Part shown: positions 1 through 64,000 of the stretch, in pieces | Layout of the letters: each line of letters starts with the position of its first letter | How positions within the stretch are numbered: the first letter of the stretch is position 1 | Assembly: GCA_958295665.1 (NCBI GenBank) | Contig: OY282560.1 | Coordinates: 54,932,333-54,996,332, forward strand | Source: Tipula vernalis | Lineage: Eukaryota > Arthropoda > Insecta > Diptera > Tipulidae | Direction: 5' to 3' | Length of the DNA: 64,000 nt | The notes under the pieces: generated by a model | Told to the model about the DNA's origin: nothing | What the model saw: the letters and a program-made list of their open reading frames with translations, nothing else | The model's database searches: none | Translations under genes and position numbers: made by a program

Positions 1-2589
1 TTAAGTCTGTTAAAAATAAGCCTTTTTAACAGGAAGTTGTAATAATGTTTTTGTACTGATCAGAATAGTTCGACGGACTAAGTATTTAACTCACGTCAAA
101 CTAAACCAAATTTCTAATCTCACTCAAAACATTCTTCAAATGATAAGTTCAAGAGACTCAGAAAATATTTTCGTTTACTGCACACAAGTAAAAATTAATC
201 AATTTTTGTTTTTTTTTAATAAAAAATACAAAAATTTTTATATAAAATATTACGATCGATCACAATCGATCATCAAGATCGTTTTTCATATTTTATGATC
301 ATATAAATCATATTCACAATAATTTCAAAATTCAATTTATTACAATTTTATAAAAAATAAAAATTTTAAGAAGAACATACAAAAAAATCCTGTTGGCCGA
401 TCATCATCATTTTAATAAAAATAAAAAAAAAAAATAAAAAAAAAATACGATCAACAAAATCTTGATCGTCATTAATCTTTGACAATAAATTGTTTCTTTC
501 GTTCGTTTGTTTTGTTTATTGTATTTATTTATTTTACTTGTTTTTGATGAATATCGCTGATTTTTAATTTTTTTATTTCATTTTGTTCGGTTGGTAAGTT
601 TGTTTGTTCAATGAAATTTATTATATCGATTGATGATCATCAACTCAACTCTTCTTATATTATAACATTTAGTAGGCTGAGTATATGAATTTTTGGTAAA
701 TTCATATTTTATGTGTGCGCGGTACTGGCTTACCGGTTAGTCGATAAAAAAAAATATTAAGCGGAGGACAAAAATCTGTAAATAAGATAAAGTTTATGAC
801 GAACAATAAATTATCACGTTGCAGAGTTTGTGTTGATTATATATGGTATACCTACGCCAAGTATTTTTTATTTACAAAAGGTGTGAGACTGTTTGTTTTA
901 GTGAACGTTGTACCCATTTTTAAATGTACACATATAAAAACAATTTAATTATCTGACTAAATGACCCATTCGAAATTATTCTTTTGGCTACATTATTATC
1001 AAACTATGTATATACATGTATGTAAGAACGAGGAAGTCGTTAAGATAATGTTAGGGTATAAATAAGAAAAAAATTAAAACGTTTCAAATTTTATGTAAGT
1101 TGACGCCTTGCAATTTAATTGGTATTGTATAATTGTATAAGGAAACAAATTTTTGTGTTATCTATCCGAATATAATATTCTCACCTTTTCGTTACGGATG
1201 TCAGGTACACAAATTTATTTTCAAAATATGATGTAAATAAATTCAATTAAAAATCGTTAATCGAAATTTTGTGTTCTCTCAGAAAAAAAATTGCAACAAG
1301 TGATACTATCTAGTGTTTTGTATAATGTGACCTTGAAGAGGAATGGCGAAAATGCGATAAATTTTTCGTGTTTTCTTTGATTTATATATCCAGCGGGGAT
1401 CCATTAATTGAGAATATCGTGTTGTACTATAGAGCAGCACAATAATATTGATACATAAATTCAACATATGTAGATAGATACCTACAATATTGCGATGGTG
1501 TGTGCGTATATAATGTTTTTTTTTTTTCAATATTTATGGCTAATAAAATAGGACCATTCATAGATGAACATTTCTTTGTAATATAGCGCGCGAAATGATT
1601 TGCTGCAAGGCATTTACTATATTTTCCAATTAACCTTCGATCATATCGCGCACAACTTTATGATACCCAAATGACTATGGGTAAAAATTCCGAAAAATAT
1701 TTATATGCGGTTTGAGGCTGAATTTGAAACCTATAATTATTATTTAACAGTTTTTGTTTCTGGTGTTTTTTTATAACTTAATTAGTAAATTTGAATGTTT
1801 TAATATGCAGGTATGAAATAAATTGTGTGGAACGTTCAGTTTTGGTTTGTAGTTCAGCAATCAAAATATGTTTACATATCCACGTGAGAATTTAGTCGAA
1901 AATAAAATTAGTTAAGAGATCTTATCAACGGTTTGATTTAATCATTAACTGTTTGGTCAAAATGGTTCAGCACGTCACAGAACGTAATTTACTGTGCCAC
2001 TATATTTATTGTTTTTACTTTTTCCACTGTAATGAAGTTATAATTGTGGTAGGCTATCAGGACTCCAAAGCATCGATTAAAAAGAGGCGTCCTTTCAGTT
2101 ATACAATTTTTTTTAATTTTTTTTTTGCCTCCCATTCTCACAAAATATTGATAGTTTTGGTCGCAATTTTGATTTTTAGATAAATATAAGATTAGTTTTT
2201 ACATGATAATTCAAATTAAAATTCAATTAAATTTACAATTTTTATTGGTTCAACAGAGTCAGAAAACTGCAAAATACAAATTTTTTCGTTATTGGTCGTG
2301 ATTAAGACGTTCAAGCCTTTTTGAACGTGACCGTTTGTTGAAAAACAAAATTGCAAATTTAAAGACAAGATGTCTGTATAATAATTTTTTAATTTAGCTT
2401 ATTTCGACTTTTAATTAAGTTCATGAATGTACAGTGGTTTGATAGCGATTGACTAAAAAAAATAAAATTAACCGATTTCAAAAAATAAAAGCACACAAAT
2501 ATAGTCAAACGGTATATAAATATGTGTAGGTAACTGATACCGAACGGATTATACAATAAACAAGAATCAGTTAAGTTACGAAATATGAC
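1..2589. other. AT-rich DNA, no gene supported
   Basis: Very AT-rich sequence with poly-A/poly-T runs and short open frames below about 90 codons that lack recognisable motifs. A GATCGATCA-rich patch lies near 253-295. I found no coding similarity, RNA gene or transposon end here. The longest frames are rich in F, I, Y, K and N, as expected from random AT-rich DNA. It may be ordinary intergenic sequence or decayed repeats. Confidence 0.6.
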
Positions 2590-2735
2590 AACAACTTTAT
2601 CTAAAATTAATTTTAGAACCCCAATTCCATTGCACATGTCAAATTTCATTACAAACTGACGGACGGACATTTTTTTTTTGCTATTCAGGAGCTTTCAAAA
2701 CGTCGAGAAAAATGGTTTTGGAAAATCATTTCAAA
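2590..2735 (-). repeat. Dispersed repeat copy (108-bp family plus flanking block)
   Basis: On the minus strand, about 2600-2660 reads like the 108-bp unit seen at 48617-49190: a block resembling AATTTGACATGTGCAATGGA followed by GGGTTCTAAAATT and TTTTAGATAAAGTT. Beside it are a GACGGACGGAC run, a T-run, and a block (2697-2720) containing AAAACGTCGAGAAAA and TGGTTTTGGA that recurs at 8314-8337. The shared order of these pieces suggests one dispersed repeat family of unknown class. Confidence 0.55.
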
Positions 2736-2743
2736 TCAATACT

Positions 2744-3010
2744 TAACCTAACTCCAAATCAACCATTTAATAAATCCCGAACCGAACAACTCATACCCCA
2801 ATGTGCCCAACTCCACATTTATTTTCCAACCCAATCCCAAAAATTACTCGATTCGAAAGCTACATGCGTGTATAAACTCAACTCAATTTAACCTCCTACT
2901 AAACCCTAAACTCGACCTCAAATTAATCCCTAGCCGAACTTCCCTCTCAAATCCAACTCAATTTCAACTCAAACCCCACTCACCATCATACCTAATAGCA
3001 ACGTACAATT
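2744..3010. repeat. CAACTC-rich degenerate minisatellite tract
   Basis: The plus strand is strongly biased to C and A with recurring AACTCAA, CCAACTC and CCCAA words (for example around 2779-2815 and 2876-2990). There is no fixed period, so it looks like a decayed simple repeat. The 69-codon frame inside it is compositionally trivial. The same word set appears at 7862-7975 on this strand and, as TTGAGTTG on this strand, at 28303-28715. Confidence 0.6.
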
Positions 3011-3029
3011 AACATAACCTTAAACAATC

Positions 3030-3475
3030 ATTCCATCATAATATTATTTTATTATACCATCATACCATCAGGACACTATAACATTAGAACATCATACAGT
3101 CACACCATCATATCTTAGTGACGACGCACCATCCCACCATGATGTTTATCTTACCATCAATCCAACACATCTTTATACCATCATACCATCATATCATCCT
3201 AATATCATACCACCACGCCATCATACCGTCCTAAAATTATTCCATCATACCATCGTACTATCGTATCATTATACCATCATATAATCATACCATCATACTG
3301 TCAGGCTATAATATTGTCCTACCATCCAACCGTCATACCATACCATTATACTATCCTACTATCATACCATCATACCATCAAATCATCGTACCGTCGTACA
3401 ATCATAACATCATACGATCATACTTTTATACCATCATACCGACATATCGTCATACCATTATACCATCATATAGGT
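3030..3475. repeat. CCATCATAC-type short tandem repeat
   Basis: About 440 bp of imperfect repeats built on the words ACCATCATA, CATACCATC and CCGTCATAC, with an approximate 9-bp step. Copies are heavily diverged, which argues for an old array. The frames crossing it (rich in SYH and TI) are by-products of the repeat. Confidence 0.8.
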
Positions 3476-3587
3476 TTTAAGCTTCAAATAGATCTTTTAA
3501 CACTTTAAATTGAACTCTTTACATTTCAAATTGAACCTTTTACATTTCAAATGAAACCCTTAGCAAATTATGTGAATGGTCAATTAA

Positions 3588-4000
3588 GATGGAGCTTGGC
3601 TATTCCTTAACAGATTCTGATCAAATTTGACATGTGCATTGGAAATGAGATTCTAAATTGGTTTTTGGATAAAGTTCTGTATTATTTTCAATAAGAATAT
3701 AACTAAGCTATTTTTAGCCGATTATGATGAATTTTGACGCCGACGAATAAAAGGAAATGTGAGCCAAAAATTATTTTTAGACAAGGTTATGAGAAATATG
3801 TCAAGAGGTTATTAGAAATATTATTTTAAATCCTCACCATAATCGGTTAGGGAATATCAAAGTTGCATTCAACTACTAGTAATTATGAAATCAAATTTAA
3901 TCATAATCGGTTCAGAAATAGGCAAGTTCTATCATACTTGGCCATATTCCAGAATATCATCAAAAATCATTTTAGAATCCCAATTCATCTGCGTAAGCGA
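3588..4000. repeat. Inverted cluster of 108-bp family units
   Basis: Two diverged plus-strand units (about 3588-3705 and 3710-3800) are followed by minus-strand units (about 3860-4000). The plus copies carry GATGGAGCTTGG, GAGATTCTAAA and GGATAAAGTTCTG. The minus copies read CTTGGCCATATTCCAGAAT and CATTTTAGAATCCCAA, the reverse complement of the unit found at 48617-49190. The head-to-head layout could form a large imperfect hairpin. The minus arm runs directly into the truncated LINE at about 4000. Confidence 0.65.
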
Positions 4001-4851
4001 TTACTTCAATACCCTATCTCTCCCATTCAAGTAGTAACCCGTTAACCACTATGTTCCAGAGAAGAGGGGATTACCCCCCCCCCTCCCTGCGGGGTTCGTC
4101 TAGTTACTCGCCTCTTGATGGTGGAGTCCCTTAACTTCGAGCTAAAAATCCTGCCTCCCAGCATACAATTGATTGACCCTATCAGAGGAACGTCCACCTC
4201 CAAAAATGACAATCCCTCCTTGATTGCCTCTGCTTTCACATTATTAAAGTCGCCTTCTATATCCAGGAAGGCCATCAAACAGAATTCCTTCGAATTAATC
4301 GATTTCTCAATCGTACACACCAAGGCGTGCAGAGCAGTGTCCACAGATCTACCCTTTGTGTACGCATGCTGAGACGATGCCCACTTCCTGGCACCTATTT
4401 TGTCTCTGATGTATATATCCAGCAGCTTTTCCAAGGTTTTCAAAAGGAAGGATGATAGAGTTATTGGTCTTAGGTCCTTAGGATAGACATGTGAGCTTTT
4501 CCCCGCTTTCGGTGTGAACACTACATTGACCTGCGTCCAGTATCTAGGAATATAACCCAGCTTCAAACACCCTTTGAATATAGCTTCCAGGTGGGGAATA
4601 ATAATTCCTGAGTTGTTTTGAACTTCCGCTAGTATAATTTGATCCGGACGAGCCGATTTAAATGGTTCAAAACCCCTCAGTGCCCATAGGATCTGTTTCC
4701 TGGTTACGATATCCTCTGTGATTACTGACAGTGATTTCTGATGACTGCTACGCACCAACAGGTCTTCAAAGCTCCCTGGGAAGTGTGTCTCGAAGAGAAG
4801 CTCCAGAGATTCTCCACTAGCAGCTGTCCAAGATCCATCCGGTTTTATCAA
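4001..4851 (-). pseudogene. LINE reverse transcriptase, truncated at YADD
   Basis: This is the amino-terminal two thirds of a LINE reverse transcriptase, which copies element RNA into DNA at a nicked target. Visible blocks in order: linker SGESLELLFETHFPG, template block PKDLRPITLSSFLLK, QHAYTKGRSVDTALH, catalytic palm motif A FLDIEGDFN with its first aspartate, then TPQGG. A run of C on the plus strand near 4074-4085 shifts the frame right after TPQGG. Reading on in the other frame gives typical RT residues up to YAD at about 4001-4010. There the sequence switches to the reverse complement of the 108-bp repeat, so the second catalytic aspartate and everything after it are gone. Confidence 0.85.
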
Positions 4852-4961
4852 AAAACTGGGACTAGATGTACTTTTGGAAAAAATCTTCCTAAGGCGGGAG
4901 GTTTAGGATACCTCTTCCATTTTATCACAGAAGATTCTCCAAGACCTCCTTTGTGCCTTTC

Positions 4962-5964
4962 TTAATTGTTTCTTTTTCCGAGTTTCTCCTTATAGGAGTC
5001 CCAATCCTGAGCCTCCCTTGTATTTTTGGCTATATTAAAGACTGTCCTACAAGACTTACGATAGGTTCCCAGTTCCCTGGACCACCATACCGGTTTTTGC
5101 CTACCCCTAGGCTTAGCCAGTGGGCAGGCATCGCGAAAGGATCGGTTGCATGCGCTAGTAATGCTAGCCACCATGTCCTCCAGCTCCCCAACGGTCGTCG
5201 GGGGCTCCATAGCCCTCGTCGGTAACATTTCCTCCAATAATTCCCCATATTTGCTCCAGTTGGTCCTTCTAGGGTTCCTGAAGGCTTGCCGGGTAGCAGG
5301 GTGAATATCGAGGCTATAGGTTAAATATCGATGGTCAGAAAAGGAGTGTTCCTTATCCACCCTCCAATTTTTAACCATATGAAGAATATTATTTGAGGCA
5401 AGGGTCACGTCTAGAACCTCCTGCCTGTTACTAGTAATAAATGTGAGTTCCCGCCCAATATTACACACTGAAAGGTTAGTACTCATCAAATAATCAAAAA
5501 GTGATCACCCCTTTCATTATTGTCCGTGCTTCCCCAGATAGTGTGATGCGCATTAGCATCAACTCCCAGTACCACACCTACCTTTGATTGTTCCGCTTTA
5601 CGAATCAGCTCCTCCAGGTTATCCGGAGGAACCTCCTTCTCCCGGTCCATGTAGGCTGAAACTAGTCAGAATCTACAAGTGCCTACTTCAAGGCTAACTG
5701 CAGTAGTGTCACCATTGCTGTATTGAGAGAGAAGGAAATATTAATATTATTTTTCCCAAGAATACAAGATCTGATCTTCCCACATTTACTAGAGGATATA
5801 ATTTTGTAGCCCTTGGTTCTGAGGCCACAGATCCTGTTGTTATTAATCCAAGGTTCTTGGATTAGTATCACATCCTCACCCGAACTAGTCAGCCTGAGGA
5901 GTAGAGCTGCCGAAGCAGCCTTAGAATGGTGAAGGTTAATTTGTGTTATCTTAATCATAACCAT
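4962..5964 (-). pseudogene. LINE AP-endonuclease domain, broken
   Basis: Endonuclease half of ORF2, which nicks target DNA for target-primed reverse transcription. The N-terminal part (5683-5964) has QINLHHSKAA and VILIQEPW. The middle (about 5490-5680, in other frames) keeps LGVDANAHHTIWGS. The C-terminal part (4962-5489) has LTFITSNRQEVLDVTLAS and the catalytic-type SDHRYL. It is followed by an arginine-rich linker leading to the RT. At least two frame breaks separate the three parts, so no active protein is possible. ATG at 5964 fits the usual ORF2 start just before the QxNL motif. Confidence 0.85.
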
Positions 5965-5969
5965 TTAAC

Positions 5970-7220
5970 CCCTACCTATCTCTATGGTATATTCCTGCTA
6001 CCGCAGGAACATTATTTTTCGGTATTTTGGGATGCACCGAATTCGTCCATCTCGCCACTCGATACACCAGCTCCTTCACTTATGTGCCGCTACTTTTCCT
6101 TCAAGGGAGTCTTTGCCCGACCGAGGTCGTCGGATTCACTCTCCCCCCTACTCTCAGCTTCTTCCCCCATACTGCTGGTATCCCCTTCAGGCCTGGGCGG
6201 GTTGCCACCATCCTCCGGTTGGCCTCCCGTACGTGCTTCCACCCCATCCTTTTTATAAACGTTGAGAGTATTTGACCCGAAACCGAAGTCAATTACGCCC
6301 TTTGTTTTGTGAAGGGGGGCAAGGGACTCTTATTTATTACCATAATTATTATTTTCGAGCCCCCCTTCGCCTCCTCCTGCTTGACGATCTTCCAATTTTA
6401 GGTCGGAAGACTCGGGTTACTGGCCTGAATGATTTTCAAAGCCCCGTTCGTGCCCTCGGCCTTCTAGGAATTTCCTCCCGGATAACTGCCGCAAGCTTTG
6501 CGCTTGGCCACACTTCCCCTACTTTGGCTCTAGCCTTTTTATATATATCCACAGATCTAGATTCCGAGCATGCAGTCATCTTCACACGCCCTTGATACTA
6601 TCCCGCATCTCTGCAGGACGGGGGTGGTTCCGGATTTTCACCCAGGACCTTTTAAAAAGACGAGGTTGAGTGCATTATACACCAACCTCCATTTTTCCGC
6701 CGTGATGCTCCCATCTTCTTGACTTTCGTCAATACGGCTAGCATCAACACATGCTTCCTCAGGACATCGCTGAACAGCTTTGTCCCTGAGTTGGAGCTCG
6801 GCTTTTTTTCAGTTACCAACTTGGCCCGCTTGCTGTTGACTACTTCCATCTCGTCCTGGGACCGCTGTCTTTTCGACACATGGTCCCTTTCCGAGCCTCC
6901 GCAGCCCACAGTGCTCCTTGCCCAAGCTACTGATATTCTTTGCTCTACCGTAAGCTGCCCCTCGGTGGTCGCAGCCCACTTCTCGGGAATTCGGAATGCT
7001 GAGCGGCGATTCCTGTATCGACTTTTCGCCGGAGGAATGTCTCTCGTTCCACTCCCCTGTGCTGCGTTGGAACCTCTACACCCAGGACTGGTGCCCTAGA
7101 GTCAACCACCTTTGCAACCTTAGAGGCCCTACCCGTCTCGTTCGAGGTTCCTCCCTTCGCCGATACCGGCTTTTGAGGAGAGCCGGTGCCCTTTGTTTTT
7201 CCGTTGTTCGATCTTTCCAT
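5970..7220 (-). pseudogene. LINE ORF1 (gag-like) remnant
   Basis: The minus strand upstream of the endonuclease carries a chain of open pieces with typical LINE ORF1 composition: a basic, polar start at 7220 (MERSNNGKTKGTGSPQKP), a K/R-rich segment at 6652-6909 (SKRQRSQDEMEVVNSKRAKL), and a later stretch near 6480-6590 resembling the nucleic-acid chaperone region of R1/LOA ORF1 (SVDIYKKARAKVGEVWPSAK). Frameshifts divide them and no intact CCHC zinc knuckle was seen. Assignment rests on position and composition more than on a diagnostic motif. Confidence 0.6.
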
Positions 7221-7850
7221 TTGATTCCCACGAGTATCGGAGAAATGAAGGTCCGCCTGCGCAGAGATCCGTATACGCAGGTAAGGCTAATTACAACTGG
7301 AGGTCGCCAGGTATCTAGAGGGCTCAGTTAGCGACTGGGCTTTGTTAAATGGGCTCCAGCCTAGTTGATCATCAGTACGGGTCGCTTAACGCCTTAATCC
7401 AGCCCATTCGACTCACTAGCACCCCGGCCTCCCAGCACCCCCTTCCCTCCGTTCACATTCTCTCTTACACATTCACCTATTCACATGGAGAGCCCAATCC
7501 AATGGGATCCATTCCATTCCCCGGGTCACCCGTTTATAGGGTACCCCCACTCATCACCCGCGGAGATTCCGGAGGTGCAGAGAGGACGTGACGCCCAGTC
7601 TGCTGTGGTTATTGGTCGATGTTTTTCTGGCGCCATCTGTTCGCCTTTCCATGCTGGGCATCATAGGCACTCAGAATTTAATGAACTGAGGTTAATTACT
7701 CCCCAGTTCCCTGAGACTCTCCCACCAGCTGGACTGCGGTTGGGGGCGCTCTATTTAATTCACCGCTAACCTACGTATCGATAGGCCGTCTACTATCCAC
7801 CACCTGTGAACCCCCCCCCCCCCCCCCTCTTCCGATAGCTGCAGTACGCC
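7221..7850 (-). other. LINE 5' leader with G-run start
   Basis: Non-coding leader of the minus-strand LINE, ending at a 17-C run (7811-7827) that is a G-run on the element strand. A block at 7282-7345 is similar to 40852-40915 in the shorter LINE derivative (shared words include AGGCTAA, AACTGGAGG, GGTATC and GGGCT), which ties the two elements to one family. The exact 5' end is uncertain and may lie anywhere from 7827 to 7860. Confidence 0.6.
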
Positions 7851-7861
7851 ACGGGTCACTA

Positions 7862-7975
7862 TATCTTAATCCAACACCAACTCAACTCCAACTCACCTCA
7901 ACTCAACCCGCAAATTGTCCCCTAACTTAACCTTTAACTCAACCCCAAACTAAATGCCCAATTAAATATTCAAAC
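7862..7975. repeat. CAACTC-rich tract, second block
   Basis: Same strand and same words as 2744-3010 (CAACTCAACTCC, AACTCACCTCAACTC, AACTCAACCC). It begins right after the LINE 5' end. One reading is that a single tract was split by the insertion of the material lying between 3010 and 7860. Confidence 0.5.
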
Positions 7976-8116
7976 CAGCATATGTATCTAACAAATTAGT
8001 AAATATTTGTATACCCAGGTATTTTGGGTTAATTCGTATGGCAGGTACTCCACCCTCTTGACGTATAGGTTCAGGCCTTTACCATAGAAACAGATTGTCA
8101 AAAAAATGAATGTGTG

Positions 8117-8340
8117 GATGTCTGTACCGATGGTACCTCGAATTCTCCGATGTCTGTACCGATGGTACCTCGAATTCTCGAGGGACCATCGGTTCAGATA
8201 TCCAGACATCTAGACAGCCAGACCTCCAGATATCCAGACATCCAGACGTCGAGACGTCCAGACAGGCAGATGGAATTTTTTTTTTTTTTGCTTTTTTAAA
8301 CTCAGGGACTTTGAAAACGTCGAGAAAAGTGGTTTTGGAC
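8117..8340. repeat. 32-bp tandem pair, palindrome and CCAGACATC repeats
   Basis: A 32-bp unit is present twice (8117-8148 and 8149-8180). The second copy forms the left arm of a 36-bp inverted repeat (8158-8193) whose outer arms read ACCGATGGT and ACCATCGGT, with one internal mismatch pair. Then follows a run of 9-10 bp CCAGACATC-like repeats (8196-8272), a T-run, and the block with AAAACGTCGAGAAAA (8314-8337) also found at 2697-2720. It is probably the end of the dispersed family annotated at 2590. Confidence 0.7.
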
Positions 8341-10003
8341 CAACCAAGAATCAGTAATTGTCATGCATGTGTCTTCTATGACACGGTCATCATAATATTT
8401 TTTTTCTCCTTTTCATTCACTTGGCTGGCTATGGTAATTTGGTTGCATACAAAATATTGTTATATTTATTACAACTGGAATAATTATCACAGAATTCGGA
8501 TACGTCAGAAGTTGGTGAAAATAGTTGAAACGTTGTTGCGGAAAACAATGCAGCAAATTTATTGTAGAAAGAAGATGAGATCTAAAATAACGATGCACCA
8601 ACGAAGATTTTTCTTGAATGTGTAATTCTGTCGATAGAAGAAATTAATTCGTTTCACAGCGAGAGTGGAACTTGGCAAAATTGTTGAAAACAATTTTTGA
8701 ATATTTTTTTTTTTTTTGGTTAACCGAAAATATTCATAATATTCACTTGTATACAATGCATATTCACTTACCTTGCGCTTCCTACAAAATTTGCTTTACA
8801 ATCCGTTTATAGTTATTTGAAATTTAATACAAAATGGAGTTAACAAAGAGACAGAACAGTGTATAGCAACAGTGTGGAACTTCCGCAAAGATTTAAATAA
8901 AATCATTGAATTTTATGCTTCATTAAGATTTGGTTGAAACAAACAAGTAACACTCAATACACAAAAATCCATAATGTTCACGGAATTTATATAAACTATC
9001 AGCAATCTTAATAATGAAATAATAATTCGTAAATTTATTAAGTGATTAATTTATAGTAATCGCATATTGTACGGACACGCCAATTTAATACAAAAATCTT
9101 TCCAACAACAACCATAAAAATCAAACTTCTTCCTTTATTGGTTTCGTAAACGACAGAAGCGGTATTGAATTCAAATAATCGGATTAAATTAATAAAAAAT
9201 TGAATCGTAATGAATTTTATTATTTTTCATATGGTATTTAAACATAACCTAACTTATTAATACTTAACATTATTGAACTTGAACTTAATTTACATTTTTA
9301 TATATGTTCGCTAGTTTAGTATGTACATAGTTTCATCCCTATTTCTAGTTGCATAATAAAAACTGATTTAATTTAATTACATGGCGATGAATGAATTTCT
9401 AATCATTTAGAAACGTCTTATGTGCATGATGTATGCAACAAAAAAATAATTGTAATCAATATTTTGTTCCTGTTGTAAATGTTACAGAGGTACAACAACA
9501 AACCGATGCAATTTTATATTTTTATTATTATTTATTCAACATTCCTTTTAATTTATTCCAGTTGTTCCATGTACTTCTTTTGATTTATTTGTAGCTTTTC
9601 TTTTATATTTTCAATTTTTTTTTTAATGTTTATTGAAATTAAATATGCGTTTACATAGGGTACAGTTCGCTGGCAACGATAACCGAAATATTCAGTGGAA
9701 GTTTATACGGTGGATTGTAAAGTAACGTGTAACCCTGTATGTACATTAAAAATTACAAAAATGTCATCATTTTCTGCATTGTAATTTATTTATATAAATG
9801 AACTTTGTGAATGAATTAAATCGGTGTAATCAGCGTGGAAAATATGAAAATTAGCAATTGAAAATGATTGTGATAAGATTTATGATGTGGTTTAATTAGA
9901 TCGTATAGAGATAAACACTGCTATGCTTGGTAATACATTGTGGTTCTGTTTATCTAGTTGTAATAAAACCGATACAAGAGTTTATTTTCGGTTACCACCT
10001 GTA
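8341..10003. other. AT-rich DNA, no gene supported
   Basis: Plain AT-rich sequence with short frames of no recognisable content. Overlapping frames on both strands at 8341-8756 are consistent with random DNA. I see no transposon ends or RNA genes before the mariner-like inverted repeat at 10006. Confidence 0.5.
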
Positions 10004-10005
10004 TA

Positions 10006-10028
10006 CATTCTGTCAAAAAAGTACCGGG
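10006..10028 (+). repeat. Left terminal inverted repeat
   Basis: Begins CATTCTGTC and contains GTCAAAAAAGTACCGGG. It pairs with 27218-27240 in reverse complement at 21 of 23 positions. A TA precedes it. Confidence 0.85.
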
Positions 10029-13000
10029 AATTGTGCTTATCAACTGTGCTATAGCCCACAAGTTTTTGGGCGGCAAAAATCTAAAATGGTCCGATTACGA
10101 TGGTTGATACCTCTATCAATAGGTTTCGGGACCTGTAATTGCTGTGACAATTTTCATTTTGATTGCTCGATTATTTCTAAACATTTCTTAGAAAATTTAA
10201 TTTTATTGAAAATTAACTGTGCTATAGCCCACAAGTTTTTGGGCGGCAAAAATCTAAAATGCTCCGATTACGATGGTTGATACCTCTATCAATAGGTTTC
10301 GGGACCTGTAATTGCTGTGACAATTTTCATTTTGATTGCTCGATTATTTCTAATCATTTCTTAGAAAATTCAATTTTATTGAAAATTAACTGTGCTATAG
10401 CCCACAATTTTTTGGGCGGCAAAAATCTAAAATGGTCCGATTACGATGGTTGATACCTCTATCAATAGGTTTCGGGACCTATAATTGCTGTGACAATTTT
10501 CATTTTGATTGCTCGATTATATCTAAACATTTCTTAGAAAATTCAATTTTATTGAAAATCAAGTGTGCTACAGCCCACAAGTTTTTGGGCGGCAAAAATC
10601 TAAAATGGTCCGATTACGATGGTTCATACCTCTATCAATAGGTTTCGGTACCTGTAATTGCTGTGACAATTTTCATTTTGATTGCTCGATAAGTTCTAAA
10701 CATTTCTTAGAAAATTCAATTTTATTGAAAATTAACTGTGCTATAGCCCACAACTTTTTGGGCGGCAAAAATCTAAAATTCTCCGATTACGATGGTTGAT
10801 ACCTCTATCAATAGGTTTCGGTACCTGTAATTGCTGTGACAATTTGAATTTTGATTGCTCGATTATTTCTAAACATTTCTTAGAAAATTCAATTTTATTG
10901 AAAATTAAATGTGTTATAGCCCACAAGTTTTTGGGCGGCAAAAATCTAAAATGCTCCGATTACGATGGTTGATACCTCTATCAATAGGTTTCGGGACCTG
11001 TAATTGCTGTGACAATTTTCATTTTGATTGCTCGATTATTTCTAAACATTTCTTAGAAAATTCAATTTTATTGAAAATCAACTGTGCTATAGCCCACAAG
11101 TTTTTGGGCGGCAAAAATCTAAAATGTTCCGATTACGATGGTTGATACCTCTATCAATAGGTTTCGGGACCTGTAATTGCTGTGACAATTTTCATTTTGA
11201 TTGCTCGATTATTTCTAAACATTTCTTAGAAAATTCAATTTTATTGAAAATTAACTGTTTTATAGCCCACAAGTTTTTGGGCGGCAAAAATCTAAAATGG
11301 TCCAATTACGATGGTTGATACCTCTATCAATAAGTTTCGGGACCTGTAATTGCTGTGACAATTTTCCTTTTTATTGCTCGATTATTTCTAAACATTTCTT
11401 AGAAAATTCAATTTTATTGAAAATGAACTGTGCTATAGCCCACAAGTTTTTGGGCGGCAAAAATTTAAAATGGTCCGATTTCGATGGTTGATACCTCTAT
11501 CAATAGGTTTCGGGACCTGTAATTGCTGTGACAATTTTCATTTTGATTGCTCGATTATTTCTAAACATTTCGTAGAAAATTCAATTTTATTGAAAATGAA
11601 CTGTGCTATAGCCCACAAGTTTTTGGGCGGCAAAAATCTAAAATGGTCCGATTACGATGGATGATACCTCTATCAATAGGTTTCGGGACCTGTAATTGCT
11701 GTGACAATTTTCATTTTGATTGCTCGATTATTTATAATCATTTCTTAGAAAATTCAATTTTATTGAAAATTAACTGTGCTATAGCCCACAAGTTTTTGGG
11801 CGGCAAAAATCTAAAATGGTCCGATTACGATGGTTAATACCTCTATAAATAGGTTTCGGGACCTGTAATTGCTGTGACAATTTTCATTTTGATTGCTCGA
11901 TTATTTCTAAACATTTCTTAGATAATTCAATTTTATTGAAAATCAACTGTGCTATAGCCCACAAGTTTTTGGGCGGCAAAAATCTAAAATGTTCCGATTA
12001 TGATGGTTGATACCTCTATCAATAGGTTTCGGGACCTGTAATTGCTGTGACAATTTTCATTTTGATTGCTCGATTATTTCTATACATTTCTTAGAAAATT
12101 CAATTTTATTGAAAATTAACTGTGCTATAGCCCACAAGTTTTTGGGCGGCAAAAATCTAAAATGGGCCGATTACGATGGTTGATACCTCTATAAATAGGT
12201 TTCGGGACCTGTAATTGCTGTGACAATTTTCATTTTGATTGCTCGATTATTTCTAAACATTTCTTAGAAAATTCAATTTTATTGAAAATCAACTGTGGTA
12301 TAGCCCACAAGTTTTTGGGCGGCAAAAATCTAAAATGCTCCGATTACGATGGTTCATACCTCTATCAATAGGTTTCGGGACCTGTAATTGCTGTGACAAT
12401 TTTCATTTTGATTGCTCGATTATTTCTAAACATTTCTTAGAAAATTCAATTTTATTGAAAATCAACTGTGGTATAGCCCACAAGTTTTTGGGCGGCAAAA
12501 ATCTAAAATGCTCCGATTACGATGGTTCATACCTCTATCAATAGGTTTCGGGACCTGTAATTGCTGTGACAATTTTCATTTTGATTGCTTGATTATTTCT
12601 ATACATTTCTTAGAAAATTCAATTTTATTGAAAATTAACTGTGCTATAGCCCACAAGTTTTTGGGCGGCAAAAATCTAAAATGGGCCGATTACGATGGTT
12701 GATACCTCTATAAATAGGTTTCGGGACCTGTAATTGCTGTGACAATTTTCATTTTGATTGCTCGATTATTTCTAAACATTTCTTAGAAAATTCAATTTTA
12801 TTGAAAATCAACTGTGCTAAAACCCACAAGTTTTTGGGCGGCAAAAATCTAAAATGGTCCGATTACGATGGTTGATACCTCTATCAATAGGTTTCGGGAC
12901 CTGTAATTGCTGTGACAATTTTCATTTTGATTGCTCGATTATTTCTAAACATTTCTTAGAAAATTCAATTTTATTGAAAATTAACTGTGCTATAGCCCAC

Positions 13001-13199
13001 AAGTTTTTGGGCGGCAAAAATCTAAAATGGTCCGATTACGATGGTTGATACCTCTATCAATAGGTTTCGGGACCTGTAATTGCTGTGACAATTTTCATTT
13101 TGATTGTTAGATTATTTCTAAACATTTCTTAGAAAATTCAATTTTATTGAAATTTAACTGTGGTATAGCCCACAAGTTTTTGGGCGGGAAAAATCTAAA

Positions 13200-14100
13200 A
13201 TGGTCCGATTACGATGGTTGATACCTCTATCAATAGGTTTCGGGACCTGTAATTGCTGTGACAATTTTCATTTTGATTGCTCGATTATTTTTGAACATTT
13301 CTTAGAAAATTCAATTTTATTGAAAATCAACTGTGCTATAGCCCACAAGTTTTTGGGCGGCAAAAATATAAAATTCTCCGATTACGATAGTTGATACCTC
13401 TATCAGTAGGTTTCGGGACCTGTAATTGCTGTGACAATTTTCATTTTGCAAGTTTTTGGGCGGCAAAAATCTAAAATGCTCCGATTATGATGTTTGATAC
13501 CTCTATCAATAGGTTTCGGGACCTGTAATTGCTGTGAAAATTTTCATTTTGATTGCTCGATTATTTCTAAACATTTCTTAGAAAATTCAATTTTATTGAA
13601 AATCAACTGTGCTATAGCCCACAAGTTTTTGGGCGGCAAAAATCTAAAATGGTCCGATTACGATGGTTGATACCTCTATCAATAGGTTTCGGGACCTGTA
13701 ATTGCTGTGACAATTTTCATTTTGATTGTTAGATTATTTCTAAACATTTCTTAGAAAATTCAATTTTATTGAAATTTAACTGTGGTATAGCCCACAAGTT
13801 TTTGGGCGGGAAAAATCTAAAATGGTCCGATTACGATGGTTGATACCTCTATCAATAGGTTTCGGGACCTGTAATTGCTGTGACAATTTTCATTTTGATT
13901 GCTCGATTATTTTTGAACATTTCTTAGAAAATTCAATTTTATTGAAAATCAACTGTGCTATAGCCCACAAGTTTTTGGGCGGCAAAAATATAAAATTCTC
14001 CGATTACGATAGTTGATACTTCTATCAGTAGGTTTCGGGACCTGTAATTGCTGTGACAATTTTCATTTTGCAAGTTTTTGGGATGCAAAAATCTAAAATG
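13200..14100 (+). repeat. 622-bp higher-order duplication in the satellite
   Basis: The block around 13200-13480 recurs at 13822-14100 with the same private variants (a TTTGAACATT change, ATATAAAATTCTCC, CAGTAGG, and the 70-bp deletion that joins CATTTTG to CAAGTTTTT). The 622-bp offset equals four monomers minus 70 bp, so a block carrying one truncated monomer was copied as a unit. Confidence 0.85.
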
Positions 14101-15479
14101 CTCCGATTATGATGTTTGATACCTCTATCAATAGGTTTCGGGACCTGTAATTGCTGTGAAAATTTTCATTTTGATTGCTCGATTATTTCTAAACATTTCT
14201 TAGAAAATTCAATTTTATTGAGAACCAAGTGTGCTAAAGCCCACAATTTTTTGGGTGGCAAAAATCTAAATTTCCCCGATTACGATGGTTGATACCACTA
14301 TTAATAGGTTTCGGGACCTGTAATTGCTGTGACAATTTTCATTTTGATTGCTCGATTATTTCTAAACATTTCTTAGAAAATTCAATTTTATTGAAAATCA
14401 ACTGTGCTATAGCCCACAAATTTTTGGGCGACAAAAATCTAAAATGCTCCGACTACGATGGTTGATACCTCTATCAATAGGTTTCGGGACCTGTAATTGC
14501 TGCGACAATTTTCATTTTGATTTTCAAATTATTTCTTAACATTTCTTAGAAAATTCAATATAATTGAAAATCAACTGTGCTATAGCCCACAAGTTTTTGG
14601 GCGGCAAAAATCTAAAATGGTCCGATTACGATGGTTGATACCTCTATCAATAGGTTTCGGGACCTGTAATTGCTGTGACAATTTTCATTTTGATTGCTTG
14701 ATTATTTCTAAACATTTCTTAAGAAATTCAATTTTATTGAAAATTAACTGTGCTATAGCCCACAAGTTTTTGGGCGGCAAAAATCTAAAATGCTCCGACT
14801 ACGATGGTTGATACCTCTATCAATAGGTTTCGGGACCTGTAATTGCTGTGACAATTTTCATTTTGATTTCTAGAGTATTTCTAAACATTTCTTAGAAAAT
14901 TCAATTTTATTGAAAATCAACTGTGCTATAGCCCACAAGTTTTTGGGCGGCAAAAATCTAAAATGGTCCGATTACGATGGTTGATACCTCTATCAATAGG
15001 TTTCGGGACCTGTAATTGCTGTGACAATTTGCATTTTGATTGCTCGATTATTTCTAAACATTTCTTAGAAAATTCAATTTTATTGAAAATCAACTGTGTT
15101 AAAGCCCACAAATTTTTGGGCGGCAAAAATCTAAAATGGTCCGATTACGATGGTTGATACCTCTATCAATAGGTTTCGGGACCTGTAATTGCTGTGACAA
15201 TTTTCATTTTGATTGCTCGATTATTTCTAATCATTTTTTAGAAAATTCAATTTTTTTGAAAATCAACTGTGCCACTGTGTATAGCCCACAAGTTTTTGGC
15301 CGGCAAAAATCTAAAATGGTCCGATTACGATGGTTGATACCTCTATCAATAGGTTTCGGGACCTGTAATTGCTGTGACAATTTTTATTTTGATTGCTGGA
15401 TTATTTCTAAACATTTTTTAGAAAATTCAATTTTATTGAAAATCAACTGTGCTATAGCCCACAAGTTTTTGGGCGGCAA

Positions 15480-16345
15480 AAAATCTAAAATGCTCCGACT
15501 ACGATGGTTGATACCTCTATCAATAGGTTTCGGGACCTGTAATTGCTGCGACAATTTTCATTTTGATTTCTAGATTATTTCTAAACATTTCTTAGAAAAT
15601 TCAATTTTATTGAAAATCAACTGTGCTATAGCCCACAAGTTTTTGGGCGGAAAAAATCTTAAATGCTCCGATTACGATGGTTGATACCTCTATCAATAGG
15701 TTTCGGGACCTGTAATTGCTGTGACAATTTTCATTTTGATTGCTCGATTATTTCTAAACATTTCTTAGAAAATTCAATTTTATTGAAAATTAACTGTGCT
15801 ATAGCCCACAAGTTTTTGGGCGGCAAAAATCTAAAATGCTCCAACTACGATGGTTGATACCTCTATCAATAGGTTTCGGGACCTGTAATTGCTGCGACAA
15901 TTTTCATTTTGATTTCTAGATTATTTCTAAACATTTCTTAGAAAATTCAATTTTATTGAAAATCAACTGTGCTATAGCCCACAAGTTTTTGGGCGGAAAA
16001 AATCTTAAATGCTCCGATTACGATGGTTGATACCTCTATCAATAGGTTTCGGGACCTGTAATTGCTGTGACAATTTTCATTTTGATTGCTCGATTATTTC
16101 TAAACATTTCTTAGAAAATTCAATTTTATTGAAAATTAACTGTGCTATAGCCCACAAGTTTTTGGGCGGCAAAAATCTAAAATGCTCCAACTACGATGGT
16201 TGATACCTCTATCAATAGGTTTCGGGACCTGTAATTGCTGCGACAATTTTCATTTTGATTTCTAGATTATTTCTAAACATTTCTTAGAAAATTCAATTTT
16301 ATTGAAAATCAACTGTGCTATAGCCCACAAGTTTTTGGGCGGCAA
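15480..16345 (+). repeat. 346-bp (two-monomer) higher-order repeat
   Basis: A dimer with private variants (GGAAAAAATCTTAAATGC at 15649 and 15995; GCTCCAACTACG at 15837 and 16183) occurs twice at an offset of exactly 346 bp, two monomers. This indicates a recent unequal exchange. Confidence 0.8.
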
Positions 16346-17565
16346 AAATCTAAAATGGTCCGATTACGATGGTTGATACCTCTATCAATAGGTTTCGGGA
16401 CCTGTAATTGCTGTGACAATTTGCATTTTGATTGCTCGATTATTTCTAATCATTTTTTAGAAAATTCAATTTTATTGAAAATCAACTGTGCTATAGCCCA
16501 CAAGTTTTTGGGCGGCAAAAATCTAAAATGGTCCGATTACGATGGTTCATACCTCTATCAATAGGTTTCGGGACCTGTAATTGCTGTGACAATTTTTATT
16601 TTGATTGCTCGATTATTTCTATACATTTCTTAGAAAATTCAATTTTATTGAAAATTAACTGTGTTATAGCCCACAAGTTTTTGGGCGGAAAAAATCTAAA
16701 ATGCTCCGATTACGATGGTTGATACCTCTATCAATAGGTTTCGGGACCTGTAATTGTTGTGACAATTTTTATTTTGATTGCTCGATTATTTCTAAACATT
16801 TCTTAGAAAATTCAATTTTTTTGAAAATCAACTGTGCTATAGCCCACAAGTTTTTGGGCGGCAAAAATCTAAAATGCTCCGATTACGATGGTTGATACCT
16901 CTATCAATAGGTTTCGGGACCTGTAATTGCTGCGACAATTTTCATTTTGATTTCTAGATTATTTCTAAACATTTCTTAGAAAATTCAATTTTATTGAAAA
17001 TCAACTGTGCTATAGCCCACAAGTTTTTGGGCGGCAAAAATCTAAAATGGTCCGATTACGATGGTTGATACCTCTATCAATAGGTTTCGGGACCTGTAAT
17101 TGCTGTGACAATTTGAATTTTGATTGCTCGATTATTTCTAATCATTTTTTAGAAAATTCAATTTTATTGAAAATCAACTGTGCTATAGCCCACAAGTTTT
17201 TGGGCGGCAAAAATCTAAAATGCTCCGACTACGATGGTTGATACCTCTATCAATAGGTTTCGGGACCTGTAATTGCTGCGACAATTTTTATTTTGATTTC
17301 TAGATTATTTCTAAACATTTCTTAGAAAATTCAATTTTATTGAAAATCAACTGTGCTATAGCCCACAAGTTTTTGGGCGGCAAAAATCTAAAATGCTCCG
17401 ATTACGATGGTTGATACCTCTATCAATAGGTTTCGGGACCTGTAATTGCTGCGACAATTTTCATTTTGATTTCTAGATTATTTCTAAACATTTCTTAGAA
17501 AATTCAATTTTATTGAAAATCAACTGTGCTATAGCCCACAAGTTTTTGGGCGGCAAAAATCTAAA

Positions 17566-18780
17566 ATGGTCCGAATACGATGGTTGATACCTCTATCAAT
17601 AGGTTTCGGGACCTGTAATTGCTGTGACAATTTGAATTTTGATTGCTCGATTATTTCTAATCATTTTTTAGAAAATTCAATTTTATTGAAAATCAACTGT
17701 GCTATAGCCCACAAGTTTTTGGGCGGCAAAAATATAAAATGCTCCGACTGCGATGGTTGATACCTCTATCAATAGGTTTCGGGACCTGTAATTGCTGCGA
17801 CAATTTTTATTTTGATTTCTAGATTATTTCTAAACATTTCTTAGAAAATTCAATTTTATTGAAAATCAACTGTGCTATAGCCCACAAGTTTTTGGGCGGC
17901 AAAAATCTAAAATGGTCCGATTACGATGGTTGATACCTCTATCAATAGGTTTCGGGACCTGTAATTGCTGTAACAATTTGCATTTTGATTGCTCGATTAT
18001 TTCTAATTATTTTTTAGAAAATTCAATTTTATTGAAAATCAACTGTGCTATAGCCCACAAGTTTTTGGGCGGCAAAAATCTAAAATGGTCCGATTACGAT
18101 GGTTGATACCTCTATCAATAGGTTTCGGGACCTGTAATTGCTGTGACAATTTTCATTTTGATTGCTCGATTATTTCTAATCATTTTTTAGAAAATTCAAT
18201 TTTATTGAAAATCAACTGTGCTATAGCCCACAAGTTTTTGGGCGGCAAAAATCTAAAATGGTCCGATTACGATGGTTGATACCTCTATCAATAGGTTTCG
18301 GGACCTGTAATTGCTGCGACAATTTTCATTTTGATTTCTAGATTATTTCTAAACATTTCTTAGAAAATTCAATTTTATTGAAAATCAACTGTGCTATAGC
18401 CCACAAGTTTTTGGGCGGCAAAAATCTAAAATGGTCCGAATACGATGGTTGATACCTCTATCAATAGGTTTCGGGACCTGTAATTGCTGTGACAATTTGA
18501 ATTTTGATTGCTCGATTATTTCTAATCATTTTTTAGAAAATTCAATTTTATTGAAAATCAACTGTGCTATAGCCCACAAGTTTTTGGGCGGCAAAAATCT
18601 AAAATGCTCCGACTGCGATGGTTGATACCTCTATCAATAGGTTTCGGGACCTGTAATTGCTGCGACAATTTTTATTTTGATTTCTAGATTATTTCTAAAC
18701 ATTTCTTAGAAAATTCAATTTTATTGAAAATCAACTGTGCTATAGCCCACAAGTTTTTGGGCGGCAAAAATCTAAAATGC
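17566..18780 (+). repeat. 865-bp (five-monomer) higher-order repeat
   Basis: The variants GGTCCGAATACG followed by GCTCCGACTGCG occur at 17566-17760 and again at 18431-18625, an offset of 865 bp, or five monomers. Related blocks occur at 17047 and 19123. Confidence 0.75.
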
Positions 18781-21700
18781 TCCGATTACGATGGTTGATA
18801 CCTCTATCAATAGGTTTCGGGACCTGTAATTGTTGTGACAATTTTCATTTTGATTGCTCGATTATTTTTTAACATTTCTTAGAAAATTCAATTTTATTGA
18901 TAATCAACTGTGCTATAGCCCACAAGTTTTTGGGCGGCAAAAATCTAAAATGGTCCGATTACGATGGTTGATACCTCTATCAATAGGTTTCGGGACCTGT
19001 AATTGCTGCGACAATTTTCATTTTGATTTCTAGATTATTTCTAAACATTTCTTAGAAAATTCAATTTTATTGAAAATCAACTGTGCTATAGCCCACAAGT
19101 TTTTGGGCGGCAAAAATCTAAAATGGTCCGATTACGATGGTTGATACCTCTATCAATAGGTTTCGGGACCTGTAATTGCTGTGACAATTTGAATTTTGAT
19201 TGCTCGATTATTTCTAATCATTTCTTAGAAAATTCAATTTTATTGAAAATCAACTGTGCTATAGCCCACAAGTTTTTGGGCGGCAAAAATCTAAAATGCT
19301 CCGACTACGATGGTTGATACCTCTATCAATAGGTTTCGGGACCTGTAATTGCTGTGACAATTTTCATTTTGATTTCTAGATTATTTCTAAACATTTCTTA
19401 GAAAATTCAATTTTATTGAAAATCAACTGTGCTATAGCCCACAAGTTTTTGGGCGGCAAAAATCTAAAATGGTCCGATTACGATGGTTGATACCTCTATC
19501 AATAGGTTTCGGGACCTGTAATTGCTGTGACAATTTGCATTTTGATTGCTCGATTATTTCTAATTATTTTTTAGAAAATTCAATTTTATTGAAAATCAAC
19601 TGTGCTATAGCCCACAAGTTTTTGGGGGGCAAAAATCTAAAATGGTCCGATTACGATGGTTGATACCTCTATCAATAGGTTTCGGGACCTGTAATTGCTG
19701 TGACAATTTTCATTTTGATTGCTCGATTATTTTTAATCATTTTTTAGAAAATTCAATTTTATTGAAAATCAACTGTGCTAGAGCCCACAAGTTTTTGGGC
19801 GGCAAAAATCTAAAATGCTCCGATTACGATGGTTGATACCTCTATCAATAGGTTTCGGGACCTGTAATTGCTGTGACAATTTTCATTTTGATTGCTCGAT
19901 TATTTCTAAACATTTCTTAGAAAATTCAATTTTATTGAAAATTAACTGTGCTATAGCCCACAAGTTATTGGGCGGCAAAAATCTAAAATGCTCCGATTAC
20001 GATGGTTGATACCTCTATCAATAGGTTTCGGGACCTGTAATTGCTGTGACAATTTTCATTTTGATTGCTCGATTATTTCTAATCATTTCTTAGAAAATTC
20101 AATTTTATTGAAAATCAACTGTGCTATAGCCCACAAGTTTTTGGGCGGCAAAAATCTAAAATGCTCCGATTACGATGGTTGATACCTCTATCAATAGGTT
20201 TCGGGACCTGTAATTGCTGTGACAATTTTGTTTTTGATTGCTCGATTATTTCTAATCATTTCTTAGAAATTCAATTTTATTGAAAATCAACTGTGCTAGA
20301 GCCCACAAGTTTTTGGGCGGCAAAAATCTAAAATGCTCCGATTACGATGGTTGATACCTCTGTCAATAGGTTTCGGGACCTGTAATTGCTGTGACAATTT
20401 TCATTTTGATTGCTCGATTATTTCTAAACATTTCTTAGAAAATTCAATTTTATTGAAAATCAACTGTGTTAAAGCCCACAAGTTTTTGGGTGGCAAAAAT
20501 CTAAAATGGTCCGATTACGATGGTTGATACCTCTATCAATAGGTTTCGGGACCTGTAATTGCTGTGACAATTTTCATTTTGATTACTCGATTATTTCTAA
20601 ACATTTCTAAGAAAATTCAATTTTATTGAAAACCAACTGTGCTAAAGCCCACAAGTTTTTGGGCGGCAAAAATCTAAAATGGTCCGATTACGATGGTTGA
20701 AACCTCTATCAATAGGTTTCGGGACCTGTAATTGCTGTGACAATTTTCATTTTGGTTGCTCGATTATTTCTAAACATTTCTTAGAAAATTCAATTTTATT
20801 GAAAATCAACTGTGCTATACGATGGTTGATACCTCTATCAATAGGTTTCGGGACCTGTAATTGCTGTGACAATTTTCATTTTGATTGCTCGATTATTTCT
20901 AAACATTTCTTAGAAAATTCAATTTTATTGAAAATCAACTGTGCTATAGCCCACAAGTTTTTGGGCGGCAAAAATCTAAAATGGTCCGATTACGATGGTT
21001 GATACCTCTATCAATAGGTTTCGGGAACTGTAATTGCTGTAACAATTTTCATTTTGATTGCTCGATTATTTCTAAACATTTCTTAGAAAATTCAATTTTA
21101 TTGAAAATCAACTGTGCTATAGCCCACAAGTTTGTGGGTGGCAAAAATCTAAAATGGTCCGATTACGATGGTTGATACCTCTATCAATAGGTTTCGGGAA
21201 CTGTAATTGCTGTGACAATTTAAATTTTGATTGCTCGATTACTTCTAATCATTTCTTAGAAAATTCAATTTTATTGAAAATCAACTGTGCTATAGCCCAC
21301 AAGTTTTTGTGCGGCAAAAATCTAAAATGCTCCGATTACGATGGTTGATACCTCTATCAATAGGTTTCGGGACCTGTAATTGCTGTGACAATTTTCATTT
21401 TGATTGCTCGATAATTTCTAAACATTTCTTAGAAAATTCAATTTTATTGAAAATCAACTGTGCTATAGCCCACAAGTTTTTGGGCGACAAAAATCTAAAA
21501 TGCTCCGATTAAGATGGTTGATACCTCCATCAATAGGTTTCGGGACCTGTAATTGCTGTGACAATTTTCATTTTGATTGCTCGATTATTTCTAAACATTT
21601 CTTAGAAAATTCAATTTTATTGAAAATCAACTGTGCTATAGCCCACAAGTTTTTGGGCGGCAAAAATCTAAAATGGTCCGATTATGATGGTTGATACCTC

Positions 21701-22018
21701 TATCAATAGGTTTCGGGACCTGTAATTGCTGTGACAATTTTCATTTTGATTGCTCGATTATTTCTAAACATTTCTTAGAAAATTCAATTTTATTGAAAAT
21801 CAACTGTGCTATAGCCCACAAGTTTTTGGGCGGCAAAAATCTAAAATGGTCCGATTATGATGGTTGATACCTCTATCAATAGGTTTCGGGACCTGTAATT
21901 GCTGTGACAATTTTCATTTTGATTGCTCGATTATTTCTAAACATTTCTTAGAAAATTCAATTTTATTGAAAATCAACTGTGCTATAGCCCACAAGTTTTT
22001 GGGCGGCAAAAATCTAAA

Positions 22019-25000
22019 ATGGTCCGATTACGATGTTTGATACCTCTATCAATAGGCTCCGGGACCTGTAATTGCTGTGACAATTTTCATTTTGATTGCT
22101 CGATTATTTCTAAACATTTCTCAGAAAATTCAATTTTATTGAAAATTAACTGTGCTATAGCCCACAAGTTTTTGGGCGGCAAAAATCTAAAATGCTCCGA
22201 TTACAATGGTTGATACCTCTATCAATAGGTTTCGGGACCTGTAATTGCTGTGACAATTTTTAATTTTGATTGCTCGATTATTTCTAATATTTTTTAGAAA
22301 ATTCAATTTTATTGAAAATCAACTGTGCTATAGCCCACAAGTTTTTGGGCGGCAAAAATCTAAAATGCTTCGATTACGATGGTTGATACCTCTATAAATA
22401 GGTTTCGGGACCTGTAATTGCTGTGACAATTTTCATTTTGATTGCTCGATTAGTTCTAAACATTTCTTAGAAAATTCAATTTTATTGAAAATCAACTGTG
22501 CTATAGTCCACAAGTTTTTGGGCGGCAAAAATCTAAAATGGTCCGATTACGTTGGTTGATACCTCTATCAATATGTTTCGGGACCTGTAATTGCTGTGAC
22601 AATTTTCATTTTGATTGCTCGATTATTTCTAAACATTTCTTAAAAAATTCAATTTTATTGAAAATCAACTGTGCTATAGCCCACAAGTTTTTGGGCGGCA
22701 AAAATCTAAAATTCTCCGATTACGATGGTTGATACCTCTATCAATAGGTTTCGGGACCTGTAATTGCTGTGATAATTTTCATTTTGATTGCTCGATTATT
22801 TCTAAACATTTCTTATAAAATTCAATTTTATTGAAAATCAATTGTGCTATAGCCCACAAGTTTTTGTGCGGCAAAAATCTAAAATGCTCCGATTACGATG
22901 GTTGATACCTCTATCAATAGGTTTCGGGACCTGTAATTGCTGTAACAATTTTCATTTTGATTGCTCGATTATTTCTAAACATTCCTTAGAAAATTCAATT
23001 TTATTGAAAATCAACTGTGCTATAGTCCACAAGTTTTTGGGCGGCAAAAATCTAAAATGGTCCGATTACGTTGGTTGATACCTCTATCAATATGTTTCGG
23101 GACCTGTAATTGCTGTGACAATTTTCATTTTGATTGCTCGATTATTTCTAAACATTTCTTAGAAAATTCAATTTTATTGAAAATCAACTGTGCTATAGCC
23201 CACAAATTTTTGGGCGGCAAAAATCTAAAATTCTCCGATTACGATGGTTGATACCTCTATCAATAGGTTTCGGGACCTGTAATTGCTGTGATAATTTTCC
23301 TTTTGATTGCTCGATTATTTCTAAACATTTCTTAGAAAATTCAATTTTATTGAAAATCAATTGTGCTATAGCCCACAAGTTTTTGTGCGGCAAAAATCTA
23401 AAATGCTCCGATTACGATGGTTGATACCTCTATCAATAGGTTTCGGGACCTGTAATTGCTGTGACAATTTTCATTTTGATTGCTCGATTATTTCTAATCA
23501 TTTCTTAGAAAATTCAATTTTATTGAAAATCAACTGTGCTATAGCCCACAAGTTTTTGGGCGGCCAAAATCTAAAATGGTCCGATTTCGATGGTTGATAC
23601 CTCTATCAATAGGTTTCGGGACGTGTAATTGCTGTGACAATTTTCATTTTGATTGCTCGATTATTTCTAAACATTTCTTAGAAAATTCAATTTTATTGAA
23701 AATCAACTGTGCTAAAGCCCACAAGTTTTTGGGTGGCAAAAATCTTAAATGGTCGGATTACGATGGTTGATACCTCTATCAATAGGTTTCGGGACCTGTA
23801 ATTGCTGTGACAATTTTTATTTTGATTGCTCGATTATTTCTAAACATTTCTTAGAAAATTCAATTTTATTGAAAATCAACTGTGCTATAGCCCACAAGTT
23901 TTTGGGCGGCAAAAATCTAAAATGCTCCGATTACGATGGTTGATATCTCTATCAATAGGTTTCGGGACCTGTAATTGCTGTGACAATTAACATTTTGATT
24001 GCTCGATTATTTCTAAACATTTCTTAGAAAATTCAATTTTATTGAAAATCAACTGTGCTATAGCCCACAAGTTTTTGGGCGGCAAAAATCTAAAATGCTC
24101 CGATTACGATGGTTGATACCTCTATCAATAGGTTTCGGGACCTGTAATTGCTGTGACAATTTTCATTTTGATTGCTCGATTATTTCTAATCATTTCTTAG
24201 AAAATTCAATTTTATTGAAAATCAACTGTGCTATAGCCCACAAGTTTTTGGGCGGCAAAAATCTAAAATGGTCCGATTACGATGTTTGATACCTCTATCA
24301 ATAGGCTCCGGGACCTGTAATTGCTGTGACAATTTTCATTTTGATTGCTCGATTATTTCTAAACATTTCTCAGAAAATTCAATTTTATTGAAAATTAACT
24401 GTGCTATAGCCCACAAGTTTTTGGGCGGCAAAAATCTAAAATGCTCCGATTACAATGGTTGATACCTCTATCAATAGGTTTCGGGACCTGTAATTGCTGT
24501 GACAATTTTTATTTTGATTGCTCGATTATTTCTAAACATTTCTTAGAAAATTCAATTTTATTGAAAATCAACTGTGCTATAGCCCACAAGTTTTTGGGCG
24601 GCAAAAATCTAAAATGCTCCGATTACGATGGTTGATATCTCTATCAATAGGTTTCGGGACCTGTAATTGCTGTGACAATTAACATTTTGATTGCTCGATT
24701 ATTTCTAAACATTTCTTAGAAAATTCAATTTTATTGAAAATCAACTGTGCTATAGCCCACAAGTTTTTGGGCGGCAAAAATCTAAAATGCTCCGATTACG
24801 ATGGTTGATACCTCTATCAATAGGTTTCGGGACCTGTAATTGCTGTGACAATTTTCATTTTGATTGCTCGATTATTTCTAATCATTTCTTAGAAAATTCA
24901 ATTTTATTGAAAATCAACTGTGCTATAGCCCACAAGTTTTTGGGCGGCAAAAATCTAAAATGGTCCGATTACGATGTTTGATACCTCTATCAATAGGCTC

Positions 25001-25673
25001 CGGGACCTGTAATTGCTGTGACAATTTTCATTTTGATTGCTCGATTATTTCTAAACATTTCTCAGAAAATTCAATTTTATTGAAAATTAACTGTGCTATA
25101 GCCCACAAGTTTTTGGGCGGCAAAAATCTAAAATGCTCCGATTACAATGGTTGATACCTCTATCAATAGGTTTCGGGACCTGTAATTGCTGTGACAATTT
25201 TTAATTTTGATTGCTCGATTATTTCTAATATTTTTTAGAAAATTCAATTTTATTGAAAATCAACTGTGCTATAGCCCACAAGTTTTTGGGCGGCAAAAAT
25301 CTAAAATGCTTCGATTACGATGGTTGATACCTCTATAAATAGGTTTCGGGACCTGTAATTGCTGTGACAATTTTCATTTTGATTGCTCGATTAGTTCTAA
25401 ACATTTCTTAGAAAATTCAATTTTATTGAAAATCAACTGTGCTATAGTCCACAAGTTTTTGGGCGGCAAAAATCTAAAATGGTCCGATTACGTTGGTTGA
25501 TACCTCTATCAATATGTTTCGGGACCTGTAATTGCTGTGACAATTTTCATTTTGATTGCTCGATTATTTCTAAACATTTCTTAGAAAATTCAATTTTATT
25601 GAAAATCAATTGTGCTATAGCCCACAAGTTTTTGGGCGGCAAAAATCTAAAATTCTCCGATTACGATGGTTGA
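22019..25673 (+). repeat. 17-, 13- and 4-monomer block duplications
   Basis: The variant set GATGTTTGATACC, AATAGGCTCCGGG and TTTCTCAG marks monomers at 22019, 24268 and 24960 (offsets 2249 and 692 bp, or 13 and 4 monomers). The following block with TTAATTTTGATTG, AATATTTTTTAG and ATATGTTTCG at 22019-22732 recurs at 24960-25673 (2941 bp, 17 monomers). Copying of multi-monomer segments is therefore frequent in the distal half. Confidence 0.8.
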
Positions 25674-27125
25674 TACCTCTATCAATAGGTTTCGGGACCT
25701 GTAATTGCTGTGATAATTTTTATTTTGATTGCTCGATTATTTCTAAACATTTCTTAGAAAATTCAATTTTATTGAAAATCAATTGTGCTATAGCCCACAA
25801 GTTTTTGTGCGGCAAAAATCTAAAATGCTCCGATTACGATGGTTGATACCTCTATCAATAGGTTTCGGGACCTGTAATTGCTGTAACAATTTTCATTTTG
25901 ATTGCTCGATTATTTCTAAACATTTCTTAGAAAATTCAATTTTATTGAAAATCAACTGTGCTATAGCCCACAAGTTTTTGGGCGGCAAAAATCTAAAATG
26001 CTCCGATTACGATGGTTGATACCTCTATCAATAGGTTTCGGGACCTGTAATTGCTGTGACAATTTTCATTTTGATTGCTCGATTATTTCTAAACATTTCT
26101 TAGAAAATTCAATTTTATTGAAAATCAACTGTGCTATAGCCCACAAGTTTTTGGGCGGCAAAAATCTAAAATGCTCCGATTACGATGGTTGATATCTCTA
26201 TCAATAGGTTTCGGGACCTGTAATTGCTGTGACAATTTTCATTTTGATTGCTCGATTATTTCTAAACATTTCTTAGAAAATTCAATTTTATTGAAAATCA
26301 ACTGTGCTATAGCCCACAAGTTTTTGGGCGGCAAAAATCTAAAATGCTCCGATTACGATGGTTGATACCTCTATCAATAGGTTTCGGGACCTGTAATTGC
26401 TGTGACAATTTTTATTTTGATTGCTCGATTATTTCTAAACATTTCTTAGAAAATTCAATTTTATTGAAAATCAACTGTGCTATAGCCCACAAGTTTTTGT
26501 GCGGCAAAAATCTAAAATGCTCCGATTACGATGGTTGATACCTCTATCAATAGGTTTCGGGACCTGTAATTGCTGTAACAATTTTCATTTTGATTGCTCG
26601 ATTATTTCTAAACATTTCTTAGAAAATTCAATTTTATTGAAAATCAACTGTACTATAGCCCACAAGTTTTTGTGCGGCAAAAATCTAAAATGCTCCGATT
26701 ACGATGGTTGATACCTCTATCAATAGGTTTCGGGACCTGTAATTGCTGTGACAATTTTCATTTTGATTGCTCGATTATTTCTAATCATTTCTTAGAAAAT
26801 TCAATTTTATTGAAAATCAACTGTGGTATAGCCCACAAGTTTTTGGGCGGCCAAAATCTAAAATGGTCCGATTACGATGGTTGATACCTCTATCAATAGG
26901 TTTCGGGACCTGTAATTGCTGTGACAATTTTCATTTTGATTGCTCGATTATTTCTAAACATTTCTTAGAAAATTCAATTTTATTGAAAATCAACTGTGCT
27001 ATAGCCCACAAGTTTTTGGGCGGCAAAAATCTAAAATTCTCCGATTACAATGGTTGATACCTCTATCAATAGGTTTCGGGACCTGTAATTGCTGTGACAA
27101 TTTTTATTTTGATTGCTCGATTATT

Positions 27126-27217
27126 GTGCACTAATGAGGTCGTCTGACCTAACCAACTGCTGTAAACAAACTGGTTGATCGCACTCACAGTTGACATCCT
27201 AATAAAAGACAATCCTA
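27126..27217. other. Unique subterminal DNA of the mariner-like element
   Basis: These 92 bp lie between the last satellite monomer and the right inverted repeat and do not match the satellite. They are probably the original inner sequence of the element. No such long unique stretch exists at the left end, where only 12 bp (10029-10040) separate the inverted repeat from the array. Confidence 0.7.
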
Positions 27218-27240
27218 CCCGGTACTTTTTTGACCGAGTG
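27218..27240 (-). repeat. Right terminal inverted repeat
   Basis: In reverse complement it starts CACTCGGTC and runs through GTCAAAAAAGTACCGGG. A TA follows at 27241-27242, matching the TA at 10004-10005. Confidence 0.85.
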
Positions 27241-27242
27241 TA

Positions 27243-27949
27243 AGTAAAGTTTCGATTATACATTTCTTATTTTGGATTGAATTTTTTTGACTTTCACTTA
27301 AATAATTCCGAATGTTTAATCATTTTAAGAAAGTTCATTAGTCAATTGAACGACAAGTCAACAAAAACAGATCTTCGAGTCAAAATTAACCCAAATGAGA
27401 TGGATAATATTAGTTGTTGAAATTGCTCCTACCACTGCCTCTACTTTCTTTGCAACGAAGTATCTAAAGCAATACGTCTTTGTGTTTTGATTTAAGAGCG
27501 TTTGGTAATTCAAAAATGATTCTAGATCAAAATTTAAGGTTATCTCTGAACATTGGCTTTCTACATTTACAATCTACACTTAATGAACAAATTATAAGAA
27601 GCATCGCATTAACAAACTAGTAATTCTGCTATCAATTGAAGGCTCGTCATTATTATTCAATGATATCACGTTGAAAAGGTGATATCCCCTCTAAACACAA
27701 ATTTACGGCTCGGTTAAATATTTTGTTATTCCATGGATACAAGAGAACTCTTGCCTATATTATAATACACAATTTTAAATATTTTTTATTTTGTGGACAC
27801 CACCTCCATCTTCCAAGATGACGGTTTTTGGCTTTTTGAATCTTTTTCACCAACCAAACAAAAAAAAACTAACATGGCCGATTCTTCTATCATCTTGATG
27901 CGCTAGTAAACCAGAAATAAATAACCATTGCGACATCTATGATTTAATC
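27243..27949. other. AT-rich DNA, no gene supported
   Basis: No convincing coding signal. A short inverted repeat (GATATCA and TGATATC words around 27660-27686) is present. The stretch may be an eroded continuation of the Gypsy remnant that follows on the minus strand, but no motif proves it. Confidence 0.45.
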
Positions 27950-28180
27950 AGTTAACCATAGCAGATAAATTTAACATTTTAGCGACCAAGTAAACCTTAC
28001 GACCACTCACTCATACGTTGAATACTTTCAATGGCAAACTCTTTTGATACAAATTGATTACCGTTGTCTGACGCTAGATGCTTTGGTACACCTACCTAAA
28101 CAAGGCAGACTTCAGTTCAGACACCGCCTTAAGTACGACGAACTTTGTAAACGTGTCGACTAACACTATGAAATAATAAT
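27950..28180 (-). pseudogene. Gypsy integrase catalytic-core scrap
   Basis: Minus-strand translation gives VDTFTKFVVLKAVSELKSA and, after a frame change, a segment resembling SDNGNQFVSKEFAIES, the first and second aspartate regions of a Gypsy-type integrase DDE core, which inserts element DNA into the genome. Stops and frameshifts break it every 15-30 residues and no LTRs are nearby. It is a different copy from the element at 29790-41580, whose own core reads SDQGPAIRKEFDNY. Confidence 0.65.
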
Positions 28181-28302
28181 CATATAATATATCTGCTTTC
28201 CGCAAGCACTACGGCAAAGTACCCACGTTCTGAAATAGACATTCTAATAAAACTTTGAATTAACCCATTTATTAGTATTTCTTCGTTCTTCTGAACGAAT
28301 TA

Positions 28303-28715
28303 TGAGGTTGAGTTAAGAGTTGAGTTCAGGTTGAGTATAGGTTTCTTGGAAGTTGGTTTGGCGTTTAGTTTAGGATTTGATTGATGGTTTTATTGCGGTC
28401 AAGTTGGTGTTGAGTTGTTGTTGAGTTGCGGTTGATTTAGTCGTTATGATTTACGTTAGTTGGTGATTAAGTCGTGCAGTGGGTTGAGATGGGCGTTGTG
28501 TTCATTGTTGCGTTGACGGTTGGTTTTGGGTTGAGTAAGAGGTTTGAGAGTTGAGTTTTTAGTTTCCGAATGGAGTTGATCTTGGGATTGAGCTGTCGTT
28601 GAGTTTGGAGTTGAGTAGACTGTTGCGACTTGGTTCAAGCTGGGGTCGAGTTTGAGTTGAGTTGGGGTTAAGCTAGCTTGAGTTAAGGTTGTGTGAGAGG
28701 AACCGAAGACCATTG
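28303..28715. repeat. TTGAGTTG-rich degenerate tract
   Basis: G/T-rich plus strand with recurring GTTGAGTTG, GGTTGAG and GAGTTGAG words. It is the reverse complement of the word set at 2744-3010 and 7862-7975, so the same simple repeat exists in both orientations. The 85-codon minus-strand frame is low-complexity (T, S, Q, N, L, P) and follows from the repeat. Confidence 0.6.
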
Positions 28716-29529
28716 GTAAGCGGCTTTGAGGAGGTTATAATTTTAGTGTGAAAAATACAGACGTAAGTGAATAATTATTAAAAATCATTATTTTTTAAAG
28801 GTTTCAATTTCTATGAATGTTAGAATTTCAAAAAATCGTCAAAGCGGAGGTTTTGCGCAGTAGCGCCATCATTTAAGGTATAAAGCAAATTGAAATAATA
28901 TTTTAAAAATTTGTTTTGGGATATCACGCCAGAATCCCATGAAACTCTCATTTTATCGGTATGGGACTTCTTATCAAATAATCTGAATAAAGGCTATGTA
29001 TCCCGGCTTGAAAAATTCATAAATGCATGAGCAACACAACATAATATGAAGATGGGTGCAACTATTGGAATGCTCCTTTTCAGTTTTGTTTGCTGGTAAA
29101 AAATCACCTAATTTATTTAATTCCGACAGTGTCACAAGAATTGTAAGTTTTTCGACAAGTTTAAACTTTTGAAACTTTTGAAAAAGCATAGTTCAATTTG
29201 AATATGGCTTTTCATGGCGAGACTAGTATGAATTTGGCTGCGTAAATAGTTTAAGTATTTTTATTGCTTTGTTTTGGCATAAAGCTGTTAAAATCTGATC
29301 CCTCTCCTTATATTTGCTGATTTTATTTCTGTTTTCTGTGAGATCTACTTACCGACTGGTCCATTTTAAGCGATGGATTAACCCGTATGTCGAAACTAAA
29401 ATTTTAACTTTCTAATTAAGGATTAAGTAACCGCGATGAAATACGTTTTGGTGTTTAATTGATTATAGATTTAAACGCCAATTTTGTAAATTACAGTTAC
29501 ACAGAATAGATTTCATGTCAGTGCACAAT
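28716..29529. other. AT-rich DNA, no gene supported
   Basis: No motif, RNA gene or transposon end recognised. Short frames only. Confidence 0.5.
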
Positions 29530-29750
29530 TCAGATTTTAAATTGATGTTGGTGGCATAATCCAAATAACTGCTCCAAACGTTCTGAATGACTATTATGGC
29601 AAACCCAGAGAAATAGAATTATGTAAATAGGGTGGCCCCGGTAAAGTATTTTCTGATTGTCATTAATTGTTTGGTAATTTGAAAGGCCTCCATCAATTAA
29701 AATTCTCTGATCTGATGAACAGACATGTGCTCGATGAATACAGGACCGCA
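29530..29750 (-). pseudogene. Possible BEL/Pao integrase N-terminal scrap
   Basis: The minus-strand frame carries DGGLSNYQ, a GHPIYI block and HNSHSERLE, in the order and spacing of the GGRL-x-HPI-x-H-x-H region that precedes the HHCC zinc finger in BEL/Pao integrases. It is short, without flanking domains, and lies just outside the Gypsy LTR at 29790. The resemblance is weak and could be chance. Confidence 0.3.
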
Positions 29751-29789
29751 ACAAATTCAAACATACCGCCGAAAAAAATAACATATGTA

Positions 29790-29953
29790 TGTAGGAAAAT
29801 TGACTCCGTTAAAAAAAACAGCATTAGATCTCGAAATATACATACATGTTATAACGATATGCACAAATACAACAATAATTATACAAAAAACCGGCTAATC
29901 AATATTATATAAAGTAAATAGAATCAAAGGGTGATCCTCAATTATCAATAAAT
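29790..29953 (-). repeat. Gypsy 3' LTR (shortened)
   Basis: Matches 41371-41580 from TGTAGGAAAATTGACTCCGT through ATAACGATATGCACAAATAC to ATCAATAAAT, but lacks an internal stretch of about 45 bp after the A-run. The outer limit could be 29947 or 29953 because the words shared after it belong partly to flanking DNA. Confidence 0.8.
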
Positions 29954-29958
29954 ACCAC

Positions 29959-30345
29959 TCAGCCGTCCTGATTTTCATCTGTCCCAGATGGTACTTCACC
30001 ACCATTACCATTTTCTAGCTCTCCGGTCCCTTCTTCTTCCGTTGGTTCACAATCATCATCTGTTATTCCACAATAATATGGCTTCATTAACTCGGCACTT
30101 GTAGTAGTAGTCTGTGACCCTTCCGTCTTCGATACTTTCTTTACATCGTAGCGGTCTCGACCTTTTACACTGGTTATTTCGTACGGACCAAGGAACTTGG
30201 GATATATTTTGTTCCCCCCACTAAATTCCGTTTTTTTGATTACCACCCAATCACCAAGGTTGGATGGGTTTGCCACTCGCCTTCGGCGATTAAAAGTTGA
30301 TCGGTTTTCTGCTTGAACCTCAGCTATCTTCCGCTTTGCATTTTC
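29959..30345 (-). pseudogene. Gypsy integrase C-terminus with GPY/F module
   Basis: Contains DWVVIKKTE, PKFLGPYEIT (the GPY/F motif found after the catalytic core of many Gypsy integrases) and an acidic, low-complexity tail rich in E, G, N and T. The tail stops 6 bp before the LTR, so this is the end of pol. Its link to the upstream integrase core is broken by a frame change near 30276-30345. Confidence 0.85.
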
Positions 30346-31242
30346 TCATAAGTCCACTCGCTCGTTAACAAACCAAACTGCTGCTTCTTGTTCTAAAACC
30401 TCCTGAATTCTTACTTCTTCAGGACACCTCATCTTCATACCCGTAAGTAATTGAAATGGGCTCACGCCAATGCTTCTTTGGTAAGAATTGTTCAAATATC
30501 TTTGAAACCTATCCACATATTTGTACCATTCTTCTGGGTTTGATAACGCCAATTTCGTCAACGCGGGTATAATAATTCGATTGATGCGCTCTACTTGTCC
30601 GTTTCCTGAAGACATTCCCACAGTCACAGAGAATTACTTGATACCCTCCTTATCGCAGTAATTGTCAAATTCCTTTCGAATTGCAGGGCCCTGATCTGAG
30701 ATTATTACTGCTGGATTCCCGAAAATCGTCTTTTGTAACTCCAATTTGGCAATCGTTTCTTTAGTAGTCATGGTCTTCGTCGGATACAGCCACACAAACT
30801 TTGTAAAGCCGTCAATTACACAGAGGATATATTTGTACTGCTTTTTCGTAGCCACCAAGCTACCCAGATAGTCCACGTGATAAGTACTCAACGAGACTTT
30901 GCCTTTCGGAATTGAATTAAGTAGTCCGTCTTGTTTGTCCGCTTTTCGTTCTGCCAGAATGCATTCCTCAGTTTTCTTAATAGAAAAATGTCCTTGTTCA
31001 TGGTACACCTTAATGACCTCTGCTTGCATTTTTCTCGGGACAACTATCAACGGACTACCTAGAATAAATTTAAACAAAATTCCATTAGTGATTATATAAT
31101 CATTATACGGGCCTGATTTTAAGAGCTCCAATATCGCCTTTAAATGTTCATCGTCTTTCTGTGCCGCCTTTATTCTCGCTGTAACACCTTCCTCAATGAG
31201 TAAAACAACCGGACTCCTGCTTAATGCATCCACGTGTTGCAT
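30346..31242 (-). pseudogene. Gypsy integrase, frameshifted
   Basis: Catalytic core of the DDE integrase that joins element ends to target DNA. The first part (30634-31242) starts with HVDALSRSP, the usual RNase H to integrase connector, then shows a zinc-finger-like H-x3-H (HEQGHFSIKK), the first aspartate (YHVDYLG) and the second (SDQGPAIRKEFDNY). The two cysteines expected after the histidines are absent: the sequence runs ILAERKADKQDGLLN instead, suggesting a small deletion. The second part (30346-30627) holds the glutamate in SGNGQVERINR. A frame break between 30627 and 30634 separates the parts. Confidence 0.88.
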
Positions 31243-31311
31243 TCGTCGGGATGGACGGTGCTCTAGTTTATAATTAAATTCTTGCAGCTGCAGTGCCCAT
31301 CCTGCAATTCT

Positions 31312-31857
31312 TTACGTTAATTCCTTTCTCTCCATTGTATATTTAAAATCAGCGCAATCCGTGGCTACAACAAATTCCAATCCCAAGAGATATACACGAA
31401 ATTTCTTTAACGCTCTAACAATCGCCAGAACCTCAAGTTCATAGCTACTATACCGTTCTTCACAGTCGGATGTTTTCTTGCTATAGAAATAAACAGGATG
31501 AATTGCTCCTAACCCGATCTTGCACGCGTCCGTGTGAAGCTGTGTCTCAGCACTGGCAGAGTAAATTCGGAGAACCGGTTCTTTCACCAATATTTGTTTT
31601 AGCTGGTTAAAGGAATTCTTCTGTTCGGCTTCGAACATAAACACCGTATCCGTTCTCAGAAGATCTGAGAGAGTTTTTGCATATATAGCATAGTTTTTCA
31701 CAAATTTGCAAAAATATCCCGTTAGGCCTAAAAACGACTGGAGTTTCTTGAAAGTATTCGGTTCTGGAAACTTTAGTATGTCCTCCTTCTTACTCTTACA
31801 TGGCCGGAGCCACCCACTTTCAATTTCGTACCCTAGGTATTCAATGCAGGAACACAA
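31312..31857 (-). pseudogene. Gypsy RT thumb and RNase H
   Basis: Shows YLGYEI, the conserved LQSFLGLTGYFCKFVKNYA block linking RT to RNase H, then LHTDACKIGLGAI (RNase H first aspartate, TDA), YSSYELEVLAIVRALKKFRVYLLG (the glutamate) and VATDCADFKY (the second aspartate). The frame is open for 181 codons but is separated from the RT palm by a frame change at 31857-31877 and from the integrase at 31242-31312. Confidence 0.9.
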
Positions 31858-31876
31858 AAATTGACATTTGGACCAA

Positions 31877-32623
31877 TTAATCTGGAGTCCATGCTTTTCG
31901 GTTCAACCCGATTTCTAATCGAGTAATTCCTTCCTTCTCGTTTCCCGCTGGGTTTATTAGGTCATCCGTATAAATACACACTATCCCCAACGCGCTTAAT
32001 GGTTTAAATACATTGTTGATGAAGCGTTGGAATGCAGCTGGCGAGTTGTATAGGCCAAACGGTGCCCGTAAAAACTCGTAGTGACCCATCGGCGTAATGA
32101 AGGCAGTGTACTTATTGGAGCACTCTTCTACTAGAACGTGAAAAAACCCGTTTTGTAAATCTAAAGTAGAGAAAATAGAAGCACCTTGCAGCTGATCAAT
32201 TTGATCGTCCATTAGATTCATTGGATACCTGTCTTTGATGATTTTTTCATTAATTTTTCTGTAATCTATACAGAGTCGCTTGGAACCGTCTTTCTTTTTT
32301 GCCAAAACTATTGGACTAGCAAATTCTGAGTTACTATGTCTTATTATGCCTTCTTCCAGCCATTCCCGCACTTGTTTGTCAACAATAGTTTTTTCCAGCG
32401 GCGAAAGTCGTCGAGGCTTTTGGAAAATCGGTTTCTCATCATTTAAAATGATTTTCATTATCACATCATTTTCCAACTGGAGTCTTTGAGGAGTATAATT
32501 TACAATCATACCTTTGATAATTTCGGCATTGCTTCGGTTTCTAATGTGATTTAAATTGAGATCCACGTTGCCGTGGTCAATCGCCAAACAGAATTGTTCC
32601 GGTATAAATCGCTTCATTGTAAT
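31877..32623 (-). pseudogene. Gypsy reverse transcriptase palm and fingers
   Basis: Motifs in order: EWLEEGIIRHSNSEFASPIV, KKKDGSKRLCIDYRKIN, FSTLDLQNGFFHV (first catalytic aspartate), FLRAPFGLYNSPAAFQRF and CIYTDDLI (YTDD, both catalytic aspartates kept). The open frame starts inside the BEL LTR, so its first residues (before about 32623) are not Gypsy. Upstream sequence continues at 38908 on the far side of the BEL insertion. Confidence 0.9.
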
Positions 32624-33101
32624 TGTACGAACACTTTTGTACAAGGTGATATAAAACAAAAGCCACTTTACTTTTATTTAAATTTTATTCTTAATTGTTC
32701 TAATAATTTTTGTATTTGATGTGATGACTTCACTGGTTGAATCGCAAGAGGGGCAAAAAAAACCATTTTCTTTATTTAGAATATTTTTACAATTACAGTA
32801 GTACTAATGCTCTACGATAGGTGTAAAAAATAAAAGAGTATTAAACACATAAACGCACTCAATTCGAATGACAATTCGAATTGAGCTACAAATTGAATTG
32901 TCAAAAAATGATTTTTTAGGTTATACTCAACAGTGTTTACAATTGGATTAACACAAGCTAAGTTAAATTCTATACTGGATATTATACGTTATTAACCTTA
33001 CAATTGTTTATTTACAGGTATCCATCGATGACATCTTATTTCGACATATGTACATCTACAATTTGAGTTGAGTGAAATGACTGTGGAATCGAAGTTGAAC
33101 A
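32624..33101 (-). repeat. BEL-A 3' LTR
   Basis: 478 bp, near-identical to 38442-38907. It carries an extra 11 bp around 32803-32815. The polypurine tract borders it at 33102-33114. Confidence 0.93.
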
Positions 33102-33114
33102 TTCCGCCGCCCTT
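33102..33114 (-). promoter_or_regulatory. BEL-A polypurine tract
   Basis: On the element strand this reads AAGGGCGGCGGAA directly before the LTR. Such tracts prime plus-strand DNA synthesis. The GGGCGGCGGAA form is typical of BEL/Pao elements. Confidence 0.75.
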
Positions 33115-36100
33115 GACTCGGATGAGTCAATTAATGGAATTATACAGATCTTAGTAATCGGACGCTTAAACGTATTCGTGGCGGTTTGTACAGTTACAAC
33201 CCATATTAAATTGTCTTGTCCAGGATGAACTTCTAAAATTCTCGCTAATGGCCATCTTGCTGGTGGTACGTTTTCTTCCTTTAAAATGACTAGATCACCA
33301 ATTTTAACTTGATTGACGGCTTGATGACATTTTTGAAATTGGTTCAGAGTAGTTAAGTATTCAGCATGCCAGCGAACTCAAAATTGCTGAATCAGTTTTT
33401 GAATCATTTGCCATCTAGACAATGTATTAATTTTGGTATTCAATAATGATGGTTCTGGTATAAGTGTCATTGGATGGCCCAATATGAAATGTGCTGGTGT
33501 TAGTGGGTCCGCACTTTCATCGTTGCGACATAGCGGACGTGAGTTAAGTATGGCTTCTATTTCTTTCAGGAATGTCAGTAGTTCTTCATATGACATAATG
33601 GTTTCTCCGATGACGCGTTTTATATGAAACTTCGTCGATTTGACGGCAGCTTCCCACAAACCTCCAAAGTTAGGCGCTGCCGGTGGTATGAGATGCCATT
33701 GTGTACCCTGTTCTGCTGCCCAGGTACTGACGTTGTGAGAAAATTGTGTTGAGTTAAACATCTCTTGGAGCTCATGTAATTGATTGATGGCCTTGATGAA
33801 ATTAGTCGCGTTATCAGAATACAGGTCCGTGCAGATTCCTCTTGTACTTTGAAATCGACGCAATGCTCCTATAAATGAGTCTGTACTTAGATTAGTTACC
33901 AGCTCGATGTGAACCGCTTTAATTGCCATACACACAAAAATACAGATGTAGCCTTTAATTATTTTTGAATTCCGTAACTGATGAACTTTAATTCGATATG
34001 GCCCAGCATAATCGAGCCCACTTTTGATAAATGGCCTAATATAAGTCACCCTTGATGATGGCAGCTGGCCCATTAACTGAGTTTGAACCTTGACTTTGTG
34101 ACGGTGACACGTAATGCAGTGGTGAATGGTCTTCTTTATAAGATGTTTTCCGCGAACAATGTGAAATCTTTGTTTTGTGTAGCTAGTAAGCTGCGAAATT
34201 CCTGCATGACATAGCTTTCGATGATAGTGTTCTATCATTCTCTGCACCAATACATGATTTGACGGAAGAATGATCGGGTGTTGAGTGTCAAAGTTGAGTG
34301 GTGCATTGGCTAATCTGCCACTAACCCTTAGCAGTCCGTGATTGTCTGCGAATGGATAAAGTTTAAATAACTTACTTTTTGGTGATAGCTTTCCTGAATG
34401 TATTGACTTGATGTCTTCGGAAAACGCTTGGGCTTGCACATGCTTGATTATGTAATTCTCGGCTTGGTTGAGGTCATTAACTGTGAAACTTCCGTACGAT
34501 TTTGGTTCAGTTGATCGTTTTGCATTTAAGATATATCTGCGGATACGAGCTACTATTCGTATTATTATTGGATACTTTGAAACCCGTGCAATCATCTCTT
34601 CTAGCTGCTGGTCAAACCTATCGACCTCTTGCACTATATGGTAGGACTGCGAATCTGGTTCATCGTCTTGAGCAACTTGAATGACTTCAGATGGAATAAT
34701 CAATGGGTTGGTACATAACCATGTAGGACCCATCCACCACAAGGTATCATTTTTCAGCTCACTTGGGGTCACTCCTCGAGTTGCTTGATCAGCTGGATTT
34801 TCTGCTGATTTGACATGATGCCACTGGTTTCGATTCGAGTAGGATAGTATTAGTCCAGTTCGATTTGCCACATATGTCGGCCATGATTTCGGCGGTTTAG
34901 ATAACCAGTCCAATACTATCTTGGCATCGGTGTAAAAGAGTTGTTTTGGTGTGATCTCAAAATTTAGCGCCGTTGTAACAGGTTCCATTAACTTAACCAA
35001 TAATGTAGCCGCGCAGAGCTCCAATTTGGGAATTGATACCGTTTTTATGGGAGCTACCTTTGCTTTGGCTGCGATAATATTAGTGTAAGCTTCTGTTGGT
35101 GATATTATTACACGCGAGTACAAAACCGCAGCATAGGCGTCCTTTGACGCATCACAGAACCCATGGATTTCTATTGTCTCGGTCGAATACAGCCATCTTT
35201 TGATTTTCAATTGCTCGATTGTACTGAGGTCATTTCTCAACCTCTTCCAATTCATCTTACACGACTCTGGCAAGGTATCGTCCCATCCAAGTTTCTCGAG
35301 CCATAACTGTTGGAACATGACTTTAATAACGATCGTGGTCGGAGATAGCCAACCCAGTGGATCGAAGATCTTCGATGATTCTGACAATAAACTACGTTTT
35401 GTCATAACAGAATGTTCTGGGATATCCACTTTGAACCTAAAAACGTCGCTGGATGGTTCATAATACAGTCCTAATATGGATATCATCTTCCCACTGTCGT
35501 TAAATGATCGTGTTACTGGTTGCAGATCAGCTTGGTTGATGTCATCCAAAAGATGGGGATGATTTGCCGACCACTTTCTTAGTTTAAATCCTGCAGATCC
35601 CAGAATTTCTATTAATTCATTTCGCAGTACTAACGCTCCGTTTAGCGTACTTGAACCGGTGATCACATCGTCAACGTATACATCCGAGTTTAGTACTTTA
35701 GCTGTGTTTGGATATTTGGCATCAAATTTATTGGCGATATAGGTCAATGAATAAGTTGCCAAGAAGGGTGCGGGTGCAGTACCATATGTGACTGTCAGTA
35801 ATTTGTAGTGCTGCAATTGATGCTTAGATGATTCCCGCCACAGTATACGCTGGTAGTCAGTGTCCTCTTCTCGGACCATCACTTGACGGTACATCTTTTC
35901 GATGTCCGCGCTGAAAACAAATTTGTGTTTTCTGTACCGTAATGTAATTTCAAACAGACCTTGCTGGACTGTTGGCCCGACCATTAGCTCATCATTCAGT
36001 GACTGACCTGACGATGTTTTCTGTGATCCATTAAAAACAACTTGAAGCTTCGAACAATCCGAACTCTTAACAACGCTATGATGTGGTAAGTAATATGGTT

Positions 36101-37010
36101 GACTGCCAGGCTGGTCGATTTTATGGCTTCGTATGGGCCTCATGTGGCCTAGTCGCTCATATTCTCGCATAGAGGTCACATATTCTGTTTGTAACTGAAC
36201 ATTTGAACGTAATCTTTTTTCCAGTGCTTGGAATTGACGCAATGCAATTTTTAATGAATGACCCAGCTGAGGTGGAGTTCTCCTGAATGGTAAGGCAACT
36301 GTTATCCTTCCATTTTTGTTGCAGTTTACATTGGCTGTATAATGTTCAATGCATTTCGATTCTTCAGATGTATACTCGACTGGTCTTGGGAGGCTTTCAG
36401 TTTCCCAAAATTGTCGTAATGTCTTATCGATGTCCACTTCTTGTTGCTCCGTGAGATGCATCTGATTTGATGTAGTGGACATGTCTTGCGACGATCTTCC
36501 GCCGGCCACGATCCAACCCAGTTGAGTGTTTTGGAAGATAACATTTTGTTGATCGATCAACATCTGTCCGGCATTCAGTATTTCAAAGAAATAATCACTG
36601 CCTATAAGTAAATCGACAGGACCTGGTTTTCCAAAGGTAGGATCAGCCAAACTAATCATGTTATCACTTGGTATGTGCACTACCACTGGATTGGTTGGTA
36701 ATTGCGAGGTCAATTTGGTGACGATTAGGGCATCAATATTGTATGAGATTTCATGATTAATTCTCGATCTGATTGTGATATTTGTAGTTCCCTTTGAGCA
36801 GCCCGCTTTCGTTCCTCCAATGCCTTGTAAGAAGATTCTCGCATTCGCCTTGCTCAGGTTTAATCTATTTACGCACGATTCTTTTATGAGTGACCTGGTC
36901 GAACCTGAATCTAGCAGGACCCGAATGGTATGCCAGTTGTTGTAGCCATCTCGAACTTCAACCAACACAGTAGGTAATATTGCATTTGCACTAACAGCAT
37001 GACTGACCAC
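33115..37010 (-). pseudogene. BEL-A pol: protease, RT, RNase H, integrase
   Basis: An open frame of 1210 codons (33378-37010), then an in-frame TGA at 33375-33377 and a further open stretch to about 33115 in the same frame that completes the C-terminal DUF5641-type region. Domains by residue: aspartic protease LLDSGSTRSLI (about 32); RT FSADIEKMYRQV (about 370) and VYVDDVITG (about 440, YVDD intact); RNase H GFCDASKDAYAA (about 620) and YTDAKIVLDWL; integrase HHCC finger (about 930-965, with HHCITC); DDE core LDYAGPY (about 998), YSDNATNF (about 1065), EAILNSRPL (about 1153). All catalytic residues are present. The single TGA, in what is otherwise a normal BEL polyprotein, is the only visible lesion in pol. 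Confidence 0.95.
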
Positions 37011-38267
37011 AGCTGGGTTTTGGTTTCCTCCTAGGGAGGCAGTTAGGGTCGTGCTAGTGGATTGTTTGGCTTCTAACGATGTACCTTGACTTGCAGTTGG
37101 TTGAGAATGAACGAAGGTGTGGTGTCTCCGATGGCAAAGTTGGCATTCTTCTGGATCGGCACTGATAAACGCTGTGGTCTCCTCCGAGACAGTTAAAACA
37201 TCGCTGCTTTTCCTTTAGAAATTGTTTTCGATCATTGATTGTCATGGATTTGAACTTGGTACATTCAAAAAGACGATGTCGTTCGACGTTGCAGAGTATA
37301 CATGATGGTAATGATATTGAGTCAACATGTAACACCTTAGACGATTGATGTGATTTGGTGTCCTTGACACTGGTCGGTTTGATCTCTGTGAGTGCATCTA
37401 CGCGGTTCAATAAAAAGTCAAGAAAACCTTGGACTGTTGGAAAATCTTCCTCTGCTGTTTTGTACCTCCAAGCTTTCCTGGTCTCATCATCAAGTCGATC
37501 AGTTGCCATAAAAATTAGCCAGGGGTCACGTGCCTCTGCCTCCTTGCCTAACGCCTTTAAGCCTCTGACGACCTCATCTATGTTGTCATGAAATGCTACA
37601 AGTTGGGCAGCATTTGCTTTTGATACTCTCGGTAGTTCAAGAAAAGATTTGATGTGCGCCTCTACAATCGGTTTTTTCTTGTCATATCGCTTGACGAGTC
37701 GTTGAATAGCCTCAATGTAACTGGCGTCGTCTACCGAAGATAACTGATTAAATTGTAGGCATTTCCTTTCAAAAGTCCCTTGAGGTATTTGAACTTCTGC
37801 GCTGGAGATAACGAAGTATTTTCATGTACGGTCGATGAAAATATGTCATAGAACGATTGCCAGTCTTTGAGGTTACCATCGAATGACGGCATTGTTAATG
37901 ACGGTAACTTGAAATCTGATGTTGGATTGACCGCGATACTACTATCCAGTGGTGAATCATGAACAATTGATGGGTTAGTTTCCGACGTAGCACGCATTAG
38001 GCCCTTCAGCTTGGGAATGATTGAATAATAACTGTCATCAACGATGTCCATTTCAGACGGTACGGTTGAATCAATGTCAAACAAGGCATCTTCGGTAGCA
38101 ATAAATTCCGTGTATAATTTGTGCGCATTGTCACATCGAATGCATAACTCATCGTATGAAAGCTTCGCGCCATTCGCCTCAATATAATTAGCGAGACGAG
38201 TGAATTGTCCCTTAATAATGCCTTTTTTTTTAGTTAATTTTTCCATAATTGACTGCACCGTACACAA
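37011..38267 (-). pseudogene. BEL-A gag with DUF1759 and zinc knuckles
   Basis: Structural polyprotein that packages element RNA. The start at 38243 (MEKLTKKKG) or 38267 (MCTVQ) opens a DUF1759-type region with LPSLTMPSFDG, WQSFYDIFSSTVHEN and LSPAQKFKYLKGLLKGNAY. A one-base loss near 37747 shifts the frame. The other frame continues through DDETRKAWRY and a zinc region (CILCNVERHRLFEC, then CFNCLGGDHSVYQC). A second one-base change near 37145-37160 shifts the frame again before the protease. Without these lesions gag and pol would form one frame, as usual in BEL/Pao. Confidence 0.9.
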
Positions 38268-38417
38268 TTAATTTACAGGAAATCACGAACTTATCACACA
38301 CACGCGGTTGCTTGATATAATTTGATATGTTTTATCAAAATGGCGAACTATTATTGCACATGCGGTGATTGCTTTTGTTTTATAGAACCTTTTATGAATA
38401 CTTGCCGGTTAGTTTCT

Positions 38418-38435
38418 ATCCGGCTCCAAGGACCA
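38418..38435 (-). promoter_or_regulatory. BEL-A primer binding site, tRNA-Tyr type
   Basis: Six bases inside the 5' LTR, the element strand reads TGGTCCTTGGAGCCGGAT. This is complementary to the 3' end of insect tRNA-Tyr (ATCCGGCTCGAAGGACCA) with one mismatch. The tRNA would prime minus-strand DNA synthesis. The tRNA sequence is recalled, not searched. Confidence 0.7.
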
Positions 38436-38441
38436 AAATAA

Positions 38442-38907
38442 TGTACGAACACTTTTGTACAAGGTGATATAAAACAAAAGCCACTTTACTTTTATTTAAA
38501 TTTTATTCTTAATTGTTCTAATAATTTTTGTATTTGATGTGATGACTTCACTGGTTGAATCGCAAGAGGGGCAAAAAAAACCATTTTCTTTATTTAGAAT
38601 ATTTTGACAATTACAGTATTACGATAGGTGTAAAAAATAAAGAGTATTAAACACATAAACGCACTCAATTCGATTGACAATTCGAATTGAGCTACAAAGT
38701 GAATTGTCAAAAAATGATTTTTTAGGTTATACTCAACAGTGTTTACAATTGGATTAACACAAGCTAAGTTAAATTCTATACTGGATATTATACGTTAATA
38801 ACCTTACAATTGTTTATTTACAGCTATCCATCGATGACATCTTATTTCGACATATGTACATCTACAATTTGAGTTGAGTGAAATGACTGTGGAATCGAAG
38901 TTGTACA
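38442..38907 (-). repeat. BEL-A 5' LTR
   Basis: 466 bp. Starts TGTACGAACAC and ends GAAGTTGTACA on the plus strand. Followed by the GTAAT target duplication at 38908-38912. Confidence 0.93.
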
Positions 38908-39206
38908 GTAATGCTATTCGGAGCAAGAATCGTAATAGTTTGGTTCAGTAACTCCTTACCAATAATTACTTCACATTATAAAACGTCATCTGCTGCGACA
39001 TGGAAAACAGTCTCGTAAACTTCACTATCAATTTGTACATCTATATGGAACAATCCGAAAGCCAAAATATTGTTTGAACCCGCTCCCTTGAACTTAGTTG
39101 TTTGGTTCATGAGAGGTTGCTTTCCTATCCGTAAATATTTATGCATTGACATTAAATTAAGATCACTGCCCGTATCCACTAGTGCATAAAGATCAACACC
39201 TTGCAT
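38908..39206 (-). pseudogene. Gypsy aspartic protease
   Basis: The frame 38976-39206 contains YALVDTGSDLNLMS, with the DTG active-site triad of a retroviral-type protease, and AFGLFHIDVQID in the flap/C-terminal part. A TAA-type stop ends it at 38976, and about 65 bp of leftover Gypsy sequence precedes the BEL target duplication. The protein would have continued into the RT region now at 32623 and below. Confidence 0.8.
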
Positions 39207-39216
39207 AATTAATTTT

Positions 39217-40310
39217 TTAACTTATTATTTTTTCTTTTGTACTGACAGTTGTTTCATTTTGGACTGTCAGCACCCTGTTTTTGGCAGCATCCATTTTTTT
39301 TTGGAGATTTAGGTGAAATATGTCCAAATTCATTGCAGTTGTAGCACTTAGGGCATTTCTCCTTATCAGTACACTTGTCACCTCTATGGTTCCTGCTTCC
39401 ACATCCAAAGCAATGTTGAACTCTTCTAAACTTGTGACGCTTCATGTCCTTTCCATCCTCTTTCTCCGAAATTGTACTCGTTACTTTTGGCGGTTTATTA
39501 TTTTTAGCAGATTGTATTTCACTGTAAATACCTAATTTTCTTGAAATTCGTGCATCGATTTTGCCCCGTATAGTATTGCTTTATTTATTTCTTGGTCATC
39601 GATTCCGGCTATGCAATACTGAAAGATGGCTTCATCTTCAATGCAATTTCTCTCAAAGCAATTAAATACCGCTTGAATGATTCTTCCGGTTTCTTTTTGC
39701 GTTCAAACATTTTACGATGTACCGTTGCACTGCTATCTTTTCGCTCGACTTCAACGCGCAAATGTTCTTTTAATTTATCTCACTTATCTATACCCACCGC
39801 TAATCTCAAACTATCCTTAGCCGTTCCGTTCAAAAGCCGCTTTGCATAAATGGTTTCTCGCGTATCATCCCATCCAATTGTTCTTGCCACCTCGTTCAAG
39901 TGTTCTATCCATTTGTCCATTTGATATTGAGTATTTACCGAACTTTCATTTCTTCTTAATAAACTGTTCTTCCTTTGCAAAAGCTCAATCTCTTTATTTT
40001 TTAGCTCTAATAATTTTTCCGGTATTTCTTCCTTCTCTTTCTGCCCAGCGCCGCCTAAATTTACTTGCGGATTATGAACAGACTCACTGCTTTTTCCGGC
40101 ATCCTCAGCTGAGTGTTGATTTCAATTTATTCCATGCGATGACCGACGGTTCGCGAAACTTCCCTCATTATTAATTGCCTGTTTAAATAATGACTCCATT
40201 CGTTGATAGAAATCATCATCACTTGTGTTATGGTCATTCGATTTATTTTTGTTTTTACGACCGATTCTGCAGCTACGTAACTCTGTCTTGCGATAGTATA
40301 TCACCGTTAC
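39217..40310 (-). pseudogene. Gypsy gag remnant with CCHC knuckles
   Basis: The minus strand keeps a capsid-like piece (39780-39980: YQMDKWIEHLNEVARTIGW, YAKRLLNGTAKDSLR) and two zinc knuckles around 39330-39420 (CFGCGSRNHRGDKC; CPKCYNCNEFGHISPK, with its last cysteine lost). An N-terminal acidic/polar piece lies at 40122-40304. Several frameshifts and stops lie between them. Gag is followed directly by the protease. Confidence 0.8.
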
Positions 40311-40485
40311 TGTTTCTATATATTAACCCACCGCAACCACAATTTCGAAAGGTTACAAAGCTTGCGGTAGTATATCACCGTTACTGTATTTTACACATAC
40401 ACACTATAACCACGTTTTGTGCTTCTGCACTTTTTCTAATTCACTGAACGTTAGTCTTAAAGTTTACACCGTAAATACAACGTAT

Positions 40486-41226
40486 ATTATTATTATTATT
40501 ATTGGGGGGGCCATGCGGGCGATCAGCCACTTCGCACTGCGACCTAAAAGATCTATTGTGCTGGCCCTTGCTTAATTATCCGTCCAGTCAATATACAGGT
40601 TCTTAATGAACCTGACGATACTGCCTCCCGGTACGTGATACATACTATCTGGGCTTATTGCTCTCCCTTCTAGATGTTTACTACAGCATGTAGTTCCGCT
40701 AGAAAGACGGTAGCATTGGAGCTCAAGGACCTCGAGAGGGTTGTCCCACTCTCGTATATTCCTACTCCTGCCCCGTATTCCGTTTGATTTTACTCTTACG
40801 AGTTGCTCGGAATTGCAAATCACCTGTAGGTCACCCAGCTTTACTACAGGAAGGCTAAATAAAACTGGAGGGTGCCTGGTATCCAGAGTCCGCATATTTT
40901 GGGCTGATTAACCTATCAGCCATTCATCTTTCGGCATATGCTGTTCCACCTTAGATTAGGGTTTTTTGTCAAGGTTTTCTCCTTTAGCGCCGTACTTTAG
41001 CCTGTGCCAAATGGCCTAAAATGTGCCAAATGGCCTTAGTTACCAGTGGTTGCCACGAGGAGGCAGTACGTACACTTGCGAATTGTGAACAGGTTACCCC
41101 TTCCACAATTGTACCCATCACGCAGCTGCCTAATGACAAGACCAGAACAGCTCACGTGATGCGCACCCTACTGGAAGGTTACGGAGCTGGTAGATTAATC
41201 TACTCAACTTTGATCCCCCCCCCCCT
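40486..41226 (-). mobile_element. Short LINE derivative inserted in Gypsy leader
   Basis: On the minus strand this runs from an 11-G run (C-run at 41215-41225) to a 3' end of GGCCCCCCC followed by an (AAT)n tail (40486-40503), as in many R1/LOA/I-type LINEs. A block at 40852-40915 resembles 7282-7345 in the 5' leader of the LINE at 4001-7850. With both 5' leader and 3' tail but under 750 bp, it looks like an internally deleted, non-autonomous copy. It contains a 107-codon frame (40572-40895). Target duplication was not resolved. Confidence 0.65.
40572..40895 (-). CDS. 107-aa frame in LINE derivative, unknown
   Basis: Starts MRTLDTRHPPV and ends IDWTDN, leaving about 70 bp before the (AAT)n tail. 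The first part (LDTRHPPVLFSLP) has a counterpart of the form LDTWRPPVVISL when the similar leader of the LINE at 4001-7850 is translated, so part of it is old leader sequence. No domain recognised. It contains four cysteines, including a CC pair. It may be a fortuitous frame in non-coding LINE RNA. Confidence 0.3.
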   Translation of the reverse strand: MRTLDTRHPPVLFSLPVVKLGDLQVICNSEQLVRVKSNGIRGRSRNIREWDNPLEVLELQCYRLSSGTTCCSKHLEGRAISPDSMYHVPGGSIVRFIKNLYIDWTDN

Positions 41227-41353
41227 CCAATAGACGCCAAACCACCAAAAAATACACCGTATAACAACTTCGAAACAATTTTCCACTTTTCTTTAACTAA
41301 GCGAATTCACCGAAAAACACGTTTTAATATTAGCTATATGTAATCCACTAATA

Positions 41354-41370
41354 TCCCGGTTGAGCCCCCA
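41354..41370 (-). promoter_or_regulatory. Gypsy primer binding site candidate
   Basis: Directly inside the 5' LTR with no spacer, the element strand reads TGGGGGCTCAACCGGGA. The TGG start and position fit a tRNA primer site. I did not identify the tRNA. Confidence 0.55.
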
Positions 41371-41580
41371 TGTAGGAAAATTGACTCCGTTAAAAAAAAA
41401 CAGCAACCAAATTTAACTTGTTGTGCTATCGAATGTCCAAAAAAGAATGATTTATTAGATCTCGAAGTATACATGTTATAACGATATGCACAAATACAAC
41501 AATAATTATACAAAAAACCGGCTAATCAATATTATATAAAGTAAATAGAATCAAAGGGTGATCCTCAATCATCAATAAAT
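41371..41580 (-). repeat. Gypsy 5' LTR
   Basis: About 204-210 bp, matching 29790-29953 apart from about 45 bp (41405-41452) missing there. Begins TGTAGGAAAATTG on the plus strand. The outer border is 41574 if a TG/CA end is required. Confidence 0.8.
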
Positions 41581-41582
41581 CC

Positions 41583-41839
41583 AACTTGTATATGCACCGT
41601 ATATAGCATCGCAGAAGATATCGAATCGTTCACAGGAAGCTACGAAAATCATAAAGCGAGATTATTACATGGGTGACTTATTTTTTGGCAGTGTGACCAC
41701 TGAAGGAGCAATTTGGTGTTTTGAAGTGCTGAGAGGGGTTCCCCGTGATTTTGCAAACAAATTTCATGACCACCAAGTGTCCGTTGATCAATTGTTAGCC
41801 GTCAAGCGAAATTTCGACAAATTATTACAAAACATTTGA
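41583..41839 (+). pseudogene. BEL/Pao RT scrap around the YxDD region
   Basis: The plus-strand frame contains EATKIIKRDYYMGDLFFGS and TTEGAI, in the arrangement of the BEL/Pao motif KRDFYVDDLL-G-x-T-x-EEAI. In another frame just upstream, AEDIESF fits the residues expected before it, so one frameshift is present. The catalytic VDD is replaced by MGD. No other domain or LTR is adjacent, so this is a lone fragment next to the Gypsy LTR. Confidence 0.5.
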
Positions 41840-43380
41840 ACATTTTTCGATTCATTTTCAATTACTGGGACACTACGTAAAGAAATATTAACTTTTCACA
41901 AAATTTTAGTTCTACAATAAAAGTTAACAATAAAATATTTTAGGGAAAGTTTCAAAGACTTGTAATTAACTGAATTATTGATTTATGTAAACAGTAAATG
42001 TTATCACGTGTATTCTGTGCATCTTCTTGCCAGCACTGCCACACCCAAAAGTGTGAAAAAAATCAAATGGTCGATCATCTTCTGAGGTAAGCTTTTTTAT
42101 TTTTTTTTTATGTTGCTGCTAAAGGTTACGACCAACTAAATATTAAGAATGTAATTGATGCGTTTTACTACATTACAGTAGATCAGTTTACTATACCTGC
42201 AATAACAACAAAAAATTGTGATTTTCTCTTAAGTCTTCTTAAAAAAAAAATTCGAATCGATGATGTTGACAACAACAACATCACACTACATAATACTTAA
42301 TATACAGGTAGATAGAGAGTTGCCGGAGTTACGATATGTTCAACTTAATTTATTTCATTTTTTTTGTTGTTCCATCCAACAATTTTTTTGTGTACGACGA
42401 CGAATCTAAAAAAAAAAAAAATCTTAATTCGATTTGCTGATTGAGATGGCAATTGAATTGAATTATCTTTGTCGTTTAGAATTCAGTTCAAATTCGATGT
42501 TTTTTTTTGTCGATGTTCTCTCATATTTAGAATTTAATTATGGATGGATGGATGTGTACGAAGTGACTTCAATCAGTTAGTTATGTTAGTTTTTGTATAC
42601 TCAATGTGTATTGATCTAAGTAAGTGATTCAATTTATTTCATTTGATAAAATGATTAAATGTTAGCGTACTATGAAATAGGGTGCCAATATTCATCATCG
42701 TCTAGCGGCTAGTTAATTAAATATTAAACCGTTTTTTCATAAGTTCATAAAAAATAAACCGACACCTTTTAAAATTTTATTACAACTTTAATATTCATGG
42801 TGTAAATCTCGTGTTAAAATTAAGCCATCACATCTAGATAATTTAACCTTTTTGGAATAATTAAAAACTCGGTTAGAAAAAACACAAAATTAACCCATGA
42901 ATATTTGATAATAAGACTTCGTTCGCAACGAAGTTAAATCGCAAAACCAAACTAAAAATTGTGTTAACGAAATTTGTTGCTTCACCCAATATAATTGGTT
43001 TAACACAATTTTTTCCTCAGGTGGTCAATAAAAATATTGGATCTTAAATCAAAAGGAGTATAATTAAGATGTAATAAAATTTTATGCGATGCTCTGAATA
43101 CGAATTTTTAATTATTCGAGACAATTTTTATTTTTTATTTTTTTAATTATTATCATGAAAAACGTTCAAAAAATCGTAAACTAGTTTAATTTACGGCAAC
43201 GGAAAAATAAAAATTTTCGAATTTTTCGATTTGTCGTAAAACTTTAATTAATGCACAATTGACCAGCCAGTTGACGTAAAACAACTCAATCATAATCCTA
43301 AAACATTTAATGGTGTGAGCTTAATTAATAAGTAATTTAGATTTTGATACTGCGTACAATTTCAGAAGGTGATCAGGATT
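41840..43380. other. AT-rich DNA, no gene supported
   Basis: Long AT-rich stretch with A and T runs and a short TGGA repeat near 42541-42552. No frames of note and no transposon ends recognised. Confidence 0.55.
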
Positions 43381-43499
43381 ACAATGTCTCATCCAGCTGG
43401 GCGCTAGAAACTAAAATGTTAAAGGAGTAGGCTAGGTTGTAAATGTTGTATTCTGTTGTGTTCTTCCAAAAGAGATTAGCTTGGGGTTAACAGCCCAAC

Positions 43500-43840
43500 C
43501 TATAAAATTTGATTGTTATACACAACCTCAACATGAGCTTTAGGTATAAGCATCACCTCATAACGCAACACTAAACAAGACGAGTCGTGAAATACCTCAT
43601 CGATTACAGTTACTTTAACATCACTTTTGTGAATGTCCATACCGCCCCTTGAGAAACCAGTCCAAATCAAAGATGCTTCCAATGACCGGCCTGAAACATA
43701 GCTTTTCCCTATAACTTGGTGCTATTCGTAAAGCCAAAGAGAAATTAAACATAAGGGTCCTCTTGTCCAAGAGACATTTTTTTAGACTCAAAAACATCAG
43801 AACCAAACGCAATCAGTATCAATTCACACCACCTCCTGGT
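43500..43840 (-). pseudogene. Unidentified coding-like remnant
   Basis: Two overlapping minus-strand frames (43500-43682 and 43621-43812). The first contains DIHKSDVKVTVIDEVFHDSSC and KAHVEVVYNNQIL, with protein-like composition and no low complexity. A frameshift near 43640-43680 could join them. I do not recognise a family. It lies head-to-head with the plus-strand frame at 43843. Confidence 0.25.
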
Positions 43841-43842
43841 AG

Positions 43843-44274
43843 TTGCTGAATTGGCATTTCATTTATCAATCACTGTGTATTACTCATTCGAACATAGCGG
43901 CTTTGAACAAAACAATTACCCTGACCAACTTCGAGCCTACTGATAAAGGAGACCCAAAAACCTTACCAACCCTACCACAAAGTATCATAAAGTACAAGAA
44001 AATATCACAATGCATACATGACGGCGAGAAAAATCTCCATTCGAACGGCCTCAATATTCAAAAATTCTATCCTGGGAGAGAGATGTACTTGTAGAAGGCA
44101 ACCAGCTACAGAAACATCTACGGACCGGGTGAATTAAAAATCGATTCTAAAACAGCGTACGAGCGCGACCAACAAACTCTCTTAAAAAAACAGATAGAAA
44201 ATTACCAGAAAACCTGTGTGGAAGGTCGCTGCAACGAAATTTTCAAATACGACGGAGATAAAACTAAAGTTTAA
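43843..44274 (+). pseudogene. Unidentified 143-codon frame with one stop
   Basis: An open frame of 83 codons, a single TAG at 44092-44094, then 59 codons ending in TAA at 44272-44274. Content is lysine-rich and protein-like, with KYKKISQCIHDGEKNLHSNG, YGPGELKIDSKTAYERDQQ and ENYQKTCVEGRCNEIFKYDG. The frame has no ATG near its beginning. The upstream sequence reads better in another frame (LLVVAELAFHLSITVYYSFE), so a frameshift near 43960 is likely. No family recognised. The hexamer array begins 38 bp downstream. Confidence 0.35.
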
Positions 44275-44311
44275 GTTTTGATCTCAAAAGTATAAAAGTT
44301 TAAAAGTTTCT

Positions 44312-45782
44312 AAATAAGTATAAGTATAAGCATAAGTATAACTATAAGGATAAGTATAAGTATAAGTATAAGTATAAGTATAAGTATAAGTATAAGTATA
44401 AGTATAAGTATAAGTATAAGTATAAGTATAAGTATAAGTATAAGTATAAGTATAAGTATAAGTATAAGTATAAGTATAAGTATAAGTATAAGTATAAGTA
44501 TAAGTATAAGTATAAGTATAAGTATAAGTATAAGTATAAGTATAAGTATAAGTATAAGTATAAGTATAAGTATAAGTATAAGTATAAGTATAAGTATAAG
44601 TATAAGTATAAGTATAAGTATAAGTATAAGTATAAGTATAAGTATAAGTATAAGTATAAGTATAAGTATAAGTATAAGTATAAGTATAAGTATAAGTATA
44701 AGTATAAGTATAAGTATAAGTATAAGTATAAGTATAAGTATAAGTATAAGTATAAGTATAAGTATAAGTATAAGTATAAGTATAAGTATAAGTATAAGTA
44801 TAAGTATAAGTATAAGTATAAGTATAAGTATAAGTATAAGTATAAGTATAAGTATAAGTATAAGTATAAGTATAAGTATAAGTATAAGTATAAGTATAAG
44901 TATAAGTATAAGTATAAGTATAAGTATAAGTATAAGTATAAGTATAAGTATAAGTATAAGTATAAGTATAAGTATAAGTATAAGTATAAGTATAAGTATA
45001 AGTATAAGTATAAGTATAAGTATAAGTATAAGTATAAGTATAAGTATAAGTATAAGTATAAGTATAAGTATAAGTATAAGTATAAGTATAAGTATAAGTA
45101 TAAGTATAAGTATAAGTATAAGTATAAGTATAAGTATAAGTATAAGTATAAGTATAAGTATAAGTATAAGTATAAGTATAAGTATAAGTATAAGTATAAG
45201 TATAAGTATAAGTATAAGTATAAGTATAAGTATAAGTATAAGTATAAGTATAAGTATAAGTATAAGTATAAGTATAAGTATAAGTATAAGTATAAGTATA
45301 AGTATAAGTATAAGTATAAGTATAAGTATAAGTATAAGTATAAGTATAAGTATAAGTATAAGTATAAGTATAAGTATAAGTATAAGTATAAGTATAAGTA
45401 TAAGTATAAGTATAAGTATAAGTATAAGTATAAGTATAAGTATAAGTATAAGTATAAGTATAAGTATAAGTATAAGTATAAGTATAAGTATAAGTATAAG
45501 TATAAGTATAAGTATAAGTATAAGTATAAGTATAAGTATAAGTATAAGTATAAGTATAAGTATAAGTATAAGTATAAGTATAAGTATAAGTATAAGTATA
45601 AGTATAAGTATAAGTATAAGTATAAGTATAAGTATAAGTATAAGTATAAGTATAAGTATAAGTATAAGTATAAGTATAAGTATAAGTATAAGTATAAGTA
45701 TAAGTATAAGTATAAGTATAAGTATAAGTATAAGTATAAGTATAAGTATAAGTATAAGTATAAGTATAAGTATAAGTATAAG
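44312..45782 (+). repeat. (TATAAG)n microsatellite, left part
   Basis: After five or six imperfect units (AAGCATAAG, AACTATAAGG), a run of about 1430 bp from 44352 to 45782 repeats TATAAG about 238 times without a single visible change. All six frames are open or periodic as a result: the minus-strand 530-codon frame encodes repeating Ile-Leu and is not a gene. The array resumes at 47757 beyond an hAT insertion. Confidence 0.97.
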
Positions 45783-47756
45783 TACTGTTGTTAAATTTCC
45801 GATATTTTTAAATTTAGTAATGTTACCGGTAATATTACCGGTAACACGGGTAAAATAGGTAACACACTTTTTATTCAATATTTTAATGCCAATTTGTACC
45901 AAAGAAAACTAGTAATATTTTTTCTACTCGACAAAAGTAGTAAGATTTTAAAATAAACACAAAAGGCTTATTATTCTTTCACATATATTTCATCCTCTTC
46001 TAAGTAATCTCCTTCGGATAGAACACACTGCCGTGAGACGGCGCATGTAAACAAGATTTCTAATTGTCAATCGACAATTTTTGAGCATCAAATCCTTAAC
46101 TTTTTTGATGTGGTGTTCATCGTTAGACGTCGAAGATAGGCAAGGTCAGGTAATAAATTTGACATAAATATGAGTTTATGATCAATTAAACTCTTTAATC
46201 AATGTATGGTTCATCCCCGCCCATAACCGAATTATTCTTATTTTCCGCCAAGTCATCTTCTTCTTCAAGCGAATATGTTTATGCAGTTTCATCTATTAAT
46301 AATAATTTGTATTTGATTCAGAAGGCAAATACTTCATCTTCGTTATCCACACTTCCTACATTAGATCTCGACCGGTTTAAGTTGTGCAAAATGTACGTTA
46401 GTTTTCCTGCACGATCAACAGTTAATGGATTACGTGTTAAGCTCTGTGTATCCAACCATAGGTACTGAATGTGCTTTCCATTGCAGGTCTCGATGCAGAC
46501 ATGCTCAAAATATTAACCGCCAAGTACTTAAAGGTGAAGTAGAATACAATCCCTTTTAAGCTGCTCACTTGCAACCACAAACGGCCTTGAAAAAAGTTTA
46601 CTTCGAATATTGTAATGCGCTTGTTCAAAAGTTTGTTTATATTAACAAAACAGTACACCACATTAGACAAAAGAGCAAACTCTCAAAAAAATATGACCAT
46701 TTTGCAATCGGAGGTTGTATACAGTGAAAAATTTCGAATAGGTGATCGTAGATGTCTTCATAACTGATTTCACTTCGTCTTCGATAGCCTTCAGGGCATA
46801 CCTGATGTAGCATGAATGTAGATCGTGTGCGAGTTTTTTTTATTTCCGAAACCATCCGTCCGACTGACTGAAAATTTCAAACTGTTGATAGACTGAATCT
46901 TAAAGATATCGACAATGAGCAAGTTAAGTCCTTGGCAGATGCACCCATACTCGGTAATATAGATATAGCTTTTGTTAACCATTTTTTTGGAACGCTTTAT
47001 TGTTCGTTCCGTTGTCAGTAATAAGTACAATAAATTTATAAATCTCAACATCTCTTAACACCGCTTCAACTTTCTCCTTAGTGAGTAGATTTATAGAAAA
47101 AGGCTTTGGGTGTATTGATGACATAATTTGTTATGGAGTCCCTGCGTATGTTCGAACAAGCATCGGTCTGCAACGTCACACGTGCCGGACAAAAACGACT
47201 TACCCTTCGACGCGATGGTACTTAAGGCTCAACAATTGATTGGAAAATTGACATCTCGAAGGAAGTTTATAGAACGGTCGCAATTTCTTGAATAAATCAA
47301 TACAAGCCGACTTTGTGGTTGAGCCTAATGGAGCACCAGAAACGAAAATTGCTGGAGTAATAGCTTATCGACCATCTGGTGCTGCGTTGGTCTCATGTTG
47401 TCAACGAAGTTGCAGCCACTTTTCTAGTTAAAATAGAATGATGGATCATATTCAGGGTCAGATTCCAGCTCTATTACGTATTTGCTAAATGAATATGTCA
47501 ATGAAACAGGAAAAAGGTGTAGATTATTATATTTTACAGCAAGAATTTGGTGTAGTAGGTTAATGGTACATAAGGAAGTATAATGCACTAGTATCACAAT
47601 TCTTTTTGCATTTAGACTAGTTGAGTTGTTTGGAAAAAACATTTTTAATTTATGTTACCGATATTACCATGGTAACAGCCCTTTGGGTAATATTACCTAA
47701 AATTACCTATTTTACCGGTAATATTACCACCGAGAATATTACCGTTTACATCACTA
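45783..47756 (-). mobile_element. hAT-like DNA transposon inserted in the hexamer array
   Basis: The array is interrupted exactly here, with AGTATAAG on both sides (45775-45782 and 47757-47764), consistent with the 8-bp duplication of hAT elements, although the repeat itself makes this match unavoidable. The right end in reverse complement is TAGTGATGTAAACGG, a typical hAT end. The left end is TACTGTTGTTAAAT. Both ends are followed by GGTAATATTACCGGTAA and GGTAAAATAGGTAA motifs (45815-45866 and 47645-47745), forming long imperfect inverted repeats. Inside is a decayed minus-strand transposase. Confidence 0.8.
46437..47400 (-). pseudogene. hAT transposase remnant
   Basis: C-terminal dimerisation region: the frame 46437-46670 has SASRPAMESTFSTYGWIHR, which corresponds to the conserved P-x-S-x2-SER-x-FS-x2-G-x-IH signature of hAT transposases. 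The central part (46791-47100) has YGCICQGLNLLIVDIFKIQS, the usual hAT (L/Y)GCxAHxLNLL block, preceded by sequence resembling the KPxPFF and VLITDN region of DUF659-type transposases. Multiple stops and frameshifts make it non-functional. Confidence 0.75.
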
Positions 47757-47790
47757 AGTATAAGTATAAGTATAAGCTATAAGTATATGC
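47757..47790 (+). repeat. (TATAAG)n microsatellite, right part
   Basis: About five units (AGTATAAGTATAAGTATAAG, then CTATAAGTATATG) continuing the array past the hAT element. The units at this end are slightly degenerate. Confidence 0.9.
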
Positions 47791-48600
47791 TAGAGCACTC
47801 GAAGTAACTACTGGAGGAGAATATGGAGTTCAGGAAGTGTTTGGACGATCTAAGGTTACCAATAGATCCCAGCGCATCGTGACTCACTTCCAGACATACC
47901 AGCGAGGAGTGACAATAGATCCCCATCGCATCATGACTCCCTTCCCGACATACCAACGTGGAATGAGTCGTAATGTCGCCTAGAGGAAGTAGGCCCGGGG
48001 CAACAACAAAATCAAGGCAACATCATCAACAACAAAGTTCAAGGCAAACCCCACGACGAAAAATGAAATAAAGGAATCGTTATCGAGAGTGAGGATGGCA
48101 GAAATTAAACTAAACAACCATAAAACGCTGGTGCAGACATTGAGCAGCCGGGTGAACGAAAAAGAAGGGAAGAAACAAAGGACGAGTCAGGACCAGACAT
48201 TCTATAATGTGCTACGGCAAGATGCCACCACGCCAACGGAACACAACCGTAATGGTGGAGCGATTGTAAAAAAGATATCCACACAAATAGCAGGTACAAG
48301 GAAAATTGAGAGGAACCTACAACCCGAGGAGTTCTGTAGCTGATTGTAATCGGCGATGAGATCACAGAGAAGGTGTTTCGTGTAACTAAAACCAGTCGAA
48401 ACAGCATTACAAATAGCGGCCCAGCGAGGGGAATTTGTATTAATTCACGAGAACCAGCTGATCAGGAAAATATCTATTATGAAATAATCGATATCGAAAT
48501 CACTTCAATTTGTAATGTGACATTATAGAGATATGTATTTACTTGGCATATATGTATTCATATGTATACATAAGACATTTACTTGGCAGATATGTAAATA
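47791..48600 (+). other. Unidentified GC-richer segment with 52-bp direct repeat
   Basis: Higher in G+C than its surroundings. A unit of about 52 bp is present twice (about 47867-47918 and 47919-47971), sharing AATAGATCC, GCGCATC/TCGCATC, GTGACT, and GACATACCA. The frame 48089-48343 (84 codons, MRMAEIKLNNHK to QPEEFCS) is basic and polar, like a LINE or retrotransposon gag leader, but shows no diagnostic motif. It lies immediately after the hexamer array. It is probably a transposon fragment of unknown class. Confidence 0.35.
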
Positions 48601-48616
48601 TAAGACATTTGTTTGG

Positions 48617-49195
48617 AACTTGGCCATTTCTTATCCGATTTTGATGAAATTCAGCATACACAATGGAAATGGGATTCTAAAATGATTTTTAGATAAAATT
48701 CTGGAATATTGCCAATTGGGATGGAACTTGGAGATTTGTTATCTGATTTTGGTAAAATACAGCATGCACGGTGGAAATGGGATTCTTAAATGATTTTTAG
48801 AGGAAGTTCTGGAATATGGCCAATTAGGAAGAAACTTGGTAATTTCTTAACCGATATTGATGCAATTCAGCAAGCACGATAGAAATGGGATTCTACAATG
48901 ATTTTTAGATAAAGTTCTGAAATATGGCCAATTAGGAAGGAACTTGGCCATTTCTTACCCGATTTTGGTGCAATTCAGCATGCAATATAGAAATGGGATT
49001 CTAAAATCATTTTTAGATAAAGTTCTGGAATATGACCCATTAGGAAGGAACTTGGCCATTTCTTATCCGATTTTGGTAAAATTCAGCATGCACGATGGAA
49101 ATGGGATTCTAAATGATTTTTGGATTAAATTCTGGAATATGGCCAATTAGGATGGAACTTGGAGATTTGTTATCCGATTTTGGTAAAATTTCACC
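48617..49195 (+). repeat. 108-bp tandem repeat, five and a third copies
   Basis: Units start at 48617, 48725, 48833, 48941, 49049 and 49156 (steps 108, 108, 108, 108, 107). Each begins AACTTGG, holds ATTTCTTATCCGATTTTGGT, AATTCAGCATGCAC, AATGGGATTCTA and TTTTTAGATAAAGTTCTGGA, and ends TGGCCAATTAGGA. The sixth copy is cut after about 37 bp, where the mariner remnant starts. Diverged single units of the same family lie at 2600-2660 and 3588-4000. Confidence 0.92.
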
Positions 49196-49940
49196 TATAC
49201 TCTGGCAAATCATCATGAATAGACTCACGCTTGAAGAACGCTACGAAATTATTAAAATTTACTTTGAAAATCAGCCGTCGATTCTCGCAACTAGACGACT
49301 TCGTCATTTTTATGGCGCACATAATCGTTCATCTGAGCAAGCTATCCGTCGAACTGTGGATAGATTTCGTACCACATACTCTCTAGAGGATGCAATAACA
49401 TCAACACGTCGAAGGAATGTGCGTACTGAAGAGAATATCGCCGCTGTAAACGAAAGTGTGAAAGAAGATCCAAATTTAGCGATTCGTCGTCATTCGCAGG
49501 AATTGGGGCTCTATCCGTCCACTACAAATATGGATGACATTAATCCGAACGAGATTTGGTTTCAACAGTATGGCGCTACATGCCATACGGCGACCGCAAC
49601 CATCGACTTATTAAAATCAAAATTTGGCAATAAGTTGATTTCGTGAAATGGACCTGTCAATTGGCCTCTAAGGTCGTGCGATTAGACGCCTCCCGATTAT
49701 TTCCTGTGGGGCTACGTGAAGTCACTGGTTTATGTTGATAAACCAGCAACAATTGACGCCCTGGAGGCCAGCATTGTTCGTGTTATTCGTGACATACGGC
49801 CAGCAGTGCTCGAAAAAGTGGCCCAAAATTGGACGTCCAGAATGCATTTTCGTCAAGAACAGCCGCGGTGCCCATATGCCCGAAATCATTTTCAAATATT
49901 AATGCCATGTACATATTGATCTTTCGAATAAAAAAAAAAA
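49196..49940 (+). pseudogene. Mariner-type transposase, internally deleted
   Basis: ATG at 49215 opens a helix-turn-helix DNA-binding half (MNRLTLEERYEIIKIYFEN, FYGAHNRSSEQAIRRTVDRF, RRNVRTEENIAAVNESV, RRHSQELGL) typical of mariner-like transposases annotated with DUF4817. After YPSTT it jumps to DDINPNEIWFQQYGATCHTA, so about 100 residues are missing, including the first catalytic aspartate. In the block normally FQQDGATCH the second catalytic aspartate is tyrosine. The rest (to 49919) has PPDYFLWGYVKSLVY and VLEKVAQNWTSRM but is broken by stops near 49645 and 49684. No clear terminal inverted repeats were seen. Confidence 0.85.
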
Positions 49941-50360
49941 ATTTCATTACAATTTAATTTTTTGTGTTATTTTTTACAATTTCAAGTTCTATCGGGCTTA
50001 AAAAAACACTCTTTAGAATCCCAAGAAAATTTTAATAAAAAAAATCATAAATGCTCAGTTCAACACCCCATTACAATGGACAACCTTTTTGGTCCCATCG
50101 ATATCCGTTGTAGAGAGGTTTCTCTGTAATATAATATTAATATAAAATAAAAATTTATTTGCAACTCACATTTTTGAAAAAAATATTTTTATTTATTAAA
50201 TATTGCAATTTAATTCTATTAAACTACCTTGATGAAATAATATGGTCGTCACCTCAAGAGCAGTCGAAAATTTTCAATATTATCGAAAAAAACACTATCG
50301 AAAATTTTCGTGATAGCTCATTTTCGATATTATCGAAAAAAAAATGAAATCGAAAAATTT
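49941..50360. other. AT-rich DNA with TCGAAAA inverted motifs
   Basis: Includes four clustered TATCGAAAA / TTTTCGATA motifs between 50265 and 50365, giving short hairpins such as CGAAAATTTTCG. They may be the end of a small unknown DNA transposon. No coding content. Confidence 0.4.
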
Positions 50361-50371
50361 TGTAATAGGAC

Positions 50372-51100
50372 CCCAGCGCAGATAGGGAGAGCAAAGTTGC
50401 ACATCTGGATGTAGAAAGAAGGGATGTCAACTCCAACCTAGGCACTCCACACCAGGAGGAGGCTGAGAAATTGAGAGAATACAGGCGACGGAAACGCAAA
50501 TGGAGAAACAGAAAGGAGACAGTCATAGTTAGAGCAGAGGGACGGACGTACGCTGACATTCTGAAAAATGAGAAGGGCGGCGTCGATATCTAAGATGTAG
50601 GTGAGGATAACTGCTATTAGAAAGACCAAGGCAGACGACCTTATGATCTAAGTCATCCCCAAGAGGGATCGTGCAAATAAAGCCAAAATTTTGAAGGAGG
50701 CAATTGTCGGAAATGTAGGTGGAGTTACAGCGGTGCTCCAGACGGAATTGGCGGTGATGCATATATGGGATCTTGAGGAAGGAACGGTCGAGTTCGATGT
50801 GAAGCGAGGTGTCAAGGCGGTTTTAGGAGATGTGAGTGCCGATGAGATATTCGTCACATCAATTCGGCCAGAGTACTCGGGTACGAAGAATGCAACAGTT
50901 AAAATGTTTAAACAGTGGGCAAAGCGACTGGTGGATAGTTGATGCATCAGGATCGAATGGATATTTTGTCGGATACAGAAGCAAGAAATTTGGGGGGTCT
51001 GACCGTAGTACTCTCTGCTTCAACTGCGAAAAGGTGGGCCACAAGAGAAAGGGACTGCAACGAGTCGCAGAGTAACACCCTTGTCGGGATTAAAGCACAG
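50372..51100 (+). pseudogene. LINE ORF1 remnant with zinc knuckle
   Basis: Gag-like RNA-binding ORF1. Visible parts: EYRRRKRKWRNRKETVIV and GRTYADILKNEK near 50480-50590; then, in other frames, ILKEAIVGNVGGVTAVLQ, MHIWDLEEGTVEFDVKRG and SIRPEYSGTKNATVKM (50680-50905), matching the middle domain of R1/LOA ORF1 proteins; and a CCHC-type knuckle CFNCEKVGHKRKG at about 51018-51056 that lacks its last cysteine. Stops at 50594 and 50650 and a frame change near 50900 break it. Confidence 0.75.
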
Positions 51101-51141
51101 ATGCTCGCCGGTAATTACAACAGGAGAGTTAGCTACACAGA

Positions 51142-51930
51142 ATGCGCTTGATTCAGCTTAATACACATCGTAGTAAACCGCCGGTCCAGGACATCCTGAT
51201 TACTACCGATAATAAAAGGCAGGTAGATGTTGTATTAGTGAGTGAACCAAACCGACGGAGACTACAAGGAGGAAAGTGGAAAGCCAGATCTGCATGGTAA
51301 CTACTAAATCCGGTGCTGGGTAAAGAGTTGTTTGGGTAGAGCTACAGGACATTGTCCTCATGAGTTGCTACTTCTTTCCCAGTAGACTGGTAGAGGAGTT
51401 TGCTCTGAGGCTCGACTGAGTTAGTCTGATAATTCGGAACCAGACCAAGGATTTGATCGTCGCTGGCGATTTTAATTCTAATTCCCCGTAGTTGGGGGAG
51501 AGATCTTAGACAACAGAGGACCACTTCTGGCAGACTGGGCTGCTTCCTGTAATTTTACCAGTCTCAATATAGGACATATACCTATATAGGATCACCTATC
51601 TGGATCCAAGCTTAAGACGTAGCCATGGCACGTGAACAACTGGAGCGCGTACAACCTACCATCGCCCTCACATTATGGAAACATCTAACTGTGGTTATTG
51701 CAAAGAAGAGGACACAGCAGACCACACCATAATAAACTGTATAAACTTGGAACAGGAGCGGTAAGCTTGCACTGATCGGGTAGGACGGCTAACAGCAAAA
51801 TATATACTTCCAAAGATGCTAGCTGAAGAGAAGGCCAAGAATAACATTTGTCGGATGATCATTGTGATACTAACTCAGAAGATTAGAGATCGGCTGAAGA
51901 AATGCAAAAATTTAATTCTCAGTCGTTGAG
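51142..51930 (+). pseudogene. LINE ORF2 remnant: endonuclease ends joined to C-terminus
   Basis: Begins MRLIQLNTHRSKPP with VDVVLVSEPN, the endonuclease start. KDLIVAGDFNSNS near 51450-51480 is the conserved GDFN block. After a gap the sequence becomes the C-terminal cysteine/histidine motif CGYCKEEDTADHTIINC (about 51690-51740), followed by KYILPKMLAEEKAKN and a basic end at about 51930. RT and most of the linker are missing. Several stops are present. Confidence 0.75.
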
Positions 51931-52089
51931 AGGAGAAGGGAGGGGTTTCGAGTCGGTAAGAGTCCGGTACAGCGCCCATGAGAGTTTCCCCCTCCATACA
52001 AAAAAAAGTATAAGTATAAGTGTAGATTAAGATTAAGAATAAGGTTAAAATTAAACTTCAAATTTCAGTTTTAAACTAAAATTTAAATT

Positions 52090-52300
52090 GCATCTTGGTC
52101 AGTCACAAATGTGTTTGTGAGTCATTGAATATTAATTCGCTAGGTGCGGTTCCTCTGCTTAATACATCGGCAGAGTTCTAATTACTAATGAAGTGTAACC
52201 ATTCTAACTTCAACTTTAGGTTTTGGATTTCAGAAACCCAAAGCAGTAAGCCAATAAATGTTGTGAATATTATCACAGCCTAAAACATGTTCAGTTCTCC
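52090..52300 (-). pseudogene. BEL/Pao RNase H scrap
   Basis: Minus-strand translation near 52110-52180 gives NSADVLSRGTAPSELIFND, which corresponds to the conserved NPAD-x-x-SRG end of BEL/Pao RNase H. The upstream part (52190-52290) holds IYWLTAL and LEWLHFISN, as expected for the RNase H segment before it, in shifting frames. It is on the opposite strand to BEL-C that starts at 53466, so it belongs to a different insertion. Confidence 0.6.
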
Positions 52301-53465
52301 CAAAAGTTACATCACCAAAAATCTAGTTACAGTTTATGTAGAATTTAAAAAACAATTTCGATTTCGATATTTTTTTGAGCTCAGAACAAATGACGTGCAG
52401 TTATTACATATTTCAAAATTTTTTAGCTTTTATGTTTCCTAGTTTTATGTACTATAAAAATGCAACTAAATTCTAATTTAATATAACCTTGGTAGTTTTA
52501 CTAAAATAAAAAAAAATCTAGGTTTATTAACTCAAAAAGATCAAAGTATTATATCACTTATAACTAAAACGTTTTGTAACCGTATAACTCATAAATTAAT
52601 AATTTTACAGCTAAACGATGTAATTTCATCAATTTAGAAATGTATCACATACAAATTTATAAACTATCTCAATTTAACATAAAACTATAATAATAGTTTA
52701 TTATTATAAATTGGGTTTTGAAATACAATATTATAAATCAAAGCAAAGCATTTCAAAACACAAATTACATGACATTTTGATGTTTGTGATACTGCGGTGA
52801 TGATTTAATATATTTTTTCAACTACTGTGTTACAACGATATTACTTAAGATGTATAAAAAAACAAAATAAAAAAATATTTCAAGATAACAATCATAATCT
52901 ATCATTTTTGTATGTATATAAATCTGTGTGCTCTAAATAAAAATTGTATAAACAAATAATTAAAACTATCCAACTGTGATCTAATTTTTAACGTTATCAA
53001 CAGTTTTCAATCAAGCGCGTTAATTGAGAAGAAACAAATAAGGCAACAACACAACATATAGTATACATATGAATAACTATTTTGTCCAGCTCTAAATTAA
53101 ATCAGACATTTTAATTAATTTCACTTCCTTTGGAATAAATTAGAAATCGTTTTAGTAAAGTTATATAAATTAAATTAGAAAATCAACAATTCAGAAATGC
53201 TAGAGAACCCTTCGTTAACGTCAAATTGTTACACTGAAAGAAAATATAGGGCGTATTTAAGAAAATAAGACCAGCTAAATCAGCTAAAAAAAGTTAAAAC
53301 TCAGCTTACTTAGCGCTAAGCCATCATATTAACAAAAATTTAATAGTAATCTTTACACAATGCAAAGGAAATGTTTTGCCGTAAATAATAAGCGGTTTTA
53401 ACTGAGCACAAGGGTAATGTTTTATATTTACATTCGTAACAAATAACCGAAACACGTGAGGAAGT
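52301..53465. other. AT-rich DNA, possible lost LTR of BEL-C
   Basis: No coding content. The 5' LTR and primer site of BEL-C should lie in the last few hundred bases, but with no second LTR in the window for comparison I cannot define them. Confidence 0.4.
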
Positions 53466-54068
53466 ATGGCGGAACTTAGATCTCTTAAAAAACGACGTGC
53501 TTATATCAAAGGGCAAATAACACGCCTAGTGAATTTCGTGAACAATGACCTAAATGATGATACAACAGCCGATAATATCAAAGTGAGACTGTCGAACGTG
53601 GAACGCCTCCGAACTGAAATGACAAACGTGGAAGATCGCATTGTCCAATTAGATGACGAGGAAGTTTTGGATGAAAATTTAGAGGAGAATTATTACAAGG
53701 TGGTGGCGGGATTGAACATCGGACTTAGAAACAAGGTTAGTGCATCTGTTCCTTTAAGTGATACCATGAATGACACTGTTAGTACCAGTAGCCGAGCTGA
53801 GGTCAGATTACCGAAGATAACCTTACCTAATTTTTTTGGAGACTACACTGAATGGCAGTCGTTCTACGACTTATTCTGTTCGACTATTCACGATAACGGA
53901 ACGTTATCGCCTTCACAGAAGTTGCAGTATTTAAAAGGAGCATTAAAGGGTGAAGCGGCCGGACTACTAAAGCACTTCAGCATCACGGAGGCTAACTACA
54001 GTGAGGCTTTAAAAAAATTAAAGGACCGATATGATCGCAAAAGGCATACAAGTATATGCATTCATTAA
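53466..54068 (+). pseudogene. BEL-C gag N-terminal half (DUF1759)
   Basis: ATG at 53466 opens MAELRSLKKRRAYIKGQITR, a coiled-coil-prone segment (about residues 25-75), then LPKITLPNFFGDYTEWQSFY and TLSPSQKLQYLKGALKGEA, the DUF1759 core of BEL/Pao gag. A frameshift near 54035-54060 (after KDRYDRKR) ends the frame 200 codons in. The sequence continues in another frame. Confidence 0.9.
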
Positions 54069-55112
54069 AACATTTATGAACCAACCAAGTCTAACTGCAG
54101 CAAACAGTGCAAACATTAGAAAAATATTATATACCTCAGATGATGTTGTTCGAGGGTTAAAGGCGATGGGAGAAAAAGCAGAATCCAGAGATCACTGGCT
54201 AATATATCTTCTAACCTGCAAGCTGGATGATGAGACTAATGGTCTGTGGGCACAGGCATCTAGTGAATATGAGCTCCCTACTTTACAGCAATTCTTTACG
54301 TTCTTGAGCAAGAGAATCGATGCTTTGGAATCTATGAGAACTACCATTAAGCGATCGAACCCTCAACCTCATCAACCAAAGCCGAACTCAGGAGTGAAAG
54401 CTCATGTAAGTACAACATCTGATCCATGTCCTTTATGTCCTCAACATTGTCATCGATTATTTGAATGCAACAAATTAACAGAGATGGCAGTAGTTCAAAG
54501 AAAGGAATTAGTGAAAAAACATAATCGTTGTTTCAATTGTTTCAACGATAATCACTATGTGTACCAGTGTCGATCAAAGTTCAGGTGCCGATTATGCAAC
54601 CGAAAGCATCACACCCTACTATATGAAGATACACCAGCTAATGTAGATCAAACCCGTTCTAGTTTAATAGCATCACAATCAAATGACAGTACTGTTACGT
54701 CGGCAATTCCTTACACCCCAATTAAAATAGGAACAGCAATACTACCTACAGCTCTAGTACATGTATTAGATGGACATAACAAGAAATAACAATGTCGCGT
54801 GCTATTAGATTCAGGATCCCAGGGATCATTTATTACTGAATGCTGCGTACAAAGATTACTACTAACCCGCCGAAATGCTAAAATTTCGGTATCTGGAATT
54901 GGAGACTCAAAAACTTGTTGTGCAAAGGGAATTGTCTCACTAGTTGTTACACCTAGAACCAAACATACGCCCTGTTTTCAAATTGAGGCTTTAATATTGC
55001 CAAAGCTGACCACCAAGCAGCCATCAACTACATTTACTCCATTAGATTTGTCATATTTTAATCAGTTTCAGTTAGCCGATCCAAACTTCTACCAATCAGC
55101 AGATATTGATAT
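54031..55112 (+). pseudogene. BEL-C gag C-terminus and protease
   Basis: Continues with KLDDETNGLWAQ, then a zinc-rich region: CPLCPQHCHRLFEC, CFNCFNDNHYVYQC and CRLCNRKHHTLL, for nucleic-acid binding. A TAA at about 54787-54789 interrupts the frame. The same frame reopens with VLLDSGSQGSFITEC, the protease active site (DSG), and runs to DPNFYQSADIDI, where the BEL-B LTR starts at 55113. The protease continues after 61123. Confidence 0.9.
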
Positions 55113-55382
55113 TGTATAAGATCGACCACCCCGAATGCGAACGAAGAAGTAAAAGATGTTTACTGAACGCACTGACTAATTGCGATAGAACGCACCCGTA
55201 TAAATCTGGGCATACCACGTCGTATTTGAGTTTTTCCCTTTCTTTTTTTTTTGTATAACGTTTTTTCCTTTCCTTTGTCATTACTCTGTATTCTGTTCTT
55301 GCGATATAACCTCAATAAATATTATACGTAATAATACATAATTCTGAGTATTTTATTCGTGCGACAAGCATAATATTATACA
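55113..55382 (+). repeat. BEL-B 5' LTR
   Basis: 270 bp. Contains CCTCAATAAATATTATACG, with an AATAAA-type polyadenylation signal at about 55315. Preceded by target duplication GATAT. Confidence 0.93.
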
Positions 55383-55385
55383 TTT

Positions 55386-55402
55386 TGGTGCCTCCTGTGA
55401 GG
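55386..55402 (+). promoter_or_regulatory. BEL-B primer binding site candidate
   Basis: Three bases inside the LTR lies TGGTGCCTCCTGTGAGG. Position and TGG start fit a tRNA primer site. The tRNA was not identified. Confidence 0.55.
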
Positions 55403-55557
55403 AAGTGAATTCAATTTAAGTGTATTCAGTGTGAATCTAGTGAATTAATTATCATCTCGCGAATTTCAAAGGAAATCTCGGAGAAATAAAATCACGTGGA
55501 ACGAGAGAATTTCATTTTTTGCGCATACCGTTATATCGAGCAACGCTCAAATTGAGA

Positions 55558-56852
55558 ATGGCTGCATTAAATTTGCGCGCATCTGCCCGCTCATCGATTT
55601 CGCGCATGCTGCTTGCGGTAGAGGCGAATGGTTATGCTCCCGATCGAGTGGAGATTGAACAAACATTGCGGAACATCGAAGCTCATTTTAACCGATTCAT
55701 AAAAAATCATTTGAGTTTGGTTGGTGAAGCGCAGCCAGATGCAATCGCTGCCCACGAGGAACTATTTGCCCAAACTGAATCATCATACGACAAGGTTTGC
55801 ATCAAATTACGCCGATTACTTGCGAGTTACAAACCTGAGCCGGTGTGTGAGACCGGACGCATTCATGCCGTAGACATGCGCATGGATCCATTATCTATTC
55901 CTGCCTTTGATGGAAGGCCAGAGAACTGGCTCATATTCAAGGATTTGTTCGAGGCTCTTGTCCATAATCAGGCCGATCTGGAACCAACATACAAATTACC
56001 CAAACTTCGACAATGTGTTAAAAGTGAGAATGTTCCTATCGTCGCTGGTGTTTACACTGGTGGTTACGAACAAGTGTGGACCGAACTCAAGCAACGTTAT
56101 GATAATCCACGATTAGTTTAGTTGAGACCCACGTTAATCGTCTGCTTGATCTGCCTGATCACCCGCCTGATCAGCAACGAGCTTTGCAAGACATCATCGA
56201 CTGCATCCGCAGTACATTGCGCGCATTGTCAGTCATGAAACTACCGACGGATAAATGGGACGCGATAATTTATCCAATTATATTAAGGAAATTGCCAAGA
56301 GCCGCGAGCAGCCAATGGGCAATGAGCCTTTCGGATGAAGGATTGCCGAAACTCGACGATATGCTAGTATATTTTGAGCGACGGGCATTGAATATGCCAT
56401 CATCGACCCCTCGGGTAGATATATCTCAGGCAAGTAACCGAGGTAGGTCTTATCGAATGCTTCGTGCAAATGTGGCTGCAACTAACTCACCACATCAATC
56501 TACTTCAAAACGAGCATCGCCATCAGCAGTGATTTGCCCACATTGTTCAGGTCCACATCGCATTTATAGATGCCATAATTTCCAGAATTTGAGTGTACAT
56601 CAGCGCTGGGATGTAGTGAAGAAACTCATGTTATGTTTTAATTGCTTGAATCCTAATCATACTCATGGAGAATGTCGATCGGGTATGTGTGCACTTTGCA
56701 ATCAGAAACATAATTCCCTATTGTGTGAGCAGACAAAGGGAATGGGTGCTGTTCAGCGACAACCAGCTCGAGCGTTAATGCCAGCTACAATACAATCATC
56801 GCCTGGCACATTGCCGAGCAAGCCACCGGAGATCAATAATCAAGAAGCATGA
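55558..56852 (+). pseudogene. BEL-B gag, one frameshift
   Basis: Likely start ATG at 55558 (MAALNLRASARSSISRML). A capsid-type region contains LSIPAFDGRPENWLIFKDLF and LPKLRQCVKSEN. An extra base near 56118 shifts the frame after RYDNPRLV. The second frame (56184-56852) continues with LPTDKWDAIIYPIILRKLP, then zinc motifs CPHCSGPHRIYRC, CFNCLNPNHTHGEC and CALCNQKHNSLLC for RNA packaging. It ends in a TGA at 56850-56852 that is in frame with pol. Confidence 0.92.
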
Positions 56853-58010
56853 CTGACCGACCACATTCAGTCATTCATAGTCCATGCCAACAGTGTCGTT
56901 TTGCTTGCCACCGCAAACGCATTTATACTGGATCGGCTTGGAAACAGTCACCTTTGTCGATTACTTTGTGACCCGGGATCTCAGGTGAGCTTTATTACTG
57001 AATCGGTGTTTAACAATCTGAATCTTCACAGAAAACGATGTGAGATAGCTGTCGAAGGAATTGGCGCATCAACTAATACCTACACCCGCGGCCAGGCGAC
57101 ACTTATCATGCGCTCTAGGGTAGAATCCACCTTCGAATTGCAATTTGAGCCATATATATTACGCTCAATCACGTCGGCAATGCCAGCGACGTCGATTGAT
57201 GCTGATTGTTGGAAACATTTGCGTAACTTACAGCTGGCTGATCCGGGATTTACTAAGCCTGGACGTATCGATATTTTGATCGGTTCCGATATCTGGGGAA
57301 GTATAATAAAACACGGAATTATCACTGGACATCGCAACGAGCCATGTGCGATTCGAACACATCTGGGTTGGGTTGTGTTTGGGCCTGTTATGAATAATAC
57401 AACCTCTGATCGACCATTACACACATTTACAGCCAACAAATGTGTCGGTGAGCAACGACTTGATGAATTGCTTCATAAGTTCTGGGAACTCGAAGAACCC
57501 GTAACTAATTTCGATCCTGCTCCAGATCCATGTGAGAAGATTTTCGAAACCACTGTCCGCCGCAACGAAGATGACCGCTACAGTGTTCAAATTCCATTTC
57601 GTCCTAACGCCCAAGCGCTTGGGAATTCTCATCAACTGGCACTTCGACAGTATCATCAATTGGAAAGAAGACTTAGCAGCAATTCCGAATTACGAACAAA
57701 GTACGTGAAGTTTATGCGGGAATATATAGCACTAAACCATATGGAAGCGGTGGCCGATTCTCGAGGCGATCCTTCGCAATCATATTATATTCCGCATCAT
57801 GCTGTCGTCGAAAAGATTAGAGTGGTATTCAATGCATCGGCCAAAACAAGTAACGGTGTGTCACTGAACACAACACTGGTCGGCCCACAACTACAAGACA
57901 CTCTTGTCAATATAATATTTCGCTTCCGTAGACGGAAAATCGCCATTACAGGCGATATTAAAAAAATGTTCCGCCAAGTCGAAATTGATCCACGTCATCG
58001 ACGATGGCAG
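56853..58010 (+). pseudogene. BEL-B protease and RT N-terminal part
   Basis: Same frame as the second gag frame. The protease active site is LLCDPGSQVSFITES, with D-P-G replacing the more usual D-S/T-G but common in BEL/Pao. Then QLADPGFTKPGRIDILIGSD and a long linker (RTHLGWVVFGPV). RT begins about 57640 with LALRQYHQLERRL, YYIPHHAVVE, IRVVFNASAKTSNGVSLN and ITGDIKKMFRQVEI (first catalytic aspartate). A TAG at 58011-58013 interrupts the polyprotein. The frame reopens at once. Confidence 0.93.
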
Positions 58011-58013
58011 TAG

Positions 58014-60902
58014 ATATTGTGGCGTGAATCATCGACGGAGCCACTACGGACATATCAATTGAAGACAATTACTTACGGTATGGCATGTGGACCATACCTT
58101 GCTATTCGGACGCTACGACAATGTGCAATGGACAACCACCAGATAATCACTGATGCCAGCCGGGCAGTAGCAGCCCGCCACAGCATTCTGCATAACTTTT
58201 ATATGAACGATTTCCTAGACAGCGTGGATTCTCCAAGTGAAGCAGTAGCTCTGGCGTTCGATATTGATTCTATATTACGACAAGGCAAATTTCATTTAAG
58301 AAAATGGAATTCAAATGATGCAGAAACAGTTGCAGCGCTTGTTGGTTCACAACCAACTGCTCCAGAACTTGATCTCAGCGATTCTGATACTACAGTACTG
58401 GGTCTTCATTGGAACCCGATCACCGATCAACTGTTCTACAAAATCAACATGTGTCAATCAGACGCCATACCTACTAAACGTCTCGTTCTTGGTGACATAG
58501 CTAAACTCTTTGATCCAACGGGCATGTTGGCACCAGTAATAGTGGCCGCAAAAATATTCATCCAGGTTTTATGGCGTGAGAAACTTGATTGGGATACACT
58601 TCTACAAGGCGAACTACGAACAAACTGGCTAACATTTCGCAACGGTTTACAACAATTGGCACAGATCCGTGTTTCGCGTTGGCTTGGTATAAGACAAGCT
58701 GGGACAATAACGCTTCATGGATTCTGTGATGCAAGCAGCAAGGCATACGCAGCCGTAGTTCACATGCGGATAATCGATGATGAGGGTCATATAAATGTGT
58801 CTTTGGTAACAGCAAGGACGAAGGTTGCGCCTGTGAAGGAAATCACAATTCCTCGGCTAGAATTGTGCGCCGCTCATCTCCTTGTAAAGGTTATCAATAA
58901 TGTACGTATTGCACTTCAACTAACTGGTGCGGATTACACGTTGTGGAGCGACTCGAGCATTGTATTATGTTGGCTACGCAAACCAGCGACGACTTTGAAA
59001 CAATACGTATCAAATCGAGTGAGCTACATCCAGCAGCATTCCGATGTCCAGCAATGGCGACACATTCGCACAGAACACAATCCAGCAGATTGCGCTAGTC
59101 GCGGAATATCACCAACCGCACTAGAAGGCCATTCCCTATGGTGGAAAGGCCCCTCATGTTTATATAAAGTATCGACCGATGTTGATGAACCACCAACGCT
59201 GACTTCACCGGAGCAAGAGATATTTGTCAACGAAACAAAACCGTTCCGTACATTACTCAGTACGAATCCCAGGTGGAAGATCACTACATGCGTCGACGGT
59301 GGAGATCGGATCCCACTCATTGAGCGATTTAGCACTTTACAAAGAGTGTTACACACGACGTCAATTGTATTACGTTTCCGACCAGCTGGACGGAAATATT
59401 GGCGAACTAAGTTCATAGCGGCATCTGAGACTGAGGCTGCGCTGTTTCTGCACATACGCGAAGCACAAGGTAATGCATATCTTACTGAAATTAATTCATT
59501 AAAATCACGTTGTAGTGTCGGCGCAACTAGCAAATTGCTTGCACTTAATCCATTTCTGGATGACAAGGAGATTCTGCGTGTCGGCGGACGTCTGACTCAT
59601 GCGGATCTTCGATACGATCAGCGTCATCCGATGATTTTGCCAAAGGAATGTACATTGGCTCGGTTACTTATTAATCATGCGCATATTGTCACGTTACATG
59701 GTGGTATTCAAGAAATGTTGCAATACCTAAGAAGACGATTCTGGATTGTTCATGGTCGTGCATTGGTAAAAACTTTCATCCATCAATGTGTCACCTGCAA
59801 ACTCTATCAGCGAGCAATGCAACAGCAACAGATGGCGTCGTTGCCACGTTCACGTGTTCTGGTAGCCCCACCATTCACAAATACTGGGCTAGATTACTGT
59901 GGCCCATTTAATGTCCGACTGGGCGGACGACGGGCAATAACGACAACAAAAACATATGCAGTGATCTTTATTTGTATGAGCACCAAGGCTGTACACATAG
60001 AGGTTGCCGAAGATCTGTCGACTAGATCATTTTTAGATGTATTCGACAGATTCATTAGTCGACGCGGCTACTGTACCACACTCTGCAGCGATAACGGAAC
60101 CCAGTTTGTTGGCGCAGACCGGCTAATGCAACGTGAACTCTGCGAGTGGAGCAACACGCATGCTCAACAGCATATCGCAGATGCCGGTGTTAGATGGCAA
60201 TTTATAACGCCTGCCGCACCGCATCATGGTGGCCTATGGGAGGCAGCGGTCCGATCAGCCAAAAAACATTTAGTGCGGATCATTGGCAAACAACCGATGT
60301 ATTATCATCAATTGAACACGCTTCTCATACGAATCGAAGCGTGTCTCAATTCCAGACCGATCATAGCGCTTCATGATGATCCGGGGGGAGGTCTTGCTTT
60401 AACCCCTGGCGAATTTCTAATAGGACGACAAATAACAGCACGGCCTGAACCAACTGTTCCAGATGTTCCAGGAAATCGACTGAAATATTGGCAGCAACTA
60501 CAACGATTGTACCAACAATTCTGGAAGCATTGGCAACAGGAATATCTCACTTTATTACAAGCACGTAGTAAATGGGCCCGAGCGGAGCCAAATTTGCAAA
60601 TAAACGACATCGTTGTTATTCAACAAGATAACCTACCACCATCTCGATGGCGCATAGGGCGCATTATCAAAATACATCCGGGCAGTGATGGGCTGGTACG
60701 TGTAGTAACGATTGAGTACAATAGCGATCAAAAAACATCTGATGGACAGCTAATCAAACATCAATGTCAGCGACCGATCCAGAAGGTATGCCGGTTATTT
60801 TCAGCACATGGGAAAGTTCCAAACCGGACCGGTTTGGCCGGGCAGGAATGTATAAGATCGACCACCCCGAATGCGAACGAAGAAGTAAAAGATGTTTACT
60901 GA
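58014..60902 (+). pseudogene. BEL-B RT palm, RNase H, integrase
   Basis: Opens ILWRESS in frame with the upstream RT. The RT active site (58196-58215) reads YMNDFLDS where BEL/Pao elements have Y-x-DD, so the first aspartate of the pair is asparagine. RNase H: LHGFCDASSKAYAA (about 58720), ELCAAHLLVK, WSDSSIVLCWL, NPADCASRGI. Integrase: HHCC finger HGGIQEMLQYLRRRFW to HQCVTC (59695-59805), DDE core LDYCGPF (about 59890), CSDNGTQFVGA (about 60090), EACLNSRPI (about 60340). A DUF5641-type tail follows (PPSRWRIGRIIKIHPGSDG). The final residues are encoded by the 3' LTR. Confidence 0.95.
60840..60848 (+). promoter_or_regulatory. BEL-B polypurine tract
   Basis: GGGCAGGAA directly before the 3' LTR, comparable with GGGCGGCGGAA in BEL-A. 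It lies inside the pol reading frame. Confidence 0.65.
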
Positions 60903-61118
60903 ACGCACCGACTAATTGCGATAGAACGCACCCGTATACATCTGGTCATACCACGTCGTATTTGAGTTGTTCCCTTTCTTTTTTTTTTGTATAACGTTTT
61001 TTCCTTTCCTTTGTCATTACTCTGTATTCTGTTCTTGCGATATAACCTCAATAAATATTATACGTAATAATACATAATTCTGAGTATTTTATTCGTGCGA
61101 CAAGCATAATATTATACA
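60849..61118 (+). repeat. BEL-B 3' LTR
   Basis: 270 bp, about four substitutions from 55113-55382. Encodes the last codons of pol. Followed by GATAT. Confidence 0.93.
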
Positions 61119-62171
61119 GATATCTTAGTTGGATCACATCATTGCTTTGATCTATTAGAGGAAAAACGAATATTAGGAGATCAAACACGACCTACCATGT
61201 AAAAATCATTCTTTGGTTGGATAGTTGCTGGTAAATTTGATGACACCAAATCAGTTCAATCATTCACCGCTACTTCCAGAGGAAGGAAATTTGAATCGAT
61301 TATTAAAACAATTTTGGGAAATTGAAAGTATCACCACCACCAGCAAATACATTTATTCGGAGGAAGAAGAATTTTGTGAAACCCATTTCCAGGAGACTAA
61401 GCAGGAAGATGAATCTGGTCGTTTAATTGTTCGTCTACGATTCATAAATTCGCCTACTATTTTAGGAGACTCCATTTGTGTTGCTATACAACGAATGCGG
61501 GCAATGGAAACGAAATTTTCTAAAAATAAAGAATTTTGTGACATGTACAAAGAATTTATTGAATAGTATATCAAATTAGGACATATGAAGGAAATTGGTT
61601 TTGCAGTACAACAGTTACCAGGCTACTATCTTCCGCACCATGGAAAATGAAGCCATCAAACACCACTACAAAGCTGAGAGTTGTGTTTGATGGTTCCGCC
61701 AAAACCACATCGGGAAAATCAATTAACGACTGCTTGGCAGTAGGTCCTAATTTGCAAAACAATTTATACAGTATCTTATGTCGTTTTAGAGAATACAGAG
61801 TAGCATTTACATCGGATGTGGAGAAAATGCTTCGACAGGTACGCGTAGCAAATGAAGAACCAAATACCAAAGAATTATATAGAGAGATAATCCGAAACTA
61901 CCGTTTAAGCACTATGAACTGCAGACCGTCACCTACGGCACTTCCAGTGCTCCTTTCCTAGCCACTAGAGCTCTCCTAGAAGTAGCTTTACGACATAAAG
62001 TCCAATTACCAGAAGCAGCTGATCATATCATGAATGATATATATGTGGATGTATATGATCTCTGATGTGGATGATCTCATGACGGGAGCAGACACGATCT
62101 GTGACGCAAGAAGACTAAAGAACGATATACAATCAATCCTAGAGAGTACTGGTTTTCACCTAAGAAAATGG
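61119..62171 (+). pseudogene. BEL-C protease end and RT, several breaks
   Basis: Resumes after BEL-B with residues of the protease-RT linker (SFFGWIVAGKF after a TAA near 61200). The frame 61225-61566 has NRLLKQFWEIES, the usual pre-RT linker, and ends in a TAG. RT: KLRVVFDGSAKTTSGKSIND, AFTSDVEKMLRQV (first aspartate), ITYGT-like block, then IYVDV and DVDDLMTGADT, which look like a small tandem duplication splitting the YVDD motif (62040-62085). FHLRKW at about 62160 is the last RT residue before the deletion. Confidence 0.88.
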
Positions 62172-62524
62172 GTATGCATATGCAGTAAAAAGGATGGTTC
62201 ATGGCTGTGTTCAATGTACCAAATACAAAGCAAAAGAGATGACTCAAATAATGAGTGACCTGCCTGAGGCGCGAGTTGATCTAATAAGACCGTTTTTAAA
62301 AGTGGGAGTAGATTATGCAGGACCGTTTTCAACCCACTTATCCAGAGGAAGAGGGCTGAAGACGTATAAAAGCTATATTTGCTTATTCGTTTGCCTTAGC
62401 ACTAAGGCTGTCTACCTGGAGTTGGTGACTGATCTCACAACCGAAGCATATCTTGCAGCTCTTCGAAGATTTGTGGCACGAAGACGGATTTGTAAAGAAA
62501 TCCACAGTGGCAATGGAACGAACC
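62172..62524 (+). pseudogene. BEL-C integrase core, cut off
   Basis: Starts inside the zinc finger (CVQCTKYKAKEMTQIM), then DLPEARVDLIRPF, VDYAGPF (first aspartate), CLFVCLSTKAVYLELVTDL and ICKEIHSGNGTN. In the last block the expected second aspartate of SDNGTNF is glycine. At about 62524 the plus-strand similarity ends and minus-strand BEL sequence begins. Confidence 0.88.
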
Positions 62525-63240
62525 GCCTTTTATCATGTTGTTTTTTATTATCGATGGATAGTAGTCTGCCCCTAGCACAAGATCGATTGATTGAGCTTGG
62601 TAGTAAGATGGATCTGCTAATTCTACATTCTGCAGATAGGTCCATTTACTAGTGTCGACATTTGGCTCGGGTAGTTGTTGTGTTAATTTGTCGAATACTA
62701 AGGCTTCAACCTCTAATCGGAAGTCTCCCTCGAATCTTGGGGCTAGTTTTAGGTTTATTATATGCTTACAAATGCCAGCCTTATTTCCGCCTATGCCAGA
62801 AATGTTCACATGATCCTTCTTCTATTTGACATTTAATAAGTTGGCCGCCTTTGCAGAGATTAATGTTGCCTGTGAGCCTGGATCTATTAGTGCCCTCAGT
62901 GTGGTGAATTTCCCATCTTCTGTTTCTGCTCTCCTGGGCCTTGCTGGTTAACCAGGAATGTTTGTGTCGTACCTTTAGTGGTTGTTGATACTGAGTTGTT
63001 TTCATGTATAAGAGTATGGCGGGCTTCTTTACATACCATGCTGCGTGTATTTGATGTGCGTGACGTCATTATTGGTGTATATGGGATAAGTAGCGCTCGA
63101 TGGGCCGCGTTGATTTCTATGCCACTCGTTACTTCTTGGGGACACTTGTTTGATGGTTCAAAAATTCGGGTGATTCACTGTTCAATTTTAAGCGATGTGT
63201 TCTGATTTCGTTGCGGTATTTTCCGTTTCCAAATTAGTGC
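62525..63240 (-). pseudogene. Inverted BEL/Pao fragment (BEL-D): gag end and protease
   Basis: On the minus strand from high to low coordinates: a gag zinc-region tail (ARHTLIHENNSVSTTTKG, about 62990-63030), protease ALIDPGSQATLISAKAAN (about 62850-62900), then after a frame change ISGIGGNKAGIC and VELADPSYYQAQSIDLVLGADYY (62540-62805). The fragment ends where BEL-C integrase begins. At least two frameshifts and one stop are present. Its protease differs from those of BEL-A, -B and -C. Confidence 0.82.
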
Positions 63241-64000
63241 TGAATCCAAAAGTGTTGTTAATAGTTTTTTCCGTGTCCGGGGAGAGAGCTGTGGTAATGA
63301 TGTCAAGATAATTCAGGTAATAATCAAAACACGTTTTAACTTTATTTAGACTTTAGGTTTTTATAATTTCTTTTATTTATTTTAGTTGTGAACACTTCGA
63401 GAGATTTTTTCCAGAAAACAAGAAAAAAAATACATTTTCTAAATTTACAAATTTATACAAATTTGACAATTATGTTCTAATGACATCTACTTTTTGATAT
63501 TGAAATGATCAATTACTTTAATTGTCAGTATTTATCATGAATCTATCACGAGGCAGATGTCTCTATACGCCATTATGGAGTAAGTAAATTTTCGTTTTAA
63601 AAATGTCAAATAAGTGTAAATAAATAATTATGCTGTCAAAATATTAAAGAGGTACAGAGGTAAGTTATATAATGCAAATTTGGGTATTAATTTAAGAATA
63701 AAAATTGACATATGATTATAATTACAGCTTACATGTAACTTGGGCTTAATTGTGGATATGATGAACGAACCACGAACTGGAGATGAAATTCGTGATGATC
63801 AGCAGTGATTCAGATAAGTAAACAGCTGGAATTAATTTTCTTCATTGGTTCTTTGTGGGTTTGTTTTGTTTATTTTCAGGAACCTTTGTGTGGTCTGCTG
63901 TTGCGCAAACAATTGGAATGTTTGTTTAAGCAAAGGACACAGATAGTTGCTCTACTCCTCAATTATTTTCCTACCAATGTTGACATCTCCTTGAATAATT
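63241..64000. other. AT-rich DNA, no gene supported
   Basis: No coding motif or RNA gene recognised. It may include the leader or LTR of BEL-D, but with only one copy I cannot define an LTR. Confidence 0.5.

Follow-up and report, generated by a model that had tools for sequence, protein, structure and literature searches.

A 17-kb array of a genome-wide satellite, lying between what are most likely the two ends of one non-autonomous Tc1/mariner-type transposon in Tipula vernalis

The window analyzed here is a whole stretch of 64 kb (C3:54,932,333-54,996,332), and it contains at 10039..27125 (forward strand) a satellite array of 100 monomers, the last of them partial, with a period of 173 bp; between the 100 anchors there were 99 intervals, 93 of which were exactly 173 bp. 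On either side of the array are terminal inverted repeats (TIRs) of 23 bp, the left one at 10006..10028 (CATTCTGTCAAAAAAGTACCGGG, forward strand) and the right one at 27218..27240 (reverse strand, reading CACTCGGTCAAAAAAGTACCGGG inward), which are matched at 21 of 23 positions and have on their outer sides the two copies of a TA target duplication (10004..10005 and 27241..27242). When 60-bp and 150-bp stretches of the same window were compared in 2958 random placements, the best 23-bp inverted match was 19/23, and a 17-bp TIR core had at least five mismatches at every occurrence in the rest of the window. A sequence-only reading of this DNA had already proposed the pair of inverted repeats with TA outside, and this comparison bears it out. 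With the array borders as placed here, 10 bp separate the array from the left TIR and 92 bp from the right; the second distance is as given in that reading, and the first had been given as 12 bp. Against transposon ends taken from primer sequences reported in PMC3680223, 3 and 39 of 2000 shuffles were as good as the two TIRs for the Tc1 end, and 642 and 1227 of 2000 for the Himar1 end. Shorter TIR words matched the Tc1 end primer in the literature searched, other matches appearing unrelated, and long TIR and monomer words had no match there. The window also includes Pao-type retrotransposon domains, which would suggest an animal source.

The genome searched was a 1.27-Gb assembly of 340 contigs, three of which measure 464, 412, and 371 Mb. 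Exact copies of the 17-bp TIR core numbered 320 (174 forward, 146 reverse), with 0 for a reversed control. Sixty distinct family places were examined, i.e. 40 on C1 from listed core matches, the window itself, and 19 reached via the window's right end, and all 68 loci, duplicates included, matched a family consensus of 685 bp that was built from 19 copies, with copies diverging at 4.9–8.4% of aligned sites. Copies with these ends are thus scattered over the genome. In the window, the left TA, the TIR, and the following six bases are identical to consensus positions 1–31, while the inner transposon part at 27126..27219 (forward strand) represents positions 505–602 at 87.8% identity; the next ~58 bp of the consensus are deleted, and positions 661–685 complete the copy. 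Order and orientation are those of the consensus, in agreement with the earlier claim that both ends of one element enclose the array. Minus the array, the window copy would measure ~142 bp from TIR to TIR, and other very short, internally deleted, array-free family copies exist, for example L062 at 130 bp. Three copies were examined for protein domains: one (L010) had a weak match to DDE_3 (E 8.7e-4) and another (L026) a weak match to the Mos1-type HTH_48 (E 0.016), both below the curated cut-off, and a third (L027) had no domain match; the six frames of 27126–28727 in the window had no Pfam match. Judged by sequence, the family seems to derive by deletion from a Tc1/mariner-type transposon, and the window ends most likely belong to one non-autonomous element of this type with internal deletions. 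What the sequence-only reading called a mariner element is kept here as a TA-flanked, non-autonomous Tc1/mariner-type element of a dispersed family, with the qualification that its TIRs align better with Tc1 than with Himar1 and appear nearer the former, such that "mariner" would be a loose name.

Within the array, the 87 well-phased monomers among the 93 intervals of 173 bp (six out-of-phase ones were excluded) had a mean of 4.0 differences (2.3%) from their consensus, and the ten outermost scored monomers had a mean of 3.2; array edges are crisp and edge monomers are not more diverged than inner monomers. Exact block duplications occur at 21942..25583 (forward strand), where 701 bp are repeated at 21942 and 24883, 17 monomers apart, and 749 bp at 23763 and 24455, four monomers apart. 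Altogether there were identical blocks of 749, 701, 499, 337, 329, and 321 bp at offsets of 4, 17, 2, 5, 1, and 13 monomers, respectively, and such blocks at whole-monomer offsets argue for homology-driven unequal exchange or conversion in the window array. An identical 415-bp block was also found at an offset of 622 bp, equal to three monomers plus one 103-bp short unit. Shared variants at lags of 2–9, 12, 14, and 17 monomers gave z values of 2.0–4.6, and lag 1, at 0.3, showed no such sharing. Divergence in the window array is near star-like, the ratio of pairwise divergence to twice the divergence from the consensus being 0.88, or 0.93 without site 51; despite this, a one-step burst at the window locus was rejected because the exact block copies and the lagged shared variants reflect exchange. 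A Pfam match of an open frame in the array to a rubivirus protein (E 1.3e-5) was set aside as spurious, the frame being repeat sequence. There was no Rfam match at the gathering threshold. Words from the TIR, the monomer, and the 92-bp part had no match in viral contigs, and neither did words from the monomer and the 92-bp part in prokaryote contigs.

The monomer belongs to a satellite present across the genome, and the long tandem arrays that it forms at several loci have a consensus in common. It had 1125 candidates in the genome, and the best 40 were all 99–100% identical over 173 bp and were on C1, C2, and C3. Short samples were taken at nine further array loci, some of them placed to seek edges, and 84 of the 114 were satellite (mean identity 97.9%); at C3:50.6 Mb and C1:24.6 Mb satellite was present at all 12 sampled points over 80 kb. 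Other arrays are longer than the window array. Among five stretches long enough for a consensus, four other arrays (10, 6, 8, and 6 monomers) had the consensus of the window except at site 51, and the left edge of the C2:384 array described below, with three monomers, differed from it at 11 sites. Site 51 was G in 30 of 30 monomers of those four arrays and in the window was G in 45, C in 44, and T in 2, which suggests that the C variant is derived and local to the window. The consensus common to other arrays indicates that the window array is a single branch of a satellite that either spread recently or evolves in concert. At the C3:80.28 Mb array edge the repeat grades into old decayed monomers, mostly 66–80% identical and with a period of ~183 bp. 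These decayed monomers stand apart from the ends of the window's transposon family.

In the transposon family, on the other side of the comparison, the monomer was found in 0 of the 59 other places (best other matches E 0.15 or worse), and the family consensus had no significant match to it (best E 0.31). The window was the sole match to the right junction, i.e. monomer plus 92-bp part, among the best 40 of 610 candidates, and the sole match to the left junction, TIR plus monomer, among the best 40 of 401; a second filled copy should have ranked above the junction matches listed. The 92-bp part, read inward, had a weak collinear match to the left inner end plus first monomer, with 93 of 5000 shuffles as good. 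A subterminal repeat common to the 92-bp part and the start of the monomer was considered and rejected: the same 93 of 5000 shuffles applied to the left end, 75 of 1000 were as good for the monomer anywhere, and the family consensus gives no support. The sequence-only reading had taken the satellite to be an internal repeat of the element that expanded in place, and had looked to other loci for the same ends with the monomer. Neither part was supported, in that the monomer is missing from the 59 other family places examined and present on three chromosome-size contigs. Among the candidates scored no other locus pairs the ends with the monomer, an outcome that the sequence-only reading had itself named as refuting, and birth in the transposon is contradicted to that extent.

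The direct repeat ATTGTGC occurs at both borders of the array, at 10030..10036 on the left and 27123..27129 on the right (both forward strand), and the left copy is a possible 7-bp insertion scar. AATTGT closes the left family piece and GTGC opens the right one, so that a deletion joining the two at GT would yield ATTGTGC. A 7-bp duplication upon insertion into such a short copy could account for both borders with few bases unexplained, and we offer this as a lead, considering that ~0.7% of random 14-bp pairs share at least seven bases, that the pattern was noticed after the fact, and that at the right border ATT also fits the monomer. The predicted unfilled junction of the short copy is CCGGGAATTGTGCACTAATGAGG, and an unfilled short copy with this junction was not found among the 68 family loci examined.

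Since the satellite is all over the genome, it most likely landed in the transposon rather than being born there. It is probable, in our assessment, that a pre-existing genome-wide satellite entered a resident transposon copy of ~142 bp and was later reshaped by unequal exchange. The resident would have been a non-autonomous Tc1/mariner-type copy with internal deletions and a TA duplication. Satellite repeats would have integrated into its interior, plausibly by way of a repeat circle or of a break repaired with satellite DNA, and an insertion with a 7-bp stagger would be consistent with ATTGTGC standing on both sides; the array would afterwards have been reshaped through homology-driven unequal exchange. 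We infer the order of events, the route of entry, and the role of the 7-bp repeat as an insertion scar.

An alternative explanation could be that the element arrived already filled, because the TA duplication records only insertion of the element. A copy would have taken up one or a few monomers elsewhere and transposed here in that state, producing the TA duplication, with the monomers then expanding in place. The intact TIRs and TA duplication, the crisp array edges, where divergence does not exceed that of inner monomers, and the exchange evident inside the array would all be accommodated, and for miDNA4 a comparable model is described in PMC12628747, in which a tandem repeat that already existed was captured and then grew; we nonetheless hold this course to be unlikely, given that no second copy filled in the same way appeared among the best 40 of 610 or the best 40 of 401 junction candidates or in the 59 other family places. 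Far less probable still is an origin of the monomer from the interior of the window element, with the window locus seeding the satellite of the whole genome. The weak collinear match of the right inner part to the left inner end and first monomer would be consistent with such an origin, but it would not account for the lack of a significant match between consensus and monomer or of the monomer in the 59 other family places, for longer arrays elsewhere, for a site 51 that is uniformly G elsewhere and split in the window, or for old relatives of the monomer (70–80% identity, period ~183 bp) at C3:80.28 Mb, away from these ends.

It could also be argued that two independent family copies flank the array by chance, each without its other end. 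The family is abundant, and the left piece matches the consensus perfectly for 31 bp, against 8.4% of aligned sites differing in the right part, a disparity that might suggest separate copies; a perfect 31-bp match at 6.5% divergence is expected about one time in eight, however, and is not rare. The two pieces moreover complement each other within a single consensus, correctly ordered and oriented, each extends up to the array, and TA lies outside both ends, and chance flanking on this pattern is hardly credible.

One other array of the same satellite could be read at both edges. It spans 47 kb (C2:~384,217,535-384,264,708) and is bracketed by two inverted arms from another repeat family, which are 93% identical over 1719 bp and end 19 bp (left) and ~290 bp (right) from the array. 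The arm belongs to a dispersed family (best 40 of 1089 scored) and is itself an imperfect palindrome, 74–76% identical on the opposite strand. In eight listed places of this family, one with a partial arm, opposed arms were 101–354 bp apart judging from arm positions, leaving room for at most two monomers; the remaining arm matches had no partner among the best 40 of 1089. Four single array edges (C3:77.57, C2:340.98, C1:431.61, and C3:80.28 Mb) did not match the window's family. That at C1:431.61 Mb had short matches of 18–60 bp to the C2:384 arm, the best 48 bp at 81%, and the other single edges had none. The flank at C2:340.98 Mb is a common repeat (best 40 of 1985) whose start, as judged from the 39 other copies listed, falls 2 bp from the array, which gives it the look of a transposon that was inserted at the array or within it. 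An idea of growth from a single-core element, in terms of core and linker, drew on the window borders, which lack just the 36-bp part of the monomer covering a double hairpin; the other edges are at phases 15 and 166 (C2:384), 161, 105, and 109, and since there is no fixed phase this idea was dropped.

Each of the two arrays known at both edges thus has inverted repeats around it, the two pairs coming from unrelated transposon families, which in a repeat-rich genome is suggestive and not proof. The four single edges, with no match to the window's family and only the short ones at C1:431.61 Mb to the C2:384 arm, tell against a general rule. It is possible, though we give it rather low credence, that the satellite prefers to integrate into, or grow inside, the interiors of inverted-repeat transposons of any family, and on the same tentative reading hairpin-forming elements would be landing or nucleation sites for a satellite colonizing chromosome arms.

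Entry of a pre-existing satellite into a resident transposon copy, the reading we favor, bears on the question of how satellites seed new arrays away from old ones. In the window both array borders are preserved, together with a possible insertion scar, inside a container whose family is known; should unfilled alleles exist, one could measure the route of entry, its direction, and how fast the array grows, and recurrence in two unrelated inverted-repeat elements leads to a landing-site rule that can be tested. There is also a caution, namely that TIRs and a target duplication framing an array need not mean that the array was born in that transposon.

Satellites inside transposons are already well described in published accounts, among them clam elements (PMC5139131), and the point of difference here is that the element family itself is without the repeat. 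The miDNA4 element (Scalvenzi and Pollet 2014, as described in PMC12628747 and PMC9659126) is a Tc1/mariner MITE of Xenopus with a satellite, the repeat being reported as a component of the MITE in one monomer or a varying number; a tandem repeat that existed beforehand is proposed to have been captured there at short direct repeats, 5 bp or longer. The window is like miDNA4 as there described in combining Tc1/mariner-type MITE ends with an internal satellite array and unlike it in that the 59 other examined members of its family are without the repeat, which is a separate genome-wide satellite. Tetris and TIR-220 of Drosophila virilis, according to PMC4079207, similarly have long arrays, of up to 66 copies, between the inverted ends of a non-autonomous transposon, but TIR-220 is part of the TIRs of Tetris itself and occurs in ordinary Tetris copies. 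For oyster CgiSat01 the longest element-associated array reported is 89 monomers and a standalone array has 232 (PMC8268682, PMC7492417), with shorter Helentron-borne arrays (PMC7492417). In these systems, as here, a satellite is found both in mobile elements and standalone (PMC8268682, PMC7492417), but many Helitron/Helentron-type copies are reported to carry CgiSat01 arrays, in contrast with one Tc1/mariner-type copy in the window. Similarly TCAST, the major satellite of Tribolium, is described in PMC3411249 as also occurring in elements that combine inverted repeats with a short target duplication, where satellite segments are part of the inverted repeats, whereas in the window a long array lies between them. 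Set beside published arrays of up to 66 and 89 units, the 100-monomer array of the window is large, though not of another order.

Patterns of variant sharing within the satellite array of the window (10039-27125) seem to reflect exchange that moves blocks of several monomers. Between adjacent monomers, variant sharing did not exceed that of randomly paired ones (z 0.3 at lag 1, where lag is the distance in monomers), and an excess was found at lags 3, 4, 8 and 9 (z above 4). Variation was also unevenly distributed along the 173-bp monomer, amounting to 0.3% at positions 158-172, which form a second small hairpin stem, versus about 2.1-2.5% in the remainder.

Two other arrays of this satellite were each read at one edge. 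At C3:80.28 Mb, on the same chromosome-size contig as the window, the edge of the young array (loci L169 and L192) holds old, divergent monomer relatives whose period is about 183 bp, possibly an ancestral form. At C2:340.98 Mb, a very common repeat starts 2 bp past the satellite (position 1166 of locus L190), with 39 further copies at 99% among the matches listed; this repeat is probably a transposon whose insertion took place within or at the array.

Elsewhere in the window, Pao-type retrotransposon genes lie at 30634-38267 and 53466-60902, on both strands, with Peptidase_A17, RVT_1, integrase, DUF1759 and DUF5641 domains. There is a 108-bp tandem repeat of 5.3 copies at 48615-49190, to which 2593-3962, near the left window end, shows partial matches in inverted orientation. 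A tandem array of ATAAGT, about 245 copies with 99% matches, occupies 44314-45784, and the motif recurs in a short second stretch at 47755-47792. TTACCGGTAATATTACC-rich inverted repeats, about 1.9 kb apart (26 nt at 88% and 40 nt at 78%), delimit 45803-47768, with ATAAGT-type repeats immediately outward on both sides, and this segment looks like a further inverted-repeat element adjoining a tandem array.
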